A stretch of DNA of 64,000 bases from Streptomyces hyderabadensis (GTDB lineage Bacteria > Actinomycetota > Actinomycetes > Streptomycetales > Streptomycetaceae): NCBI RefSeq assembly GCF_020404845.1, contig NZ_JAIOJZ010000017.1, positions 62,001-126,000 of the forward strand, read 5' to 3'. The notes below the pieces were generated by a model. The model was not told where the DNA came from. It worked only from the letters and a program-made list of their open reading frames with translations, and did not search any database. Positions within the stretch are counted from its first letter, which is position 1. Every line of letters starts with the position of its first letter. The position numbers and the translations under genes were made by a program. Of this stretch, positions 1 to 64,000 are shown one piece after another.

Positions 1-203
1 GCGCTCGCCCCGGGGAAGCGCTGTTCCAGCAGGTCGAAGGCCTTCTGGGCCTCCGTTCCCGGGATGGAGAAGGAGGAGTTGCCGGCGGGCGGTGCGCTGG
101 CCGCGCCGACGCCGGCGAGCGTCAGCAGGGCCACCCAGATCAGGGCGACGAAGTGCCGTCGGCGGAAGGCGAGCCGGCCGAGTTTGTAGAGGAACGTGGC
201 CAC
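1..203 (-). CDS. MMPL-family transporter, N-terminal fragment
   Basis: The gene is cut by the window edge; about 67 codons are visible. The protein begins ATFLYKLGRLAFRRR, followed by a hydrophobic segment (LIWVALLTLAGVGAA) and an extracytoplasmic stretch ending SFSIPGTEAQKAFDLLEQRFPG. This is the typical start of actinobacterial MMPL (RND-type) lipid or drug exporters: cytoplasmic basic N-terminus, first membrane helix, then the porter-domain loop. The GTG start at 203 has a GGGAG ribosome site about nine bases upstream. It lies 122 bp downstream of a TetR gene on the same strand, so the TetR probably controls it. The substrate cannot be inferred. Confidence 0.8.
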   Translation of the reverse strand, partial: MATFLYKLGRLAFRRRHFVALIWVALLTLAGVGAASAPPAGNSSFSIPGTEAQKAFDLLEQRFPGAS

Positions 204-325
204 GAGGGCGTACTCCCGGTCAGGTCGTGGTTCTTCGGGGCAGGGGTGATCGGCCCGACGACGTGAGCGGTTACGTCAGGTGGGGCTCAGGTGGGGCTCG
301 GACGTCTCTGGGGTGCAGGGACGTG

Positions 326-928
326 TCAGTGGGACGGGACGCCGAGGGCGGGGAGGATCACGGCGTCGATGTAGGAGGTGAGGAAGGCCTGGGTCGGCGG
401 CTGGTCGTCCAGCAGCGTGCGGGTGGCGAATCCGCCGACCATCATGTGCACGAGGAAGTCCAGCGCCGGGCAGTCCGGTCTGATCTCACCGCGGTCGACG
501 GCGCGTTGCAGCACCCGCCGGAACTCGACCATCTCCGGTTCGATGAGCTGTTCCCGGAACGCCTGGCGGAGGTCCGGGTTCTGGTGCAGTGCCATGGCGA
601 CGCCCCGCATCAGCGCGGAGTTCTGTTCCATGGTGCAGTCGTCCTCGCGCGCCATGAGGGCGTGCAGGTCGCCGCGGAGCGAGCCGGTGTCGACGTCGCC
701 GATCTTGCCCGGCTTGTTGTGCCGGATGGCCTTGACGACCAGCTCCGGCTTGCCGCCCCACTGGCGGTAGAGCGTCGCCTTGCTGGACCGGGTACGGGCG
801 GCCACGGCGTCCATGGTGAGGGCGTCGTAACCGACTTCGCGGAGCAGGTCGAGCACGGCCTCGTACAGCTCGGCCTCGCGCTCGGGAGTGATCCGACTGC
901 GGCGCGCGGTGGTCGCGGCCTCGGTCAT
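326..928 (-). CDS. TetR/AcrR-family transcriptional repressor
   Basis: 200 residues, normal for the family. The N-terminal helix-turn-helix is at about residues 14-60 (EAVLDLLREVGYDALTMDAV, then SSKATLYRQW); the C-terminal half resembles TetR_C ligand domains. The ATG at 928 is chosen because an AAGGAG site lies eight bases upstream and homology to the HTH begins directly after; a longer frame would need unrelated residues. It is followed by an MMPL transporter and is divergent from the tricorn gene, with a perfect palindrome (1016-1032) in between. By analogy with TetR-MMPL pairs it probably represses itself and the exporter. Confidence 0.9.
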   Translation of the reverse strand: MTEAATTARRSRITPEREAELYEAVLDLLREVGYDALTMDAVAARTRSSKATLYRQWGGKPELVVKAIRHNKPGKIGDVDTGSLRGDLHALMAREDDCTMEQNSALMRGVAMALHQNPDLRQAFREQLIEPEMVEFRRVLQRAVDRGEIRPDCPALDFLVHMMVGGFATRTLLDDQPPTQAFLTSYIDAVILPALGVPSH

Positions 929-1015
929 CTCGCTCACTCCTTCCCGTTCCGTTCGGCTCCAGGGGGCCGAACGGCACCGTTTCGTACACCAAGAATGTAC
1001 CCCACGGCCTAGCGA

Positions 1016-1032
1016 AACGAAACGGTTTCGTT
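1016..1032. promoter_or_regulatory. Palindromic operator candidate (TetR)
   Basis: AACGAAAC-G-GTTTCGTT is a perfect 8+1+8 inverted repeat between the TetR start (928) and the tricorn start (1095). A further half-site GTTTCGT lies at 979-985, just upstream of the TetR ribosome site. Spacing and symmetry fit a TetR dimer site; binding is inferred. Confidence 0.5.
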
Positions 1033-1094
1033 CGTGTTCTGGGTCACGGTTGTCGGCAGCGCATAAGTTGCCGCTGTCCGGCGCCCGGAAAAGC

Positions 1095-4000
1095 ATGGGG
1101 TGGGTGAGTTATCTGCGCCTTCCGCACCTCAGTGGCGACCAGCTGTGTTTCGTGGCCGAGGACGACCTCTGGCTCGCGTCCCTCGACGGTCCGGGCCGGG
1201 CCTGGCGGCTCACCGTCGACCGCACCAAGACCGGGCCCCCGCGTTTCTCCCCCGACGGCCGCCACATCGCGTACACCAGCTGGCGCACTCTCGTGCCCGA
1301 GGTCCACCTGGTGCCGGTGGACGGCGGCCCCGGACGGCAGCTCACCCACTGGGGCGGCCTCGACACCCGGGTCTGCGGCTGGTCGCCGCCCGATCCGGAC
1401 GGCACCACCGCCGTCCTCGCCGTCGCCTCGCACGGCGAGCCGTTCTCGCACCTCACCTGGGCCTACAAGGTCACCCCCGACGGCGACCCCGGCCGCAAGC
1501 TGCCGTGGGGGCCGGTCACCGACATCCAGGCCGCCGACCTCGACGGGGAGCGCAGGACCCTGCTCCTCACCGGCACCCCGCCGCACGAGCCGGCCGCCTG
1601 GAAGCGCTACCGGGGCGGTGCCACCGGCAGGCTCTGGCTGCACGGCGAGCGGCTCCTGCCCGACCTCGGCGGGCACCTCGCCGCCCCCATGTTCGTCGGC
1701 GGCCGGATCGCCTTCCTCTCCGACCACGAGGGCGTCGGCAACCTGTACTCCTGCGCCCACGACGGCACCGATCTGCGCCGCCACACCGACCACGACGCGT
1801 TCTACGCCCGCAACGCCGCGAGCGACGGCACCCGGGTGGTGTACCAGTGCGCGGGCGACCTGTGGCTCGTGGAGGACCTCGCGCCCGGCTCGGCGCCGCG
1901 CCGGCTCGACGTGCGGCTGAGCGGTCCGCGCGCGGGACGGCGCACGTACCAGGTGCCCGCGGCCCAGCACGTGGGCGGCGTCTCCGTGGACGAGACGGGC
2001 CGCGCCAGCGCCGTCGTCGTACGCGGCAGCCTGTACTGGCTCACCCACCGGGACGGCCCCGCCCGCACCATCGCCGACACCCCGGGCGTCCGGGTGCGGC
2101 TGCCGGAGATGCTCGGCGAGAGCGGACGGATCGCGTACGTGACGGACGCGGAGGGCGAGGACGCCGTCGAGATCTCCTACCTGCCCCGCGCGACCGGCGG
2201 CCGCACGGCCCGGCGGCTGGCCTCCGGACGCCTCGGCCGGGTCCTGGAGCTGGTCTCGGACCCGGCCGGCGAACGCCTCGCCGTCGCCTCGCACGACGGC
2301 CGCCTGCTGATCCTCGACGTCACGGAGCCGGACACGGAGGTGGCGCTGGCCCTGGGCGCGGTGGACGCCGGACCCCCGGCGGACGCGGAGGACGCGGACG
2401 CGGCGAGGGCATCCGCCCGCGCGGCCACCACCTCGGGTGCTGCCGCCGAGGACGGCGGCGCCGGGGGCACCGGCACGCCGCTGACCGACGCGGGGGACGG
2501 CACGCCGGGGGGCGACTTCGCGACCGGCGGCACCGCGGCAGGCGGAACGACCGCCGACGGCGCGGCGGGAAGCGACCCCGCGCAAGCCGGCACGGCGGGA
2601 AGCGACCCCGCGGACCGCGGCGCCGCGGCCGACGCCCCCGGGGCAGGTACCGCACGCGACGACCCCGGCCCCGGAGCGGCCGCCGGGGACACCGGCACCC
2701 CGGGCGACCCCGGTGTCACCCCGGACGCCGGAGGCACCGGCGCGGACCACCCCGCCGCGGGCGCCGGCGCCGGGGGCACCGTGGCGCCGGGCGAGCCCGG
2801 GGGCCCCGCGACCGCCGGAGGCCGGGTCACCGAGCTGATCCGCTCCGTCAACGGCCCCGTGCGCGACCTCGCCTTCTCCCCCGACGGGACCTGGCTCACC
2901 TGGTCGCACCCGGGCATCGGACGCACCCTGCGGCAGATCAAGATGGCCCGGATCGACGGCCCGGAGGGCACCCTGGTCGTCGACGTCACCAACGGCCGCT
3001 TCGAGGACGAGAACCCGGTGTTCACCCGGGACGGCCGCTACCTCGCCTTCCTGTCCTGGCGCGGCTTCGACCCGGTGTACGACGTGCACACCGGCGATCT
3101 GTCCTTCCCGCTGGGCTGCCGCCCCTACCTGGTGCCGCTGTCCTCCGCGACGCCCTCCCCCTTCGCCCTCAACCCCGAGGGCCGCCCCGCGGCCGGGGGC
3201 CTGGACCCGCTGGAGGACGAGCCCGGCGAGGGCGGCGCGGTGACCGTGGAGGTCGAGGGGCTGGAGAACCGGGTGACGCCGTTCCCGGTCGCCGCCTCCA
3301 AGTACTCGGCACTGGAGCCGGTCGCGGGCGGCGGCCTGGTCTGGCTGCGCTGGCCGATCTCCGGCGCGCTCGGCGAGACCTTCGCCAACCCGGCCGACCC
3401 GAGCGAGCGTCCCACCCTGGAGCACTTCAACCTGGCCAAGGCGAAGAAGTCCGAGCTGGTCGACCACCTGGACTGGTTCCGGGTCAGCGGCGACGGCAGC
3501 CGCCTGGTCGTGCTCGACGAGGGCGACCTGCGCGCCGTACCGGCGACCGAGGCGGGCGACGGCGACTCGACCACCTGGATCGACCTGCGCCGCATCCTGC
3601 ACGAGGTCGACCCGGCCGCCGAGTGGCGCCAGGCCTACGACGAGGCCGGGCGCCTGATCCGCGCCTACTTCTGGGACCCCGGCATGTGCGGCATCGACTG
3701 GGACGCGGTCCTCGACCAGTACCGCCCGCTGCTCGACCGGGTCGCCTCCCCCGACGAGTTCGCCGACCTGCTGCGCGAGGTGCTCGGCGAGCTGGGCACC
3801 TCGCACGCCTACGTGGTCGCCGCCCGGCGCAACGAGGGCCCGGCGCACTACCAGCGCTGGCAGGGCCTGCTCGGCGCCAACTTCGCGTGCCGGGAAGGGC
3901 GGTGGGTGGTCCGGCGGATCCTGCCGGGCGACTCCTCCGACTCCAAGGCCCGCTCCCCGCTGGCCGGCACGGGCATCCGCGACGGGGCCGTGCTCACCCA

Positions 4001-4844
4001 CGTCGACGGCCGCCCGGTCGACCCGGTGCTCGGCCCGTCCCCGCTGCTCGCGGGCGCGGGCGGTACGACGGTGGAGCTGACCTTCGCGCCCGCCGAGGGC
4101 TGCCGGGGCCCCTCCCGCCGGGTCGCCGTCGTCCCGCTCGTCGACGAACGCCCCCTGCGCTACCAGGACTGGGTGGCCAAGCGCCGCGAGGTGGTGCGGG
4201 AGTTGAGCGGCGGCCGGTGCGGCTATCTGCACATCCCCGACATGGGCGGCTCCGGCTGGGCGCAGTTCAACCGCGACCTGCGCATGGAGGTGTCCCGGCC
4301 CGCGCTCATCGTGGACGTGCGCGGCAACGCGGGCGGGCACATCAGCGAGCTGGTCATCGAGAAGCTGACCCGGACCATCCTGGGCTGGGACCTGACGCGG
4401 GACGCCCAGCCGGTGTCGTACACCTCCAACGCCCCGCGCGGTCCGGTCGTCGCGGTCGCCGACGAGGCGACCTCCTCCGACGGCGACATGATCACGGCGG
4501 CGTTCAAGCTGCTGCGGCTCGGTCCGGTGGTCGGGCAGCGCACCTGGGGCGGCGTGGTCGGCATGACCGGCCGGCACCGCCTCGGCGACGGCTCGGTGAT
4601 CACGGTGCCGATGAACGCGGCCTGGTTCGACGCCTACGGCTGGACGGTGGAGAACTACGGCGTCGCCCCCGACGTCGAGGCCCTGCGCACCCCGCTGGAC
4701 TGGGCCGAGGGCCGCTACCCGGTCCTGGACGAGGCGGTGCGGCTGGCGTTGGAGCTGCTGGAATCCAACCCGCCCGCGACACCGCCGGGTTATGACGCCG
4801 TACCGGACCGTTCGCGTCCGCCGCTGCCGCCGCGGGAGCAGTAA
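1095..4844 (+). CDS. tri1: Tricorn protease homologue (S41-type)
   Basis: Large cytosolic serine protease that, in the family, degrades peptides released by the proteasome or Lon/Clp. About 1,249 residues: N-terminal six-bladed-type beta-propeller repeats (SYLRLPHLSGDQLCFVAEDD, RFSPDGRHIAYTSWR), second propeller (DLAFSPDGTWLTWSHPG), C1, PDZ (about 940-1020) and C2 domains. Catalytic residues are visible: S903-H904 in GTSHAYVV, nucleophile S1128 in TSSDGD, E1186 in VENYGVAPD. Residues about 420-578 are an Ala/Gly/Asp/Pro-rich tract absent from most tricorn homologues I know. ATG at 1095 or GTG at 1104 are both possible starts; the conserved sequence starts SYLRLPHL. Confidence 0.9.
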   Translation: MGWVSYLRLPHLSGDQLCFVAEDDLWLASLDGPGRAWRLTVDRTKTGPPRFSPDGRHIAYTSWRTLVPEVHLVPVDGGPGRQLTHWGGLDTRVCGWSPPDPDGTTAVLAVASHGEPFSHLTWAYKVTPDGDPGRKLPWGPVTDIQAADLDGERRTLLLTGTPPHEPAAWKRYRGGATGRLWLHGERLLPDLGGHLAAPMFVGGRIAFLSDHEGVGNLYSCAHDGTDLRRHTDHDAFYARNAASDGTRVVYQCAGDLWLVEDLAPGSAPRRLDVRLSGPRAGRRTYQVPAAQHVGGVSVDETGRASAVVVRGSLYWLTHRDGPARTIADTPGVRVRLPEMLGESGRIAYVTDAEGEDAVEISYLPRATGGRTARRLASGRLGRVLELVSDPAGERLAVASHDGRLLILDVTEPDTEVALALGAVDAGPPADAEDADAARASARAATTSGAAAEDGGAGGTGTPLTDAGDGTPGGDFATGGTAAGGTTADGAAGSDPAQAGTAGSDPADRGAAADAPGAGTARDDPGPGAAAGDTGTPGDPGVTPDAGGTGADHPAAGAGAGGTVAPGEPGGPATAGGRVTELIRSVNGPVRDLAFSPDGTWLTWSHPGIGRTLRQIKMARIDGPEGTLVVDVTNGRFEDENPVFTRDGRYLAFLSWRGFDPVYDVHTGDLSFPLGCRPYLVPLSSATPSPFALNPEGRPAAGGLDPLEDEPGEGGAVTVEVEGLENRVTPFPVAASKYSALEPVAGGGLVWLRWPISGALGETFANPADPSERPTLEHFNLAKAKKSELVDHLDWFRVSGDGSRLVVLDEGDLRAVPATEAGDGDSTTWIDLRRILHEVDPAAEWRQAYDEAGRLIRAYFWDPGMCGIDWDAVLDQYRPLLDRVASPDEFADLLREVLGELGTSHAYVVAARRNEGPAHYQRWQGLLGANFACREGRWVVRRILPGDSSDSKARSPLAGTGIRDGAVLTHVDGRPVDPVLGPSPLLAGAGGTTVELTFAPAEGCRGPSRRVAVVPLVDERPLRYQDWVAKRREVVRELSGGRCGYLHIPDMGGSGWAQFNRDLRMEVSRPALIVDVRGNAGGHISELVIEKLTRTILGWDLTRDAQPVSYTSNAPRGPVVAVADEATSSDGDMITAAFKLLRLGPVVGQRTWGGVVGMTGRHRLGDGSVITVPMNAAWFDAYGWTVENYGVAPDVEALRTPLDWAEGRYPVLDEAVRLALELLESNPPATPPGYDAVPDRSRPPLPPREQ

Positions 4845-4890
4845 CGCCGTACCCCCCTGAACCTCCGTAGAGCCGCCGGCGGCAAGGGAA

Positions 4891-4922
4891 AGGGCGCCCG
4901 CCGGTAGAACCGGGGGCGCCCT
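4891..4922. terminator. Bidirectional terminator hairpin
   Basis: AGGGCGCCC (4891-4899) and GGGCGCCCT (4914-4922) form a perfect 9-bp stem with a 14-nt loop, between the convergent tricorn gene and the small gene ending at 4943. No T-tract, as is usual in Streptomyces. Confidence 0.6.
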
Positions 4923-4942
4923 CTCACTTCAGCGGCGGCGCG

Positions 4943-5161
4943 TCAGGCGTCGAAGCTGTCCTGCAGCCGCTCGTCCTCGTCGCGGCGGCGCGAGGACGGG
5001 TTCTGGTGCTCCGACTCGCGGCGGCGCGAGGCCGGGTCCATCTCGTCCTCGTCGCGACGGCGGTCGCGGTTCTGGAACTGGTCCCGCGCCTGCTCGGCCC
5101 GCTGCTTGCCCTGCTGCTGCATGCGGTCGGCCTTGTCCTGGAACTGGTCCTTCATACCCAT
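4943..5161 (-). CDS. Small highly charged hydrophilic protein
   Basis: 72 residues, no membrane segment, very rich in Arg, Asp, Glu and Gln (KDQFQDKADRMQQQGKQRAE, then two SRRR-containing near-repeats SRRRESEHQ and SRRRDEDER). It looks like the small charged proteins common in Streptomyces, some similar to CsbD-like stress proteins in composition, but no domain is assigned. AGGAG lies nine bases before the ATG at 5161. The two internal repeats (PASRRRESEHQNPSSRRRDEDE) suggest intrinsic disorder. It is convergent with the tricorn gene and shares its terminator. Function unknown. Confidence 0.7.
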   Translation of the reverse strand: MGMKDQFQDKADRMQQQGKQRAEQARDQFQNRDRRRDEDEMDPASRRRESEHQNPSSRRRDEDERLQDSFDA

Positions 5162-5249
5162 GTGGGTTCACTCCTGTGGTGATCGGGCCCGACCGGATCG
5201 GCCGGGCGCTCGATCAGATTCACACGGGCCGTGACCGTGCGCATGTCGA

Positions 5250-6143
5250 TCACTTACGGACCGTAGTCGCCCTGGTGGGGCGCTGTTCATCGGCCGCTCC
5301 ACCGGCTCCGACGAGCCCCACCCGCAGGCCGTCGAGCCGGTCCCCGAAGCGCCGCATCTCGCGCTGTCCGACGGTGCCGATGACGGCCGGCAGGTAGCCG
5401 CGCACGCCCTGCATGCCGCGCAGCCACCACTGCCCGTAGACGTGCGCGGCGCGGCGCTCGACGCCCTCCACCAGCCGGTCGACCGCCGGGCCCAGCGGGT
5501 AGGTCTTGTTGCTCGGCCAGGGCAGCCGCTGCCGCAACTCCCGCATGACGTCGTCCTGGTCGGCGCCGCGCACCATGTCGGTGTCGGTCCAGGACAGATA
5601 GCCGACGCCGACCTTCACGCCCCGGTGCCCGACCTCGCCGCGCAGGCTGTGCGCGTACGCCTCGACGCCGGACTTGGAGGCGCAGTAGGCGCTCATCATC
5701 GGCGCGGGGGTGAGGGCGGCCAGCGAGGCGATCTGGAGCAGGTATCCGCGGCTCTCCAGCAAGGCGGGCAGGAAGGCGCGGGCGGTGACGGCCGAGCCGA
5801 TCAGGTTGACCTCGATCACCCGCCGCCAGGACTCCGGGTCGGAGTCGACGAAGGGACCGCCGGTGGCCACCCCCGCGTTGGCGACGACGATGTCGACCTT
5901 CCCGAAGCGCTCCTTGACCTCCGCCGCCACCCGGGCCATCGCCTCGTGGTCGGTGACGTCGGCGTGCCAGTGGTCGCTGTCGCTGTGCAACCGGGCGGAG
6001 ACCTGCTTGAGTTCGTCGGGCTCCAGGCCGACCAGCGCCACCTTCACCCCGCGCGCGGACAGCTTGCGGGCCATCAACTCCCCGACGCCCCGCGCCGCTC
6101 CGGTGACGACGGCGACCCGTCCTTCCAGGCTCACCCTGCTCAT
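5250..6143 (-). CDS. Short-chain dehydrogenase/reductase (SDR)
   Basis: 297 residues. Classical SDR NAD(P)-binding fold: TGAARGVG cofactor loop near residue 14, NAGVATGG at about 90, catalytic Ser in LLQIASLAAL, and YCASK with catalytic Tyr and Lys. Probably reduces or oxidises a hydroxy/keto substrate together with the two genes upstream: its ATG at 6143 overlaps the hydrolase stop (ATGA), so the three are translationally coupled. The order monooxygenase, hydrolase, SDR is a common degradative set (ketone to ester, ester hydrolysis, alcohol oxidation). The long C-terminal tail after residue 240 is less conserved. Substrate unknown. Confidence 0.9.
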   Translation of the reverse strand: MSRVSLEGRVAVVTGAARGVGELMARKLSARGVKVALVGLEPDELKQVSARLHSDSDHWHADVTDHEAMARVAAEVKERFGKVDIVVANAGVATGGPFVDSDPESWRRVIEVNLIGSAVTARAFLPALLESRGYLLQIASLAALTPAPMMSAYCASKSGVEAYAHSLRGEVGHRGVKVGVGYLSWTDTDMVRGADQDDVMRELRQRLPWPSNKTYPLGPAVDRLVEGVERRAAHVYGQWWLRGMQGVRGYLPAVIGTVGQREMRRFGDRLDGLRVGLVGAGGAADEQRPTRATTVRK

Positions 6144-7099
6144 GCGCTCTCCTCGGCGGGTACGGCACGCTCTCCGCGTGCGCTGGGTATGCGTGCGCTG
6201 GATATGTAGGTGGCGGCCAGCGCCCGTATCTTGCCGGTGACCAGGTCCGGCGCCTCCACCGGCGTCATGTGGCCGAGCCCCGGGAGTTCGGTCAGGCCCA
6301 CGCAGTCGGGCAGCGCGGCGGCCAGCGCTCGGGCGTGCACGGGCGGGGTCAGCCGGTCCGCCGTACCGACCACGACCTCCACCGGCATGCGCAACTCCCG
6401 TACGCCGTGGTCGAGGTCGAGCAGGTCGAGCACCTGGGACCAGCCGTACCGCACCCGGCTCGGGCAGGCGTGCACGATCCGGGCGCAGGCGTCGACCAGG
6501 TGCGGGCCCGAACCGGGGCCCATCGTCCCGTACTTGAGGATCCGGCGGGCGAGCGGTGTGACCGGCCCGAGCGGTGCCCGGGAGCCGAGGATGCGCCGGG
6601 TCAGCCAGGTGCGCGCCCGGCCCGCCCGCATCGGCACGACGGTGGCGGAGGCCACCAGCCGTGCGCTGCCCGTGCTGCACAGCAGGGCGGCCACCGCGTG
6701 TTCGCGCACCGCGGGGCGGGTCGCCGCGGCCATCAGCGTCATCCCGCCCATGGAGTGCCCGGCGATCACCGCCGGTTCGCCCGGCGCGAGGGTGGCCTCC
6801 AGGACGGCTTCGAGGTCGTCGGCGAGCGGCTCGGTCCCGTACGCCGGGTTGGCCGGGCTGCGGCCGTGGCCGCGCTGGTCGTAGGCGATGACACGGTGGT
6901 CGGCGGCCAGGTCGCGGATCTGCGCCGCCCAGAAGGCGGTGGAGCAGCACCAGCCGTGCGCGAGGACGACCGCGGGCGCGTTCTCCGGGCCGTGCACCTC
7001 GACGTGGATCCGGGCGCCGTCGGCGGCGGTGACGGTCAGCTCGTGGGCGGGCACGGGCGGGGCGTACGGCCCGTCGGCGACGTGCGGCAGGCGGCTCAC
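6140..7099 (-). CDS. Alpha/beta-hydrolase
   Basis: 319 residues. Alpha/beta-hydrolase fold with oxyanion-hole HGW (LAHGWCCST), nucleophile elbow GHSMGG, acid in VGTADRLTP and histidine in GLGHMTP. The GTG start at 7099 overlaps the stop of the monooxygenase (GTGA), and its own stop overlaps the SDR start. In the operon context it could hydrolyse the ester or lactone made by the Baeyer-Villiger enzyme; this is inference from order, not from the active site. Cytoplasmic: no signal peptide. Confidence 0.9.
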   Translation of the reverse strand: MSRLPHVADGPYAPPVPAHELTVTAADGARIHVEVHGPENAPAVVLAHGWCCSTAFWAAQIRDLAADHRVIAYDQRGHGRSPANPAYGTEPLADDLEAVLEATLAPGEPAVIAGHSMGGMTLMAAATRPAVREHAVAALLCSTGSARLVASATVVPMRAGRARTWLTRRILGSRAPLGPVTPLARRILKYGTMGPGSGPHLVDACARIVHACPSRVRYGWSQVLDLLDLDHGVRELRMPVEVVVGTADRLTPPVHARALAAALPDCVGLTELPGLGHMTPVEAPDLVTGKIRALAATYISSARIPSARGERAVPAEESA

Positions 7100-8643
7100 G
7101 CGCTCACCTCCGCGCCCGCGCCGGTGTCCGCGGCGGCGGCCGTCGCCCCGGTCTGCGCGGGGGCCGGGCGCAGCACCTGGTACTCCGCGAGGTCCACCCG
7201 CCGTGTCTCGCGCCGGAACTCGGCGGTCGTGCCGGGCCACACGGTGGTGTTGCGGCCGCTGGCGTCCAGGTACCAGCTGGTGCAGCCGCCGGTGTTCCAC
7301 ACCGTGCGCTTCATGCGTTCCTGCACCCGGTGGTTCCAGTTGCGCACGGCGGCGGGGCGGGGGTCGAGGGCGGTGCGGCCGCCGAGGACGTTGAGCTGGC
7401 GCAGGTAGTCCGCCATGTAGTTCAGCTGGGACTCGATCATGAGGATCATGGACGAGTTGCCGAGGCCGGTGTTGGGCCCGATGACCGTCATGAAGTTGGG
7501 GAACCCGGCCGCGGTGCCGCCGCGCAGCGCCTGCATCCCGCCCTTCCAGGTCTCGGCCAGCGTCCGCCCGTCGGCGCCCACGACCCGCTCGGCGATGGGC
7601 ATGTCGGTGACGTGGAACCCGGTGCCGAAGATGATCGCGTCCACCTCGGCCTCGGAGCCGTCGGCGGCGACGAGCGCCGACCCGCGCACCTCGCTGAGCC
7701 CGCTGGCGACCACGTCCACATTGGGCTTGGCGAGCGCCGGGTAGTAGGTGCTCGACAGCAGGATCCGCTTGCAGCCGATGCGGTAGTCGGGAGTGAGCTT
7801 GGCGCGCAGGGCCGGGTCCTTGATGGCGGCACCCATGTTGCGCTTGGCGATCTGCTCGACGAAGCCCAGCTCGTCGGGGTGCTTGGTGAACGCCTGCACC
7901 TGGAGTTCGCGGATGCCCCACAGCAGCCCGCGGCGCAGCTTGGTGGTGACGGGCAGCGCCCGGTGCAGGGCGCGCTCGGCGCCGCTGATGGCCCGGTCCA
8001 TGCGGGGCATCACCCAGGCCGGGGTGCGCTGGAAGAGGGTGAGCCGGCCCACCTTCGGCTGGATGGACGGCACGATCTGGATGGCGGAGGCGCCGGTGCC
8101 GATCATGGCGACGCGCTTGCCGGCGAGGTCGTAGTCGTGGTCCCAGCGGGCGGAGTGGAAGACCTTGCCGGGGAAGGAGTCGAGCCCCGGGACGTCCGGC
8201 ATCTTGGGGTCGGACAGCGGCCCGGTCGCGGAGACGACGACGTCGGCGGTGAGGGTGCCGCGCACGGTTTCGATCTCCCACCGCAGCTGCTCGCCGTCCC
8301 ACGCCATCCGCTTCACCTCCGAGTCGAAGCGGAGGTGGGGGCGCAGCCCGAAGGTGTCGGTGACGTGCTCCAGGTAGGCGCGGATGTGCTCCTGCCCGGA
8401 GAAGGTGCGCGGCCACTCGGGGTTGGGCGCGAAGGAGAAGGAGTACAGGTGGGACGGCACGTCGCAGGCGCAGCCGGGGTAGCTGTTGTCCCGCCAGGTG
8501 CCGCCGACGCTGCCGGACCGCTCCAGTACGACGAAGTCGGTGATCCCTTCGCGCCGCAGCCGCACGGCGGCCCCCAGCCCGCCGAAGCCGGACCCGATCA
8601 CCGCCACCCGTACGTGTTCGTGAACCTGCTCGTGCTCGGCCAT
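7096..8643 (-). CDS. Flavin-containing / Baeyer-Villiger-type monooxygenase
   Basis: 515 residues. N-terminal FAD-binding GSGFGG (residue about 17), NADPH-binding GTGASA (about 180), and between them the Baeyer-Villiger fingerprint FPGKVFHSARWD (FxGxxxHxxxW[DP]). Such enzymes insert oxygen next to a carbonyl using NADPH, O2 and FAD. First gene of a three-gene operon with a hydrolase and an SDR, all overlapping by 4 bp. It is divergent from a MerR regulator; the leader carries short direct repeats and a perfect inverted repeat. Substrate cannot be told; class I type I BVMO or EthA-like prodrug activator are both possible. Confidence 0.9.
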   Translation of the reverse strand: MAEHEQVHEHVRVAVIGSGFGGLGAAVRLRREGITDFVVLERSGSVGGTWRDNSYPGCACDVPSHLYSFSFAPNPEWPRTFSGQEHIRAYLEHVTDTFGLRPHLRFDSEVKRMAWDGEQLRWEIETVRGTLTADVVVSATGPLSDPKMPDVPGLDSFPGKVFHSARWDHDYDLAGKRVAMIGTGASAIQIVPSIQPKVGRLTLFQRTPAWVMPRMDRAISGAERALHRALPVTTKLRRGLLWGIRELQVQAFTKHPDELGFVEQIAKRNMGAAIKDPALRAKLTPDYRIGCKRILLSSTYYPALAKPNVDVVASGLSEVRGSALVAADGSEAEVDAIIFGTGFHVTDMPIAERVVGADGRTLAETWKGGMQALRGGTAAGFPNFMTVIGPNTGLGNSSMILMIESQLNYMADYLRQLNVLGGRTALDPRPAAVRNWNHRVQERMKRTVWNTGGCTSWYLDASGRNTTVWPGTTAEFRRETRRVDLAEYQVLRPAPAQTGATAAAADTGAGAEVSA

Positions 8644-8663
8644 CCCTGAGCCTCCACGCTTGC

Positions 8664-8720
8664 CTGGACCGTCTGGACCGTCGGGACCGCTTGGAACCGC
8701 TTGGAACCACTCGGAACCGT
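8664..8720. repeat. Tandem short repeats in monooxygenase leader
   Basis: About five imperfect 10-11-bp units of the type TGGACCGTC / TGGAACCGCT run directly upstream of the monooxygenase ribosome site. They could be slippage or regulator half-sites. Confidence 0.5.
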
Positions 8721-8736
8721 GCCAGTGAACACTGGC
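8721..8736. promoter_or_regulatory. Inverted repeat, operator candidate
   Basis: GCCAGTG-AA-CACTGGC is a perfect 7-bp inverted repeat centred between the divergent monooxygenase operon and the MerR gene. A MerR dimer commonly binds such a dyad inside the promoter spacer. Binding is inferred. Confidence 0.5.
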
Positions 8737-8822
8737 GCAATGGGAGCGTAGAGCAGGTCCGTACTCATGGGTAGGGGTCGGGCGGAGGAAAGTTACCGGC
8801 GGTACACCATAAGGTCGTGGGC

Positions 8823-9470
8823 GTGACGGAGAAGCGCGAATACCGCATAGAGGAACTGGCCCGGCTGGCCGGCATCACGGTGCGCACCCTGCGCTTCTAC
8901 CGCGAACGCAAACTGATCCCGCCGCCCCGCCGCGAGGGCCGCATCGCCTGGTACGACGACCACCACCTGGCCCGCCTGCGCACGATCGCGGCCCTCCTGG
9001 AACGCGGCCACACCCTGAACGGCATCGCGGAACTGGCCGACGCCTTCGACCACGGCCGCGACGTCGGCGACCTGCTCGGCCTCGGCGAACCCACCGAGGA
9101 GACCCCGGTCCGCCTCACCCCCGAGGAACTCGCCGCCCGCTTCGAGGGCGAGGTCACCCCGGAGAACCTGGCCGCCGCGATGGAGCTGGGCTACCTCGGC
9201 ACCGACGGCGACGAACTCGTCCACATCAGCCACCGGCTGCTGGAGGTCTCCTCCGCCCTGGTCCGCGCGGGCATCCCGCTCGGCGAGGTCCTCCGGGCCG
9301 GCGCCCGCGTCCGCGAGCACGCCGACGCACTCGCCGAACTCTTCGCCGACCTGATACTGCGCCACGCCCCCGAACCGGAACTCCACCGTCTGCGCCCGCT
9401 GGCCCGCAGCGTGGTGGAGGCGGAGCTGTCCCTGGCGCTGGACCGGCGGATGCGCAAGGGCTCGCAGTAG
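8823..9470 (+). CDS. MerR-family transcriptional regulator
   Basis: About 215 residues. N-terminal winged helix of MerR type (YRIEELARLAGITVRTLRFY, then REGRIAWYDDHHLARLRTIA), a dimerisation helix and a C-terminal helical effector domain of the sort found in actinobacterial MerR regulators lacking metal-binding cysteines. GTG at 8823 is preferred over GTG at 8817 because AAGG sits eight bases upstream. Divergent from the monooxygenase operon, which it probably controls, with a dyad at 8721-8736. The inducer is unknown; the absence of conserved Cys argues against metal or redox sensing. Confidence 0.85.
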   Translation: MTEKREYRIEELARLAGITVRTLRFYRERKLIPPPRREGRIAWYDDHHLARLRTIAALLERGHTLNGIAELADAFDHGRDVGDLLGLGEPTEETPVRLTPEELAARFEGEVTPENLAAAMELGYLGTDGDELVHISHRLLEVSSALVRAGIPLGEVLRAGARVREHADALAELFADLILRHAPEPELHRLRPLARSVVEAELSLALDRRMRKGSQ

Positions 9471-9486
9471 CTGCCCGCCCCGGCCG

Positions 9487-10290
9487 TCAGGGGCCGTAGA
9501 CCACCGTGACCGGCGCGTGGTCGGACCAGCGCTCGGCGTGCGTGGCGGCCCGCTCGACGTACCCCTTGAGCGCCCTGGCGGCCAGCCCGGGGGTGGCCAG
9601 GTGGTAGTCGATGCGCCAGCCCGAGTCGTTGTCGAAGGCCCGCCCCCGGTACGACCACCACGAGTACGGCCCCTCGACGTCCGGGTGCAGGGCGCGCACG
9701 ACGTCCACGTACCCGCCCTCGGACGGGTCGAGGACGCGGCCCAGCCACTCCCGCTCCTCCGGCAGGAACCCGGAGTTCTTCTTGTTGGCGCGCCAGTTCT
9801 TCAGGTCGGCCTCGCGGTGGGCGATGTTCCAGTCGCCGCAGACGACGACCTCGCGCCCCTCGGCGGCGGCCCGCTCGCGCAGCTCCTTGAGGTAGGCCAG
9901 GAACTCGCCCATGAAACGGACCTTCTCGTCCTGGCGCTCGGTGCCGACCTCGCCGGAGGGCAGATAGAGGGAGGCGACCGTCACACCGGGCAGGTCGGCC
10001 TCGACATAGCGGCCACTGGTGTCGAACTCGGTCGAGCCGAAGCCGATCCGGACCGCGTCGGGCTCACGGCGCGTGTAGAGGGAGACCCCTGCGCGGCCCT
10101 TGGCGGCGGCGGGGGCGTGCGTCACGTGCCAGCCCTCGGGCGCGCGGACGTGCTCCGGCAGCTGCTCGGGTTCGGCCCGCACCTCCTGGAGGCACAGCAC
10201 GTCGGCGGAGGTGTCGGCGAGCCACTCCACGAAGCCCTTCTTCGCGGCGGCGCGCAGACCGTTCACGTTCACGGAGGTCACGGTGAGCAC
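9487..10290 (-). CDS. xth: Exodeoxyribonuclease III (AP endonuclease family)
   Basis: 267 residues, the normal size of the exonuclease III/EEP family. Conserved motifs: NVNGLRA with the metal-binding Asn, LQEVRA with the metal Glu, GDWNIAH with the Asp/Asn catalytic pair, and C-terminal SDHAPV with the catalytic Asp-His. The protein cleaves DNA 5' to abasic sites and degrades 3' ends in base-excision repair. GTG at 10290 is chosen because conserved homology starts LTVTSVNVNG; residues further upstream are not family-like. It is flanked by MerR (convergent) and a divergent GNAT gene. Confidence 0.92.
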   Translation of the reverse strand: MLTVTSVNVNGLRAAAKKGFVEWLADTSADVLCLQEVRAEPEQLPEHVRAPEGWHVTHAPAAAKGRAGVSLYTRREPDAVRIGFGSTEFDTSGRYVEADLPGVTVASLYLPSGEVGTERQDEKVRFMGEFLAYLKELRERAAAEGREVVVCGDWNIAHREADLKNWRANKKNSGFLPEEREWLGRVLDPSEGGYVDVVRALHPDVEGPYSWWSYRGRAFDNDSGWRIDYHLATPGLAARALKGYVERAATHAERWSDHAPVTVVYGP

Positions 10291-10358
10291 CAGGGCACGA
10301 TACCGGCACACTGGACGATGTCCCGCTCCGGTCTCCGCATCGATATACGGTAGGAAGA

Positions 10359-10844
10359 ATGAACATACGCCGGGTCCCCTTCGACCACCCCGACGCCGTG
10401 AAGCTCAACGACGAGGTCCAGGCCGAGTACGACGTCCGCTACGGCGACGGCGGCGACGCCACGCACCTGGACCCGTCGGACTTCGCGCCGCCGAACGGCC
10501 AGTACCTGATCGCGTACGACGAGAACGACGTCCCGGTCGCCTCCGGCGGCTGGCGCAGCCAGGACGCCAACGACGAGGGCAATGAGGACGGGGACGCCGA
10601 ACTCAAGCGGATGTTCGTGATCGAGCAGATGCGCGGGCGCGGGCTGGCCCGCCGCATCCTGGCCGCCCTGGAGGAGGACGCCCGGGCGGCGGGCCGGACC
10701 CGGATGGTGCTGGAGACGGGCACCAAGCAGCCGGAGGCCGTGGCCCTGTACACGTCCAGCGGGTACGAGCCGTGCGGGAAGTTCGGCTACTACCGCTTCC
10801 ACGAGGAGAGCCTCTGCTACGCGAAGGCTCTCCGGACCCCGTAA
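10359..10844 (+). CDS. GNAT-family N-acetyltransferase
   Basis: 161 residues. GNAT fold: central strand LKRMFVIEQM followed by the acetyl-CoA pyrophosphate loop RGRGLARRIL (RxxGxA), then RMVLETGTKQPEAVALYTSSGY (motif B). GGAA is located just before the ATG at 10359. It transfers acetyl from acetyl-CoA to an amine; the acceptor is not predictable. It shares a divergent intergenic region with exonuclease III and converges on the surface-protein gene. Confidence 0.88.
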   Translation: MNIRRVPFDHPDAVKLNDEVQAEYDVRYGDGGDATHLDPSDFAPPNGQYLIAYDENDVPVASGGWRSQDANDEGNEDGDAELKRMFVIEQMRGRGLARRILAALEEDARAAGRTRMVLETGTKQPEAVALYTSSGYEPCGKFGYYRFHEESLCYAKALRTP

Positions 10845-10860
10845 GTCCCCGCGGCCGCCG

Positions 10861-12597
10861 TCAGGCCGTGCCGCCCGCCCGGCGACGGCGTGCGACGACG
10901 ATCAGCACGCCGCCCGCGGCGAGGGCCAGCGCCGCGCCCGCCGAGGCGAACAGCGCGGTGGAGCCGGTGGAGGCCAGCAGCCCGTCCCCGCCGCCCTGGG
11001 CGGACTGGCCGCCGGTCGTGCCCCCGGTGCCCCCGGCGGTGCCGGTCGCTCCGGTGCCGGCGCCGCCCGTGTCCGAGCCGCCGGCCGTCCCGGTGCCGCC
11101 CGTGGAGTCCGAGCCGCCGGTGGTGCCCGTACCGCCCGTGGAGTCCGAGCCGCCGGTGCCGCCGCCGCTGTCGCCCGGCGTCTCCTCGTCACCCGTGCCG
11201 TTCAGCACGATCCAGCCCGTGTCGTTGGACGGGTCGCCCTCCCACGGGTTGTCGTACTCGGGCAGCGCGATCTTGCCCTTGGCGCCCGCGACGACCTTGT
11301 CGATGCGCAGCTTGAAGGGGAAGGTGCGCGCGTCGTCCTCCAGGAACGGGGTGTCGGCGAAGCACAGGTACTCGGACGGTGACTCGTCGTTCATGGGGCT
11401 GCAGGGGCTGTCGACGACGCTGGCGCCCTCGGGGATCTGCACGCTGAAGCCGATCGGCTCGCCGCCCGAGCGCAGCCCGCCGAGCCAGGCGGGCCCGTGG
11501 TTGCTCAGGCCGACGTCGACGGTGACGGTCTCGCCCTGCTCGCCGGCGACGCGGGCGCCGGTGAGGTCGAGGTCGTAGGTGTTCTGCTGGGGCAGGTCGA
11601 TCTCGGCGTACTTGGTGTAGTCGCCGCTCTGGCCGCCCTTGACCGGCTTCAGGGTGAGCGTCCTGCCGGAGCCCTGCCGGTGGTCGGCGCCCGTCCGCAG
11701 CGCGCCGGCCTCCTTGGCACCGACCGCGTCGAAGCTGTAGCCGAAGATGTCGCCGAGCGCGAAGTCCGCGGTCTTCACCCGGACCGGTTCACTCAGTTCG
11801 TAGGCCGTGCCGGGCAGGAACTCGCCCTCGAAGGTGCACAGGGCGACGTGGCGGTAGCGGATCAGGTCGTCCTCGCTCTCCTCGGCGTACGAGCAGTTGT
11901 CGTACGAGTCGGGGAAGGACAGGCCGCGGCTGCCGGTGAAGCGGAGCACGACACCGTCGGCCGGCATGCTGCCGACGTTGCGGAAGCCGAGCGGGGCCTC
12001 GTAGGTGTCGCCGGGGCGGAAGCCCGCGGGTTCGGCGGGGAGCTTCTTCTTCAGCAGCTCCGGGCCGCCGACGAGCACGTCGACGGTGTGCTCGTTGAAC
12101 TCCAGGCCCTCGCCCTCGCCGGTGACTTCGATCTTGCCGTGGTCACCGGCCTCGGCGGTGTCCAGCAGGTCGAGCCGGATGTCCCAGGACGGGTTGTAGA
12201 CGTCGCCGGGGTAGAGGCTGCTCTCCTCGCAGACCGCGACCAGGCCGTCCACGGCGCAGGAATCCGGCAGGCCGACCTTGGCGAAGCCCTTGAGCGCGGT
12301 GGCGTCGATGGTGATCCGGTAGCCGCTGTTGGGGATCGGCTCCGGGTCCGTGTCGCTGTCCGGGTCGTACTCCCCCGGGCCGGTGAGCCCGAGTTCGATC
12401 TGCGGCTGCCCGGGTTCGCCCTCGGCTCCGTCGAGCGCCAGGTCCACCTTGTCCGGACCGGTGATCGTGACGGGCAGCGGTGCCTGACCGTCCGCCGCGT
12501 GCGCGACGCCGGTCAGTCCGGCCGCGGCGAGCCCGGCGGCTGCCGCCCCGGCCACGGCCGCACGCGCCCAGGGCGAGCGCAGGAAGCCAGTTCTCAT
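10861..12597 (-). CDS. Secreted LAXTG sortase-anchored surface protein
   Basis: 578 residues. A signal peptide (basic MRTGFLRSPWARAA, then an Ala/Gly-rich core ending AHAAD) is followed by beta-rich extracellular repeats with paired cysteines (PDSCAVDGLVAVC, SPCSPMNDESPSEYLC), a Gly/Thr/Ser linker (about residues 480-540), the sorting motif LASTG, a membrane helix and a tail RRRRAG. LAXTG is the recognition motif of Streptomyces class E sortases, which also anchor long chaplins. Its task on the hyphal or spore surface is unknown. No sortase gene is adjacent. ATG at 12597 starts directly at the signal peptide. Confidence 0.85.
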   Translation of the reverse strand: MRTGFLRSPWARAAVAGAAAAGLAAAGLTGVAHAADGQAPLPVTITGPDKVDLALDGAEGEPGQPQIELGLTGPGEYDPDSDTDPEPIPNSGYRITIDATALKGFAKVGLPDSCAVDGLVAVCEESSLYPGDVYNPSWDIRLDLLDTAEAGDHGKIEVTGEGEGLEFNEHTVDVLVGGPELLKKKLPAEPAGFRPGDTYEAPLGFRNVGSMPADGVVLRFTGSRGLSFPDSYDNCSYAEESEDDLIRYRHVALCTFEGEFLPGTAYELSEPVRVKTADFALGDIFGYSFDAVGAKEAGALRTGADHRQGSGRTLTLKPVKGGQSGDYTKYAEIDLPQQNTYDLDLTGARVAGEQGETVTVDVGLSNHGPAWLGGLRSGGEPIGFSVQIPEGASVVDSPCSPMNDESPSEYLCFADTPFLEDDARTFPFKLRIDKVVAGAKGKIALPEYDNPWEGDPSNDTGWIVLNGTGDEETPGDSGGGTGGSDSTGGTGTTGGSDSTGGTGTAGGSDTGGAGTGATGTAGGTGGTTGGQSAQGGGDGLLASTGSTALFASAGAALALAAGGVLIVVARRRRAGGTA

Positions 12598-12722
12598 GGT
12601 GTGTTTTTCTTCCGTTCCCCAGACGACAAGAAGGGTGCCGGTGCACGGCACCGCACACGGGTGACCCACGGGAAACGGCCATGGTTGCGCTGTACATGAT
12701 CACGGATGCGTCTCGGCGCCGG

Positions 12723-13880
12723 TCAGGAGTGGCGGTGGTAGGCCTTGTTGGCGATGCGCCAGCCGTCGTCGACGCGGACCAGCAGGAAGACGTCGGTGAA
12801 CGTGTCCGCCCCGTGCGCGAGCGTCATGGTGGCGGTCGCGACGGTCCCGTGGACGTCGACGGCGTCGATACGGCGCGTCCGGGCCGGCTCGTCCGGGGCC
12901 GGCCGGCCCGGGAAGAGAGCGCAGTACTCGTCCAGGCGCCAGGAGACGAACGCGCCCTCCCGGATCCCCTCGATGTGGGCGCTGGGCAGGAACGCGCCGC
13001 GGAAGTGGGCGGGGTCGCCGGTGGCGTGTCCGCGCAGGTAGGCGCGCAGCGGTGCGAGTACGGCGGCCGGTACGGCGGGGACCGTGGCGGCGACGGCGAA
13101 GTCGGCCTCGGGGGCGGCGGGGGTGTCGGCAAGGCCCGCCGCGCTGCGCAAGGGGGTGTCCGACGCGGCGGCCAGCAGGGCCATGTCCTTGGCCAGCGCG
13201 CCGATCGTGAACTCGGCCGGGGCGGCGGCCGGCCCGTCGAGCAGGAAGGGCCGCTTGCGGGCCACGAGGGCGCCTAGCCCGCCGAGTTCGAGGACGTCCA
13301 GGGTCTGGGTGCGGGGCAGGCCGAGGGCGTCGGCCTGCCGCAGTGCGTCGCGCAGCGCGAGGACGGCTCCGGCGAGGCCGTTGTTGGCGATCAGCTTGAG
13401 CGCGGCGGCGGTGGCGGCGTCGTCCATGTGCCGGACGGTGCCCAGCGTTTCCAGCACCGGCCGGATCCGGTCGAGTGCGCTCCGCTCGGCGGCGGCCAGG
13501 ATCTGCAGGGCTCCGGCGGCGGCGGACGGCACCGAGCCGAGCACCGGCGCGTGGACGTAGGACGGGCCGAACTGCCGGGCCAGCGCGGATGCTTCGGCGG
13601 GGGCGACGGTGCTGGTGTTGAGCACGATCGCGTCCGCCGGCAGCGCGTCACGGACCTCGTCGAGCACCTGTCGGCAGGCCGGGCCGTCGAAGAGGGCCAG
13701 CACGACGAGGTCCGCCCGCGCGACGGCCTCGCGCGGGTCCTCGGTCACCTTGACGCTGCCTGCCGCGCGCCCCGAGCGTGTCCAGCCGACGACGTCCCGG
13801 TCGTGGGCGGCCAGTCGTGTCGCGATCGCTCCGCCCATGCGCCCCAGGCCGAGGACGGCGATCGTGTGCGGTGTGGTCAT
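12723..13880 (-). CDS. NAD(P)-binding 6PGDH-type oxidoreductase fused to NTF2/lumazine-binding-like domain
   Basis: 385 residues. Residues 1-280 are a beta-hydroxyacid-dehydrogenase/imine-reductase-like enzyme: Rossmann GLGRMGGAIA near the start, LNTSTVAP, and the helical domain with KLIANNGLAGAV (Lys in the catalytic-helix position). Residues about 285-385 (LRAYLRGHATGDPAHFRGAF ... DDGWRIANKAYHRH) match the putative lumazine-binding/SnoaL-like fold, which usually stands alone. ATG at 13880 precedes the Rossmann strand directly. Divergent from a LysR regulator, which is probably its controller. Reaction unknown. Confidence 0.85.
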   Translation of the reverse strand: MTTPHTIAVLGLGRMGGAIATRLAAHDRDVVGWTRSGRAAGSVKVTEDPREAVARADLVVLALFDGPACRQVLDEVRDALPADAIVLNTSTVAPAEASALARQFGPSYVHAPVLGSVPSAAAGALQILAAAERSALDRIRPVLETLGTVRHMDDAATAAALKLIANNGLAGAVLALRDALRQADALGLPRTQTLDVLELGGLGALVARKRPFLLDGPAAAPAEFTIGALAKDMALLAAASDTPLRSAAGLADTPAAPEADFAVAATVPAVPAAVLAPLRAYLRGHATGDPAHFRGAFLPSAHIEGIREGAFVSWRLDEYCALFPGRPAPDEPARTRRIDAVDVHGTVATATMTLAHGADTFTDVFLLVRVDDGWRIANKAYHRHS

Positions 13881-13975
13881 ACGCGCCACGGTGGTGCATC
13901 CCCTGGCATGCGACAAGCGCAGATTTCGCATGCCCACCCTGCGCCGCCCGCATACCGAATGCCCATACTGCCGTC

Positions 13976-14959
13976 ATGGATCTGACTGTGTGGCGGACTT
14001 TCGTGACCGTGTGCCGGGTGGGATCGCTGTCGGCGGCGGCAGCCGAGCTGAATCACACCCAGTCGGCCGTCTCCCGGCAGATCGCCGGGCTGGAGCGGCA
14101 GTTCGGGGTGCCCCTGGTGGAGCGCCATGCCCGCGGGGTGCGCCCGACGCCGGCCGGTGAGGTGTTCCGGCGCCATGCCCTGGCCACGCTCGGCGAGGCC
14201 GACCGCGCCGTGCGCGCCGTGCGAGACGTCCGCGACGGAGTGGGCGAGCGGCCGCTGGCCGTCGGGGCGACGCCGTCGCTCGCGGCGGGAATCGTTCCGG
14301 AGGCCGTCCGGGGCCTGTTGAAGCAGACCGGTTCCCTCCGGTGGAGCCTGCTCCCCGGTCTGAGCGCCCATCTGCACAGCCGTGTGGTCGCCGGCGACCT
14401 CGACATCGCCGTCGTCACCGACGCTCCGCCGGGGCTGGCCGTGGACCCGCGGCTGGAGCGCCGGTTCCTCGGGCTGGACGAGATGGTCGTCGTACTGCCC
14501 TCAGGTCATCCGCTGGCCGGGCGCGGGCCGGTGCGCATCCAGGAGTTGGCCGACGAGACCTGGGTCGAGGACAACGAGGGCTCGGCGGCGCTCCTGGGCC
14601 GGCATGCCGCCCGTGCCGGAGTCGGCGTCCGCATCGACCTCACCGCGGCCGATCTGCCCGGCAAGCTGGCCCTGGTCGCCACCGGTCACGCCATCGCGCT
14701 GATCCCCGGAGCGCTGACCCGCGCACTGCGGGCCGACGTCACCACGGTCGGCCTGGTGGACCCCCCGGCCCGCGGCATCTACACGATCACCCCGCGCCGC
14801 GACCCCCACCCCTGCTCGGCACCCCTGCTCGAACTGCTCGCCACGGCCTTCGCCGCGATCCGTCCGGCGCAGACTCCGCACCAATCCACCACGACGTCAA
14901 AGCCCCGGTCGGGAGATCCCGACCGGGGCTTTGAGCTGCGTGGACCTGAGGGGATTTGA
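13976..14959 (+). CDS. LysR-family transcriptional regulator
   Basis: 327 residues. N-terminal winged HTH (RTFVTVCRVGSLSAAAAELN, HTQSAVSRQIAGLE) and a periplasmic-binding-like effector domain (PLAVGATPSLAAGIVPEAVR ... GDLDIAVVTDAPP). Divergent, 95 bp from the dehydrogenase fusion gene, so a role as its regulator is likely. The coding frame runs through a perfect terminator hairpin (14897-14934) and into the antisense of tRNA-Ala before the stop at 14957, so about the last 20 residues (TTTSKPRSGDPDRGFELRGP) are dictated by RNA structure and probably carry no function. Confidence 0.9.
   Translation: MDLTVWRTFVTVCRVGSLSAAAAELNHTQSAVSRQIAGLERQFGVPLVERHARGVRPTPAGEVFRRHALATLGEADRAVRAVRDVRDGVGERPLAVGATPSLAAGIVPEAVRGLLKQTGSLRWSLLPGLSAHLHSRVVAGDLDIAVVTDAPPGLAVDPRLERRFLGLDEMVVVLPSGHPLAGRGPVRIQELADETWVEDNEGSAALLGRHAARAGVGVRIDLTAADLPGKLALVATGHAIALIPGALTRALRADVTTVGLVDPPARGIYTITPRRDPHPCSAPLLELLATAFAAIRPAQTPHQSTTTSKPRSGDPDRGFELRGPEGI
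14897..14934 (-). terminator. Strong terminator behind tRNA-Ala
   Basis: TCAAAGCCCCGGTCGGGA / TCCCGACCGGGGCTTTGA form a perfect 18-bp stem with a 2-nt gap. It begins seven bases after the tRNA 3' end on the minus strand and overlaps the LysR reading frame; it may serve both convergent transcripts. Confidence 0.85.
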
Positions 14960-15014
14960 ACCCCTGGCCCCCTCGATGCGAACGAGGTGCGCTACCGGAC
15001 TGCGCCACAGGCCC
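14941..15014 (-). tRNA. tRNA-Ala (anticodon CGC)
   Basis: 74 nt. Acceptor GGGCCTG/CAGGTCC (one G-U), D stem GCGC/GCGC, anticodon stem CCTCG/CGAGG around loop TTCGCAT (anticodon CGC, codon GCG), T arm AGGGG-TTCAAAT-CCCCT, discriminator A. CCA is not encoded. Followed by a strong hairpin terminator. Confidence 0.95.
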
Positions 15015-15069
15015 TTGCAACGAGTGAAACTCTAGCACCCCGTCCGGCCTGCTCAAAAATCCCTTCCGG

Positions 15070-16344
15070 CTACTCGTTGGCCGCGCGGGGACGGTCGCCG
15101 TCCTCGTACTGGTCGAAGAGCGGTGTGCGGCCCCGTTCCCGGGCCCGGCGGGCCGAGGCGGCGCGGCGGGCGTCGCTGCGCCCCGGGGTCTCCGGGCGCT
15201 CCTCGGCCGGCGCGGCCGCCGGGCGGTCCCGGTCCGCTCCCTGGTCCCGGGCGGCGGGCGCGGCGTCCTCCTGGTCGGGCGCGACGGTGCTGGAGCGGGC
15301 CGAGCTCCACGCGTCCGGCGCCGCGAGGTCCACGTCGGGTGTGGCGCGCGGGGCGACCGGCGCGGTCACGTAGGTGGGCAGGGGCACCGGGACGGGGTCC
15401 CAGCTGTCGCCCTGCGGGCGCCCCCGGCGCTCCCGCTGCTGGTCGACCCACTCGGCGTGGTCGGTCTGCTCGACCAGGGCCCGCCGGTCCGCGGCGAGCG
15501 CCGACATTCCGGCGCCGGGCTCCGCCTCGGGTCCGTCGTCCGGCTCCTCGGCGTCGAGGTCGCCGAGGGCGCCGGGGGCGGAGACCGCGGGTCCGCGGCC
15601 GCGGGGGCGGGGGTCGCGGTCCCGCAGTCGCTGCGCGGCGGCCTCGGCCTGGCGGCGGTCCATCTGGAAGGCGAAGCGGCGGCGCTCCTGGGCGCGCAGG
15701 TGGGCGATGTAGGCGCTGAGCAGCACCGCGGGCACTCCGGGCGCCCACAGGAAGGCGAGCCCGCCGACCGCCGCGACGACCGAGCCGAGCGTGAAGGCCA
15801 GGAACAGCATCACCGTCGTACGCCGCCGGCGGGCGAGCACCTTGCTGCGCCGGGCCCGTGCCGCGGCCGCCCCCGGCGAGACCGGTGCGCGCCGGGCCTG
15901 CGGCACCCGCCCCCGTGCCGATGCCGGGGCGGTGCCGGACGCGGCCGGGTGGCCGGGCTCCGCGGACTGGCCACGTCTCGGGCCGTCGCCGGTTCCGCCC
16001 GCCCGGGGGCGCGCCGCTTCGGCCCGGTCCGCCGCCTGCCGCGGCGGGGCCGGCCGGGAGTGCCGCCGGGTCCTGGACACGGCGAAGGCCCGGACGTCCA
16101 CCGAGTCGGTGACGGCGTCCGGGGCGTCGGCGTCGGGCTCCGCCTCGTCGGCGGAGCGCGACCGCAGGTCCTTGGCGTACCGGCGCTCCATGCCCGCCCG
16201 TCCGGACAGGAGCCGGATGGCGGTGCTGAAGCGTTCCGTCGGACGGGCCTCGTTCAGCTCGTCCTGCCTACGGAGCCACATCGGCACCAAGTAGGCGGCC
16301 CAGGCCCCGACAATGACTGCGTAGATGAGGCCGCTGCTGCTCAC
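15070..16344 (-). CDS. sepX: SepX/GlpR-like membrane cell-division protein
   Basis: 424 residues. One membrane helix at the extreme N-terminus (LIYAVIVGAWAAYLVPMWLR), an acidic/disordered cytoplasmic section, two adjacent helices at about 178-222 (TVMLFLAFTLGSVVAAVGG, LWAPGVPAVLLSAYI), then a long charged disordered tail ending FDQYEDGDRPRAANE. Size, topology and the neighbourhood (rimJ, glp/moeA, galU, 5-FTHF cyclo-ligase) match GlpR of Corynebacterium and SepX of Streptomyces, which stabilise the FtsZ divisome; GlpR is the membrane receptor of Glp. The name is inferred from synteny and topology. Ser/Thr kinase substrates of this type often are disordered, but no site is shown. Confidence 0.7.
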   Translation of the reverse strand: MSSSGLIYAVIVGAWAAYLVPMWLRRQDELNEARPTERFSTAIRLLSGRAGMERRYAKDLRSRSADEAEPDADAPDAVTDSVDVRAFAVSRTRRHSRPAPPRQAADRAEAARPRAGGTGDGPRRGQSAEPGHPAASGTAPASARGRVPQARRAPVSPGAAAARARRSKVLARRRRTTVMLFLAFTLGSVVAAVGGLAFLWAPGVPAVLLSAYIAHLRAQERRRFAFQMDRRQAEAAAQRLRDRDPRPRGRGPAVSAPGALGDLDAEEPDDGPEAEPGAGMSALAADRRALVEQTDHAEWVDQQRERRGRPQGDSWDPVPVPLPTYVTAPVAPRATPDVDLAAPDAWSSARSSTVAPDQEDAAPAARDQGADRDRPAAAPAEERPETPGRSDARRAASARRARERGRTPLFDQYEDGDRPRAANE

Positions 16345-16513
16345 GCCTCACACGGTAGAGGGGTTTGCGTGAGGCCATCCGCCAATTGAGCCGGTGTGTC
16401 GCACGATCTGGCTGATATTTCGAACTTTTCTTGTGACCGATCCGATCAGCCGACTGCCAGGAGCGCGAAATTACCCGCTTCCGGATGGTCGCGACCCGAT
16501 CAATTTCGAACGT
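16345..16513. promoter_or_regulatory. AT-rich promoter region of sepX-like gene
   Basis: 169 bp that are clearly richer in A+T than the surroundings. The 9-mer ATTTCGAAC occurs twice as a direct repeat (16417-16425 and 16503-16511), each containing the palindrome TTCGAA. It separates the sepX-like gene from the rimJ operon, so sepX has its own promoter here. Confidence 0.45.
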
Positions 16514-17191
16514 TTATTCAATTCCCGGGGTTGTCGTGTTGCCCGTGGTGCCGCTGTTCCCCGCGTTCGGCGTGCCGCGGTGCTGCCGTGACCGGTGCCA
16601 TCGCCGCAGCAGGCCTTCGGGAACCTCTTCCGCGGTGAGCGCGAAGACGAGATGGTCCCGCCAGGCTCCGTCGATGTGCAGATATCGCGGCCGGAGGCCC
16701 TCCTCGCGGAATCCGAGTTTCTCCACGACCCGGCGGCTGGGCGCGTTCTCGGGGCGAATGCAGACCTCGACGCGGTGCAGCCCGACGGTGCGGAAACAGT
16801 GGTCCACGGTCATCGCCACGGCCGTCGGCATCACCCCGCGCCCGGCCACCGCCTCGTCCACCCAGTAGCCGATGTGCCCGGAGCACATCGAGCCCCAGGT
16901 GATGCCGGCCACCGTCAACTGGCCGACCAGCCGCCCCTGGTACTCGATGACGAACGGCAGCATCCGGCCCGCGTGGGCCTCGGACCTCAGGTGCCGCACC
17001 ATCTGCCGGTAGGTCGGCCGGTGCGCGATCGGGCCGCCGGGCCCGGGGGGCGGAATGGTGGCCTCCCACGGCCGCAGCCAGTCCCGGTTGCGCCGGTTGA
17101 CCTCGCGCCAGATCCGCTGGTCGCGCAGTCTTATCGGCCTCAGGACGATGTCGCCGTCCCTCAGCTCCGCGGGCCAGGACGGGCTGTTCAG
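16514..17191 (-). CDS. rimJ: RimJ/RimL-type GNAT N-acetyltransferase
   Basis: 225 residues if started at CTG 17191. Conserved RimJ features: LRDGDIVLRPIRLRD, WREVNRRNRDWL, GHIGYWVDEAVAGRGVMPTA (acetyl-CoA loop GRGxxxxA) and HRVEVCIRPENAPSRRVVEKLGF. The family acetylates N-termini of ribosomal or other proteins. No ATG, GTG or TTG occurs in frame upstream of 17002, although clear homology does; the CTG overlaps the mog stop as CTGA, exactly like the ATGA couplings around it, with GGGGG upstream. Starting at ATG 17002 would lose the first strand and helices. Part of the mog-moaC-glp operon. Confidence 0.85.
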   Translation of the reverse strand: MNSPSWPAELRDGDIVLRPIRLRDQRIWREVNRRNRDWLRPWEATIPPPGPGGPIAHRPTYRQMVRHLRSEAHAGRMLPFVIEYQGRLVGQLTVAGITWGSMCSGHIGYWVDEAVAGRGVMPTAVAMTVDHCFRTVGLHRVEVCIRPENAPSRRVVEKLGFREEGLRPRYLHIDGAWRDHLVFALTAEEVPEGLLRRWHRSRQHRGTPNAGNSGTTGNTTTPGIE

Positions 17192-17727
17192 CTCGCACCC
17201 CCACCACTGGCGGGTCTCGGGTGGTCGCCGCCGCGGAGCTGGTCCACGGCGTGCTTCAGCAGCGGCTCCAGCACGGCGAGGCCGTCCTTCACCCCGCCGG
17301 AGGAGCCCGGCAGGTTGACGATCAGCGTCCCGTCCGCCACTCCGGCCAGGCCCCTGGAGAGCACCGCGGTCGGCACCTTGTCCCGGCCGTACGCCCGGAT
17401 CGCCTCCGCGATGCCCGGGACCTCGTAGTCGATCACCGCCCGGGTCGCCTCGGGGGTGCGGTCGGTCGGCGAGACGCCGGTGCCGCCGGTGGTGACGATG
17501 ACGTCGTAGCCCGCTTCGGCGCCCGCGCGCAGGGCGGCTTCGACGGGGTCGCCGTCGGGGACGACTCGCGGGCCGTCGACGGCGAACCCGAAGCGGCGCA
17601 GGCCCTCGGCGACCAGCGGGCCGCCCTTGTCCTCGTAGACACCGGCGGCGGCCCGGTTGGACGCCGTGACGACCAGGGCGGCGTACGGCCCGGGGAGGGC
17701 CCCTCCCACACCGTCGTCCGGCGTCAT
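17188..17727 (-). CDS. mog: Molybdopterin adenylyltransferase (MoaB/Mog family)
   Basis: 179 residues. Family motifs: [33 protein letters not shown] (the MoCF signature, GGTG binding molybdopterin) and [16 protein letters not shown]. It adenylylates molybdopterin before molybdenum insertion by MoeA. ATG at 17727 overlaps the moaC stop (ATGA) and its stop overlaps the rimJ CTG start. Placed directly downstream of moaC and glp/moeA, consistent with a molybdenum-cofactor operon. Confidence 0.92.
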
Positions 17728-18236
17728 GACCTGGTCCAGTCGCCGGACTTGCCGCCCGTCTTCTGCTCCACCCGCACGTCCGTGATGACCGCTCCCTTGT
17801 CGACCGCCTTGACCATGTCGACCACGGTGAGCGCGGCGACGGAGACCGCGGTGAGCGCCTCCATCTCGACGCCCGTGCGATCCGTCGTCTTCACCGTGGC
17901 GGTGATCTCCACGGCGTCGTCCGCGACCGACAGGTCCAGTTTCACACCGGAGACCGACAACGGGTGGCACAGGGGGATCAGGTCGGGGGTGCGTTTGGCG
18001 CCCATGATGCCCGCGATCCGGGCGGTGGCCAGGGCGTCGCCCTTCGGCACGCCCTCGCCGCGCAGCAGCTCGACCACGCGGGGCGCGACGAGGACGCGTC
18101 CGCTGGCGCGGGCGGTGCGGGCGGTCACGTCCTTGCCGGACACGTCGACCATCCGGGCGGCGCCCGCCTCGTCGATGTGCGTCAGCCGGTCCTGCGGGTC
18201 CTGTCCGCTGCCCGGCGGTCGGTCCTGCGTACTCAT
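17724..18236 (-). CDS. moaC: Cyclic pyranopterin monophosphate synthase MoaC
   Basis: 170 residues, normal length. [24 protein letters not shown] and [21 protein letters not shown] are the three conserved MoaC regions holding the active-site Lys, His and Asp residues. It converts the MoaA product into cPMP in molybdenum-cofactor synthesis. ATG at 18236. 86 bp separate it from the glp/moeA gene upstream, and its stop overlaps mog. moaA is not present in the window. Confidence 0.95.
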
Positions 18237-18322
18237 GCTCGTGTGGCGCTCCCGGTCCTGGCCCGGCGCGGTGCGGCGCGTGGGCCTGCTGTGCGCGACA
18301 CGGTACCGCCATCGGGGACCGG

Positions 18323-19672
18323 TCAGCCGAGCAGGACCACCTCGACCCGGGCGCCGGGCTCGACGGACTCGGTGTCCTCGGGGACGACGATCAGCGCGTT
18401 CGCGTGCGCGAGGGCGGCCACCAGGTGGGAGCCGGAGCCGCCGACCGGGGTGACCGATCCGTCGGCGTGGCTGCCCCGCAGGAACTGCCGGCGGCCCTTG
18501 GGCGAGGTCAGCGCCTTGTCCGCGGCCAACGACGCGGTGACCGTCGGGCGGTGCACGTCGGGCAGGCCCATGAGGGTGCGGATCGCCGGGCGCACGAACA
18601 GCTCGAAGGAGACGTACGACGAGACCGGGTTGCCCGGCAGGGCGAGCAGCGGGGTGTGGTCCGGGCCGATCGAGCCGAAGCCCTGGGGCTTGCCGGGCTG
18701 CATGGCGAGCTTGCGGAAGTCCACGCCGCCGCCCGGCTCGTCCTCGTCCCCGACGTGCGCCAGCGCCTCCTTGACCACGTCGTACGCCCCGACGCTCACG
18801 CCGCCGGTGGTGACCATCAGGTCGGCGCGCACCAGTTGGTCCTCGATGGTGGACCGCAGGGTCTCGGCGTCGTCGGCGACCGCGCCCACCCGGTAGGCGA
18901 TGGCACCGGCGTCCCGGGCGGCCGCGGTGAGCGCGAAGCTGTTGGAGTCGTAGATCTGACCGGCGGCCAGCTGCTCGTCGGGCTGGACCAGTTCGCTGCC
19001 GGTGGAGAGCACCACCACGCGCGGGCGCGGGCGCACCCGTACCGTGCCCCGGCCGATCGCGGCGAGCAGGCCGATCTGCGGCGGGCCGAGGACCGTGCCG
19101 GCCGCCAGGGCGCGGTCGCCGGCGCGGACGTCGCTGCCCTTGGCACGCACGTGCGCGCGTGCCTCGGCCGGCCGGTACACGTGGACGTGGCCCTCGGCGC
19201 CCTCCGGGGCCAGGCTGCGGGCGCGCATGCCGGCCACCGGGCCCTCGCCGAGCCCGCCGTCGGTCCACTCGACGGGGACGACGGCCTCGGCGCCGGGCGG
19301 GAGCGGGGCACCGGTCATGATCCGGGCGGCCTGGCCGGGGCCCACGGCGACCGGGTCGGTCTGGCCGGCGGCGACGTCCCCGACGACCTCCAGGACCGCG
19401 GGGAACTCCTCGCTGGCCCCGGCGACGTCGGTGACCCGCACCGCGTACCCGTCCATGGAGCTGTTGTCGAACGGGGGCAGGGACAGCGGCACCGTGACGT
19501 CGTCGACCAGGACGCAGCCCTGGGCGTCGAGCAGGTTCAGCTCGATGGGGTCCAGGGGGCGGACGGTGGACAGGACGTCGTCCAGGTGGTCCTGCACCGA
19601 CCACAGCCGGTCCGGACCGGAGCCCGCGGCGGCGTGGTCGTGGCCGGTGTCACGGTGTGCGCTGCTGCTCAA
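18323..19672 (-). CDS. glp: MoeA/gephyrin-like protein (Glp)
   Basis: 449 residues. MoeA/gephyrin E-domain family: [54 protein letters not shown], and [20 protein letters not shown]. MoeA inserts molybdate into adenylylated molybdopterin. However the neighbours galU upstream and rimJ, sepX/glpR downstream match Glp, the MoeA paralogue that binds the FtsZ C-terminus and GlpR in Corynebacterium. Both roles are possible. TTG at 19672 is the only sensible start: AAGGA overlaps the galU stop (TAAGGACGTTG). Cytosolic. Confidence 0.85.
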
Positions 19673-19677
19673 CGTCC

Positions 19678-20580
19678 TTACATCTCCTCGGCTACGTAAC
19701 TGCGAAGCCAGGTCCGGAAGTCCGGGCCCAGGTCTTCACGTTCGCATGCGAGTCTGACAATGGCACGCAGGTAGTCGCCGCGGTCGCCGGTGTCATAGCG
19801 GCGGCCCTTGAAGACCACGCCGTGCACCGGGCCGCCCACGGACTCGTCCTCGGCGAGCCGCTGGAGGGCGTCGGTCAGCTGGATCTCGCCGCCGCGGCCG
19901 GGCTCGGTCTTGCGGAGTATGTCGAAGATGTGCGGGTCGAGGACGTAACGGCCGATGATGGCGTAGTTGGACGGGGCGTCGGCCGGGTCGGGCTTCTCGA
20001 CGAGTCCGCCGACCTTGACGACGTCGCTGTCCTCGGTGCTCTCCACGGCCGCGCAGCCGTAGAGGTGGATCTGCTCCGGCGCGACCTCCATGAGGGCGAT
20101 CACACTGCCGCCGTACTGCTCCTGGACGTCGATCATGCGCTGGAGCAGCGGGTCGCGCGGGTCGATCAGGTCGTCGCCGAGCAGGACCGCGAAGGGCTCG
20201 TGGCCGACGTGCGGGGCGGCGCACAGCACGGCGTGGCCGAGGCCCTTGGGGTCGCCCTGGCGGACGTAGTGGATCATTGCCAGGTCGCTGGACTCCTGGA
20301 CCTTGGCCAGACGACCGGCGTCGCCCTTCTTCTGGAGGGCGGACTCCAGTTCGTAGTTGCGGTCGAAGTGGTCTTCCAGGGGCCGCTTGTTGCGGCCCGT
20401 GACCATGAGGACGTCGCCGAGGCCCGCGGCCACGGCCTCTTCGACCACGTACTGGATCGCCGGCTTGTCGACGACCGGCAGCATCTCCTTGGGAGTGGCC
20501 TTGGTGGCCGGCAGGAACCGGGTACCGAGACCGGCTGCTGGGATGACAGCCTTGCTGATCCTGGGGTGGGACTGAGTCAT
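19678..20580 (-). CDS. galU: UTP-glucose-1-phosphate uridylyltransferase
   Basis: 300 residues. Nucleotidyltransferase N-terminus PAAGLGTRFLPATKATPKEM (G-x-G-T-R-x8-P-K), FAVLLGDDLIDP, and VEKPDPADAPSNYAIIGRYV. It makes UDP-glucose for polysaccharides, glycosylation and trehalose. ATG at 20580 is supported by GGTGG about six bases upstream; an in-frame GTG at 20589 is an alternative. It is divergent from 5-formyl-THF cyclo-ligase, and its stop overlaps the ribosome site of glp. Confidence 0.95.
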   Translation of the reverse strand: MTQSHPRISKAVIPAAGLGTRFLPATKATPKEMLPVVDKPAIQYVVEEAVAAGLGDVLMVTGRNKRPLEDHFDRNYELESALQKKGDAGRLAKVQESSDLAMIHYVRQGDPKGLGHAVLCAAPHVGHEPFAVLLGDDLIDPRDPLLQRMIDVQEQYGGSVIALMEVAPEQIHLYGCAAVESTEDSDVVKVGGLVEKPDPADAPSNYAIIGRYVLDPHIFDILRKTEPGRGGEIQLTDALQRLAEDESVGGPVHGVVFKGRRYDTGDRGDYLRAIVRLACEREDLGPDFRTWLRSYVAEEM

Positions 20581-20673
20581 GCGCGCCACCATATCCGGTG
20601 CCTATAGGGAGAATCTGTGACTCGGGATCATAGCCGCTCATATGAGCGCATTAGCGCGGTACGGGAGTCACCG

Positions 20674-21288
20674 ATGTCTCATCTCGGCCCTGTGGACGAA
20701 CCTGACAAGCGGACGTTGCGGCGGGCTTTCCTCGCGGCGAGGAACAGGTTGACGCCGGACGACCTGCGGGAAGCCGCCGAGGCGCTGGCCGGGCGGGCGC
20801 TCGCGCTGCCGGAGGTGGCGGGGGCGCGCGCCGTGGCGGCGTACGTCTCGGTGGGCGCCGAGCCGGGCACCCTCGCGCTCCTGGACGCGCTGCGCGCGCG
20901 GGGGGTGCGCGTCCTGCTGCCCGCGCTGCTGCCGGACAACGACCTGGACTGGGGCGAGTACACCGGACCGGACTCCCTCGCGCGCGTGCGGCACGGCGGG
21001 CGGATGGAGCTGTGGGAGCCCGCCGGTGCGCGGCTGGGGCCGGACGCGGTGACGGGGGCGGACGTCGTGCTGCTGCCGGGGGTCGCGGTGGACGGCCGGG
21101 GCCTGCGGCTGGGGCGCGGCGGCGGCTCGTACGACCGGGTGCTGGCGCGGCTGACGGCGGCGGGCGCGCACCCCGCGCTGCTGGTGCTGCTGTACGACCG
21201 GGAGGTCGTCGCGCACGTCCCCGCCCAGCCGCACGACCGGCCGGTGGACGCGGTGGTGACGCCGTCGGGGGTGCGCAGGTTCCGCTGA
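20674..21288 (+). CDS. 5-Formyltetrahydrofolate cyclo-ligase
   Basis: 204 residues. Conserved N-terminal K-R-x-L-R (KRTLRRAFLAARNRL) for ATP/folate binding and the C-terminal signature GLRLGRGGGSYDRVLARL. It converts 5-formyl-THF to 5,10-methenyl-THF with ATP, recycling a one-carbon store. ATG at 20674 has GGGAG seven bases upstream. Divergent from galU; this pairing is the conserved edge of the Glp module in actinobacteria. It ends before a 17-bp hairpin terminator. Confidence 0.9.
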   Translation: MSHLGPVDEPDKRTLRRAFLAARNRLTPDDLREAAEALAGRALALPEVAGARAVAAYVSVGAEPGTLALLDALRARGVRVLLPALLPDNDLDWGEYTGPDSLARVRHGGRMELWEPAGARLGPDAVTGADVVLLPGVAVDGRGLRLGRGGGSYDRVLARLTAAGAHPALLVLLYDREVVAHVPAQPHDRPVDAVVTPSGVRRFR

Positions 21289-21303
21289 CGGGCCCAGGAG
21301 ACG

Positions 21304-21339
21304 GGAAACGGCCTCCACGCGCGCGTGGAGGCCGTTTCC
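21304..21339. terminator. Bidirectional terminator hairpin
   Basis: GGAAACGGCCTCCACGC and its exact complement GCGTGGAGGCCGTTTCC (21323-21339) flank a 2-nt gap: a 17-bp perfect stem between the convergent cyclo-ligase and acylase genes. Confidence 0.85.
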
Positions 21340-21360
21340 GTGGGACGGACGGGTGCCCGG

Positions 21361-24141
21361 CTACGGCTTGAGCACCAGTGTGTCGCTCGTGCTCTCGTCG
21401 ACGGCCTTCTTCGAGAAGGACCACGGCAGCAGTTCGCCGTCGGCCCACTTGTCGGTCTGGTCGGTGTAGTGGGCGCTGTAGGCGTGTCCGGAGGCGCCGG
21501 TGAGGTTGATCCAGCGGGACTTGTCGAGGTCACCGAGGTTGACCACCATCCGCATGGACGGCACCCAGATCACCCCGTAGCCGCCGGCCGCGTTCCAGCC
21601 GGAGGCGTTGACCGCCGCCTCGCCGCCGCTGAGCTTCCAGGGGCCGCGGTTGAGGGCGTACTTCAGGAAGCCGGGGCCCTCGGTGCCCAGGGTCTGGTTC
21701 TTCAGGAACAGGCGGTGCAGCCGGCCCCAGTTCCAGGTGTCGATGTCCTTGCCGAGCTTGGCGGTCAGCTCCCAGCGGGCGTCGATCATGGCGCGCTTGA
21801 ACAGGTCGTCGCGGTTGTGGTCGGCGCCCTTGCGGGTGCCGTTGGCGGGCGTCGACCACCAGTCGCTCTTCGGCTTGTCCATCAGGTTGCGCACCACCTC
21901 GAACCAGCGGTCGCCGCCGTCCGGCTGCGCCTGGCCGGGGTCGCGCTGGCCGCACTCGCGGACCTTGTTGGTCTCGTCCGCCGGGCCGGTGGTGTTGACC
22001 GGGTCGACCCACAGGCACTGGCCCTCGACCCGCAGCTCCTTGGGCAGCTTGTTGCCGAAGGCGAGCTTGAGGATGTTGCGCCAGACGGCGTTGAAGTACG
22101 CGGCGGCGGCCGAGTCGGCGTCCTGGGTGTAGTCCCAGCCCTCCAGCAGCTTCTGCGCCTCGCGGACGTCCTTGTCGGCGACGTCGATCTTCAGCAGCTG
22201 GGGCACGAGCAGCTTGGCCATCTCGCTGCTGTTGTCCAGCTGCATCTGGCGCATGTCGTCCGTGGAGATCTTGCCGCCGTCCTTGATCTTCTGCTCGATC
22301 AGGGAGGTGATGCGCTGGCTGCGGGCGCCGTAGCCCCAGTCCGTGGTGAGCGTGTACGGGTACTTGTCCTCGTCGACGACGGCCTGGTTGGCGGTCACGA
22401 TGTAGCCGCGCTCCGGGTCGTACTCGTAGGGCAGCTCGTCCTGGTCGATGTACTCGCCGGTCCAGCGGTACTTGGAACTCCAGCCCGGCGCCGGGACCGA
22501 ACCGTCGTGGCCCTCGGCGCGCACCGGGATCCGGCCGGGCAGTGTGTAGCCGATGTGCTCGCTGTCGGCGTAGACCAGGTTCTGCGAGGGCACGTCGAAC
22601 AGGGCGGCGCCCTCGCGGAACTCGTCCCAGTTCTGCGCCCGGTCGATGGCGAAGACGGCGTCCATGGTGGTGCCCGCCTCCAGCGCGGTCCAGCGCAGGG
22701 CGACGCCGTAGCCGTCGCCGCGGTCGGGCGCGGAGCTGTCGACGGTCGCCTTCTTGCCGGTCTTCACCAGCTCGTCGTCGCGGTCGGAGAGCAGGGGCCC
22801 GTTGTTGGTCTCGCGGACGACGATCTTCTTGGAGTCACCGCCGGCGACCTTGATGGTCTCCTCGCGCGTCTCGAAGGGGACCACCTTGCCGTCGTACTGG
22901 TAGCCCTCGCCGGTGATCTTCTCCAGGTAGAGGTCGGTGACGTCGGCGCCGGAGTTGGTCAGGCCCCAGGCGATCTCCTGGTTGTGGCCGATGACCACGC
23001 CGGGCATGCCCGCGAAGGTGTAGCCGGCCACGTCGTAGCGGCACTTGTCGGAGACGGTGCGGCAGTGCAGGCCCATCTGGTACCAGACGGACGGCAGGGA
23101 CGGCGACAGGTGCGGGTCGTTGGCCAGCAGCGGCTTGCCGGTGATGGTGTGCTTGCCGGAGACGACCCACGAGTTGGAGCCGATGCCGTTGCCGTTCACG
23201 CCGACGGCGGTGGGGACGTTGTCCAGGACGTCCTGGAGGCCGGCCAGTTGGCCCTGGAGGGCGCTGCCGGAGCCGGTGCCCGTGCCCGTGCCAGTCCCCG
23301 TCCCGGCCCCCGTGCCGTCGCCGCCGTCCGACGAGCCGCCGTCGCCGCCGTCGAAGGTCTGCGTCAGCTCGTCGTACTGGCCCTCCTGGACGATCGCCTT
23401 GTTGCGGTCGTACGGGTACGCCGGGTACAGGTCGGCGATCTGCTTCGGGCCGAGGCGGCTGGTCATCAGCGCCCGGTCGATCTCGTCCTGCATGTTGCCG
23501 CGCAGGTCCCAGGCCATCGCCTTGAGCCAGGCCACCGAGTCGACCGGCGTCCACTCCTGGGGCTTGTAGTCGTTGGTGAACCCGAGGGCCGCGTACTCCA
23601 GGGAGATGTCCGCGCCGTCCTTGCCCTTCAGGTAGGCGTTGACGCCCTTGGAGTACGCCTGGAGGTACTTCTTGGTGGAGTCCGACAGCTTCTCGTCGTA
23701 CTCCTTCTTCGCCACCCGGTGCCAGCCCAGGGTGCGCAGGAACTCGTCGTTGTCGACCTGCCCCTTGCCGAACATCTCCGACAGGCGCCCCGCGGTCATG
23801 TGCCGGCGGACGTCCATCTCGTAGAACCGGTCCTGCGCCTGGACGTAGCCCTGCGCCATGAACAGGTCCTCCTCGGTGGAGGCGTAGATCTGCGGGATGC
23901 CGTACCCGTCGCGCTTGACGTCGACCGGACCCGACAGGCCGTCCAGCGTGATCGAACCCTTGGTCTGCGGGAAGGACGCGCGGACGGTGCTGATCGACCA
24001 GTACGCCCCGTAGGCGAGGCCGCCGACGAGGGCCAGGACCAGCACGAGGACGAGCAGGCGGCCCTTGCGCCCCTTGCGCCCCTTCTTCCTGCCGGACGTG
24101 CCGGGCTGCTGACCCGTGGAGGCGGTGGTGGTGGGGGGCAT
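21361..24141 (-). CDS. Penicillin-acylase-family (Ntn) amidohydrolase, membrane-anchored
   Basis: 926 residues. Basic N-terminus (GRKKGRKGRKGR) and a membrane helix at about 29-48, so the enzyme faces outside. Alpha part: GPVDVKRDGYGIPQIYA, EEDLFMAQGYVQAQDRFYEMD. Predicted autocatalytic site at G321-S322-N-S-W; Ser322 would become the N-terminal nucleophile. Beta part: ANDPHL and later the Asn/His regions of the S45 family. Residues 264-293 are a Gly/Thr/Asp/Ser tract, close to where the spacer peptide is removed. Family members hydrolyse penicillins, acyl-homoserine lactones or lipopeptides; the substrate is open. AAGGA precedes the ATG at 24141. Confidence 0.9.
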   Translation of the reverse strand: MPPTTTASTGQQPGTSGRKKGRKGRKGRLLVLVLVLALVGGLAYGAYWSISTVRASFPQTKGSITLDGLSGPVDVKRDGYGIPQIYASTEEDLFMAQGYVQAQDRFYEMDVRRHMTAGRLSEMFGKGQVDNDEFLRTLGWHRVAKKEYDEKLSDSTKKYLQAYSKGVNAYLKGKDGADISLEYAALGFTNDYKPQEWTPVDSVAWLKAMAWDLRGNMQDEIDRALMTSRLGPKQIADLYPAYPYDRNKAIVQEGQYDELTQTFDGGDGGSSDGGDGTGAGTGTGTGTGTGSGSALQGQLAGLQDVLDNVPTAVGVNGNGIGSNSWVVSGKHTITGKPLLANDPHLSPSLPSVWYQMGLHCRTVSDKCRYDVAGYTFAGMPGVVIGHNQEIAWGLTNSGADVTDLYLEKITGEGYQYDGKVVPFETREETIKVAGGDSKKIVVRETNNGPLLSDRDDELVKTGKKATVDSSAPDRGDGYGVALRWTALEAGTTMDAVFAIDRAQNWDEFREGAALFDVPSQNLVYADSEHIGYTLPGRIPVRAEGHDGSVPAPGWSSKYRWTGEYIDQDELPYEYDPERGYIVTANQAVVDEDKYPYTLTTDWGYGARSQRITSLIEQKIKDGGKISTDDMRQMQLDNSSEMAKLLVPQLLKIDVADKDVREAQKLLEGWDYTQDADSAAAAYFNAVWRNILKLAFGNKLPKELRVEGQCLWVDPVNTTGPADETNKVRECGQRDPGQAQPDGGDRWFEVVRNLMDKPKSDWWSTPANGTRKGADHNRDDLFKRAMIDARWELTAKLGKDIDTWNWGRLHRLFLKNQTLGTEGPGFLKYALNRGPWKLSGGEAAVNASGWNAAGGYGVIWVPSMRMVVNLGDLDKSRWINLTGASGHAYSAHYTDQTDKWADGELLPWSFSKKAVDESTSDTLVLKP

Positions 24142-24306
24142 CGCTGTCCTTGCTGTCCTAACACGAGCGGCAGGGGCGGGCTGTGCTTCGTACGGAGCGC
24201 CGGGCGCGGAACGCCGAGCGCTGGAGCAACTGTAGGCGCAGGCCCGGCTCCGCCTTGACGCGGAGTCGGGTACCGGGACGCACGGGCGTTCGATCTTGCC
24301 AAGCCG

Positions 24307-24327
24307 AGCGTCAAGAAAGCGTCAAGA
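24307..24327. promoter_or_regulatory. 11-bp-spaced direct repeat in divergent promoter region
   Basis: AGCGTCAAGA occurs at 24307-24316 and again at 24318-24327, an exact 11-bp period, between the acylase and antiporter genes. This layout resembles PhoP/OmpR-type direct-repeat boxes in Streptomyces. The rest of the 24142-24461 gap shows no gene. Confidence 0.4.
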
Positions 24328-24461
24328 GTTAGGTAAGGTAACGAAGTAGTTGCCCGCAGAACATGGCGGATTCGTGTGCCATGGGTGGTGCGCCGGTGCA
24401 CGCCTCGCGCGTAAGCCGCGCGCGCCGGGCGGGCACGCTCATCCGCGCTGTGATTCACGCT

Positions 24462-26003
24462 GTGCGCCAGGGAAGGGAACGGCCGCTGACTGTCCACCAC
24501 CTCAACCAGCTCCTGCTCGTCTGCTCGCTCGTCCTGCTCATCGCCGTGGCGGCGGTCCGGATCTCCTCGCGCAGCGGGCTCCCCAGCCTGCTCGTCTACC
24601 TGGCCATCGGCATCGCCATGGGCCAGGACGGCATCGGCGACATCCAGTTCGACAACGCCGAACTGGTCCAGGTCATCGGCTACGGGGCGCTCGTCGTGAT
24701 CCTGGCCGAGGGCGGGCTCGGCACGAAGTGGAAGGAGGCGAAACCGGCGCTCCCGGCCGCCTCCGCGCTGGCCCTGGGCGGTGTAGCGGTGAGCGTCGGC
24801 GTGACCGCGGCGGGCGCGCACTACCTGACCGGCCTCGAATGGCGGCAGGCCCTGATCGTCGGGGCCGTGGTCTCCTCCACGGACGCCGCGGCCGTCTTCT
24901 CCGTGCTGCGCCGGATTCCGCTGCCCAAGCGGATAACGGGCACGCTGGAGGCCGAGTCCGGCTTCAACGACGCCCCCGTGGTCATCCTCGTGGTCGCCTT
25001 CTCCACGGCCGGACCGATCGAGCACTGGTACGTGCTCATCGGCGAGATCGCCCTGGAACTGGCCATCGGCGCGGCCATCGGACTCGCGGTCGGCTGGCTG
25101 GGCTCGTGGGGACTGAAGCACGTCGCGCTGCCCGCCTCCGGCCTCTACCCCATCGCCGTCATGTCGATCGCCATCGCCGCCTACGCCGCCGGCGCCATGG
25201 CCCACGGCAGCGGCTTCCTCGCCGTCTACCTCGCCTCGATGGTCATGGGCAACGCCCGGCTGCCGCACTGGCCCGCCACCCGGGGCTTCGCCGACGGACT
25301 CGGCTGGCTCGCCCAGATCGGCATGTTCGTCCTGCTCGGCCTGCTGGTCACCCCGCACGAGCTGGGCGACGACATCCTGCCCGCCCTGGTCATCGGACTG
25401 GTCCTCACCATGGTGGCCCGCCCGCTGAGCGTCGTGCTGTGCCTGGTGCCGTTCCGGGTGCCGTGGCAGGAGCAGGCCCTGATGTCGTGGGCCGGGCTGC
25501 GCGGCGCGGTGCCCATCATCCTGGCGACGATCCCCATGGTGGAGGGCGTCGCGGGCAGCCACCGCATCTTCAACATCGTCTTCGTGCTGGTCGTCGTCTA
25601 CACCCTGGTGCAGGGCCCGACGCTGCCGTGGCTGGCGCGCAAGCTGCGCCTGGGCAAGGGGGACGAGGCGGCCGACCTAGGCATCGAGTCGGCGCCCCTG
25701 GAGCGGCTGCGCGGGCACCTGCTGTCCGTGACCATCCCCGAGGGTTCGAAGATGCACGGCGTCGAGGTCAACGAGCTGCGGCTGCCCACCGGGGCCGCCG
25801 TCACCCTGGTGGTCCGCGACGGGACCTCCTTCGTACCGCTGCCGACCACGGGCCTGCGCCGCGGCGACGAACTCCTGGTGGTCGCCACCGACCCCGTCCG
25901 GGACGCCGCCGAGGCACGGCTGCGCGCGGTCGGCCACGGCGGCAAGCTGGCCGGCTGGCTGGGCACCGGAGGCGCCGAGGGCGCTCGCAGGGGTCGCGGG
26001 TGA
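24462..26003 (+). CDS. CPA1-type cation/proton antiporter with RCK_C domain
   Basis: About 513 residues. Around 12 membrane helices, starting LLLVCSLVLLIAVAAVRIS. Antiporter motifs: GLPSLLVYLAIGIAMG, VVSSTDAAAVFSVLRRI and the ion-path segment EAESGFNDAPVVILVV (the N/D pair of CPA1). Residues about 410-500 form a TrkA-C domain (LLSVTIPEGSKMHGVEVNEL), as in NhaP2/CvrA K+/H+ antiporters. The start is uncertain: ATG 24363 and GTG 24462 have no ribosome site, whereas CTG 24486 has GGAAGGGA seven bases before it and begins the conserved TVHHLNQLLLV. It exchanges K+ or Na+ for protons. Confidence 0.88.
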   Translation: MRQGRERPLTVHHLNQLLLVCSLVLLIAVAAVRISSRSGLPSLLVYLAIGIAMGQDGIGDIQFDNAELVQVIGYGALVVILAEGGLGTKWKEAKPALPAASALALGGVAVSVGVTAAGAHYLTGLEWRQALIVGAVVSSTDAAAVFSVLRRIPLPKRITGTLEAESGFNDAPVVILVVAFSTAGPIEHWYVLIGEIALELAIGAAIGLAVGWLGSWGLKHVALPASGLYPIAVMSIAIAAYAAGAMAHGSGFLAVYLASMVMGNARLPHWPATRGFADGLGWLAQIGMFVLLGLLVTPHELGDDILPALVIGLVLTMVARPLSVVLCLVPFRVPWQEQALMSWAGLRGAVPIILATIPMVEGVAGSHRIFNIVFVLVVVYTLVQGPTLPWLARKLRLGKGDEAADLGIESAPLERLRGHLLSVTIPEGSKMHGVEVNELRLPTGAAVTLVVRDGTSFVPLPTTGLRRGDELLVVATDPVRDAAEARLRAVGHGGKLAGWLGTGGAEGARRGRG

Positions 26004-26252
26004 CCGGGTGAAGGGTGCCCACTTTCACAGGCCGCGCCGGTCCTGCTCCCTGTAGGATGAAGGCCGCACCTGATCGAACCACCTCTGTCTGAAGCAGAGC
26101 TGGCGCGACCGTATGGCGGCCGGATCGCCCCCTCATCCACGCGGGCTCCGGCATCTACCGCAGTCCGCGCAAGTGGACAGCTCTCGGCGCTCCCGCACGA
26201 CGCCCACACGCGAGGCGGGACCGCGCTACCAGGCGGCAGAAAGGCACGGGCC

Positions 26253-27518
26253 GTGGCATCCACGGTCACCCGTCCGGGATACGGACAGCTGCTGCGCACC
26301 CGCGGCGCCTGGACGTTCCTGCTCCCCGGCTTCGCGGCACGCCAGCCGTTCGCCATGCTCACCCTCTCCATCGTGCTGCTGGTGCAGCACACCACCGGCT
26401 CCTACGGCGTGGCCGGCGCCGCCGCGGCCGTCACCGGTGTCTCCATGGCCGTCTTCGCCCCGTACAGCGGCCGGCTCGCCGACCGCTACGGGCAGCGCGC
26501 CGTGCTGCTGCCCGGCGTGCTGGTGCACGCGGCGTCCGGCCTGACCCTGACCGTCCTCGCGCTCGCGGACGCGCCCCTGTGGGCGCTGTTCCTCGCCGCG
26601 GTGCCCACCGGTGCGTCGGTGCCGCAGGTCGGGCCCATGGTGCGGGCCCGCTGGGCCGCGCGGCTCAAGGACTCCCCGCTGATGAGCACGGCGGCCGCCT
26701 TCGAGTCCGTCACCGACGAGCTGACCTTCGTCCTCGGCCCCCTGCTGGCGACCGCCCTGTGCACCGCCGTCGACCCCGCCGCGGGCCTGGTCACGGAGGC
26801 CGCGCTCACCCTGGTGGGCGGTCTGCTGTTCGCCGCGCGCAAGAGCAGCCAGCCCGTCGTGGGTGGCGCCGGCGACGGGCACGCGCGCGTGGAGCACGTT
26901 TCCGCGCTGCGGGTGCCCGGCGTACGGGTCCTGATCGTCGTCTTCCTGGGCATCGGGTCCGTCTTCGGCGGCATGCAGGTGTCGCTGGCGGCCTTCACCG
27001 AGTCGATCGGCGAGCCCGGTCTGAACGGCGTCCTGTACGGCGTCTTCGCGGCGGGCAACATGATCTCCGGCCTGGCCTGCGGCGCCATCGCCTGGAAGGC
27101 GGCCCCGCAGCGGCGCCTGCTGGTCGGTTACGCCGCCCTCGCGCTGACCGCGTCCGGCCTGTGGGCCGCGCACTCGGTGCTCGTGCTGGCCGGCCTCGGC
27201 CTGCTGGTCGGCATGTGCATCGCGCCCGCCATCGTCACCGGCTACACCCTGGTCGAGGGCCTGGTCCCGGCGGGCGCCCGTACCGAGGCCTTCACCTGGC
27301 TGACCGGCGCCGTCGCGCTGGGCCAGGCGGCGGCCGTGACCGTCGCCGGACAGCTGGAGGACCGCTTCTGGGACGGCGCCGGATTCCTGGTGCCGATGGG
27401 CGGCACGGTCCTGGCGCTGGTGGTCCTGGTGGCGCTGCGCTCGCGGCTGGCGACCCGGCCCTCCGGCCGCACGGTCGCACGTGGTGTCGGTCACCGCGCG
27501 CCCGCCACAGTGGACTGA
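26253..27518 (+). CDS. MFS transporter
   Basis: 421 residues with 12 predicted helices. N-terminal GQLLRTRGAWTFLLPGFAAR, MFS motif A-like loop APYSGRLADRYGQRAV between helices 2 and 3, and a central charged loop. Drug/metabolite exporter of the kind common in Streptomyces; substrate unknown. GTG at 26253 follows AAAGG. A 249-bp leader upstream contains a possible -10 (TAGGAT, 26053-26058), so transcription may start independently of the antiporter gene. Confidence 0.85.
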   Translation: MASTVTRPGYGQLLRTRGAWTFLLPGFAARQPFAMLTLSIVLLVQHTTGSYGVAGAAAAVTGVSMAVFAPYSGRLADRYGQRAVLLPGVLVHAASGLTLTVLALADAPLWALFLAAVPTGASVPQVGPMVRARWAARLKDSPLMSTAAAFESVTDELTFVLGPLLATALCTAVDPAAGLVTEAALTLVGGLLFAARKSSQPVVGGAGDGHARVEHVSALRVPGVRVLIVVFLGIGSVFGGMQVSLAAFTESIGEPGLNGVLYGVFAAGNMISGLACGAIAWKAAPQRRLLVGYAALALTASGLWAAHSVLVLAGLGLLVGMCIAPAIVTGYTLVEGLVPAGARTEAFTWLTGAVALGQAAAVTVAGQLEDRFWDGAGFLVPMGGTVLALVVLVALRSRLATRPSGRTVARGVGHRAPATVD

Positions 27519-27548
27519 TCCCGAGGAATAGGTCACTATAGACCGTCG

Positions 27549-27575
27549 TTAGCACTCATCGAGTGAGAGTGCCAG
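27549..27575. promoter_or_regulatory. CIRCE-like operator (HrcA)
   Basis: TTAGCACTC-N9-GAGTGCCAG. The CIRCE consensus is TTAGCACTC-N9-GAGTGCTAA: the left arm is perfect, the spacer exact, and the right arm matches 7 of 9. It lies 11 bases before the fmdB start, overlapping the ribosome site, with a TATAGA-like -10 just upstream (about 27536). HrcA represses heat-shock genes through CIRCE. Confidence 0.65.
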
Positions 27576-27585
27576 GAGGAAGACA

Positions 27586-27912
27586 GTGCCGACGTACCAG
27601 TACCAGTGCACCGAGTGCGGCGAGGGCCTCGAGGCGGTGCAGAAGTTCACCGACGACGCCCTCACCGAGTGCCCGAACTGCCAGGGACGCCTGAAGAAGG
27701 TCTTCTCGGCCGTCGGCATCGTCTTCAAGGGCTCCGGCTTCTACCGCAACGACAGCCGCGGCAGCTCGTCCAGCAGCTCGCCGGCGTCGTCGTCCTCGAA
27801 GGCGGCCTCGTCCTCGGCTTCCTCGTCCTCCTCGGACTCGGGTTCGTCCTCGACGTCCTCGGCGTCCTCCTCGGGTTCCGGCAGCTCCGCCGCGGGCTCC
27901 ACCGCCGCGTAG
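27586..27912 (+). CDS. FmdB-type zinc-ribbon protein
   Basis: 108 residues. N-terminal zinc ribbon PTYQYQCTECGEGLEAVQKF ... LTECPNCQGRLKKVFSAVGI with two CxxC pairs, then GIVFKGSGFYRND, the FmdB/Zn_ribbon_8 signature, and a nearly pure Ser/Ala/Gly tail from about residue 58. The strong AGGAGG site fits the GTG at 27586. FmdB proteins are small putative regulators or chaperone-like factors of unknown role. The CIRCE-like element directly upstream suggests heat-shock control. The neighbouring MTA phosphorylase on the same strand starts 113 bp downstream and may be separate. Confidence 0.9.
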   Translation: MPTYQYQCTECGEGLEAVQKFTDDALTECPNCQGRLKKVFSAVGIVFKGSGFYRNDSRGSSSSSSPASSSSKAASSSASSSSSDSGSSSTSSASSSGSGSSAAGSTAA

Positions 27913-28025
27913 CGGCCGGCTCCCCGGCCGGCTCCCCCGCCCGCGCGGGACCCGTTTCTTACGAGACCCTGTCGTCGTCCGGCGACGGGGTCCTCGGCGT
28001 TGTGCGGGGCGGTTAGGGTGCGGAC

Positions 28026-28898
28026 ATGGCGAACAAGGTGAAGGCCGAGAACGCGCGGGCCGAGCATGTGCGGGCCGAAATCGGTGTGATCGGCGGCTCC
28101 GGGTTCTACTCGTTCCTCGACGACGTCACCGAGGTCCGGGTGGACACCCCCTACGGGCCGCCCAGCGACTCCCTCTTCGTCGGCGAGGTCGCCGGCCGAC
28201 GGGTCGCCTTCCTCCCCCGGCACGGCCGCGGCCACCATCTGCCGCCGCACCGGATCAACTACCGCGCCAATCTGTGGGCGCTGCGCTCCGTGGGTGCCCG
28301 CCAGGTCTTCGGTCCGTGCGCGGTCGGCGGACTGCGCCCCGAGTACGGGCCGGGCACGCTGCTGGTGCCGGACCAGTTCGTCGACCGCACCCGGTCCCGC
28401 CCGTCGACCTACTTCGACGGGCTGCCGATGCCCGACGGCACCGTGCCCAACGTGGTCCACGTGTCACTGGCCGACCCGTACTGCCCCACCGGCCGCGCCG
28501 CCGCGCTGAAGGCGGCCCGGGGGCGGGAGTGGGAGCCCGTGGACGGCGGCACCCTGGTCGTGGTCGAGGGGCCGCGCTTCGGGACCCGCGCGGAGTCCCT
28601 GTGGCACCGGGCGCAGGGCTGGTCGGTGGTGGGCATGACCGGCCACCCGGAGGCGGCCCTCGCCCGCGAGCTGGAGCTGTGCTACACCTCGCTGACCCTC
28701 GTGACCGACCTCGACGCCGGTGCGGAGAGCGGCGAGGGCGTCTCGCACGAGGAGGTGCTGCGGGTGTTCGCGGCGAACGTGGACCGGCTGCGGGGCGTCC
28801 TGTTCGACGCGGTGGCCGCCCTGCCCGCGACCGGGGAGCGGGACTGTCCGTGCGGGGCGGCGCTGGGCGGCATGGATCCGGGGATCGCGCTGCCGTAG
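28026..28898 (+). CDS. mtnP: S-methyl-5'-thioadenosine phosphorylase
   Basis: 290 residues. MTAP/PNP family II: IGVIGGSGFYSFL, PRHGRGHHLPPHRINYRANLWAL (phosphate-binding His/Arg), VVVEGPRFGTRAES and VGMTGHPEAALARELELCY. It splits methylthioadenosine to adenine and methylthioribose-1-phosphate in methionine salvage; related enzymes act on inosine or guanosine. TTAGGGT about ten bases upstream of the ATG may be the -10, leaving a short leader. The N-terminus before residue 18 is extra and charged. Confidence 0.9.
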   Translation: MANKVKAENARAEHVRAEIGVIGGSGFYSFLDDVTEVRVDTPYGPPSDSLFVGEVAGRRVAFLPRHGRGHHLPPHRINYRANLWALRSVGARQVFGPCAVGGLRPEYGPGTLLVPDQFVDRTRSRPSTYFDGLPMPDGTVPNVVHVSLADPYCPTGRAAALKAARGREWEPVDGGTLVVVEGPRFGTRAESLWHRAQGWSVVGMTGHPEAALARELELCYTSLTLVTDLDAGAESGEGVSHEEVLRVFAANVDRLRGVLFDAVAALPATGERDCPCGAALGGMDPGIALP

Positions 28899-28957
28899 GG
28901 GCACGGAGGGGCACTGAGAGCGGGCGGGCAGGCGCGGAGCACCGGGTTCCGGTGAAG

Positions 28958-29013
28958 GGAACGCCGCGTTCCGGTGTGGAACACCGGGTTTGGCGCGCGG
29001 AACGCCACGTTCC
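28958..29013. repeat. Two copies of a short palindrome
   Basis: GGAACG-CCG-CGTTCC (28958-28972) and GGAACG-CCA-CGTTCC (28999-29013), both followed by GGTG, with CACCGGGTT units before and between them. Non-coding, between mtnP and the RcpC-domain gene. Confidence 0.5.
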
Positions 29014-29112
29014 GGTGAGGGAGTTGTCCACAACCGGCCCGTGGTCCACGGGCTCGGGCGGGACGCGGCGAGAAGCCTCATCGTGGGAACGCAAGCCGGT
29101 CCCTCGTCACAG

Positions 29113-29697
29113 GTGGTGGTCACCGTGTTCCCTCCCGCCCTGCCGTCTTCCTCCAACTCCCGTTCCCCCTTCCCCTCCTCTCTTCCGCCCGGCGCCGACG
29201 CGCCGCCCACCTGCGAGGTGCCGTACTTCGCCCCGGTGCGGGTGCGCGGCGGACGACGTGCCCTGCACCGGCTCGGGGCGCACCGGCGGCGTGCCCTGGC
29301 CGTCGGGCTCGCCGTCACCGCCGCCGCACTGGTGGCGGCGGGCCCGCATCCGGGGGCCGGCGGGCAGGACGCACGGCGGGCTCGGGGACACCCGGTGGCC
29401 GATCCGGTGGGCGAGCGGCACGGCACCCGGCTCGTGGCGGCACCGGTGCGCATCGCCGACGCGGACACGGTGCGGCTGCTGAGGCCGGGCGACCGGGTCG
29501 ACGTGGTCGCGACCGGCGACGGCGGTACGGGGGACACCTCCGTGATCGCGCGCGGGGTGCGGGTGGCGAAGGTGCCGGAGCCCGTGGCGGAGCCGGCGGC
29601 GGGCGGGGCGCTGGTCGTCCTCTCGGTACCGCGGGCCACCGCTCACCGGCTGGTCGGCGCGGGTACCACGGAGCGGCTGGCGGTGACTCTGTGCTGA
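29113..29697 (+). CDS. RcpC/CpaB-like membrane-anchored protein
   Basis: About 194 residues. Pro/Ser-rich N-terminus, arginine-rich stretch (RGGRRALHRLGAHRRRA), one membrane helix (LAVGLAVTAAALVAAG, about residues 75-92) and a C-terminal SAF/RcpC-type domain: VRIADADTVRLLRPGDRVDV ... VSVIARGVRVAKVPEP ... VVLSVPRATAHRLVGAG. RcpC/CpaB domains belong to Flp pilus assembly, but no tad/pilus genes are near, so the role here is unclear. Start uncertain: GTG 29113, 29116 or 29125; AGGTGG supports 29125. A hairpin follows the stop. Confidence 0.75.
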   Translation: MVVTVFPPALPSSSNSRSPFPSSLPPGADAPPTCEVPYFAPVRVRGGRRALHRLGAHRRRALAVGLAVTAAALVAAGPHPGAGGQDARRARGHPVADPVGERHGTRLVAAPVRIADADTVRLLRPGDRVDVVATGDGGTGDTSVIARGVRVAKVPEPVAEPAAGGALVVLSVPRATAHRLVGAGTTERLAVTLC

Positions 29698-29706
29698 GCC
29701 GGTCAA

Positions 29707-29724
29707 GTCCCTCGTTCGAGGGAC
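29707..29724. terminator. Short hairpin after RcpC gene
   Basis: GTCCCTCG-TT-CGAGGGAC, a perfect 8-bp stem ten bases after the stop. It could be a terminator or an operator for mscL, which follows. Confidence 0.45.
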
Positions 29725-29808
29725 CGGATTGGACAGGACGGCCCAACGCTGTCGTAGGTTGCGGAGCGTTTGGTTCCTACACCTTTTCAAGCGAGGAGTG
29801 CTCCCACC

Positions 29809-30279
29809 GTGAGCGAGAAGAACGCGCCGAGCGTCTGGCAGGGCTTCAAGGCCTTCCTGATGCGCGGCAACGTCATCGACCTGGCGGTGGCGGTCGTCAT
29901 CGGCGCCGCCTTCACCAAGATCGTCAACTCGGTGGTGGACGGAGTCATCAACCCGCTGGTCGGGGCGTTCGGCACGCAGAGCCTGGACGGTTACAGCTCC
30001 TGTCTGAAGGGCCCGTGCACCGGGACCGGCGACAGCGCGACGGGCGTGCGGATCCTGTGGGGCTCGGTGCTGGGCGCCACCCTCACGTTCCTGATCACGG
30101 CGGCCGTCGTCTACTTCCTGATGGTGCTGCCCATGTCGAAGTACCTGGCCCGGCAGGAGGCCCGCCGCAAGGCGAAGGAGAGCGCCGAGGAGGTCATCGA
30201 GGTCTCCGAGCTGGAGGTGCTCAAGGAGATCCGCGACGCGCTGGTCGCCCAGCGCGGTTCGGGACACGACCGCTCGTAA
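29809..30279 (+). CDS. mscL: Large-conductance mechanosensitive channel MscL
   Basis: 156 residues. [40 protein letters not shown] is the first pore helix, [26 protein letters not shown] the second, and a charged C-terminal helix bundle follows ([19 protein letters not shown]). It opens under membrane tension and releases solutes in hypo-osmotic shock. The periplasmic loop has two cysteines (SCLKGPC), unusual for MscL. GTG 29809 has GAGGAG upstream and matches the conserved N-terminus; the in-frame GTG at 29770 adds unrelated residues. Confidence 0.95.
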
Positions 30280-30295
30280 CGCCCGGGCGCGCGGC

Positions 30296-30472
30296 TCACA
30301 GGTGGTGGGGCGGCTTCTCGTCGAGGAAGCGCTTCAGGTCGGCCGCGCCGTCGCCCTCGGGCCGCTCGCCCCAGCCGCGGTCGGTGTCGTCCGAGCTCTG
30401 CTGGTCCAGCGGGTCGTCGAAGACCAGCGCGGGCCTGGGCGCACGGGGCTCGGACTCGGGGGTGGCACTCAT
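30296..30472 (-). CDS. Small acidic Streptomyces protein of unknown function
   Basis: 58 residues, acidic and hydrophilic: RPALVFDDPLDQQSSDDTDR, GWGE, and C-terminal FLDEKPPHHL. No membrane helix or cysteine. It overlaps no gene, is convergent with mscL and divergent from the LtrA gene, and this layout is common in Streptomyces genomes. GGAGG is only one base from the ATG at 30472, unusually close, so the start could be less efficient than the sequence suggests. Function not known. Confidence 0.65.
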   Translation of the reverse strand: MSATPESEPRAPRPALVFDDPLDQQSSDDTDRGWGERPEGDGAADLKRFLDEKPPHHL

Positions 30473-30585
30473 GCCTCCAGGGTACGGCCCACCTGGTGGA
30501 CGACGTCCCCTCCGTCCGGCTCGTCCCGGCGGCGAGGGCGGTCCGCGAGCACGCCCGCTCCGTCTCTGCTGTGCTGGGAGCCATG

Positions 30586-31818
30586 ATGTCCAGTCCCTCC
30601 TCCGCAAGCGCGCCCGCCGGGCCGCCGCCCGACGGCCACCCTCCGGTGCGCCGGCTGAAGGCCCGCCACCGGCACGAACAGCATCGCGTCGCCACACCGC
30701 TGGAGCTGTTCTTCGACCTCTGCTTCGTCGTCGCCATCGCCCAGGCGGGCGTCCAGCTGGTGCACGCCGTCGCCGAGGGACATGCCGGCGAGGGCGTCCT
30801 CAACTACGCGATGGTCTTCTTCGCCATCTGGTGGGCGTGGATGAACTTCACCTGGTTCGCCTCGGCGTACGACAACGACGACGCCCTCTACCGGGTGGTC
30901 ACGCTGGTCCAGATCGCCGGGGTGCTGGTCCTGGCGGCCGGGGTCTCCCGGGCCTTCGAGGACCACGACTGGGCGGCCGTCGTCATCGGTTACGTGATCA
31001 TGCGGGTCGCCATGGCGGCGCAGTGGCTCAGGGCGGGCCGGTCCGCCGCGCCGCCGGAGAGCACCATGGCCCGGACCTACTCGGCCGGCGTGCTGCTCTG
31101 CCAGATCGGCTGGCTGGGGCTGCTGTTCCTGCCGGAGGGCGGCCGCGGCTGGCTGTTCGTGGTGATGGTGGTGCTGGAGCTGTGCGTGCCGGCGTTCGCC
31201 GAGCGCAAGCACACGTCGTCCTGGCATCCGCACCACATCTCCGAGCGGTACGGGCTGCTCACGATCATCGTGCTCGGCGAGACGATCGCGGCGGCCACCG
31301 TGGCGGTGAAGTCGGGCATCGAGGAGAACGACGCGCTGGGCGAGGTGCTCCCGATCGCGGCCGGCGGACTGCTGATCGTCTTCGCGGCCTGGTGGATCTA
31401 CTTCGTCGTGCCCGTCCACAGCTACCTGCGGTCCAGCAGACAGTCCTTCCTGTGGGGTTACGGCCACTACCTGGTGTTCTCCTCGGCGGCGGCGATCGGG
31501 GCGGGACTGGAGGTGGCGGTGGAGCAGGCCGTGGGAAAGGCACACGTCTCGACGCTCGCGGCGTCCTTCGCGGTGACCCTGCCGACGGCGGTGTTCCTGC
31601 TCACGGTGTGGGCGCTGCACGCGCGGCACTTCAAGGTGGGCCTCGCCGAGCAGCTCGTGCTGCCCACGGCCGCGGTCCTGGTGCTCGGCTGCACCTTCCT
31701 GGGCGGCGCGGCGGTGCTCGTGGCGGGGATCGTGCTGGCGCTCGCCGTCGCGGCCGGGGTGACGCTGACCGCGCGGCGGACCGAACGGGAGCGGCGGACG
31801 GCGGCACCGGCCGCCTGA
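30586..31818 (+). CDS. Low-temperature requirement protein A (LtrA family)
   Basis: 410 residues. LtrA family: RVATPLELFFDLCFVVAIAQ is the signature, with WWAWMNFTWFASAYDNDD and HISERYGLLTIIVLGETIAA (conserved GE in the late helices), about 10-11 membrane segments. LtrA was described in Listeria as needed for growth in cold; the biochemical role is unknown. ATG at 30586 is chosen over 30583 because GGGAG is five rather than two bases away. Stands alone, divergent from the small acidic protein. Confidence 0.88.
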   Translation: MSSPSSASAPAGPPPDGHPPVRRLKARHRHEQHRVATPLELFFDLCFVVAIAQAGVQLVHAVAEGHAGEGVLNYAMVFFAIWWAWMNFTWFASAYDNDDALYRVVTLVQIAGVLVLAAGVSRAFEDHDWAAVVIGYVIMRVAMAAQWLRAGRSAAPPESTMARTYSAGVLLCQIGWLGLLFLPEGGRGWLFVVMVVLELCVPAFAERKHTSSWHPHHISERYGLLTIIVLGETIAAATVAVKSGIEENDALGEVLPIAAGGLLIVFAAWWIYFVVPVHSYLRSSRQSFLWGYGHYLVFSSAAAIGAGLEVAVEQAVGKAHVSTLAASFAVTLPTAVFLLTVWALHARHFKVGLAEQLVLPTAAVLVLGCTFLGGAAVLVAGIVLALAVAAGVTLTARRTERERRTAAPAA

Positions 31819-31906
31819 GCCGCGGCTCCCCCGCCGGTGCCGGCCACCGACACCCCGCCGTCGGCGACCGAGGTTCCGTCGCCGGCGGCTGGACGAGACT
31901 GGGGGC

Positions 31907-32938
31907 ATGACAGCTGACGCATTGACGGATGTCGCCGGTCTGCGGGTGGGGCACGCGACGCGGGCCGGGGACGGGTGGCTCACGGGGACCACGGTGGTGC
32001 TCGCGCCGGAGGGCGGGGTGGTCGCCGGGGTGGATGTACGCGGCGGCGGTCCCGGCACCAAGGAGACCGACGCCCTCGATCCGCGCAACCTCGTGCAGAA
32101 GGTCCAGGCGGTGGTGCTGACCGGCGGCAGCGCCTACGGACTCGACGCGGCCTCGGGTGTGATGGCCTGGCTGGAGGAGCGGAGGCGCGGGGTGCGGGTC
32201 GGTCCCGACCCGGCGCACGTGGTGCCGGTGGTGCCCGCGGCCTGCGTCTTCGACCTGGGACGCGGGGGCGACTTCCGGGCCAGGCCGGACGCCGCCACCG
32301 GGTACGCGGCGGCGGAGGCGGCGTCCGCGAGCACGCCGGGTGCCACGGTGCCCGAGGGGTGCGTCGGGGCGGGCACGGGTGCCGTGGTCGGCACGCTGAA
32401 GGGCGGGGTGGGCACCGCGAGCACCGTGCTGGAGTCGGGGATCACGGTGGCGGCGCTGGTGGTGGCCAACGCGGCGGGGTCGGTGACGGATCCGGAGACG
32501 GGGGTGCTGTACGGGGAGTTGTTCCGGGGCGGGCGGGTGGAGTACCCGGCGCCGGACGTGCACGAGGCGGCGGGGCGGCGGCTGGCCGAGCTCGCGGCGA
32601 GGAACGCGCCGCCGCCGCTGAACACCACGCTCGCCGTGGTCGCCACCGACGCCGACCTGTCCAAGGCGCAGGCGCAGAAGCTGGCCGGCACCGCGCACGA
32701 CGGCATCGCGCGTGCCGTGCGGCCCGTGCATCTGCTCAACGACGGCGACACGGTGTTCGCGCTGGCGACCGGGGAGCGTCCGCTCGACGCCGGGCAGCCG
32801 CTCGCGCTGAACGAGGTGCTGGCGGCGGGCGCGGACGTGGTGACGCGCGCGATCGTGCGGGCGGTCCGGGCGGCCGGGCCGGTGGACGGTCCGGGCGGGG
32901 CCTGGCCGTCGTACGGGCAGCTGTACGGGGGCAGTTGA
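31907..32938 (+). CDS. P1-family (S58, DmpA-like) aminopeptidase
   Basis: 343 residues. GLRVGHAT, KETDALDP, VVLTGGSAYGLDAASGVMAWLEERRRG and the autocleavage site N239-T240-T241 (PPLNTTLAVVATDADL) place it in the DmpA/L-aminopeptidase D-Ala-esterase family. These proteins self-cleave so that the new N-terminal Ser/Thr becomes the nucleophile; here it would be Thr. Members act on beta-peptides, D-Ala amides or N-terminal residues. It starts 88 bp after the LtrA gene and could be in the same unit. No signal peptide. Confidence 0.88.
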   Translation: MTADALTDVAGLRVGHATRAGDGWLTGTTVVLAPEGGVVAGVDVRGGGPGTKETDALDPRNLVQKVQAVVLTGGSAYGLDAASGVMAWLEERRRGVRVGPDPAHVVPVVPAACVFDLGRGGDFRARPDAATGYAAAEAASASTPGATVPEGCVGAGTGAVVGTLKGGVGTASTVLESGITVAALVVANAAGSVTDPETGVLYGELFRGGRVEYPAPDVHEAAGRRLAELAARNAPPPLNTTLAVVATDADLSKAQAQKLAGTAHDGIARAVRPVHLLNDGDTVFALATGERPLDAGQPLALNEVLAAGADVVTRAIVRAVRAAGPVDGPGGAWPSYGQLYGGS

Positions 32939-33072
32939 CTCGTCCGCGTTGCGATTGTCCGGGTTTTGTCACGTGTCGGCGTTCCGGGCGGCCGGTGGGA
33001 ACCCCACGAGCCGCCGGGGCCCTCTACACGGCTGAAGCGAACACCGCACAACACCTGAACCTGGAGCAGCCC

Positions 33073-34296
33073 GTGACAACGCCGGACATAGCCACGCGGC
33101 GCGTACTGGGGGCCTGTGCCGCCCTGGTGGTCGGCGCCCTCACCCTCACCGCCTGCGGCGGAAGCGCCAGCGCCGACGACAAGAAGGACGGCAAGGGCGG
33201 TGCCGGGGCCGCCGACACCTCGGTCGCGAAGCTCGTGATCTCGGCCAAGGACGGGTCGACCGGCGCCTCGATCAACTCGACCGGTGTGAAGGTCAGCGAC
33301 GGCAGGCTGACCGAGGTGCGGATGACCGTGGCGGAGACGGGTGCCGCGGTGCCGGGCACGGAGTCCGGCGACGGCAGCAGCTGGAAGCCGAAGGAGCAGC
33401 TGGAGCGGGGGACGAAGTACCGGATCACGGCACGGGCGGAGGACGGCGACGGCCGCCCGGCGGCGGCCGACTCGGTCTTCACGACCGTCTCCTCGGCGAA
33501 CAGCTTCGTCGGTACGTACACCCCGGACGGCGGCAGCACGGTCGGGGTGGGGATGCCGGTGTCGTTCACCTTCGACAAGGCGATCACCGACCGGAAGAGC
33601 GTGCAGTCGCACATCACGGTCACCTCCAGCAGCGGGCAGGAGGTGGTCGGGCACTGGTTCGGCGCGCAGCGGCTCGACTTCCGGCCCGAGCAGTACTGGA
33701 AGGCCGGTTCCAAGGTCACGATGAAGATCGACCTGGACGGGGTGGAGGGCGCGAACGGCCTCTACGGCGTGCAGAAGAAGACCGTCACCTTCACCGTGGG
33801 CCGCGCGCAGGTCTCCACGGTGGACGTGAACACGCAGACCATGACGGTGGTGCGGGACGGCAAGACGCTCAAGTCGGTGCCGATCTCGGCGGGCAGCGCC
33901 GCGAACCCGACGTACAACGGGCAGATGGTGATCTCGGAGAAGTCCGAGCAGACGCGGATGAACGGCTCGACGGTCGGCTTCGGCGGCGAGTACGACATCC
34001 CGGACGTGCCGCACGCGATGCGGCTGAGCCAGTCGGGCACCTTCATCCACGGCAACTACTGGTACAGCCGCGGCAATCCGCCCTTCGGCTCCCAGGGCAC
34101 CAGCCACGGCTGCGTCGGCCTGGCGGACGTCCAGGGCGCGCAGGGCGACACCCCGGGCAAGTGGTTCTTCGACAACTCGCTCGTCGGGGACGTCGTGGTC
34201 GTCAAGAACTCCCCGGACGACACGATCGCTCCGGACAACGGCCTCAACGGCTGGAACATGCCGTGGAGCGAGTGGATCGCCGGAAGTGAGGCCTGA
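33073..34296 (+). CDS. L,D-transpeptidase, lipoprotein
   Basis: 407 residues. Lipoprotein signal peptide with lipobox LTAC at residues 25-28, low-complexity linker (DDKKDGKGG), two Ig-like domains (about 60-250; the second begins VGVGMPVSFTFDKAITDR), and a YkuD catalytic domain with GTFIHGNYW and SHGCVGLADV carrying the catalytic Cys and His. It forms 3-3 cross-links in peptidoglycan, similar to LdtMt2. GTG at 33073 has GGAG eight bases upstream; the frame is open far upstream but without homology. A hairpin terminator follows. Confidence 0.93.
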   Translation: MTTPDIATRRVLGACAALVVGALTLTACGGSASADDKKDGKGGAGAADTSVAKLVISAKDGSTGASINSTGVKVSDGRLTEVRMTVAETGAAVPGTESGDGSSWKPKEQLERGTKYRITARAEDGDGRPAAADSVFTTVSSANSFVGTYTPDGGSTVGVGMPVSFTFDKAITDRKSVQSHITVTSSSGQEVVGHWFGAQRLDFRPEQYWKAGSKVTMKIDLDGVEGANGLYGVQKKTVTFTVGRAQVSTVDVNTQTMTVVRDGKTLKSVPISAGSAANPTYNGQMVISEKSEQTRMNGSTVGFGGEYDIPDVPHAMRLSQSGTFIHGNYWYSRGNPPFGSQGTSHGCVGLADVQGAQGDTPGKWFFDNSLVGDVVVVKNSPDDTIAPDNGLNGWNMPWSEWIAGSEA

Positions 34297-34330
34297 CTCG
34301 CCTCTGAGCAGGGTTTTTTGACGGTTTCTC

Positions 34331-34369
34331 GGGCCGCGCGGAAACTTTTCGCGCGGCCCCCGCGTTTTT
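34331..34369 (+). terminator. Terminator with T-tract
   Basis: GGGCCGCGCG (34331-34340) and CGCGCGGCCC (34350-34359) form a perfect 10-bp stem with a 9-nt loop, followed by CCGCGTTTTT. A separate T6 run lies at about 34314, just after the transpeptidase stop. Confidence 0.85.
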
Positions 34370-34392
34370 CGTGCGTACGTTTTCTCGGTTCC

Positions 34393-34407
34393 CGGACATG
34401 ATGTCCG
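34393..34407. promoter_or_regulatory. Palindrome upstream of DUF6227 gene
   Basis: CGGACAT-G-ATGTCCG, perfect 7-bp arms, 58 bp before the TTG start at 34465. Operator candidate; no cognate regulator is adjacent. Confidence 0.4.
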
Positions 34408-34464
34408 ACCGAGGGGCTACGGTATGCACCCACAAGGTGACATGCAGCAACGCCGGGAGAAACC

Positions 34465-35226
34465 TTGAGCGTTCCGTACGAGACGTCAGCGTACGAACCA
34501 CCCGAGTCGCCCGAGTCTCCAGAGGAGCACCTCATGCGGCTGCTCGGGCGCGCCCTGAACTCGTTCGAGCTGCCCGACGAGACGATACGGCGACTGGACT
34601 GCGCGCTGGCGCACGACGGTTCCCTGCACTCCGCGCACCACAGTGCGGGGCTGCACCGCGAGACCTACCGGCACACCTGGCTGCTCGCCGACGGCTCGGC
34701 GCTCACGCTCTGGGAGCTGGTCCACAACACCACCCCGGGCGGCGAGCCGCAGCACGAGGTCTATGTGGACGAGGAGGAGCTGCGCACCGCCGGCTCCCGG
34801 CTGGCGCTGCCGCCCGACGCCCCCGACTTCGAGCTGCCGGCGCAGGTGCAGGTGCAGGTGCAGCTGTCGCCCGTCCCCGCCCCGCGGCACGCCTACGTCC
34901 CCGACGCCTCCGCGGACCACGCCCGCCGGCTGCTGCGCCGCGCGGAGAACGCGGACCGGCCCGACGCCGCCCTCGCCGACCGGCTGTCGACGGCGTGCGG
35001 GCACCAGATCGTCCAGGCCTTCGGCGGTCCGGGCCGCGCGGGCCGCGCCCGGATCGGCTTCTCGCTCTACGAGCACGCGTTCCTGCTGCGCGACGGCGTG
35101 GAGGTCTCCCTGTGGGAGGTCGAGCACACGGCCACGCCGGACGGGCGCCACATGTGCGAGGTGTACGACAGCGAGGACACGGCCCGCCGGGCGATGGAGC
35201 GGCGCGCGGCACAGGTCTCCCCGTAG
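34465..35226 (+). CDS. DUF6227-type Streptomyces protein
   Basis: 253 residues. Two similar halves: RHTWLLADGSALTLWELVHNTTPGGEPQHEVYVDEEEL (about 70-107) and EHAFLLRDGVEVSLWEVEHTATPDGRHMCEVYDSEDTA (about 195-235). This internal duplication suggests two copies of one fold; a Pro/Gln/Val linker (QVQVQVQLSPVPAP) joins them. No membrane segment or catalytic motif. TTG at 34465 has GGGAG five bases upstream. The family is restricted to Streptomyces relatives as far as I know, and its role is unknown. Confidence 0.8.
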   Translation: MSVPYETSAYEPPESPESPEEHLMRLLGRALNSFELPDETIRRLDCALAHDGSLHSAHHSAGLHRETYRHTWLLADGSALTLWELVHNTTPGGEPQHEVYVDEEELRTAGSRLALPPDAPDFELPAQVQVQVQLSPVPAPRHAYVPDASADHARRLLRRAENADRPDAALADRLSTACGHQIVQAFGGPGRAGRARIGFSLYEHAFLLRDGVEVSLWEVEHTATPDGRHMCEVYDSEDTARRAMERRAAQVSP

Positions 35227-35262
35227 CGCGCCCCGCTCCCCCGCGGGCCGTCGTGGCCTGCC

Positions 35263-37356
35263 TTACGCGGCCACCGGCTGCTGGGCGCCCGGCGTCGTCG
35301 GCGCCGACGGGTCCGCGCCCCCGCCCGGGCCCTGGGCGGCCGTGCCCGTCACCGGCTTGCGCAGGCCCTTGAGGACGATCACCAGGGCCGTGGTGACACA
35401 GACACCGGCCGCGATGGCGACCAGGTAGAGCAGCGGGTTGCCGATCAGCGGGACCACGAAGACGCCGCCGTGCGGGGCGCGCAGCGTCGCGCCGAAGGCC
35501 ATCGACAGGGCGCCGGTGAGCGCGCCGCCCACCATGGAGGACGGGATGACGCGCAGCGGGTCGGCCGCGGCGAACGGGATCGCGCCCTCGGAGATGAAGG
35601 ATGCGCCCAGGACCCAGGCGGCCTTGCCGTTCTCCCGCTCGGCGGCGTTGAAGAGCCGGCCGCGCACCGTGGTGGCCAGGGCCATCGCCAGCGGCGGGAC
35701 CATGCCGGCCGCCATCACCGCCGCCATGATCTTCATCGCCGAGTCGCTGGGGCTGGCGACCGCGATGCCCGCGGTGGCGAAGGTGTAGGCGACCTTGTTG
35801 ACCGGGCCGCCGAGGTCGAAGCACATCATCAGGCCGAGCAGCGCGCCGAGCAGGACGGCGTTGGCGCCGGACAGTCCGTTCAGCCAGTCGGTCATCCCCT
35901 CCTGCGCGGACGCGATGGGCTTGCCGATCACGACGAACATCAGGAACCCGACGACCGCCGCCGAGACGAGCGGGATCACCACCACCGGCATGATGCCGCG
36001 CAGCGCCTTCGGTATCGGCACCCGCTGGATCGCCAGCACCACCGCACCGGAGATCAGCCCGGCCGCGAGACCGCCGAGGAAGCCGGCGTCGATGGTGAGC
36101 GCGATCGAGCCGCCGACGAAGCCGGGGACCAGGCCCGGTCGGTCGGCCATGCCGTAGGCGATGTATCCGGCCAGCACCGGGACGAGGAAGGCGAAGGCCA
36201 CGCCGCCGATCTGGAAGAGCAGCGCCGCCCAGCTGTCCGCCTGGGTCCACGCGAAGTGGTCCATCACGGAGGGTGCCTTGTTGATCTCGTAGCCGCCGAT
36301 CGCGAAGCCCAGGGCGATCAGCAGACCGCCCGCGGCGACGAAGGGGACCATGTAACTGACGCCGGACATCAGCCACTTGCGGAGCTTGGTGCCGTAGCCC
36401 TCGCCGGACTCGCCGCCGCGCTCGACGGGTGTGGCACCGGCCGCCGGCGCCGCGCCCGGGGACGCGGAGGTGGTCTCGCCGCGGGCCGCCTTGTCGCGGA
36501 CCTCGCCGATCAGCTCGCCGGGCCGGTTGATGGCCGCCTTGACGCCGGTGTCGACGGTGGGCTTCCCGGCGAAGCGGTCCTTGTCGCGCACGGCCACGTC
36601 GTGGGCGAGGATCACGCCGTCCGCCGCCGCGATCACCGCCGGGTCGAGCCGGGTGAACCCGGCCGAGCCCTGGGTCTCGACGACGACTTCGACGCCTGCC
36701 TCGCGGCCCGCGTTCTCCAGGGACTCGGCCGCCATGTAGGTGTGCGCGATGCCGGTGGGGCAGGAGGTGACGGCGACGATCCGGAAGGGGCGCTCGGGCC
36801 CGGCGGAGTCCTGGCCGGTGCTGCCCGGGGCGGTCTCGGCGGAGGCCGCCGCCGAGACCGCCCCGGTGTCCGCGGTGTCCTCCGTGGTGCCCTCGGGGGT
36901 GTCACCGGGCGCCGGTTCCTCCCCGCGGATCAGCGCGGCGGCGCCGGCCGCGTCGCCCGCCGAGCGCAGCGCGGCGGTGAACTCGGCGTTCATCAACTGC
37001 CGGGCCAGCGAGGAGAGGATGGTCAGGTGGGCGTCGTCGGCGCCCGCCGGAGCGGCGATCAGGAAGATCAGGTCGGCCGGCCCGTCCGCCGCGCCGAAGT
37101 CGACGCCGGCCGTGCTGCGGCCGAAGGCGAGCGTCGGCTCGGTGACGTGCTCGCTGCGGCAGTGCGGGATGCCGATGCCGCCGTCGAGACCGGTCGGCAG
37201 CTGCGCCTCACGGGCGGCCACGTCGGCGAGGAAGCCCTCCAGGTCGGTCACCCGGCCCAGGGCGGCCATCCGCTCCGCGAGGGCGCGCGCCGCCGCTTCC
37301 TTGGTGTCGGCGGACAGGTCGAGGTCGACCAGATCCGCGGTGATCATGTCGCTCAT
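35263..37356 (-). CDS. fruA: Fructose-specific PTS enzyme IIABC
   Basis: 697 residues. IIA domain 1-150 with phosphorylated His in GIGIPHCRSEH; acidic linker; IIB about 190-290 with Cys in VTSCPTGIAHTYMAAE; IIC about 330-670 with YMVPFVAAGGLLIALGFAIGGY and FISEGAIPFAAADPLRVIPS. The transporter takes up fructose and delivers fructose-1-phosphate. AAGGAG precedes ATG 37356. It is the last gene of the fruR-fruK-fruA operon and is separated from fruK by 121 bp. EI and HPr are not in the window. Confidence 0.96.
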   Translation of the reverse strand: MSDMITADLVDLDLSADTKEAAARALAERMAALGRVTDLEGFLADVAAREAQLPTGLDGGIGIPHCRSEHVTEPTLAFGRSTAGVDFGAADGPADLIFLIAAPAGADDAHLTILSSLARQLMNAEFTAALRSAGDAAGAAALIRGEEPAPGDTPEGTTEDTADTGAVSAAASAETAPGSTGQDSAGPERPFRIVAVTSCPTGIAHTYMAAESLENAGREAGVEVVVETQGSAGFTRLDPAVIAAADGVILAHDVAVRDKDRFAGKPTVDTGVKAAINRPGELIGEVRDKAARGETTSASPGAAPAAGATPVERGGESGEGYGTKLRKWLMSGVSYMVPFVAAGGLLIALGFAIGGYEINKAPSVMDHFAWTQADSWAALLFQIGGVAFAFLVPVLAGYIAYGMADRPGLVPGFVGGSIALTIDAGFLGGLAAGLISGAVVLAIQRVPIPKALRGIMPVVVIPLVSAAVVGFLMFVVIGKPIASAQEGMTDWLNGLSGANAVLLGALLGLMMCFDLGGPVNKVAYTFATAGIAVASPSDSAMKIMAAVMAAGMVPPLAMALATTVRGRLFNAAERENGKAAWVLGASFISEGAIPFAAADPLRVIPSSMVGGALTGALSMAFGATLRAPHGGVFVVPLIGNPLLYLVAIAAGVCVTTALVIVLKGLRKPVTGTAAQGPGGGADPSAPTTPGAQQPVAA

Positions 37357-37477
37357 CGCGGGCTCCTTAGCTCGCGTATCGCCCGGAACGTGGGGTGAGG
37401 GGCGGGGACGGGGAGGGGGACGGGGGCACAGCGGTGGCGGCCGGAGCCGTGGGACGGGTCGTGAGCGGGACCGGTGA

Positions 37478-38425
37478 TCACGACGCCGGCTCCTTCAGTA
37501 CGAGGTTCACGGGTACGTTGGCCGTGACCGTCACGGCGGCCGGGTCCAGGTCGCCCGGCGTCGGCATCACGCTGCCGGGCAGCTGGACGGCGGCGGCGCC
37601 GTGCGCGACGGCGGAGGCGAGGGCGCCGGGACCCGTCCCGCCGGCGACGAGGAAACCGGCGAGGGAGGAGTCCCCGGCGCCGACGTTGCTGCGTACGGTG
37701 TCCACGCGGGCGGTGCCGAACCAGGTGCCCGCGTCGTCCACCAGCAGCTGCCCGTCGGCGCCCAGGCTGGCGAGTACGGAACGGGCGCCCAGCTCGCGCA
37801 GTTCCTCGGCGGCCTTCACGGCGTCGCCGAGCGTGGCCAGCGGGCGCCCGACGGCCTCGGCCAGCTCCTCCGCGTTCGGCTTGACCACGTCGGGCCGCTC
37901 GCGCAGGGCCCGCAGCAGGGCCGGTCCCGAGGTGTCCAGGGCGATGCGCACCCCGGCGGCGTGGGCCCGGGCGACCAGGTCGGCGTACCAGGAGGGGGCG
38001 AGTCCGCGGGGCAGGCTGCCGCAGCAGGCGATCCAGTCGGCGCCGGGCGACTGCCGCCGTACGGTCTCCAGGAGCAGTTCCCGTTCGGCCGGGGAGAGTT
38101 CGGGGCCCGGCGCGTTGATCTTGGTCAGTACGCCGTCGGCCTCGGCGAGCGCGATGTTGGAGCGGGTGGGACCGGTGATCGGCACCGGTGCGACCTCGAT
38201 GCCCTGCGCGTCGAGCAGGTCGGCGACGAGTGCGCCGGGCGCCCCGCCCAGCGGCAGCACCGCGACGGTGCGCTGCCCGGCGGCGGTCACCGCGCGCGAG
38301 ACGTTCACGCCCTTGCCGCCGGGGTCGACCCGTTCGCCGGTGGCGCGGACGACCTCGCCTCGGTCCAGGGAGGGCACCTCGTAGGTGCGGTCCAGGGACG
38401 GGTTGGGGGTGACGGTCAGGATCAT
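37478..38425 (-). CDS. fruK: 1-Phosphofructokinase
   Basis: 315 residues. PfkB family: LTVTPNPSLDRTYEV, RVDPGGKGVNVSRAV (substrate-binding GGKG), and the ATP/catalytic site VRSNVGAGDSSLAGFL with Asp base. It phosphorylates fructose-1-phosphate to the 1,6-bisphosphate, the step after FruA. ATG 38425 overlaps the FruR stop (ATGA), so regulator and kinase are translationally coupled. Confidence 0.95.
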   Translation of the reverse strand: MILTVTPNPSLDRTYEVPSLDRGEVVRATGERVDPGGKGVNVSRAVTAAGQRTVAVLPLGGAPGALVADLLDAQGIEVAPVPITGPTRSNIALAEADGVLTKINAPGPELSPAERELLLETVRRQSPGADWIACCGSLPRGLAPSWYADLVARAHAAGVRIALDTSGPALLRALRERPDVVKPNAEELAEAVGRPLATLGDAVKAAEELRELGARSVLASLGADGQLLVDDAGTWFGTARVDTVRSNVGAGDSSLAGFLVAGGTGPGALASAVAHGAAAVQLPGSVMPTPGDLDPAAVTVTANVPVNLVLKEPAS

Positions 38426-39183
38426 GCGCGTACCACTTCCGTGCCGGCGCGCTCGATGTCGCCCGCGTCCTCGGGGGTCAGTCCGGTGTCGGTGATCAGC
38501 AGGTCCACGTCGCCCAGGGCGCCGAAGCGGGCGAAGTGCTCCTGGGCGTACTTGGAGGAGTCGGCGAGCAGCACCACGCGCCGGGCGGCGGTCAGGGCGG
38601 CCCGCTTGACGGCGGCCTCGGCGAGGTCGGGGGTGGTCAGCCCGTGCTCCACGGAGAAGCCGTTGGCCGCCACCACGGCCACGTCGGCGCGGATCTCGCC
38701 GTACGCGCGCAGCGCCCAGGCGTCCACGGCGGCGCGCGTACGGTGCCGCACGCGCCCGCCGACGATGTGGAGCTGGATGCCCGGGTGGTCGGCGAGGCGG
38801 GCCGCGATGGGCAGGCTGTGGGTGACCACGGTCAGCGTGGCCTCCGGCGGGATCGCCGCGGCCATGCGGGCCACCGTGGAACCGGCGTCGAGGATCACCG
38901 TGCCCTCGGCCGGCAGTTCCGCGAGGGCCGCCCGGGCGATGCGGTCCTTCTCGTCGGCGGCCGTGGACTCGCGCTCGGCGAGGTCCGGTTCGAAGTCGAG
39001 CCGCCCGGCCGGGATCGCTCCGCCGTGCACCCGGCGGATCAGGCCCGCGCGGTCGAGCGCCTTGAGGTCGCGGCGGATGGTCTCCGCCGTCACCTGGAAC
39101 TCCTCGGCCAGCGACACCACGTCCACCCGGCCGCCGTCCCGGGCGAGCCGGAGGATCTCCTGCTGCCGCTCCGGTGCGTACAT
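38422..39183 (-). CDS. fruR: DeoR-family fructose operon repressor
   Basis: 253 residues. DeoR HTH at residues 3-55 (ERQQEILRLARDGGRVDVVS, then EFQVTAETIRRDLKALD) and a sugar-phosphate-binding DeoRC domain (GTVILDAGSTVARMA, VAANGFSVEHGLTTPD). It likely represses fruR-K-A until fructose-1-phosphate accumulates. GGAGG lies nine bases before the ATG at 39183. Dyads upstream (39238-39274) are operator candidates. Confidence 0.93.
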   Translation of the reverse strand: MYAPERQQEILRLARDGGRVDVVSLAEEFQVTAETIRRDLKALDRAGLIRRVHGGAIPAGRLDFEPDLAERESTAADEKDRIARAALAELPAEGTVILDAGSTVARMAAAIPPEATLTVVTHSLPIAARLADHPGIQLHIVGGRVRHRTRAAVDAWALRAYGEIRADVAVVAANGFSVEHGLTTPDLAEAAVKRAALTAARRVVLLADSSKYAQEHFARFGALGDVDLLITDTGLTPEDAGDIERAGTEVVRA

Positions 39184-39237
39184 GACCGTTCACCTCCGAC
39201 CCATGCCCGAACCTGTGGTTTCTCTCGGAGGCTACGC

Positions 39238-39274
39238 CCGGTTTTCCGCAATGTAAACCGGAAGCAGAAACATT
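39238..39274. promoter_or_regulatory. FruR operator candidates
   Basis: CCGGTTT (39238-39244) and AAACCGG (39255-39261) form an inverted repeat with a 10-nt gap; AATGT (39250-39254) and ACATT (39270-39274) form a second, interleaved one. Both precede fruR by 55-90 bp. Confidence 0.5.
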
Positions 39275-39314
39275 CGGACTCAAGCAGGCATGAACGGGCA
39301 TCGGCGTGAAACAA

Positions 39315-39346
39315 GGCGGGTCCGGCACCTCCGTGCCGGACCCGCC
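39315..39346. terminator. Terminator hairpin
   Basis: GGCGGGTCCGGCAC / GTGCCGGACCCGCC with a 4-nt loop: perfect 14-bp stem, just after the exporter stop (39377, minus strand) and upstream of fruR. Confidence 0.85.
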
Positions 39347-39376
39347 CCGTCCACGTCCCGTCGCGCGTCCGCGGTC

Positions 39377-40957
39377 TCAGACCAGCGCGGGCTCCTTCTC
39401 CTCCGCCCGGTCCTCCGCCGGACCGCCTTCCACGTGCTGGGCCGGCCGCCCGGGCAGCGCGAACATCAGCAGGAAGATGACGGCCAGCACCGCGGCCACC
39501 CACCCCAGCGCGTTCTGGAAGGCGTCCACGTAGGCGGGGCCGATGCGGGCGGGGGTGAGGCGGTCGTCCATCGTGCCGAAGAAGACCACCGACACCAGAC
39601 CGAGCCCGAGCGCGTTGCCCATCTGCTGCACGGTGTTGATGAGCCCCGACGCCGCCCCGGCGTGCTCGCGCGGCACCTGGGAGAGCACCGCGTCGGTCAG
39701 CGGCGCGACGATCAGTCCCATGCCGAGCCCCATCACGGCCAGCGGCAGCGCCATCTGCCAGGACGTGATGGCGAGCCCGTAGCGCCCGGACTCCCAGACG
39801 TAGAGGAGCACTCCGGCCGCCATCACCAGCGCGCCGGCCTGGAGCACCTTGCGTCCGAACCGCGGGACCAGCTTCTGCACCGAGATCCCGGCCGCCACCG
39901 ACACGGCGACCGAGAAGGGCACCCCGGTCAGCCCGGCCCGCAGCGGGGTCCAGCCGAGGCCCACCTGCATGTACAGCGTCCAGACCAGGAAGAAGACGCC
40001 GAGGCCGACCCCGAAGACCGTCTGCACGGCGATTCCGGCCGCGAAGCTCTTCACCCTGAACAGGGACAGCTCCACCAGCGGCGAACCGTCCCGCGCGCTC
40101 TTGCGCCGCTCGTAGGCGACCAGGACCGCGAGGACCACGACCGACCCGGCCATCGAGAGGTGCCCCCACAGCGGCCAGCCCAGCTCCTCGCCCCGGGTGA
40201 GCGGGTAGATCAGCATCAGCAGGCCGAGGGTGACCAGCGCGACGCCGACCAGGTCGAGCCGGAGGGCGCGCGGCGCCTTGGACTCGGCGATGAAGCGGCT
40301 GCCGAGGACCAGGCCCGCGATGCCGACGGGCAGGTTGATGAGGAAGATCGGCCGCCATTCGAGCCCGAAGAGGTTCCACTCGGTGAGCAGGGCGCCCAGC
40401 AGCGGTCCGGAGACGGCGCCGAGTCCGACGATCGCGCCGAACAGCCCGAAGACCTTGCCGCGTTCGTGCGCCGGGAAGGTGGCGTGCACGATCGACAGGA
40501 CCTGCGGCACCATCAGCGCCGCCATGCCGCCCTGCAGGACGCGGGAGGCGACCAGCATCTCCGGGTTCACGGCGAGGCCGCACAGCGCCGAGGCCAGGGT
40601 GAAGCCGCCGATGCCGACGAGGAAGACCCGCTTGCGGCCGTGGATGTCGCCGAGCCGGCCGCCGGTGATCAGACCGGCCGCGAAGGCGAGGGCGTACCCG
40701 GCGGTGATCCACTGGATCTGGCTGAACGAGGCGCCCTCGTCCTGCTGGATCGAGGGGATGGCGATGTTGACGATGGTGACGTCCACCAGGTCCATGAACG
40801 CCGCGGTCATCACGATGGCGAGGGCGAACCAGCGACGCCGGTCGCCCGTGGCGGGCACGGCGGGCGAGGCGGGCGAGGCGGGCGAGGCGGGCGAGGCGGG
40901 CGAGGCGGACGGAACTGGCGGGACGGGAGCCGGGTCCCGGGTCTGCTTGGAGGTCAT
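39377..40957 (-). CDS. MFS drug exporter, DHA2 (EmrB/QacA) family
   Basis: 526 residues, 14 helices. D-V-T-I-V-N-I-A in helix 1 (AAFMDLVDVTIVNIAIPSIQ), motif A GGRLGDIHGRKRVFLVG, helix 5 motif C SGPLLGALLTEW. The C-terminus ends after VEGGPAEDRAEEKEPALV. The N-terminal tail holds five Ala-Ser-Pro repeats encoded by a 9-bp tandem array. Divergent from a WYL-domain regulator 62 bp away, which is likely its repressor. Substrate unknown. ATG at 40957. Confidence 0.92.
   Translation of the reverse strand: MTSKQTRDPAPVPPVPSASPASPASPASPASPAVPATGDRRRWFALAIVMTAAFMDLVDVTIVNIAIPSIQQDEGASFSQIQWITAGYALAFAAGLITGGRLGDIHGRKRVFLVGIGGFTLASALCGLAVNPEMLVASRVLQGGMAALMVPQVLSIVHATFPAHERGKVFGLFGAIVGLGAVSGPLLGALLTEWNLFGLEWRPIFLINLPVGIAGLVLGSRFIAESKAPRALRLDLVGVALVTLGLLMLIYPLTRGEELGWPLWGHLSMAGSVVVLAVLVAYERRKSARDGSPLVELSLFRVKSFAAGIAVQTVFGVGLGVFFLVWTLYMQVGLGWTPLRAGLTGVPFSVAVSVAAGISVQKLVPRFGRKVLQAGALVMAAGVLLYVWESGRYGLAITSWQMALPLAVMGLGMGLIVAPLTDAVLSQVPREHAGAASGLINTVQQMGNALGLGLVSVVFFGTMDDRLTPARIGPAYVDAFQNALGWVAAVLAVIFLLMFALPGRPAQHVEGGPAEDRAEEKEPALV
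40863..40907. repeat. 9-bp tandem repeat, five copies
   Basis: GGCGAGGCG repeated exactly five times, inside the exporter gene; encodes (Ala-Ser-Pro)5 on the minus strand. In frame, so copy changes would not break the protein. Confidence 0.9.
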
Positions 40958-40966
40958 GGCAGGAAC

Positions 40967-41002
40967 CTAGGAGGCCAATAGGTCTGATCCTGTCCTAGAC
41001 CT
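40967..41002. promoter_or_regulatory. Nested inverted repeats between exporter and WYL regulator
   Basis: CTAGGA (40967-40972) pairs with TCCTAG (40993-40998), and AGGTCT (40980-40985) with AGACCT (40997-41002). They fill most of the 62-bp divergent intergenic region. Confidence 0.5.
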
Positions 41003-41019
41003 GCGGCATCCTCGAACGC

Positions 41020-41991
41020 ATGACGACGGACACCCCGGCCCGGCTGCTGACGCTCCTCTCCCTCCTGCAGACGCCCCGCGAATGGCCCGGCGGCGAGCTG
41101 GCCGCGCGGCTCGGGGTCTCCCGGCGCACGGTGCGGCGGGACATCGACCGGCTGCGCGAACTGGGCTATCCGGTCCAGGCGACGATGGGCGCCGACGGCG
41201 GCTACCGGCTGGTGGCGGGCAAGGCGATGCCGCCGCTGGTCCTCGACGACGAGGAGGCGGTGGCCATCGCGGTCGGGCTGCGGGCCGGCGCGGGCCACGC
41301 GGTCGCGGGCCTGGACGAGGCGTCGGTGCGGGCCCTGGCCAAGCTGGAGCAGGTGCTGCCGTCCCGGCTGCGGCACCGGGTCACCACGCTCCAGTCCGCG
41401 ACCACCCCGCTGACCAGCGGAGACGGGCCGAGCATCGCGCCCGAGACGCTGACCGTGATGGCCTCGACGGTGGCCGGGCACGAGCGGCTGCGGTTCGCCT
41501 ATCGCGCGGCGGACGGCAGCCAGTCGCGGCGCGTGACCGAGCCGTACCGGCTGGTGTCGACGGGGCGGCGCTGGTACCTGGTCGCCTACGACCTCGACCG
41601 GGACGACTGGCGGACGTTCCGGGTCGACCGGGTGAGCGAGCCCTTCGCCACGGGGGCGCGGTTCGCCCCGCGGGAGCTGCCGACCGGGGACGCGGCCGAA
41701 TACCTGCGGCTTTCGATGCAGCGCCGCACCGACTCCTACGAGATCGCGGTCGTCTTCCACGCACCGGCCGAGGCCGTCGCGCCGCTGCTGCCGCACTGGA
41801 TGGGAACGCCCGAGCCGGTGGACGGCTGCACGTCGTGCGTCGTACGGGCGACCGTCTCCGGCTCGGTGGAGTGGATCGCGGCCCGCCTCGCGACGTCCGG
41901 CCTGGACTTCCGCGTCCGCGAACCGGCGGAACTGGTGGACTGCGTACGGGACATGGGCGCCCGCCTGACCCGCGCGACGGAGCCGGACTGA
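41020..41991 (+). CDS. HTH/WYL-domain transcriptional regulator
   Basis: 323 residues. DeoR-like winged HTH (LTLLSLLQTPREWPGGELAA, GVSRRTVRRDIDRLRELG), WYL domain (about 140-215: RLRFAYRAADGSQ, GRRWYLVAYDLDRDDWRTFR) and a WCX C-terminal part. WYL domains bind nucleic acid or small ligands. Divergent from the DHA2 exporter and probably its repressor. ATG 41020 lies in a short intergenic gap full of dyads. Confidence 0.9.
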   Translation: MTTDTPARLLTLLSLLQTPREWPGGELAARLGVSRRTVRRDIDRLRELGYPVQATMGADGGYRLVAGKAMPPLVLDDEEAVAIAVGLRAGAGHAVAGLDEASVRALAKLEQVLPSRLRHRVTTLQSATTPLTSGDGPSIAPETLTVMASTVAGHERLRFAYRAADGSQSRRVTEPYRLVSTGRRWYLVAYDLDRDDWRTFRVDRVSEPFATGARFAPRELPTGDAAEYLRLSMQRRTDSYEIAVVFHAPAEAVAPLLPHWMGTPEPVDGCTSCVVRATVSGSVEWIAARLATSGLDFRVREPAELVDCVRDMGARLTRATEPD

Positions 41992-42013
41992 CCGCCGGGG
42001 TGTCGTCCGGGGA

Positions 42014-42859
42014 TCAGTCCCGTTCCGCGGGGGCTTCTTCCCAGGTGAACTCCCGCAGTACCGCCAGGTTCAGCAGCGCCTGCTCCAGGGGGCTGCGCGC
42101 CTCCTGGGAGGACGACGCGGCCCAGTGCTCCGCCGCGACCCGTACGGCGGCGCCCGCGACCGCGGCCGCGAAGTGCAGCCGGGGAGAGGCGGCCAGGCGT
42201 GCGGCAACGTTGTCGTCGCCGCCGGACATCCGCGCGGCCAGCGCCTCCACCAGCCGCCGCTCCGTGGAGTGGCAGACCTCCGCCCACACCTTGCGCAGCG
42301 CCGGACTGCCCTCGGCCAGGCGGATGAGGACGCGGGCCCCCTCCCAGGACGGCGCCGACACACCGGCGCCCGGGGTCAGCGTGTGCCGCACGGCGTGTTC
42401 CAGGGCCGCGGGCGGGGTGAGTTCGGCCGGGGCCTCGCGCACCGCCCGCACCCAGCGCTCGGCGCCCAGGGCGTAGAGCGGGGCGACCGCCTCCTCCTTG
42501 GCGGCGAAGTAGCGGTAGAAGGTGCGCGGGGCGACACCCGCCGCCCGCGCGATGTCCTCGGCCCGGGTGGCCCGCAGGCCCTGGCCGGCGAAGAGGCGGG
42601 CCGCCGCCCGGGCGATCTCCATCCGGGTCTCGGCCTTGCGCCGCTCGGTCAGGGAGACCGGCTGGACGGGTTCGACCGGCTGGGCCCGTGCGATCGCCTG
42701 CACCCGTCCGACCGCCTGGACCCGTCCGACCGGCTGGATCGGCCCGACCAGATCGACCGGATCGGCCGGCCCCGCAGGATCGACCGGCTCAGCGGGGCCG
42801 ACCGGTTCGGCCGGGCCGACCGGGCCGGGACCGGGAATCGTTGGAAACGTGCTGCTCAC
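42014..42859 (-). CDS. TetR-family regulator with repeat-rich N-terminal extension
   Basis: 281 residues, longer than typical. The HTH begins only at about residue 75 (MEIARAAARLFAGQGLRATR, then GVAPRTFYRYFAAKEEA), followed by the ligand domain. Residues 8-65 are a chain of Pro/Val/Gly units (GPAEPV, DPAGPADPV, GPIQPVGRVQAVGRVQAI). ATG 42859 is the annotated long start; an internal start at the HTH is possible, since the extension looks like repeat expansion. A 15-bp dyad (42880-42894) upstream is a likely autoregulatory site. Confidence 0.8.
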   Translation of the reverse strand: MSSTFPTIPGPGPVGPAEPVGPAEPVDPAGPADPVDLVGPIQPVGRVQAVGRVQAIARAQPVEPVQPVSLTERRKAETRMEIARAAARLFAGQGLRATRAEDIARAAGVAPRTFYRYFAAKEEAVAPLYALGAERWVRAVREAPAELTPPAALEHAVRHTLTPGAGVSAPSWEGARVLIRLAEGSPALRKVWAEVCHSTERRLVEALAARMSGGDDNVAARLAASPRLHFAAAVAGAAVRVAAEHWAASSSQEARSPLEQALLNLAVLREFTWEEAPAERD

Positions 42860-42879
42860 TTCGGCAGGCTATGCCGCTG

Positions 42880-42894
42880 TGGCAGAATCTGCCA
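42880..42894. promoter_or_regulatory. 15-bp palindrome, TetR operator candidate
   Basis: TGGCAGA-A-TCTGCCA, perfect 7-bp arms around one base, 21 bp upstream of the TetR start. The half-site GGCAG recurs at 42863. Confidence 0.55.
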
Positions 42895-42897
42895 TCC

Positions 42898-42936
42898 GGC
42901 GGGCCACCCCGGGGTTCAGGTTCGGGGTGGCCCGCC
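42898..42936 (-). terminator. Terminator hairpin downstream of hrdD
   Basis: GGCGGGCCACCCC (42898-42910) pairs perfectly with GGGGTGGCCCGCC (42924-42936). The remaining gap to hrdD (42937-43293) shows no convincing gene; GGCCG dyads at about 43258-43280 may belong to hrdD 3'-end processing. Confidence 0.7.
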
Positions 42937-43293
42937 TCCCCGCCCCTGCCCCGGCTCGCGGCCGGCCCGCTCCCGCACGAGAAGGAGCCGGGCTGCGGCG
43001 CCCCGGGGGGAGAGGCGCCGAGCCCGGCTCGGGAAGTCCCGGCGCCGGGGGGAGTGCGTCGGGACGTGGTCCGGTGTGTGCTGCGGTGGTGCCGCGGTGA
43101 CTCGGTGCGAAGCCGTTGCCCGGCCCCCGGCCAACGGGCCCGAACGTCTTGTTCCCGGCCCCCGCGCGTTGAAGCAGCGTTGTACAGCCATGTTTGCGCG
43201 GGCTTCGACCACCGGCGTACGCCCCATCCGCCACGTCACGCCCCCGCGTCACGCGGCGGCCGGACCGCACGGCCGGCCGTCGTCCCCACCGCG

Positions 43294-44292
43294 CTACGCC
43301 GCCGCTTCGAAGCCGGTGTCGCGGGCCAGCTTCTTCAGCTCCAGCAGCGCGTGCTTCTCGATCTGGCGGATGCGCTCGCGGGTGAGCCCGTGCTCCTTGC
43401 CGACCTCGGTCAGCGTGCGCTCGCGGCCGTCGTCGATGCCGTACCGCATCTTGATGATCGAGGCCGTGCGCGGGTCGAGGCGGCCGATCAGGTCGTCCAG
43501 CTCCTCGCTGCGCAGCAGGGTCAGCACCGACTGCTCGGGCGACACGGCCGAGGTGTCCTCCAGCAGGTCGCCGAACTGGGTCTCGCCCTCGTCGTCCACC
43601 GACATGTTCAGCGAGACCGGGTCGCGGGCCCAGTCGAGCACGTCGGTGACGCGCTCCGGCGTCGAGCCCAGCTCGGCCGCGATCTCGGCGGGCTCCGGCT
43701 CGCGGCCGTGCTCGCGGTTGAACTCGCGCTGCACGCGCCGGATCCGGCCCAGCTCCTCCACCAGGTGGACGGGCAGCCGGATGGTGCGCGACTGGTCGGC
43801 GATGGAGCGGGTGATGGCCTGACGGATCCACCAGGTCGCGTACGTCGAGAACTTGAAGCCCTTGCGGTAGTCGAACTTCTCGACCGCGCGGACCAGGCCG
43901 GCGTTGCCCTCCTGGATCAGGTCGAGGAGCGGCAGACCGCTGCGCGGGTAACGGCGGGCGACCGCGACGACCAGGCGGAGGTTGGAGCGGATGAAGACGT
44001 CCTTCGCCCGCTCGCCCTCGTCGATCAGGGCCTGGAGCTCCTCACGGGTGGCGTCCGCCCCGGTCTCCTCGTAGCCTTCGAGGACCTGCCGCGCGAACAC
44101 ACCCGCCTCGATGGTCTGGGACAGCTCGACCTCCTTGGCGGCGTCTAGCAGCGGTGTCCGGGCGATCTCGTCGAGGTACATGCCGACCAGATCGCGGTCG
44201 GCGAGCTCGCCGCCGTTCGCGCGGACGCTGGTTGCCGAGCCGGAGGTCTCGCCGGTGGCGGACTTACGACGGGCGACGGCACGGGTTGCCAT
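43294..44292 (-). CDS. hrdD: RNA polymerase principal-like sigma factor HrdD
   Basis: 332 residues. Sigma-70 group 2: region 1.2 (RDLVGMYLDEIARTPLL), region 2 (DVFIRSNLRLVVAVARRYP, GLPLLDLIQEGNAGLVRAVE, KGFKFSTYATWWIRQAITR), region 3 and region 4.2 (LTEVGKEHGLTRERIRQIEK). It nearly matches HrdD of S. coelicolor, as I recall it, including the short N-terminus MATRAVARR. HrdD is a stationary-phase, non-essential relative of HrdB. A perfect SigR-type promoter lies 127 bp upstream of the ATG at 44292. Downstream hairpin at 42898. Confidence 0.96.
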   Translation of the reverse strand: MATRAVARRKSATGETSGSATSVRANGGELADRDLVGMYLDEIARTPLLDAAKEVELSQTIEAGVFARQVLEGYEETGADATREELQALIDEGERAKDVFIRSNLRLVVAVARRYPRSGLPLLDLIQEGNAGLVRAVEKFDYRKGFKFSTYATWWIRQAITRSIADQSRTIRLPVHLVEELGRIRRVQREFNREHGREPEPAEIAAELGSTPERVTDVLDWARDPVSLNMSVDDEGETQFGDLLEDTSAVSPEQSVLTLLRSEELDDLIGRLDPRTASIIKMRYGIDDGRERTLTEVGKEHGLTRERIRQIEKHALLELKKLARDTGFEAAA

Positions 44293-44418
44293 GCGTGCTC
44301 CCTTGCGATGGTGGTTCAGCGGGTGGTCCGGTGGACGCTCGGGCGCCTTGCGGGGTTGTCTCCGTTGCCTTCGGTCCCTCTCGGGACTCTCCTCGGGTGC
44401 CCTGCATCCGATGGAAAC

Positions 44419-44445
44419 AACGACTGGAATCCGGACAGAATTCCC
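44419..44445 (-). promoter_or_regulatory. SigR-type promoter of hrdD
   Basis: On the minus strand GGGAAT (44445-44440), an 18-nt spacer, then GTT (44421-44419). This is the exact SigR consensus (GGAAT-N18-GTT). SigR is the thiol-oxidative-stress sigma factor. Confidence 0.85.
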
Positions 44446-44508
44446 AACCCGCCCCTCAATTTTTCTGATCATGCAGTACCCTGTGCCGCCACACGAGGAG
44501 GGGTGAGG

Positions 44509-45024
44509 ATGCCGGGAACCGCGGAGGTCCAGGTCAGACCGGGAGTCGAGGAGGATCTCAAGCCACTCACCGACCTCTACAACCACTACGTACGTGAGAC
44601 GCCCATCACGTTCGACACCGAGCCGTTCACCCCGCAGGAGCGCCGCCCTTGGCTGCTCTCCCACCCTGAAGACGGCCCGCACCGGCTGAGGGTTGCCACG
44701 GACGCGGACTCACAGGAGATTCTGGGGTACGCCACCTCCAGCCCCTACCGCGCGAAGCCCGCCTACGCGACCTCGGTGGAGACCACCGTCTACGTCGCCC
44801 CCGGCGCCGGCGGCCGCGGCATCGGCTCGCTGCTCTACACGTCCCTCTTCGCCGCCCTGGCCGGCGAGGACCTGCACCGCGCCTACGCGGGCATCGCCCA
44901 GCCCAACGCGGCATCCGCCCGGCTGCACGCCCGCTTCGGCTTCCGGCACGTGGGCACCTACCGGGAGGTGGGCCGCAAGTTCGGGCGGTACTGGGACGTG
45001 GCCTGGTACGAGAAGCCGCTCTAG
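44509..45024 (+). CDS. PAT-type GNAT acetyltransferase (phosphinothricin acetyltransferase-like)
   Basis: 171 residues. Matches the PAT/Bar group: LYNHYVRETPITFDTEPFTP, ETTVYVAPGAGGRGIGSLLY (acetyl-CoA loop), NAASARLHARFGFRHVGTY and C-terminal GRYWDVAWYEKPL. Such enzymes acetylate phosphinothricin or methionine sulfone-like amines; many housekeeping relatives have other acceptors. GAGGAGG about eight bases upstream of ATG 44509. Divergent from hrdD; overlaps the following convergent dioxygenase by 4 bp. Confidence 0.88.
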   Translation: MPGTAEVQVRPGVEEDLKPLTDLYNHYVRETPITFDTEPFTPQERRPWLLSHPEDGPHRLRVATDADSQEILGYATSSPYRAKPAYATSVETTVYVAPGAGGRGIGSLLYTSLFAALAGEDLHRAYAGIAQPNAASARLHARFGFRHVGTYREVGRKFGRYWDVAWYEKPL

Positions 45025-45827
45025 CCGAACTGCACCGACCGCTTGGCCAGCCCCATCCAGAAGCCGTCGATCACCGACCGCCGCGTGTCCAGCTCACCGG
45101 CCGCGTCCGCCGCGCCCATGGTCACGAACAGGGGCGCGAAGTGCTCGGTGCGCGGGTGGGCGAGGCGCCCCGCCGGGGACTTGCGGGCGAAGTCGAGCAG
45201 CCCGTCCACGTCCCCGCCCTCCAGGGCGCGCCGGCCCCAGTCGTCGAACTCCGCGGACCAGGAGGGGATGCCGCCCTGGCGCAGCGCGGCCAGGTTGTGG
45301 GTGAAGAAGCCGGAGCCGATGATCAGCACGCCCTCGTCCCGCAGCGGAGCGAGCCTGCGGCCGGTCTCCATGAGCCGCACCGGGTCGAGGGTCGGCATGG
45401 AGACCTGGAGCACCGGGATGTCGGCCTCCGGGTACATCTCGACCAGCGGCACGTAGGCGCCGTGGTCGAGGCCGCGGTCGGGGACGTCCTGCACGGGCGT
45501 GCCGGGGGCGCGCAGCAGCTTGCGCACCGACTCGGCGAGCGCGGGTGCGCCGGGCGCCCCGTAGCGCACCTGGTAGTACTGCTCCGGGAAGCCCCAGAAG
45601 TCGTAGACGAGGGGGACGGTCCGGGTGGCGCCGAGGGCGAGCGGGGCCTCCTCCCAGTGGGCGGAGACGACGAGGATCGCCTTCGGGCGGGGCAGGTCCG
45701 CGGCCCAGGCGGCCAGTTCGCCGGGCCAGACGGGGTCGTCGGCCAGGGGCGGTGCGCCGTGGCTGAGGTAGAGCGCGGGCATGCGCTCAGGAACTGCGGC
45801 GGAGGAGGACGCGGAGGAGGAGGTCAC
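45021..45827 (-). CDS. Class III extradiol dioxygenase (DODA/LigB type)
   Basis: 268 residues. YLSHGAPPLADD (metal His), VVSAHWEEAPL (second His), DFWGFPEQYYQVRY and DRGLDHGAYVPLVEMYPE are diagnostic of the DODA/YgiD family, which cleaves catechols such as DOPA next to the hydroxyls with Fe(II) or Zn. Bacterial members are often linked to detoxification. Divergent from a MarR regulator that probably represses it; spaced inverted half-sites lie between. Ends 4 bp inside the PAT gene on the other strand. Confidence 0.9.
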   Translation of the reverse strand: MTSSSASSSAAVPERMPALYLSHGAPPLADDPVWPGELAAWAADLPRPKAILVVSAHWEEAPLALGATRTVPLVYDFWGFPEQYYQVRYGAPGAPALAESVRKLLRAPGTPVQDVPDRGLDHGAYVPLVEMYPEADIPVLQVSMPTLDPVRLMETGRRLAPLRDEGVLIIGSGFFTHNLAALRQGGIPSWSAEFDDWGRRALEGGDVDGLLDFARKSPAGRLAHPRTEHFAPLFVTMGAADAAGELDTRRSVIDGFWMGLAKRSVQFG

Positions 45828-45840
45828 GGCTGCTCCATTA

Positions 45841-45898
45841 CTTGAACTCTCAATCTCTATCCACCGTCAACCTACGCCGATTTTGTTTAATGTTCAAG
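45841..45898. promoter_or_regulatory. Spaced inverted half-sites between dioxygenase and MarR gene
   Basis: CTTGAAC (45841-45847) and GTTCAAG (45892-45898) form an inverted pair 44 nt apart. TTGAA half-sites are typical of MarR operators. Each lies near the start of one of the divergent genes. Confidence 0.5.
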
Positions 45899-45922
45899 GA
45901 AGCGTTTCGTACAGTGGGACAC

Positions 45923-46414
45923 ATGAACGACGAACCCCGTTGGCTCACCGCGGAGGAGCAGCTCGTCTGGCGCTCCTACATCGAGGCCGCCACCCTCCTC
46001 GAGGACCACCTCGACCGGCAGCTCCAGCGCGACGCGGGCATGCCGCACGTCTACTACGGCCTGCTGGTGAAGCTGGCCGAGTCACCGCGCCGGCGGCTGC
46101 GGATGACGGAGCTGGCCAAGTACGCGAAGATCACGCGCTCCCGGCTCTCGCACGCGGTGGCCCGCCTGGAGAAGAACGGCTGGGTCCGCCGCGAGGACTG
46201 CCCCTCCGACAAGCGCGGCCAGTTCGCCATCCTCACCGACGAGGGGTACGAGGTGCTGCGCCGGACCGCACCGGGCCATGTGAACGCCGTACGCCAGGCG
46301 GTCTTCGACCGGCTGAGCCCGGAACAGCAGAAGTCCCTCGGCGAGATCATGCGGATCGTCGCCGAGGGACTTCAGCCGAGCGAAGCGGGTGCGGACCTGC
46401 CCTGGCTGCGCTGA
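45923..46414 (+). CDS. MarR-family transcriptional regulator
   Basis: 163 residues. MarR winged HTH: YYGLLVKLAESPRRRLRMTELAKYAKITRSRLSHAVARLEKNGWVRRE and wing DCPSDKRGQFAILTDEG. The start ATG 45923 fits the usual N-terminus; an upstream ATG at 45842 lies in the operator. Divergent from the dioxygenase, so likely controls it in response to a phenolic or quinone. Confidence 0.9.
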   Translation: MNDEPRWLTAEEQLVWRSYIEAATLLEDHLDRQLQRDAGMPHVYYGLLVKLAESPRRRLRMTELAKYAKITRSRLSHAVARLEKNGWVRREDCPSDKRGQFAILTDEGYEVLRRTAPGHVNAVRQAVFDRLSPEQQKSLGEIMRIVAEGLQPSEAGADLPWLR

Positions 46415-46513
46415 GCGCGCGGCCGGGGCAGGTCCTGGGGAACCGTGCTCACGGGGCGTCCCCTCCCCGTGGGCACGGGTGGAACGGGGCCCGAGCGGGT
46501 ACCGGGCCGGGCG

Positions 46514-48070
46514 TCAGTGGGCGACGACCGGCACCGGCAGCTCGTCCTCGGCCGCCTCGCCCGCACCGGAACCGGTGACGGCCTTGCCGCTGCCCGGCCG
46601 CCCGGCGTTGACGAAGGTCAGGGCGATCGCGGCCGCCACGACCAGGATGCCGACGGCGAACCAGATCGCGCTGGTGTAGCCCTGCACCTGGCCCTGCAGC
46701 TGGACCAGCTGCTGCTGGGACCGGGAGGTGGCGCCCGCGATGTGGTCGGCGATGTACGAGGTGGTCGCCGAGGCGGCGATCGTGTTCAGCAGCGCCGTAC
46801 CGATCGCGCCGCCCACCTGCTGCGAGGTGTTGACCATCGCGGAGGCGACGCCCGCGTCCCGCGGCTCCACGCCCATGGTGGCCATGGACATGGCCGGCAT
46901 GAACGCCGTACCCATGCCGAGGCCGAGCAGGAGCATGCCGGGCAGCAGCACACCGGCGTAGGAGGTGTCGACCTCCAGCTGGGTCAGGAACAGCATGCCG
47001 ACGGCGGCGACCAGGAAGCCGGGGCCCATCAGCAGCCGGGGCGCGACCCGGGTCATCAGGCGCGTGCCGATCTGCGTGGAGCCCGTGATCATGCCCGCGA
47101 TCATCGGCAGGAAGGCGAAGCCGGTCTTCACCGGCGTGTAGCCCTTCACGATCTGCAGGTAGTAGGTCAGGAAGAGGAACAGGCCGAACATCGCGATGAT
47201 GGCCAGACCCAGCGAGAGGTAGATCCCGCCCCGGTTGCGCTCGGTGATCACGCGCAGCGGCAGCAGCGGGGCCTTGACCTTGGACTCGACGATCACGAAG
47301 GCCAGCAGCAGCACGGCCGAGCCGACGAACATGCCGATCGTCAGCGCGTCGCTCCAGCCGTTGGACTCGGCGCGGGTGAAGCCGTAGACGAGCGCGACCA
47401 GACCGAGGGTGGACAGGATCACGCCGGGGATGTCGAGCGGCGAGCGGTTGCGGCCGCCCTTCGGCTCACGGATGACGAAGTACGCACCGGCCGCGGCGAC
47501 GATGGCGAACGGGATGTTGACGAAGAACGTCCAGCGCCAGTTCAGGTACTCGGTGAGGAAACCGCCGAGGATCAGGCCCACGGCGCCACCGCCACCGGCG
47601 ATCGCACCGTAGATGCCGAAGGCCTTGGCACGCTCCTTGGCGTCCGTGAACATCACGGCGAGCAGGGAGAGCGCGGCGGGCGCGAGCAGGGCACCGAAGA
47701 CGCCCTGGAGGGCGCGGGAGCCGAACATCATCGCCTCGTTGGTGGCCGCGCCGCCGAGCGCGGAGGCGACGGCGAAGCCGGCCAGGCCGGTGACGAAGGT
47801 GCGCTTGCGGCCCCACAGGTCGGCTATCCGGCCGCCGAACAGCAGCAGACCGCCGAAGGCGAGGGCGTAGGCCGTGACGACCCACTGCCGGTTGCCGTCG
47901 GAGATGCCGAGGTCCTGCTGTGCGGAGGGCAGGGCGATGTTCACGATGGTGGCGTCGAGGACCACCATCAGCTGGGCGAGCGCGATGAAGACCAGCGCTT
48001 TCCAGCGGCCGGCGTCCGGGGCGCCGGAGACGCCGGAGACGCCGGAGGCCTTGACGGCTGATTGAGACAC
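46514..48070 (-). CDS. MFS drug exporter, DHA2 (EmrB/QacA) family
   Basis: 518 residues, 14 helices. VLDATIVNIALPSAQQDLG in helix 1, motif A GGRIADLWGRKRTFVTG, motif C region GAVGLILGGFLTEYLNWRW, and a C-terminal tail GSGAGEAAEDELPVPV. GTG at 48070 is chosen as conserved homology begins soon after (SQSAVKAS...GRWKALVFIAL). Preceded by a TetR gene on the same strand (207 bp upstream), probably its repressor. Substrate unknown. Confidence 0.92.
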   Translation of the reverse strand: MSQSAVKASGVSGVSGAPDAGRWKALVFIALAQLMVVLDATIVNIALPSAQQDLGISDGNRQWVVTAYALAFGGLLLFGGRIADLWGRKRTFVTGLAGFAVASALGGAATNEAMMFGSRALQGVFGALLAPAALSLLAVMFTDAKERAKAFGIYGAIAGGGGAVGLILGGFLTEYLNWRWTFFVNIPFAIVAAAGAYFVIREPKGGRNRSPLDIPGVILSTLGLVALVYGFTRAESNGWSDALTIGMFVGSAVLLLAFVIVESKVKAPLLPLRVITERNRGGIYLSLGLAIIAMFGLFLFLTYYLQIVKGYTPVKTGFAFLPMIAGMITGSTQIGTRLMTRVAPRLLMGPGFLVAAVGMLFLTQLEVDTSYAGVLLPGMLLLGLGMGTAFMPAMSMATMGVEPRDAGVASAMVNTSQQVGGAIGTALLNTIAASATTSYIADHIAGATSRSQQQLVQLQGQVQGYTSAIWFAVGILVVAAAIALTFVNAGRPGSGKAVTGSGAGEAAEDELPVPVVAH

Positions 48071-48276
48071 GGGGATACCCACTTCGGACTTCGTGATGGA
48101 AAAAGACGAGAAAAGGGACGACTGGACCCGCGCCGACGGCCCGCCGTCGGCGGAGGTGCCGACAGCCCGGCGTCGGTGACGGGACTGGTGGTTCTGGTGG
48201 TCTGCTGGTTCTGGTGGCGTTGCCACTGGGCTACTTGGCTACTGAGCCACCGCCCGTTGTGGCCGTACTGGCGGTA

Positions 48277-48930
48277 CTACTGGTCGCAGGGCCGGCGCAG
48301 GTCCTCCAGGGTCACGGCCGCACCCGGGAGGGCGGAGCGGGCGGGAGCCCGCAGCCCGTCCAGGAACAGCTGCAGATGGCGATGGACGAACCGGTCGGCG
48401 CTCATACACCCCGTGCCGGCCGGGGGCCGGCTGAGCTGGGCCGCGGCGATCATCAGATCGCCCACGCCCACGTCACTGCGGAGCTGACCGGCCGCCTTCG
48501 CCCGGTCCATGACCTCGGCGACGAGTCGCTCGACCCGTTGGCGCGCCGCCTCCAGGTCGGGGTGGTGCTCGTCGAACGTGCCGGCGATCATCGGGCACAG
48601 CGCGCTGATCCGCTCGTCGGCGGAGGCGTGCACGAAGCGCTCCAGCGCCTCGAACGCGTCACCGGTCTCCGCGAGGGCCAGCTCGGCCGCTCGTGCCGTA
48701 CGGTCCATGACCGAGCAGACGACCTCGCGGACGAGGGCGTCGCGGTCGGGGAAGTTGCGGTACACCGTGGCGTTGCCGACGCCGGCCCGGCGGGCGACGT
48801 CGTCGAGGGGCACGTCCGGCCCGTGCTCGACGAACATCTCCCGGGCGGCGACGACGATCCGCTCCCGGTTGCGCAGAGCATCGGCGCGGGGCCGGGCCAC
48901 CTTGCGCTGATCGGGGATCGCGGTCTGCAC
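48277..48930 (-). CDS. TetR-family repressor
   Basis: 217 residues. HTH at about 20-65 (RERIVVAAREMFVEHGPDVP, RAGVGNATVYRNFPDRDALV) and a TetR_C_33-like ligand domain. GTG 48930 has AAGGAG six bases upstream. Just upstream are two GGGGA-N5-TCCCC sites, 40 bp apart, its likely operators. The gene before the exporter on the same strand suggests a TetR-MFS regulatory pair, and the same sites also stand before the divergent metalloprotease. Confidence 0.9.
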   Translation of the reverse strand: MQTAIPDQRKVARPRADALRNRERIVVAAREMFVEHGPDVPLDDVARRAGVGNATVYRNFPDRDALVREVVCSVMDRTARAAELALAETGDAFEALERFVHASADERISALCPMIAGTFDEHHPDLEAARQRVERLVAEVMDRAKAAGQLRSDVGVGDLMIAAAQLSRPPAGTGCMSADRFVHRHLQLFLDGLRAPARSALPGAAVTLEDLRRPCDQ

Positions 48931-49012
48931 GGCGTACTCCTTGGTGTCTGCGGTGTGCTGTCTGTGGTCTGTGGTCTGTCTGTCACGGGTGTGACGACCG
49001 GGTTCACGATCC

Positions 49013-49067
49013 GGGGAGCGAGTCCCCGTTTCACTCGGACACAGGTCTAAACGGGGAAACGATCCCC
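49013..49067. promoter_or_regulatory. Paired TetR operator candidates
   Basis: GGGGA-GCGAG-TCCCC (49013-49027) and GGGGA-AACGA-TCCCC (49053-49067), each followed by CG(T/G)TT. Identical arms, identical spacing, and exactly 40 bp from one to the other (about four helical turns). Confidence 0.65.
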
Positions 49068-49259
49068 GGTTATTTCCCGCTTCCGAAGAACTTTCCGGTG
49101 ACCTGGGTCACACCCGGTTCCGGTCCGTCCCCCGGTCGGCGGCTACCGGCGAGAAACCCACGATCGGCCGCTCCAGCGCGCGCCCGCCCACCCCTCGGCA
49201 CAGGGTGAGCGCAAGGGTGCAGCCGGTGCCGGGCGGCTGCCGTGGCCGGGGAGGTCCGC

Positions 49260-50540
49260 ATGCAGCCGCCGAGCCGTCGCATACGCCCGCGCCGACTGGC
49301 CGCGGCCGGGACCGTCGCCGTCCTGACCCTCGCGCTCAGCACCTCGGCCGGCACCGGCCGGCTCGCACCCGGCACCTCCACCGCGGGCCCCGGCCCCGCC
49401 GCCCTCTCCCGCTCCTCCGCGCACGGCCCCTGCATGATCAGCGGCGGCGCCGAGATCCAGATGTCCGAGGGCGTGCCCACCGCCACCGGCTACGCCCGCT
49501 CGACCGGCACCGTCCGCGCCCTCAACCTGATGATCGACTTCTCCGACGCGCCCGGCGAGGGCAAGGCGCTCGACCGGTACGCGGAGTTCTTCCCGCAGAC
49601 CGAGGAATGGTTCCGCACCAGCAGCTACGGCCGCCTCGACTACCACCCGGAGACCCCGATCCGGGACTGGCTGCGGATGCCCAAGTCCTTCGCGGAGTAC
49701 GGGATAGAGCGCGGCGCCCCCTTCGAACCCGGCTACCGCAAACTGGTCCAGGACCTGGTGGCGGCGGCCGACCCGAAGGTCGACTTCCGCTCGTACGACC
49801 TGCTGAACGTGCTGGTCACCCCGAACGCGGGCCCCTCCGCCCTGGACACGGTCCTGTCGGTGACCTTCGCCGGGAACCAGGAGGCCCCGGTCGCCGACGG
49901 AGTGCCGGTGGCCAACGCCTCCTTCGTCTACTCCCGCCAGGACGACGGCTCCGGCTCCTACGACGAGACCGGCTACCGCGTACTCCCCCACGAGAACGGC
50001 CACGTCTTCGGCCTCCCGGACCTCTACACCCAGGAGGGCGGCGGGGCCGTCGGCCACTGGGACATCATGAGCGAGGACTGGGGCGCCAACAACGACCTGC
50101 TGGGCTGGCACAAGTGGAAGCTGGGCTGGCTCGACCCGTCCCAGGTGCACTGCGCGGCCGCGCCGGGGACGACCGAGTACACGCTCACCCCGCTGGCCCG
50201 CAAGGGCGGCGACAAGCTGGTGGTCCTCCCGCTGAGCGGCACCTCCGGCTACGCGGTCGAGCTGCGCACCCGCGAGGGTAACGACGAGACGGTGTGCCGA
50301 CCCGGCGTACTGATCTACAAGGTCGACGCGGACGTCGACACCGGCATGGGCCCGGTACGGGTCTACGACTCCCGGCGGGACAGCGGCGGCTGCACCCGCA
50401 GCCCCAACGTGCACGCCGAACTCTCGGACGCCGCCTTCACCCCGGGCGAGACCTTCAAGGACCCGCGCAAAGGCGTCACGATCAAGGTGTCGGAGAAGGA
50501 CGCGCAGGGGGACGTGCGGGTGCGCGTGACACGGAAGTGA
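49260..50540 (+). CDS. Secreted M6-type metalloprotease
   Basis: 426 residues. Signal peptide (basic start RRIRPRRL, hydrophobic AAAGTVAVLTLALSTSAG), then the protease: LNLMIDFSDAP, FFPQTEEWFRTSSYGRLDYHP and the zinc site LPHENGHVFGLPDLY (HExxHxxGxxD variant H-E-N-G-H), GHWDIMSEDWG as Met-turn region. These are features of immune inhibitor A-like M6 peptidases. ATG 49260 is backed by GGAGG six bases upstream. It is divergent from the TetR gene; the paired operators may act on it. Confidence 0.88.
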   Translation: MQPPSRRIRPRRLAAAGTVAVLTLALSTSAGTGRLAPGTSTAGPGPAALSRSSAHGPCMISGGAEIQMSEGVPTATGYARSTGTVRALNLMIDFSDAPGEGKALDRYAEFFPQTEEWFRTSSYGRLDYHPETPIRDWLRMPKSFAEYGIERGAPFEPGYRKLVQDLVAAADPKVDFRSYDLLNVLVTPNAGPSALDTVLSVTFAGNQEAPVADGVPVANASFVYSRQDDGSGSYDETGYRVLPHENGHVFGLPDLYTQEGGGAVGHWDIMSEDWGANNDLLGWHKWKLGWLDPSQVHCAAAPGTTEYTLTPLARKGGDKLVVLPLSGTSGYAVELRTREGNDETVCRPGVLIYKVDADVDTGMGPVRVYDSRRDSGGCTRSPNVHAELSDAAFTPGETFKDPRKGVTIKVSEKDAQGDVRVRVTRK

Positions 50541-50669
50541 CGGCCCTGGACACGGCGACGGGGAGCGCCACCGGGCGGACGTGACGACGTGAGGACCGTC
50601 GACGTGCGGACGTGAGGACGGTCGGGGCTACCGTAGGCGACCTGCCGTGACCGCCGTACCGGAGAGCCG

Positions 50670-52283
50670 ATGCCCGTCCACACCCCGCACCACGCCGCCC
50701 CCGACGGGGCCCACGACCGGGCCACCGGCGCGGTGGCACCGGCCGAGGCGGTCACGCCCCTGCTCCGCGGCATCGCCGTACTCCGCCGGCTGACCGGGGC
50801 GAGCGACGGCACCCTCAGCCTCAGCGCCCTGGAGAAGAGCACGGGCCTGGCCCGCTCCACGGTCGACCGCCTCACGGCGACCCTCGCCCGCATGGGGTAC
50901 GTCCGCCTGGACGGCCGCGACGTGACCCTGGCCCCCCGCCTGATGGAACTGGGCAACGCCTATCTGGCCGCGCTCCGCCTGCCCGCCCTGCTCTCCGCCC
51001 GCGCCGACGCCCTGGCCGACGAACTGGACGAGTCGGTGTCGCTGGCGGTCGGCGACCGGGACGGCATCCGCTTCATCCACCAGGCCACCCGCCGCCGCGC
51101 CATGTCCCTGAGCTTCCGCATCGGCGACCTGCTCCCGGCCGAACGCACCGCCCCCGGGCCGCTGTTCGCCACCGAGTGGACGGACGCCGACTGGCTCCGC
51201 TGGCGGGAACGCCGGGCCGCGGACCCCGAGGACCGCACCTTCCCCGCCGTACCGCCCCGTGAACACCCCGCTCCGGACGAGGACTTCGTGCTGCGTACGG
51301 CGCGGGCGGCAACGGACGACCACGCACTGGACGACCAACTGATCGAACCGGGCCTGGTGGCGGTCTCGGTCCCGGTCCGGGATCCCGGCACCGGCCGGGT
51401 GGCCTGCGTCGCCAGCGTGGTCAGCCACACCAGCCGGCACACCGCACCCGAGCTGCGGACCGCCCTGCTCCCCCGCCTGCGCGCGGCGGTCGCGGCAATG
51501 GAGGACGACCTGCGTACCGCCCCGCCCCCGGAACCGGGACCGCCCCGCGCGGGCCTGGCCACCTGGACGGGCGCCTCGAAACAGGAACTGGGCCGGGAGT
51601 TCGTGGAGTCCCTCGCCCGCGGCCTGACCGTACTGACCGCCTTCGGCGAGGGCCGCTCCGCGCTGACCTTGACCCAGGTCGCGCAGGCCACCGGCCTGGC
51701 CCGCGCGACCGCCCGCCGAGCCCTCATCACCCTCGGCCACGCGGGCCTGCTGACCCCGGCCCCCGACCACACCTTCACCCTCACCCCCCGGGTCCTGTCC
51801 CTGGGCTTCCCGCCCCTCTCCCGCACCTCCCTCCCCGAGATCGCCCAGCCCCACCTGACCGCCCTGACCGAGCGCGTGCACGAGTCGGTGTCCCTGGCCG
51901 TGCTGTCGGAGTCGGGCGAGGAGATCCAGTACACGGCCCGGGCGTCCACGACCCGCGTCCTGAGCGCCCGCGTCACGGTCGGCGCCCGCCTGCCGGCCCG
52001 GGCGACGGCACCGGGTCACGTCCTGCTGGCCCTGCCCGAGGCCCGGTCGCGGGGTTACGCGCTGGTCGACGAGGAACTGGAGGCCGGTCTGCGCTCCCTC
52101 GCGGTCCCGGTGCGCGACCGCACGGGTCGGGTGGCGGCGGCCCTGAACGTCGCGATGCACGCGGCCCGCCGAACGGCCGCGGACTGCCGCACCGATCTCC
52201 TCCCGGAGCTGTCCCGCACCGCCGCCCACATCGAGGCGGACCTCTCGGTCGCAAGCCGCTTCGTCCACGTCCCGCCGACCTGA
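50670..52283 (+). CDS. Tandem-fused double IclR regulator
   Basis: 537 residues, twice the normal size. First copy: HTH at about 30-85 (LLRGIAVLRRLTGASDGTLS, KSTGLARSTVDRLTATLARMGYV), IclR effector domain to about 280 (DESVSLAVGDRDGIRFIHQA). Second copy: HTH at about 312-368 (LARGLTVLTAFGEGRSALTL, ATGLARATARRALITLGHAGLL) and effector domain to the end (HESVSLAVLSESGEEIQYTA). Such a fusion could act as a covalent IclR dimer, as in PcaR/PcaU-like duplicated regulators of aromatic degradation, but target genes are not in view. Frame continuous throughout. Confidence 0.88.
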   Translation: MPVHTPHHAAPDGAHDRATGAVAPAEAVTPLLRGIAVLRRLTGASDGTLSLSALEKSTGLARSTVDRLTATLARMGYVRLDGRDVTLAPRLMELGNAYLAALRLPALLSARADALADELDESVSLAVGDRDGIRFIHQATRRRAMSLSFRIGDLLPAERTAPGPLFATEWTDADWLRWRERRAADPEDRTFPAVPPREHPAPDEDFVLRTARAATDDHALDDQLIEPGLVAVSVPVRDPGTGRVACVASVVSHTSRHTAPELRTALLPRLRAAVAAMEDDLRTAPPPEPGPPRAGLATWTGASKQELGREFVESLARGLTVLTAFGEGRSALTLTQVAQATGLARATARRALITLGHAGLLTPAPDHTFTLTPRVLSLGFPPLSRTSLPEIAQPHLTALTERVHESVSLAVLSESGEEIQYTARASTTRVLSARVTVGARLPARATAPGHVLLALPEARSRGYALVDEELEAGLRSLAVPVRDRTGRVAAALNVAMHAARRTAADCRTDLLPELSRTAAHIEADLSVASRFVHVPPT

Positions 52284-52369
52284 CCCCGCGCCGGGCCACC
52301 GCGGAGGACCTGATCGCCGCGCTCCGGAACCCCGAGGAGTGGGCGACGCGGACGCTCCGGATCACCACC

Positions 52370-52840
52370 GTGGCCCTGGCCGCCGCCCTCGTCAGCGCCG
52401 CCGACCTACTCCACCCCTCGACCGTCGCCGTCGGCGGCTTCGCCCAGGCCGTCCCCGGCTTCACCGACCAGGCAGCAGCCCAGCTCTCCCTGCTCGCCCG
52501 TCCGGGTGCCCTGCTCCCCCCGGTCGTACCGGCGGCCCTCGGCGCCCTCTCCTCCCTGCACGGCGCGGTCGCCCTGGCCCGGACGACGGCCACCCCTGCC
52601 CCGGACACCGCCGCCGCCCCCCCCCTGGCGGCACCCGAAGCAACAGCGAAAATCCCCAGGTCAGGCCCCCCGTGCTGGCGGCAGCCCCCCACTTCCCCCC
52701 ACCCCTCCACCTCGATCCGCTACGCTGTTCACGTCAGCGGCCAGGTCACGCAGGATGTCCGCCCGGAATACCGTGGCGATCACCAGCAGACCCCCACTGC
52801 ACGCCTTCGTAGCTCAGGGGATAGAGCACCGCTCTCCTAA
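52370..52840 (+). pseudogene. Possible remnant of a small membrane-associated protein
   Basis: The frame from CTG 52280 (overlapping the IclR TGA) reads LTPRRATAEDLIAALRNPEE ... VALAAALVSAADLLHPSTVA ... LPPVVPAALGALSSLHGAVA, with codon use like a real gene and hydrophobic helices. After about codon 110 it loses protein character and runs into tRNA-Arg, where it stops. The 3' end may have been truncated when the element integrated, or this may be a decayed gene. GTG 52370 is the first normal start. Not assigned to a family. Confidence 0.3.
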
Positions 52841-52875
52841 AGCGGGTGTCGCAGGTTCGAATCCTGCCGGGGGCA
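52803..52875 (+). tRNA. tRNA-Arg (anticodon CCT), integration site
   Basis: 73 nt. Acceptor GCCTTCG/CGGGGGC (two G-U), D stem GCTC/GAGC, anticodon stem CCGCT/AGCGG around loop CTCCTAA (anticodon CCT), T arm GCAGG-TTCGAAT-CCTGC, discriminator A. Directly followed by an integrase gene pointing toward it, so its 3' half is probably the attachment site (attL). Confidence 0.95.
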
Positions 52876-52882
52876 CATGGGA

Positions 52883-52916
52883 AAAGGGCAGCTACTGAAT
52901 CCAGTAGCTGCCCTTT
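52883..52916. terminator. Terminator between tRNA-Arg and integrase
   Basis: AAAGGGCAGCTACTG / CAGTAGCTGCCCTTT, a perfect 15-bp stem with a 4-nt loop, A-rich on one side and T-rich on the other, so functional for both convergent transcripts. Confidence 0.9.
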
Positions 52917-52946
52917 GACATCCATCTCTGACATCAACGCGGACGG

Positions 52947-54101
52947 TCATGCACGATCGGGGCGCCTCTTCCTGAGCAGCCGGTCCATGTGGCTCATGGC
53001 TTCGCGCTGCGTGTCCTGGACGACGTGGGTGTAGACGTCCATGGTGATGCTGATCTGGGAGTGGCCCAGGATCTCCATCACGACGCGGGGCGCGACTCCA
53101 GCCGCCGTGAGAAGCGTGGCGGTGCCGTGCCGCGCGTCGTGCAGCCGGATGACGCGGAGACCGGCGGACTCGGCGACGCGGGTGAAGGAGCGGTAGACAT
53201 TCCGAGGCTCGACCTGACGCCCGGTGCGAGTGGTGAAGACGTAGCCGGACTCCTGCCACTCCTCCCCTGCCTTGGCCCGTGCAGCCGCCTGCCGCATCCG
53301 GTGCCAGCGCAGGGACGCGATGCAGAGGGCGGGCAGCGGAACGGCCCGGCGACGGCGGCTCTTGGGATCGTCGTCGTAGAGGACACCGCGACGACGCTGC
53401 GTCTGCTGGCGGACGTAGAGAACGCGGCTGTCGAGGTCGAGGTCTGACCAGCGCAGGCCGATGATCTCTCCCCGGCGGAGCCCCATGGCGATGGCGAGCA
53501 CGAAGGCCGCGTAGAGCGGGTCCTTACGGGAGGCCGCGAGGAAGTCGAGCGTCTCGTCGAGGGTCCAGGGCTTCAGTTCGCGGTTGTCGGTGCGAGGCGG
53601 CTCGACCAGCTTGGCGACGTTGCGCGTGATCAGTTCCTCGCGGCAGGCGGAAGACAGCGCCGATCGCAGGACGCGGTGAGATTCCTTGGCAGTCGCCGCA
53701 GTCGTCTCCTTCTCCAGACGGACGAGGAAGCGGCGCACGTCGGCGACGCCGAGGGATTCAAGCCGCTTGGCGCCGAGCAGCGGCACGAGGTAGAGCCGGA
53801 CGTGCGCCTCGTACTTGTCGTACGTGCTGAGCTTCCGCCGAGGCTTGATGACGTTGTCCAGCCAGTACGGCAGCCACTCGGAGAGCTTGGCCGACTTGGT
53901 GGGCACGGGCACGCCCTGGTCCACTTTGGCCAGCAGCTCCCGGCGCTTGACGTCGCACTCGGCCCAGGTCTTGCCGTAGGCGAACTTGCGAGCGCGAGTG
54001 CCGTCCGGCTGAAGGACGTACACGGCGCACTGGTATCGGCCGTCCTTGCGCTTGGTGATGGTGCCGGCGCCGTTCGGATTGCGCTTGCGCGGACCAGCCA
54101 T
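52947..54101 (-). CDS. int: Site-specific tyrosine integrase
   Basis: 384 residues. N-terminal arm-binding part (GAGTITKRKDGRYQCAVYVL), SAM-like core-binding domain (about 65-150) and catalytic domain: first Arg in AMGLRRGEIIGLRW, HxxR in RLHDARHGTATLL, His in MEILGHSQISITMD, and nucleophile Tyr in VYTHV. Integrates the element into tRNA-Arg next door and, with Xis, excises it. ATG 54101 overlaps the xis stop (TGATG). Typical AICE int, last gene of the xis-int unit. Confidence 0.95.
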   Translation of the reverse strand: MAGPRKRNPNGAGTITKRKDGRYQCAVYVLQPDGTRARKFAYGKTWAECDVKRRELLAKVDQGVPVPTKSAKLSEWLPYWLDNVIKPRRKLSTYDKYEAHVRLYLVPLLGAKRLESLGVADVRRFLVRLEKETTAATAKESHRVLRSALSSACREELITRNVAKLVEPPRTDNRELKPWTLDETLDFLAASRKDPLYAAFVLAIAMGLRRGEIIGLRWSDLDLDSRVLYVRQQTQRRRGVLYDDDPKSRRRRAVPLPALCIASLRWHRMRQAAARAKAGEEWQESGYVFTTRTGRQVEPRNVYRSFTRVAESAGLRVIRLHDARHGTATLLTAAGVAPRVVMEILGHSQISITMDVYTHVVQDTQREAMSHMDRLLRKRRPDRA

Positions 54102-54295
54102 CAGGCAGCCTCCTCGATCTGGCCGAGGACGAAGTCCCGAACAGCGGCAGCAGGGATACGACGCGCCCCATCGATCTTGATCGAGACGAGTCGACGCGAG
54201 CGGATCAGGTCGTAGACCTTCGAGCGTCCGACCTTGAGACGCGCCATGACTTCCGGCACGGTCAGCAGCTCGGCGGTGGCAGTGGCGGCGGTCAT
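54101..54295 (-). CDS. xis: Excisionase (MerR/HTH_17-like)
   Basis: 64 residues. TVPEVMARLKVGRSKVYDLI and RSRRLVSIKIDGARRIPAAAVRDFV form the winged-helix excisionase fold. It bends DNA so that int recombines attL and attR. ATG 54295 overlaps the Rep stop (ATGA); its stop overlaps the int start. Coupling of rep, xis and int makes replication and excision follow one transcript. Confidence 0.92.
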   Translation of the reverse strand: MTAATATAELLTVPEVMARLKVGRSKVYDLIRSRRLVSIKIDGARRIPAAAVRDFVLGQIEEAA

Positions 54296-55692
54296 GCGGC
54301 GGCTCCTTCCAGGGCCAGTTGGTCTTGCAGTGCTTCGCGTGCGGTTTCTCGGTTGAGCTGGAGGTCCCGGGCGATGGTGGCGGCGAGGGCGGATTCACCG
54401 GGGGTGTGGCCGTGGCCGGCGTACTGCCAGTCGGTGAGGACGAGGACGGTGTCCGGCTCGCGGTCGTCCAGGGCGAGGGCGGTGTGTTCCTGGGCGGCGC
54501 GGTAGTCGGCACGTGTCTGGCGCAGGGCCCCGAGGGTGATGGAGAAGCGGCGGGACTTGGAGGAGAAGTGACCGCGGAAGCCGAGCATGTGAGCCCAGGC
54601 CCAGAGGCGCCGGTCCGGGTAGAGGCGGTCCAGGTCGCGGCATGCGGTGATGAGTCGACGGGTGTGGTCCGGGACCTGGTGGCGGTCGAGTTCCGCGAGC
54701 TCGCCGATACGGCGGTCAAGCGTGCCGGTGTTCTCGGCGGCCTTGGTGGAGTACTTGGCGACGTAGGAGGCGACGGCCTGTTCGGTGATGTCGGAGCCGT
54801 CGCCGAAGGCCTTCACCGGGCGCACGTCGAGCTGTGTGCCCCAGCGGAAGGACCGGGCCGGTTGGTCCCCTGCGGCCGGGACGGAGACGGACGTATAGGA
54901 GTGCGCCGCAGCGGCGTGGATCGCGTCGGCGAGGAGGCCGACCGTTGCCCAGGCAGGCGGGGGCGTTCCGGGCCCGTCCGGTCCGTCGAGCCGGATCACG
55001 GCGTGAAAGTGCAGGGCCCCACGCTTCTGGAATTCGGCGACCTTGCCGTAGGAGACGCGGAGTCGGTCGGCGAGTTCTCGGCGGGTGAGGCCAGCGCGGG
55101 CGGCGAGTTCGCGGCGCAGGCGGGTGGTGAAGCGCTGCCACAGCTGCCCGGCGTGGTTGTTGAACAAGACTGCGCCCGCATAGTCGTACGTCGCCGGGTC
55201 GAGGGCAGTGCCCAGTTCCCGTGCGTCCGGGGCGTGTTGGGTGCCGCAGCGGCAGGCGCCGTGATCGGGCCGGTTGTGGACCGGCCCGAAGGAGGGAGCG
55301 GTGAGCGTGGCGAACACGCGCGGGTGATCCCTCACCGTGGTGGGGACGTCTCGACGGTCGTCTCCGGCCAGGCCCGCGCGGATGAGGTGGTAGGTGTCGC
55401 CCGCGTAGGTCCAGGCGCAGGAGGGGCAGCGGGAGGCGCGGCGGTTGCCACAGGCGAGGCGGAGGCGTCCGCCGGGCTCAACGGCGGTCGTGTAGTGGTG
55501 CAGGGTCTCGCCGGTGGTCTTGTCTTTGTGGAGGGTCCAGCCGGTGAGGTGGATGGGGTCGGAGCAGCCGCCGGTGCGGCGGATCTGGTCTTCCCATCGG
55601 GTGTAGTCGGGGGCGGAGGCGACGCGGAGGAGGTCGCCGAGGGTGGTCGGGTCGAGCAGCGGGGCATGCGCGGTCGGGGCGCGGTGCGCCAT
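54292..55692 (-). CDS. repSA: Rolling-circle replication initiator (RepSA type)
   Basis: 466 residues. N-terminal zinc-like cysteines (CGNRRASRCPSC, ACRCGTQH), the HUH-type motif ALHFHAVIRLDG, and the catalytic Tyr region AVASYVAKYSTKAAENTG, as in the RepSA family of AICEs. It nicks the double-strand origin and starts rolling-circle copying of the excised element. GGAAG precedes ATG 55692. Its stop overlaps xis. The dso should be near or within this gene but is not identified. Confidence 0.93.
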   Translation of the reverse strand: MAHRAPTAHAPLLDPTTLGDLLRVASAPDYTRWEDQIRRTGGCSDPIHLTGWTLHKDKTTGETLHHYTTAVEPGGRLRLACGNRRASRCPSCAWTYAGDTYHLIRAGLAGDDRRDVPTTVRDHPRVFATLTAPSFGPVHNRPDHGACRCGTQHAPDARELGTALDPATYDYAGAVLFNNHAGQLWQRFTTRLRRELAARAGLTRRELADRLRVSYGKVAEFQKRGALHFHAVIRLDGPDGPGTPPPAWATVGLLADAIHAAAAHSYTSVSVPAAGDQPARSFRWGTQLDVRPVKAFGDGSDITEQAVASYVAKYSTKAAENTGTLDRRIGELAELDRHQVPDHTRRLITACRDLDRLYPDRRLWAWAHMLGFRGHFSSKSRRFSITLGALRQTRADYRAAQEHTALALDDREPDTVLVLTDWQYAGHGHTPGESALAATIARDLQLNRETAREALQDQLALEGAAA

Positions 55693-55781
55693 GCTGGTGG
55701 CTTCCTTCCGGTTGTGAGATCGGTTGTGGACGGCGCCCGGGCGGCGGATGCTTGGCGGTATCGAGGCCGCCCGGGGGCCGG

Positions 55782-56099
55782 TCAGCGACGCTTGGCGTCG
55801 GCCTGGATGAGGGAGCGGATCACCAGGGCGCAGACGGCGACCGAGGCGCCGGTGATGGCGACGGCCAGGAGCATCGAGACGAGAACGGCGCCGACGACCA
55901 GGACGACGGCCGTTCCGCCGCCGACGAGGGCGAGGGCGGTGCCGGGGGTGAGCTGCACCGTGGGCCGGGACGGCGCCGGAGCGACCGGAGCAGGAGGCGA
56001 GCCCGGCACACTCGGCACGACGGCGGTCGGCTCCACGACCACGGGCGGCGCGAGGTGGCCGGCGGGCGTGGGGTTGGTCGGGATCTTCGGGCGGAGCAT
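55782..56099 (-). CDS. Small membrane spread protein (Spd-like)
   Basis: 105 residues. Pro/Val-rich N-terminal half (PAGHLAPPVVVEPTAVVPSV), then two close hydrophobic segments (ALALVGGGTAVVLVVGAVLV and MLLAVAITGASVAVCALVIR), ending in a charged tail QADAKRR. GGGAG twelve bases before ATG 56099. Position between rep and tra is that of AICE spd genes, which help spread the plasmid between mycelial compartments. Confidence 0.7.
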   Translation of the reverse strand: MLRPKIPTNPTPAGHLAPPVVVEPTAVVPSVPGSPPAPVAPAPSRPTVQLTPGTALALVGGGTAVVLVVGAVLVSMLLAVAITGASVAVCALVIRSLIQADAKRR

Positions 56100-56122
56100 C
56101 GGTGTTCTCCCTTCGGGTCGTG

Positions 56123-56278
56123 CTACTTGACGAAGCCGTTGACGACGGGGGCCAGCACGCTGTCTGCGATGAGGAAGCCACCGAGGAGGAGTACGGCGAT
56201 GAGCCACCAGGGCGGGCGGATGAGCTTGACGCCGAGGTAGCCGACGGCGAGGAGCGCGAGCCAGAGCGGAACGTCCAT
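56123..56278 (-). CDS. 51-residue two-helix membrane protein (SpdD-like)
   Basis: Almost entirely two hydrophobic helices: MDVPLWLALLAVGYLGVKLI and PPWWLIAVLLLGGFLIADSV. GGAGG stands eight bases before ATG 56278, the best ribosome site of this cluster. Tiny membrane proteins of this sort occur in the spd cluster of pSAM2-type elements. Function inferred from position only. Confidence 0.65.
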   Translation of the reverse strand: MDVPLWLALLAVGYLGVKLIRPPWWLIAVLLLGGFLIADSVLAPVVNGFVK

Positions 56279-56289
56279 CGGGTGGCCTC

Positions 56290-56481
56290 CTAGCTGACGC
56301 GGCAGCGGTGGGTGCGGGCGGCGAGCTGTGCGGCGGACTGGCTGGAGTAGTCGGCGGACCAGCCGCAGCGGTCGTTGGTGCACACGGCGGCGTGCTTGGT
56401 CTGGCCCCGGCGGTCGCGGTGGGTGCCGATCTGCACGGGACCGATCCGCATGACGGAGTGGAAGAAGTCGCGGACGGGCAT
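56290..56481 (-). CDS. Mobile-element transfer protein (SpdA-like, zinc-finger-like)
   Basis: 63 residues. RIGPVQIGTHRDRRGQTKHAAVCTNDRCGWSADYSSQSAAQLAARTHRC: cysteines C-x4-C and a terminal H-x-C resemble a small zinc-binding unit, as in the mobile-element transfer proteins common in AICEs. Starts ATG 56481. Lies between the small membrane gene and the DUF2637 gene. Confidence 0.75.
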   Translation of the reverse strand: MPVRDFFHSVMRIGPVQIGTHRDRRGQTKHAAVCTNDRCGWSADYSSQSAAQLAARTHRCRVS

Positions 56482-56513
56482 GTCAGCCGGTCTCCTCTCG
56501 GGTTGCGGTCGGG

Positions 56514-57167
56514 TCAGTTGAGTTGGGCGGCGATGGCGTCGGCGAGGTGAGGCGGGACGCCGAGGCGGGCGCGGAGGGTGCCGGTATCGATCGGCGCGCC
56601 GGTGCGGGCGTGGTGGTCGTCGGCGACCTTGCGAGCGTGGTCGACGAGCGCAGCCGGGACCGGCACGGCCGTGGGCAGGGCGGGAATTTCCTCGATCTGC
56701 GGGACGACGGGAGGTTCGGTCGCCGGGCTCGGCTCAGCGGCGGCCGTATCGGGCACGGAGTCCTGAGCCGGAGTGGAGGGTGCCGGCGGAGCCGGGGCGG
56801 GGTCGGCGGGTGAGTGGGCGAGGAGGGTGCCGCCCATGAAGGCCAGGGCGGGCCAGGCCGCGACGAGGATGCGCAGCCAGGCCGGAACGTCGCCGAGGTC
56901 GAGGAGCCCGGCGGTGGCGACGTTGGCGCCGAGTGAGGCGACCAGGGCGATGACGAACCAGCACCAGGCCAGCCGGGACGGCCCATCGGCACGCAGCCGT
57001 CGCCAGGCGGCGACCAGGAGCAGGTCGACCGAGACGGGATAGGCCCAGGCTTTCCAGCCGGTCTGTCCGGCAGCGGCGGCGAGGTCGTGGAGGTGGGCGA
57101 AGGACAGCGCCCCGGCGATGACGGCTTGGACAAGTACGGCGTCGATACGGAGAGCGGGGCGGGCCAT
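56514..57167 (-). CDS. DUF2637 / SpdB-like membrane protein
   Basis: 217 residues. N-terminal half has four hydrophobic segments (VLVQAVIAGALSFAHLHDLA, AYPVSVDLLLVAAWR, WCWFVIALVASLGANVATAG, ILVAAWPALAFMGGTLLA), the DUF2637 fold; then a Pro/Ala-rich linker and a C-terminal winged helix-like stretch (RTGAPIDTGTLRARLGVPPH). ATG 57167 is favoured over GTG 57170 because AGGAG is five bases away. Such proteins belong to the spread/transfer cluster and may couple a DNA-binding tail to the membrane. Confidence 0.8.
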   Translation of the reverse strand: MARPALRIDAVLVQAVIAGALSFAHLHDLAAAAGQTGWKAWAYPVSVDLLLVAAWRRLRADGPSRLAWCWFVIALVASLGANVATAGLLDLGDVPAWLRILVAAWPALAFMGGTLLAHSPADPAPAPPAPSTPAQDSVPDTAAAEPSPATEPPVVPQIEEIPALPTAVPVPAALVDHARKVADDHHARTGAPIDTGTLRARLGVPPHLADAIAAQLN

Positions 57168-57251
57168 CACGGCTCCTTCCTGTGATCAGGCATGGCGGGG
57201 GTAGGGACCCGGCGCGAAGGGCGGTCGCGCCGACCGTGGGAGGGGAAGGTT

Positions 57252-58607
57252 TCAGGCGGTGGCGGGGGCTGTCTTGGACAGCGGCACGCGGGCCGAGGGC
57301 AGCGGAGCGACCGCAGGCCGGAAGGGCGCGAGGCCGGGCAGCTCGGGGGTGCGGTCGGCGTGCTTGTTGCAGACGTTCACGGCCTGGCGCAGCGTGGTGT
57401 GCGGGGCGCGGATGCGGTGCCAGCCGCCGGTGGAGTCCCCGGCGATGGCGATGCCGCGCGTTTCGGCTGGGATCTGGATGGCGGCGAGGACGGCGTCCGG
57501 GGCGATGTCGCCGAAGGCCATGTTCGCGGACGTCTCGTCGTTGACGCGGTGGGCGGTGCGGCCGGTGAGCTGGGCGCGGAGCATGGTGATGCCCTTGCCG
57601 AGTTCGGATCCGAAGCGCTGCCCGCAGATCTCCAGGTAGACGCCGGCCGCGCGACCGAGCTGGGCGAGACGGACCAGGGCAGTGATGATCCGGTCCCGGC
57701 GCTTCTCTTCCTCCTTGCTGGCGAAGAGCGCGAGTTCGGCGACCTCGTCGACCAGGACGACGACCGGCACCGGCCGCAGGTCCTCGGGCAGGTCCCAGAT
57801 GTCGGCGGCGATCTCCGCATCCGGCACGGCAACGCTGATCCGCTGTTCGGCGCGGATGAGCTGGTACACGTCCTGCATGTGGGACATCAGCGCCTCCAGC
57901 AGTTCCAGCGCGGTGTCGGGGTTGTCGGCGAGCGCGGAGAACCGGCGGGCCAGCGGGAACAGCTCGACCCCTTGCTTGCAGTCGATGCCGACCAGCGCGA
58001 CGTGCTGCGGGGCGAGCCCGGCGACGAGGTTGCGTTGATAGACGGACTTGCCGGACTCCGTAGCGCCGAGGGTCAGACCGTGCGGGACGGCGCGGTAGTC
58101 GCGGTAGTGCACCGAGCCGTCCTCCCGCAGCGCGACCGGAACACGCATCGGCCGGGTGTCGGTCTTGGCCGGCATCTGCACCCGCTTGAGCACGTCGTAG
58201 CCGGTCATCCGGATCTCGACCACACCGGAGCGCAGCTCACGGGAGGTGACGCCGTACATCCCGAAGGAATGGCGCAGCCGGTCCGAAGCGGCGGCGACGT
58301 CGAAGGCGTCCTGTCCCGGCCGGAGTTTGAGCCGGAGGACCAGGCCGGTGTGGGTGGGCCGCAGCCGCAGAATGCGCGGCGCGCGGGACTCCGGCGCCGG
58401 GCGATTGGTCATCCGGGCCAGCATGAGGCGCCAGCGCGAGGGCGGGACCGTCAGCCCGCAGGCCTCCATGACGGAGGCGTAGCGGACCAGGACGCGCACG
58501 ACAGCGAAGGTGACCCCGAAGGTCATCCAGTACCAGGCGGGACGCCGCCACCGCAGGAGACCCGCAGCGGCGACGACCACCAGCAGTAAGACCGTCGGCC
58601 ACGTCAT
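57252..58607 (-). CDS. traSA: FtsK/SpoIIIE-type conjugal DNA translocase (Tra)
   Basis: 451 residues. One or two N-terminal membrane helices (LLLVVVAAAGLLRWRRPAWY), Walker A GATESGKSV at about 180, Walker B VVVLVDEVAEL at about 265, and RAAGVYLEICGQRFGSELG. Actinomycete elements use such a single FtsK-like hexamer to transfer double-stranded DNA between hyphae. ATG 58607 is 4 bp after the SCO3933-like gene; the two are surely co-transcribed from the operator region at 58997. Confidence 0.93.
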   Translation of the reverse strand: MTWPTVLLLVVVAAAGLLRWRRPAWYWMTFGVTFAVVRVLVRYASVMEACGLTVPPSRWRLMLARMTNRPAPESRAPRILRLRPTHTGLVLRLKLRPGQDAFDVAAASDRLRHSFGMYGVTSRELRSGVVEIRMTGYDVLKRVQMPAKTDTRPMRVPVALREDGSVHYRDYRAVPHGLTLGATESGKSVYQRNLVAGLAPQHVALVGIDCKQGVELFPLARRFSALADNPDTALELLEALMSHMQDVYQLIRAEQRISVAVPDAEIAADIWDLPEDLRPVPVVVLVDEVAELALFASKEEEKRRDRIITALVRLAQLGRAAGVYLEICGQRFGSELGKGITMLRAQLTGRTAHRVNDETSANMAFGDIAPDAVLAAIQIPAETRGIAIAGDSTGGWHRIRAPHTTLRQAVNVCNKHADRTPELPGLAPFRPAVAPLPSARVPLSKTAPATA

Positions 58608-58610
58608 GGC

Positions 58611-58967
58611 TCAGGCCGCCTTCGAGCCCGTGCCCGTGGTGGCCAGCGAGGTAACGGCGACCGCGCGGAAGGCGATGCCGTGCCGCTTCTGGCCGTTGAA
58701 CTCGTTCTCCCACGGCCGGGCGACCAGCCCCGTGAGCGCGGCCGGGGTGCCCATGGTCAGGTCCCCGGAGATGCCGGTCTCCGGGACGGTCACGGACAGG
58801 ATCTCGACTTCGTCGTTGGCCGCGAACATCACGTCCACGGTCATCAGCTTCGCGCCGGTCTCGGCGTCGGTGGCGATCTCGCCGGTACGGCGGTCACGCA
58901 CCTTGGGCTGCGGGGTCTTGGCGACCATCACGGTCGCGGCGGAGGTGTCGACGGGGATCTGACGCAC
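58611..58967 (-). CDS. SCO3933-family protein of the transfer operon
   Basis: 118 residues. Starts RQIPVDTSAATVMVAKTPQP and continues KVRDRRTGEIATDAETGAKL ... EILSVTVPETGI; no membrane segment. It resembles the SCO3933 family found directly upstream of tra in pSAM2-like elements; a role as accessory transfer or regulatory factor is assumed. It is the first gene of the tra operon, behind the repeated operators at 58997-59056. Confidence 0.75.
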   Translation of the reverse strand: MRQIPVDTSAATVMVAKTPQPKVRDRRTGEIATDAETGAKLMTVDVMFAANDEVEILSVTVPETGISGDLTMGTPAALTGLVARPWENEFNGQKRHGIAFRAVAVTSLATTGTGSKAA

Positions 58968-58996
58968 AGAACACTCCTCTACAGGTGCTGAACTCC

Positions 58997-59056
58997 GTCA
59001 CTCATGTATATGAGTGACATGAAGAAGAGTGCACCACTCCTGTACATGAGTCAACC
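58997..59056. promoter_or_regulatory. Two operator-like sites before the transfer operon
   Basis: Site 1: GTCACTCAT-GTAT-ATGAGTGAC (58997-59018), perfect 9-bp arms. Site 2: CTCCTGTACATGAGTCAACC (59037-59056), related (ACTC-N8-GAGT) and identical over 20 bp to the site at 59905-59924. They lie upstream of the SCO3933-like/tra genes. Confidence 0.7.
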
Positions 59057-59085
59057 CGCCGCGACATCGAAGTCACGACGGGTTG
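59052..59085 (-). terminator. Terminator hairpin after the GntR gene
   Basis: CAACCCGCCG and CGACGGGTTG pair with one mismatch around a 14-nt loop, just downstream of the GntR stop (59104). Overlaps operator site 2. Confidence 0.5.
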
Positions 59086-59103
59086 CAGGAAGTTGAGCGA
59101 GCG

Positions 59104-59883
59104 TCAGTCGTCGGCTGGGATCCGATACTCGAAAACGAACTGATCAGCAGCCATGAGCGTGTCGCAGACCTCCACCACGACCCCGGCCGTCGTACGGGCC
59201 TCCCGGACCAGGTGAACCACCGGCGCACCTGGACTCAGCGCCAGCTCGGAGGCTTCCGCTTTGGAGGCCGGCCGCGCTTGCAGCGTCTCGACGAACTCCG
59301 CGAACTCATGCCCATGGTCTTCGAGCCGGGCATAGATGCCACCGCCGCCGGGGTTCTCGGCGAACAGCTCCGGGATGTCCTTGACGACGTCCCACGGGAG
59401 GTAGGAGGAGGCGGTCTCGACCGGGGTGCCGTTGCGGAAGTAGAGGCGCCGCCGGGCCAGCACCTGAGTGCCGGCGGGGACACCGAGCCGCTGAGCGGCA
59501 TCCGCGGGAGCCTCCATGGGGCCGATGTAGAGGACGCTCACCTTGGCCGTGGCGCCGGACTGTGCGGACTCCGCGAGGTACGCGGCCTTGCCCCCCTGGC
59601 GGAGCGAGCGCCGGAAACGGTCGGAGGAACGGTGCCGCACAGGCGGCCGGTCCTTCACGATCGAGCCCTTGCCGTGCCGGGTCTCCACGAGCCCGCTCGC
59701 CCGCACCTCGACCATGGCCTTGCGGATCGTGCCCCCGGACACGCCATAGCGGTCCACCAGCTCCGATTCACTCGGCACCATGTCACCGGGCTTGAGCACA
59801 CCCGCCCGGATCTGCTGCACGATCTCGTCCGCGATCTGCACGTACCGAGGCCCGGACCTGCCCCCCTCTACCGCAGTTCCCAT
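59104..59883 (-). CDS. GntR/HutC-family repressor (KorSA-like)
   Basis: 259 residues. GntR winged HTH at about 12-80 (YVQIADEIVQQIRAGVLKPG, PSESELVDRYGVSGGTIRKA, SGLVETRHGKGSIV) and a UTRA ligand domain (SVLYIGPMEAPADAAQRLGV ... YLPWDVVKDIPELF ... VVHLVREARTTAGVVVEV). By position and type it corresponds to KorSA of pSAM2, which represses the transfer and activator genes. ATG 59883. Operator-like repeats stand both before it (59905) and before the operon it precedes (58997-59056), indicating autoregulation plus control of tra. Confidence 0.9.
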   Translation of the reverse strand: MGTAVEGGRSGPRYVQIADEIVQQIRAGVLKPGDMVPSESELVDRYGVSGGTIRKAMVEVRASGLVETRHGKGSIVKDRPPVRHRSSDRFRRSLRQGGKAAYLAESAQSGATAKVSVLYIGPMEAPADAAQRLGVPAGTQVLARRRLYFRNGTPVETASSYLPWDVVKDIPELFAENPGGGGIYARLEDHGHEFAEFVETLQARPASKAEASELALSPGAPVVHLVREARTTAGVVVEVCDTLMAADQFVFEYRIPADD

Positions 59884-59904
59884 AGTCCTTCTCTGCCTCC
59901 TATG

Positions 59905-59924
59905 CTCCTGTACATGAGTCAACC
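59905..59924. promoter_or_regulatory. Operator-like site in the GntR/Nudix intergenic region
   Basis: CTCCTGTACATGAGTCAACC, an exact 20-bp copy of the site at 59037-59056. It covers the Nudix start codon (ATG 59914) and lies 22 bp upstream of the GntR start. Confidence 0.75.
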
Positions 59925-60366
59925 ACAGGAAGCAACGTCGACGCCCCTGCACTCCGTATCCGTAGCCGGAGTCGTCGTGCGCGAAGACGGCCGCCTCCTG
60001 GCCATCCGCCGAGCCGACAACGGCACCTGGGAACTCCCCGGAGGCGTACTCGAACTCAACGAGACCCCAGAGGCCGGCGTAGCCCGCGAAGTCTGGGAAG
60101 AGACAGGCATCCACGTCGAGGTCGACGAACTCACCGGCGTCTACAAGAACACCACCCGAGGCATCGTCGCCCTGGTCTTCCGCTGCAAGCCCTCCGGCGG
60201 CACCGAACGCACCTCAAGCGAGTCCACAGCCGTCTCCTGGCTCACACCCGACGAGGTAAGCGACCGCATGGCCGAGGTCTACGCCATCCGCCTCCTGGAC
60301 GCCCTGGACGGCAACGGCCCCCACGTACGAAGCCACGACGGCAAGCACCTCATCCCAGCGGGATAA
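59914..60366 (+). CDS. Nudix hydrolase (Pif-like)
   Basis: 150 residues. Nudix box GGVLELNETPEAGVAREVWEETGI (GX5EX7REUXEEXGU) at about 47-70; preceding SVAGVVVREDGRLLAIRRAD and following VSWLTPDEVSDRMAE complete the fold. In pSAM2 the Nudix protein Pif prevents redundant transfer between donor cells. ATG 59914 is inside the operator and has no clear ribosome site; ATG 59902, four codons earlier, is the alternative, and the message could be leaderless. Divergent from the repressor. Confidence 0.9.
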   Translation: MSQPQEATSTPLHSVSVAGVVVREDGRLLAIRRADNGTWELPGGVLELNETPEAGVAREVWEETGIHVEVDELTGVYKNTTRGIVALVFRCKPSGGTERTSSESTAVSWLTPDEVSDRMAEVYAIRLLDALDGNGPHVRSHDGKHLIPAG

Positions 60367-60373
60367 GACTTTC

Positions 60374-60498
60374 CCTACTTCATCAAGGCCCACGCACGGC
60401 GCGGGCGCGCGCCGCCTCTACGGCGCGGCCCGCCTCCTGTCTTCGCCCCGGCTGGCCGCGCCCGGCGGCGCGCTCGGCGGCTGCGGGCATGAAGTGGG
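60374..60498. repeat. GC-rich block flanked by inverted repeat
   Basis: CCTACTTCAT (60374-60383) pairs with ATGAAGTGGG (60489-60498), nine of ten bases; in between are many alternating GC runs (GCGCGGGCGCGCGCCGCC). No gene. Confidence 0.5.
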
Positions 60499-60549
60499 GA
60501 GACACCCTCTGTGGCTGGGGCGGTCGGCTCCACGGCTTTAGGCAGCCAC

Positions 60550-60658
60550 TTTGGGGCGAGCCTCTAAGATCTTGGCCCCAACGTCGTGCTTTAACGGGCA
60601 GGTCCACAGACTGCCCGACTCGCCATCAGCTTACGGGGCCAAGATCACTCGCCCCAAA
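60550..60658. repeat. 109-nt palindromic structure with nested stems
   Basis: Outer arms TTTGGGGCGAG (60550-60560) / CTCGCCCCAAA (60648-60658); middle arms GATCTTGGCCCC (60568-60579) / GGGGCCAAGATC (60635-60646); inner arms CGGGCAG (60595-60601) / CTGCCCG (60611-60617). 30 bp of perfect pairing in one extended hairpin. Together with 60374-60498 it fills the 383-bp gap between Nudix and the next gene. Candidates: single-strand origin, transfer locus, structured RNA or MITE. Confidence 0.8.
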
Positions 60659-60749
60659 GCAGCTCCAGCCCAAAGCCGCTCCGCCGACCGTCAGTGCAAC
60701 GATGCGGAACTGGGAGTGGCGGCGAGCAAGATCCGGCAGACTTGGAAAA

Positions 60750-61313
60750 ATGGACGCAGGACTCGCAGCTGTACTTGGCGCCGCCGTGGGCGCTGTCGGC
60801 ACCGGGGGAGCTGGCGTGATAGCCGCGCTCCTCGCCCGTTCGCAGGCTCGCTCACAGATACTCGCAGAGCATGTGCGGCTCATCAGAGAGCCGCGGAAGG
60901 CCACATACGTCGCCTTCGTCGAGGCATGCCGGGAAGAACACGATCGATTGGACAATGCCTGCCAATTGCTGGATTTGCACCTTAATTCCCCGATCGTTGC
61001 AGTGCGCGAGGAGCGCTATGAAGGGGCCCGCAACTTGTACGACGCCTCGACCGAGGCCCGGCGTGCACTCAAGCACCTCGAAGCTCAGGTCTACATCGAG
61101 GGCCCGCCATCGGTGATCTCAGCAGCAGTGGATCTCAGCGCCAGCCTGACAGACTTCAGGCATGAAGTGCTCGACGTAATGGCCCCCGATGCGAGCGGGA
61201 CCATAGAGGCCATGGAAGCGGCTCGAACCGCTTCCTATGAGAAATACCTGGATTTCCTCTATAGGGCTTCCGAAGCCGTGGGTGCAGATGGCCTTCAGAA
61301 GTCACCTAAGTAG
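60750..61313 (+). CDS. Membrane-anchored helical protein of unknown function
   Basis: 187 residues. One N-terminal membrane helix (DAGLAAVLGAAVGAVGTGGAGVIAALLAR), then a long helical, charged cytoplasmic part (RSQILAEHVRLIREPRKATY, VAFVEACREEHDRLDNAC, RRALKHLEAQVYIEG). Coiled-coil-like proteins of this build are widespread single genes in Streptomyces. ATG 60750 fits directly before the helix although only GGA is present upstream. GC and codon bias are somewhat lower than in the chromosome to the left, compatible with acquired DNA. Not a known AICE core gene. Confidence 0.7.
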   Translation: MDAGLAAVLGAAVGAVGTGGAGVIAALLARSQARSQILAEHVRLIREPRKATYVAFVEACREEHDRLDNACQLLDLHLNSPIVAVREERYEGARNLYDASTEARRALKHLEAQVYIEGPPSVISAAVDLSASLTDFRHEVLDVMAPDASGTIEAMEAARTASYEKYLDFLYRASEAVGADGLQKSPK

Positions 61314-61691
61314 GTCCGGTTGAGTGTCCAACCGAGTGACAACACCGATAGATAGCAGCGGACAGCCACTAACAACCACGGACCATCGCCGGGGGCGAAA
61401 GGCGCATACGCTCCAGGTTAGAACGCCACCCAAGTTGCTTCGGGATGAAGAGGTCGTTCGCCATATCGTGCACACGAGCGCCCTCCCGGGCCGTCCTAGG
61501 GCCGTGGAAGGGCGCTCAGCGTTGACCAACGTCGACAGCTGCCGACAGCTCAGCAGCAGGTCACGGCGTTGATCCATAAGGCGGCCGCAGGTCACGGCCG
61601 CGCGTGATCAGTTGTGGCTGTGCAGGAAGCTACAAAACGAGCTGAGAGGAGCCGTATCAAAGCCCTTAAGGAGCGGCCGGCCGCTTCGCTC
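61314..61691. other. 378-bp gap without recognisable gene
   Basis: Lower GC than the surroundings. CAGGTCACGGC is repeated around 61557-61600, and AGCGGCC-GGCCGCT (61672-61685) is a 14-bp palindrome just behind the stop of the small minus-strand gene, a possible terminator. Open frames here lack codon bias and ribosome sites. Confidence 0.5.
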
Positions 61692-61856
61692 TCACAGCTT
61701 GCCGAAGGAAGCCAGTATCAGTAGGCCGAAGACGAGGGCAACGACGAACAGTGTAAGAGCGGTCTTTCTAGCCCATCGGCGCTCGGCCGCACGTCGGTCA
61801 GCATCGTACTGGTGCAGTCCGTGCCTGACCGCCCTCGCGATCTCGTCTTCGTTCAT
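61692..61856 (-). CDS. Small single-helix membrane protein
   Basis: 54 residues. Charged N-terminal part NEDEIARAVRHGLHQYDADR, RAAERRWARK, then one membrane helix TALTLFVVALVFGLLILASF and GKL. ATG 61856 has AGGGG nine bases upstream; ATG 61865 in frame is an alternative. The charged-then-helix layout suggests a C-tail-anchored protein with its N-terminus inside. No family recognised; it stands alone. Confidence 0.55.
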   Translation of the reverse strand: MNEDEIARAVRHGLHQYDADRRAAERRWARKTALTLFVVALVFGLLILASFGKL

Positions 61857-61968
61857 GAGCGACATCCCCTTAGCTCGATGACCAGTGTCCGAACACTACC
61901 GGCGCGCTCAGTGCCGGGCCGTCTCTGGGCCGTGCGAGGCCAGCCGATGCCGACCATGAACGACAGAA

Positions 61969-62002
61969 GCCCACGGCATCTGAACTGGTCAGAGCCGTGG
62001 GC
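61969..62002. terminator. Bidirectional terminator with T-tract
   Basis: GCCCACGGC-A-TCTGA-loop-TCAGA-GCCGTGGGC: 9 + 5 paired bases with one bulge, followed on the plus strand by CTTTGTT. It lies downstream of the minus-strand operon ending at 62094. Confidence 0.75.
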
Positions 62003-62093
62003 CTTTGTTAGGCCCGCCGGTCAGCGGGAGCGGTGACGGGCTTCTGAGCACTGACAGGAGGCCACCCCAGGGACGCCGCCTTGACCGTGTCCT

Positions 62094-62393
62094 TTAGGAC
62101 TGGAGATCGCTCACCGCCAGGAGGTGACCGCGGCTGGTTGCCACGCGGACCACGTCTCGTAGGGCTCGGGTCACTTCGGTCAGCATGAGCCGCAGGTCAT
62201 CGCGGCTGGCGTCCTGGTCGCCGAGGGCTCCCGCGGCCCGCTCCAGAAGATCGGTTGCCATCCCGAACTGTACCGCTTCGATGTTGTCCGCCAGGCGGGA
62301 CATGTAGCCGCCGCTGTCATCGGTGCTCAGGTAGCAGGGCTTGCCGTCCGGGCCCGACCACGGGAGGAGTCGTAGTTCGTTCTGCGGCGTCAT
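62094..62393 (-). CDS. Conserved small helical protein of a GntR operon
   Basis: 99 residues. TPQNELRLLPWSGPDGKPCY, LSTDDSGGYMSRLADNIEAV, then helices FGMATDLLERAAGAL and LRLMLTEVTRALRDVVRVAT. No membrane helix. I recognise the type as a hypothetical protein often seen near GntR genes in Streptomyces, without known role. ATG 62393 overlaps the GntR stop (ATGA). Last gene of the operon; followed by a terminator. Confidence 0.7.
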   Translation of the reverse strand: MTPQNELRLLPWSGPDGKPCYLSTDDSGGYMSRLADNIEAVQFGMATDLLERAAGALGDQDASRDDLRLMLTEVTRALRDVVRVATSRGHLLAVSDLQS

Positions 62394-63133
62394 CTGTGCG
62401 CCTGCCTTTCTTCGATCACGTGGTGGGTGCTGAAGACGGCGTCGACACGATCCCCAGGGAACACCAGTAGTGCCGCCTCAATGACTCGCCCGGTGCTATC
62501 TGCCGCAACGCGAGTGATCGCGAGGACGGCCAAGGTTGTGTTGATCCGCAGGGTCGACGCCTCATCCGGCGTCGGGAGACGGGCGGACACCGTCTCGTGC
62601 ACCTCGGCTGGCGGCGGGTCCGGCACAGAGAAGCTGGCTTCCGCCCACGCCCTTGAGGACCGGTTGCCGAGCGCCGTGGTCGGTGTCAGGTCTCGCGGTA
62701 CGTAGACGCGGGCCAGGCTGTGCGGGGACTCTCCCTCGTAGCTGAGTCGGAGGAATTCGGTCAGTGGACTTCCGACATCCACCTTCAGCAGCGCTGTCAG
62801 GTGCCCCCGCGCGGAAAGTGCCGTAGTGCGCACTGTCACGCGCAGGTCCACGTCTGCGGCAGTTCGAGGATCCAGCGTGCCCCATCCACCGACGTACGTG
62901 ATCTTTCGCAGGGGGCGGCGGACGAAGTTGCCCTTACCGTGGATCTTCTCGACGAGGCCTTCTCCCTGGAGTACGGCGAGGGCGCTTCGCAGTGTGGCCG
63001 TGCTGACCTTGTACCGGTCGGCCAGGGCGGACTCAGACGGAAGCCGTTCGCCGGGTCCGACTCGACCGGTCGTGATCTGGCGTCTCAGGTCGTCAGCGAC
63101 GACGAAGCGGCGAGACGTCATGGACCGCGTCAC
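62390..63133 (-). CDS. GntR/HutC-family regulator
   Basis: 247 residues from GTG 63133. Winged HTH: FVVADDLRRQITTGRVGPGE, PSESALADRYKVSTATLRSA, EGLVEKIHGKGNFVRRP; UTRA domain: LTALLKVDVGSPLTEFLRLS ... VYVPRDLTP ... LAVLAITRVAADSTGRVIEA. GTG 63133 is chosen because it overlaps the previous stop as GTGA; ATG 63121 is a second candidate. Embedded in an operon of small overlapping genes, so it may regulate that operon in response to a small metabolite. Confidence 0.88.
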   Translation of the reverse strand: MTRSMTSRRFVVADDLRRQITTGRVGPGERLPSESALADRYKVSTATLRSALAVLQGEGLVEKIHGKGNFVRRPLRKITYVGGWGTLDPRTAADVDLRVTVRTTALSARGHLTALLKVDVGSPLTEFLRLSYEGESPHSLARVYVPRDLTPTTALGNRSSRAWAEASFSVPDPPPAEVHETVSARLPTPDEASTLRINTTLAVLAITRVAADSTGRVIEAALLVFPGDRVDAVFSTHHVIEERQAHR

Positions 63134-63354
63134 CGCCTTCTCGTCATCCGCACGGCGACGAGCCGGGTCCGCCCGTTCATGGTCAGCAGCTCCCCCGACT
63201 CGAACAGGAGTTGCTTCGCGCCCTGGGGCAACTGAAAGAGGTCGCTCACCCGGCATGCCCGACCGCCGACTTGGATGATGTCGCCCCGCAGAACGGTGGC
63301 TGCCGTGATCTCGACGTTGGATGCCAGCGCACCCCCGGGGGCCCAGTTGCTCAC
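63130..63354 (-). CDS. 74-residue beta-rich small protein
   Basis: SNWAPGGALASNVEITAATV, LRGDIIQVGGRACRVSDLFQ, LPQGAKQLLFESGELLTMNG, RTRLVAVRMTRRR. Short strands with GDIIQVGG resemble small SH3-like or hint-like barrels, but no family is assigned. GTG 63354 overlaps the preceding stop (GTGA) and the stop overlaps the GntR start. It likely works together with its neighbours, since the overlaps couple their translation. Confidence 0.65.
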   Translation of the reverse strand: MSNWAPGGALASNVEITAATVLRGDIIQVGGRACRVSDLFQLPQGAKQLLFESGELLTMNGRTRLVAVRMTRRR

Positions 63355-63554
63355 CGCTTCACCGCCCGTCGCGTGGAGTGGTCCGGCGCGGGGTGGCAGG
63401 GGCAGGCGCACGTCTCGTAGATCACCGGCAGGTCGACCCGCGCAGGAGATGGCGACGCTTCCGTACAGGCTGCGTGAGTGCCAACTCTGCATGCAGTCGA
63501 CCGGTAGGCAGCAGCCCCGATCTCCGATACGTGGAGCTGTTGACGAGGGAGCAT
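63351..63554 (-). CDS. 67-residue cysteine-containing protein
   Basis: LPRQQLHVSEIGAAAYRSTA, CRVGTHAAC, then PARVDLPVIYETCACPCH. Five cysteines and several histidines, in two groups (CRVGTHAAC and CACPCHPAPDH), suggest a zinc or metal site. ATG 63554 overlaps the preceding stop by one base (TGATG). The frame has fewer GC3 codons than typical, which weakens confidence, but the overlaps on both sides favour a real gene. Confidence 0.55.
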   Translation of the reverse strand: MLPRQQLHVSEIGAAAYRSTACRVGTHAACTEASPSPARVDLPVIYETCACPCHPAPDHSTRRAVKR

Positions 63555-63865
63555 CAGCGAGCACCTGCCAGAGCCGAGAATGCCTCAGCCGACAGTCGCG
63601 GCGCCACGACCACCGAGCGCTGACGTGCACGCTGCCGCTCCCAGGCCAACACGTACGGACGGACGAGCACGTTGTCCTCGCCCAGGAGCAGGCGAAGGCG
63701 GTCAGCGGTGTCCGGCATCCACTCCGGGACGGCCGGCGGTTCTACGGCGAGCACGGGAGGCGTCGCCACAGCCGTCCGGGACGACGTTAAGTCTCGGCGG
63801 TGCCTGCCCTTGGGGAAGTACCGCGCTCTGGCGAGCGAGACGGCACGGCGGATACGGTTGAGCAC
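63554..63865 (-). CDS. 103-residue protein of the overlapping operon
   Basis: Arg-rich N-terminus (LNRIRRAVSLARARYFPKGR), Pro/Val middle (PPVLAVEPPAVPEWMPDTAD) and a C-terminal helix (RLRLLLGEDNVLVRPYVLAW, ERQRARQRSVVVAPR). GGAG lies nine bases before GTG 63865. Not recognised. A short gap of 12 bp follows the upstream partial gene. The segment VRPYVLAWERQRARQR is often seen in Streptomyces proteins of unknown function beside regulators. Confidence 0.6.
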   Translation of the reverse strand: MLNRIRRAVSLARARYFPKGRHRRDLTSSRTAVATPPVLAVEPPAVPEWMPDTADRLRLLLGEDNVLVRPYVLAWERQRARQRSVVVAPRLSAEAFSALAGAR

Positions 63866-63877
63866 GCTGCTCAGCTC

Positions 63878-64000
63878 CTATCGCTGATAGCTCGGTCCCC
63901 CGACATCGCCCGTCGTGGGGACCGCTTTGCGTACGACCGCCCAAAGGGTGCGGCCGTTCAAGCTGGTGGCGTGAAGCCCGAATCGATCGGCCTCCGCCAC
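63878..64000 (-). CDS. C-terminal end of an unidentified protein (partial)
   Basis: The last 40 codons of a gene that enters from beyond the window: AEADRFGLHATSLNGRTLW, AVVRKAVPTTGDVGG, PSYQR, then TAG. The stop is followed within 12 bp by the GTG of the next gene, so it heads or continues the same operon. Too short to name. Confidence 0.6.
   Translation of the reverse strand: MAEADRFGLHATSLNGRTLWAVVRKAVPTTGDVGGPSYQR

Follow-up and report, generated by a model that had tools for sequence, protein, structure and literature searches.

A conserved seven-gene module with a possibly repressor-guarded operon at the attachment-site end of pSAM2-type elements in Streptomyces

Conjugative elements are a main route by which genes flow in antibiotic-producing Streptomyces, and their small genes are mostly unannotated. 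The stretch of Streptomyces hyderabadensis DNA analyzed here (64,000 nucleotides of contig NZ_JAIOJZ010000017.1, referred to as the window) ends in a tightly packed run of small genes around a GntR regulator, which raises the question of whether these genes form one unit, whether they belong to a mobile element, and what their products may do. An earlier note, made from the sequence alone, described at least six overlapping genes; re-reading the sequence recovers six minus-strand genes from 64156 to 62094, named A, B, C, D, G2, and E. Extension past 64000 identifies A as the first gene; no further operon gene is found upstream of it, as a shared promoter region and a divergent GntR gene (G1) start there. 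The genes are as follows:

64156-63878, minus strand (63878 to 64000 inside the window): gene A, 92 aa, GTG start past the window edge, predicted alpha/beta fold
63865-63554, minus strand: gene B, 103 aa, very basic (pI 11.7), missing from some loci
63554-63351, minus strand: gene C, 67 aa, with invariant Cys/His
63354-63130, minus strand: gene D, 74 aa, predicted beta barrel
63121-62390, minus strand: gene G2, GntR/UTRA, 243 aa from the ATG at 63121
62393-62094, minus strand: gene E, 99 aa, the last gene of the operon
64236-64991, plus strand: gene G1, GntR/UTRA, divergent from the operon and past the window edge

The tight junctions reported previously (a 12-bp gap, TGATG, GTGA, GTGA, and ATGA) are present as described. 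The ATG start of G2 lies 8 bp past D; an alternative in-frame GTG at 63133 accounts for the GTGA junction given in the note. The regulator placed within the operon is confirmed as a GntR/UTRA protein (GntR, 6.1e-18; UTRA, 5.1e-20), and five small proteins (A, B, C, D, and E) are counted rather than four. Every operon gene is under selection as a protein, as seen in codon-position and dN/dS patterns, and the junction spacings of 12, -1, -4, 8, and -4 are nearly always kept across 42 loci of the genus. The transcript is likely closed by the following feature:

61970-62002, minus strand: terminator-like hairpin after E, 9-bp perfect stem, z = -6.3

A hairpin 3' of E occurs in 35 of the 42 loci, often with other sequence (a raw count, without a matched background). 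Because the junctions recur in most of these loci, the proteins are under selection and a hairpin follows E, the gene arrangement is not due to chance, and the anatomy of the operon is considered secure. Conserved order and junctions, a dedicated promoter region, and the terminator-like hairpin likewise support the view that the genes are one co-expressed unit.

The note held that its reading would fail if the gene set were not conserved as a unit; a gene-neighborhood search does not bear this out, as G1-A-B-C-D-G2-E recurs in exact order in 53 of 80 GTDB loci, with B alone missing in 8 more. Its proposal that such tight coupling implies one complex or pathway is not supported: some loci lack B, G2, C, or D, which makes an obligate complex of all six unlikely. 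The 8.18-Mb source genome contains a second copy of the module (C88; L005:7143-18186) with the same genes at 73-77% DNA identity over approximately 3.04 kb (61961-65003, window numbering). In this copy E is without an ATG start, a G1 3'-end fragment lies approximately 10.8 kb away in the same orientation, and no AICE genes were detected near the module. In the source genome A, B, C, and E are each confined to two loci, those of the two module copies. D is found in 52 of 150 Streptomyces genomes, with strong matches in 43 of these, and its named relatives are all from Streptomyces. Weak relatives of D also occur at other Streptomyces loci (L077-L088), several of which are without any further module gene. 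Diverged versions of the module (A, G1, and usually G2) are present in three other genera of the family, where the neighbors in some loci include an AlpA-type HTH gene and another GntR gene, and nothing of pSAM2 type was detected up to 20 kb away. A sample of 346 genomes of the class, which drew few members of the three module-bearing genera, yielded no A beyond the genus. The families of the five unnamed proteins, a putative repressor, and its candidate operator travel jointly through the genus, and a diverged form of the same set reaches neighboring genera in the company of other genes.

Whether the operon is cargo of a mobile element or a separate system was left undecided in the note. Beyond the window edge, at 65317-65359, lies a 43-bp exact copy of the tRNA-Arg 3' end, which forms an attachment site and defines the following features:

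52803-52876: tRNA-Arg(CCT), with the att repeat within the tRNA at 52834-52876
52834-65359: AICE, bounded by the att repeats and carrying the module

The tRNA is followed by a tyrosine integrase (Phage_integrase, 8.7e-28) beside the tRNA gene with the repeated 3' end, a small HTH gene (approximately 54101-54295; Xis-like as read by eye), the replication initiator RepSA (859 bits vs. a 700-bit cut-off), a DUF2637 protein, an FtsK/SpoIIIE-type Tra (FtsK_SpoIIIE, 5.2e-49), an SCO3933-family protein, a GntR protein that is KorSA-like by position, and a Nudix protein. The att copy beyond G1, together with the tRNA repeat on the integrase side, places the operon inside a pSAM2-type AICE as its att-end module. 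The carrier resembles known elements in its tyrosine integrase in a tRNA site, RepSA, Tra, SCO3933-family (Pra-like), GntR, and Nudix components, as these are given in PMC3218068 and PMC8584621; it differs in that no account of a seven-gene att-end module was found in the accessible portions of the AICE literature. Just past the att repeat (65360-65946) lie a piece of an integrase 3' end and another copy of the G1 3' end, probably left over from a related element in tandem.

The mobile-element half of the earlier alternative is therefore upheld, however the module is not variable cargo. What varies is the slot between E and the Nudix gene; the module sits between this slot and the attachment site and is constant, with D lying 3-15 kb from that Nudix gene in 34 of 44 Nudix-type AICE loci (Nudix genes counted at at least 79% identity). 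Nine of the ten remaining loci, all nine scanned, contain neither module nor operators apart from one weak E-like match, and the module is consequently not essential to such elements. One module-bearing locus (L048) is an island of approximately 11.4 kb between tRNA-Ser 3'-end copies (7989-19512) with a ParA-like ATPase gene and a transposase; no integrase or Tra was found among the subset of its ORFs scanned. It is very improbable, and disfavored here, that the block is an ordinary chromosomal locus merely lying beside mobile elements. Some module loci do have no AICE gene within 9-20 kb, and the second copy in the source genome adjoins an ettA-like ABC-F gene; against this, the att repeat of the present element lies beyond the module, att copies enclose the module in three additional loci, linkage to the AICE Nudix gene is strong, and the distribution is patchy. 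The module is a standard and apparently undescribed part of AICEs that move between Streptomyces chromosomes.

G1 and A are separated by 79 bp, and this region, past the window edge, contains the candidate switch:

64196-64226, G1-A promoter region: twin CTAGTNNACTAG sites (candidate operators), 19 bp apart

CTAGTNNACTAG occurs at only four places in the genome, two per module copy; the reversed pattern, used as a control, also gives four matches, so the number is unremarkable and it is the placement that is notable. The pair is spaced 17-19 bp apart in 66 of 80 GTDB loci, and in a comparison of 109 distinct intergenic sequences most positions of the block surrounding the candidate operators are at least 95% conserved, although the synonymous sites of G1 have diverged (median dS 0.66). 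The dN/dS of G1 is 0.09, compared to 0.42 for A (41 homologues), 0.57 for B, 0.46 for C, 0.34 for D, 0.32 for G2, and 0.33 for E; the regulator and its candidate sites thus stay unchanged as the remaining products drift. G1 is proposed to bind the twin sites; their GT-N2-AC form matches the general GntR pattern and departs from the usual HutC spacing (PMC4494728). A second palindrome beside the operators, TCACT-N3-AGTGA, is exact in 69 of the 109 sequences. Binding of G2 to it was considered; L081, a locus where no G2 was found, retains a similar sequence. A scan for sigma-70-type promoters found none.

The explanation preferred here, given a probability of roughly four in ten, is that the genes form a repressor-guarded (kil-kor-like) operon, the att-end module of a Streptomycetaceae AICE family, which is switched on when the element enters a naive cell. 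G1 would occupy the two sites in the shared promoter region and silence its own gene and the operon A-B-C-D-G2-E wherever the element is already resident; repression would be lifted by entry into a G1-less cell, or by a ligand of the UTRA domain of G1. A to E would then be made from one transcript with coupled translation, G2 may tune or terminate the pulse of expression, and the five small soluble products would assist the element in settling or persisting in its new host, a role for which the kil-kor or stability loci of other Streptomyces elements offer the comparison. In favor of this explanation are the conserved seven-gene unit, the att bounds and Nudix linkage that fix its AICE location, the operator pair unique to the module, the invariant intergenic block, the strong constraint on G1, the element-like module in other genera with different neighbors, and the lack of membrane segments in the small proteins; counted against it are the GT-N2-AC spacing, the nine module-less Nudix AICEs, the loci without AICE genes nearby, and the tRNA-Ser island.

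In kil-kor systems (korSA of pSAM2, SCO3932) a HutC/GntR-type repressor adjoins its own conserved promoter region and guards element genes, and a korSA homologue could not be deleted, in keeping with a kil-kor repressor (both from PMC8584621). G1 likewise adjoins a conserved promoter region; it carries GntR/UTRA domains, and its candidate operators are unique and conserved. It differs in being additional to the element's KorSA-like GntR and in facing a dedicated operon of small genes with possibly toxic products. If the guarded-operon explanation is true, it would define a second control switch of AICEs and predict which elements repress one another, and G1 with its operator would be a handle on events when an element enters a new cell.

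The slot between E and the Nudix gene differs in content from locus to locus. The 107 ORFs from such slots include AAA ATPases of PtuA/AriA type (5), C5 methylases (3), and TIR, GmrSD, and Pycsar-effector proteins (2 each), as well as an Eco29kI-type enzyme, HEPN, and DndB-like proteins; these counts (L089-L166) are by family rather than by whole system and come from simple ORF calls, with PADLOC applied to the slot alone. The slot in these loci is a hotspot for anti-phage defense genes. In the window's own small cargo slot there is a 274-aa ORF at 60489-61313, with no Pfam or NCBIfam match. Given this neighborhood, the module could itself be an anti-phage or superinfection-exclusion system in which G1 restrains potentially toxic small proteins until an infection or the arrival of another element is sensed, a reading that is unlikely. 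Defense genes are abundant directly beside E, and fast-evolving small proteins under a tight repressor would be in keeping with such a role; the module, however, is constant whereas the adjoining defense genes vary, A-E find no counterpart in Pfam, PHROGs, or NCBIfam, and G1 is frozen, unlike immunity genes that set specificity. Two strong copies of D occur in none of 42 positive genomes (source genome excluded) vs. 6.6 expected under a Poisson model that ignores relatedness, which would suit exclusion; this single-copy pattern could equally well stem from a Pif-like Nudix gene or from occupied att sites.

The position of the module at the att end also fits a stability locus. In this reading some or all of A-E, perhaps only two of them, would serve the excised or integrated element in partition, replication control, or post-segregational killing. 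The tRNA-Ser island retains the module beside its ParA-like ATPase gene and without transfer genes, though the ATPase is found at that one locus only and no toxin, antitoxin, or partition family is recognized in A-E; this reading is given a low probability. PMC4170104 describes small DNA-binding proteins and palindromes of pIJ101 that serve stability: the spdA2/sps locus resembles the module in having a small plasmid gene and repeated 12-bp palindromes conserved among elements, while its palindromes lie in a coding region and are bound by SpdA2 rather than a GntR protein, a distinction drawn from the published description and not from sequence.

None of A-E has a match above threshold in Pfam, PHROGs, or NCBIfam; a PDB sequence search with A, C, D, and E found nothing, and no relatives were found for A, B, or E. 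No membrane segments are present in A-E (maximum 19-residue Kyte-Doolittle mean 1.13 vs. 2.02 for the element's SpdB-like protein), and SpdB-type spread proteins were ruled out as their identity since hydrophobic segments are lacking. C has the invariant residues C-x2-G-x-H-x2-C and C-x-C-x-C-H and is probably a metal binder, judging by these motifs; it also weakly matches phrog_6622 (E = 0.0025). The structure prediction foreseen in the note was run for A and D. A is predicted to have an alpha/beta fold (pLDDT 75) without a clear relative; a ferredoxin-like fold was considered and rejected, as its Z of up to 6.9 is not above background. D is modeled as a beta barrel (pLDDT 81; four other models 61-68) resembling EF-P/eIF5A domain I, although D is a single 74-aa domain. 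Nearly every structure it matches belongs to EF-P/eIF5A or Woronin-body relatives (VIA Z up to 7.5, under the trusted level of 8; 1.5 Å over 56 residues for 5wxk_B; best Foldseek E 0.011). Alignment to the genome's own EF-P by hhalign is not significant, and EFP_N matches the D family at only 0.006, in 7 of 40 members. Given a Z under 8 and the lack of a significant profile alignment, the likeness of D to EF-P is a lead and not membership.

The predicted EF-P-like barrel and the presence of two UTRA regulators would also fit a lysogenic-conversion-like operon that alters host development, metabolism, or translation to the benefit of the host when G1 or G2 binds a small molecule; the AICE regulator SCO3932 affects host antibiotic genes, according to PMC8584621. 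The lysogenic-conversion-like reading is decidedly improbable, as the genome has no operator pair outside the module copies, leaving G1 without evident host targets, and the operon encodes no enzyme or transporter.

Returning to the repressor-guarded operon, the near identity of G1 and its sites across the genus implies that module-bearing elements should form one cross-repressing group. A bolder form of this, quite unlikely as a whole, is that all module-bearing AICEs are one cross-regulating group in which a resident silences the entry operon of a newcomer, the operon fires only in naive cells, and D, as a free-standing EF-P-domain-I-like protein, acts on the ribosomes of the recipient while the element becomes established.

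The coupled translation envisaged for the operon may have a counterpart at the junction of its first two genes:

63852-63935, minus strand: near-invariant RNA/DNA stretch at the A/B junction, predicted fold z = -4.3

An Rfam search gave two sub-threshold matches only, to unrelated families, and because the stem columns are nearly invariant, covariation gives no test of the hairpin. Approximately 90 bases are nearly invariant at this junction among 91 distinct sequences, and its fourfold sites vary less than those elsewhere (0.12-0.22 vs. approximately 0.44). The loop of the predicted hairpin contains the stop codon of A and the ribosome-binding site of B; this model suggests translational coupling or a binding site.
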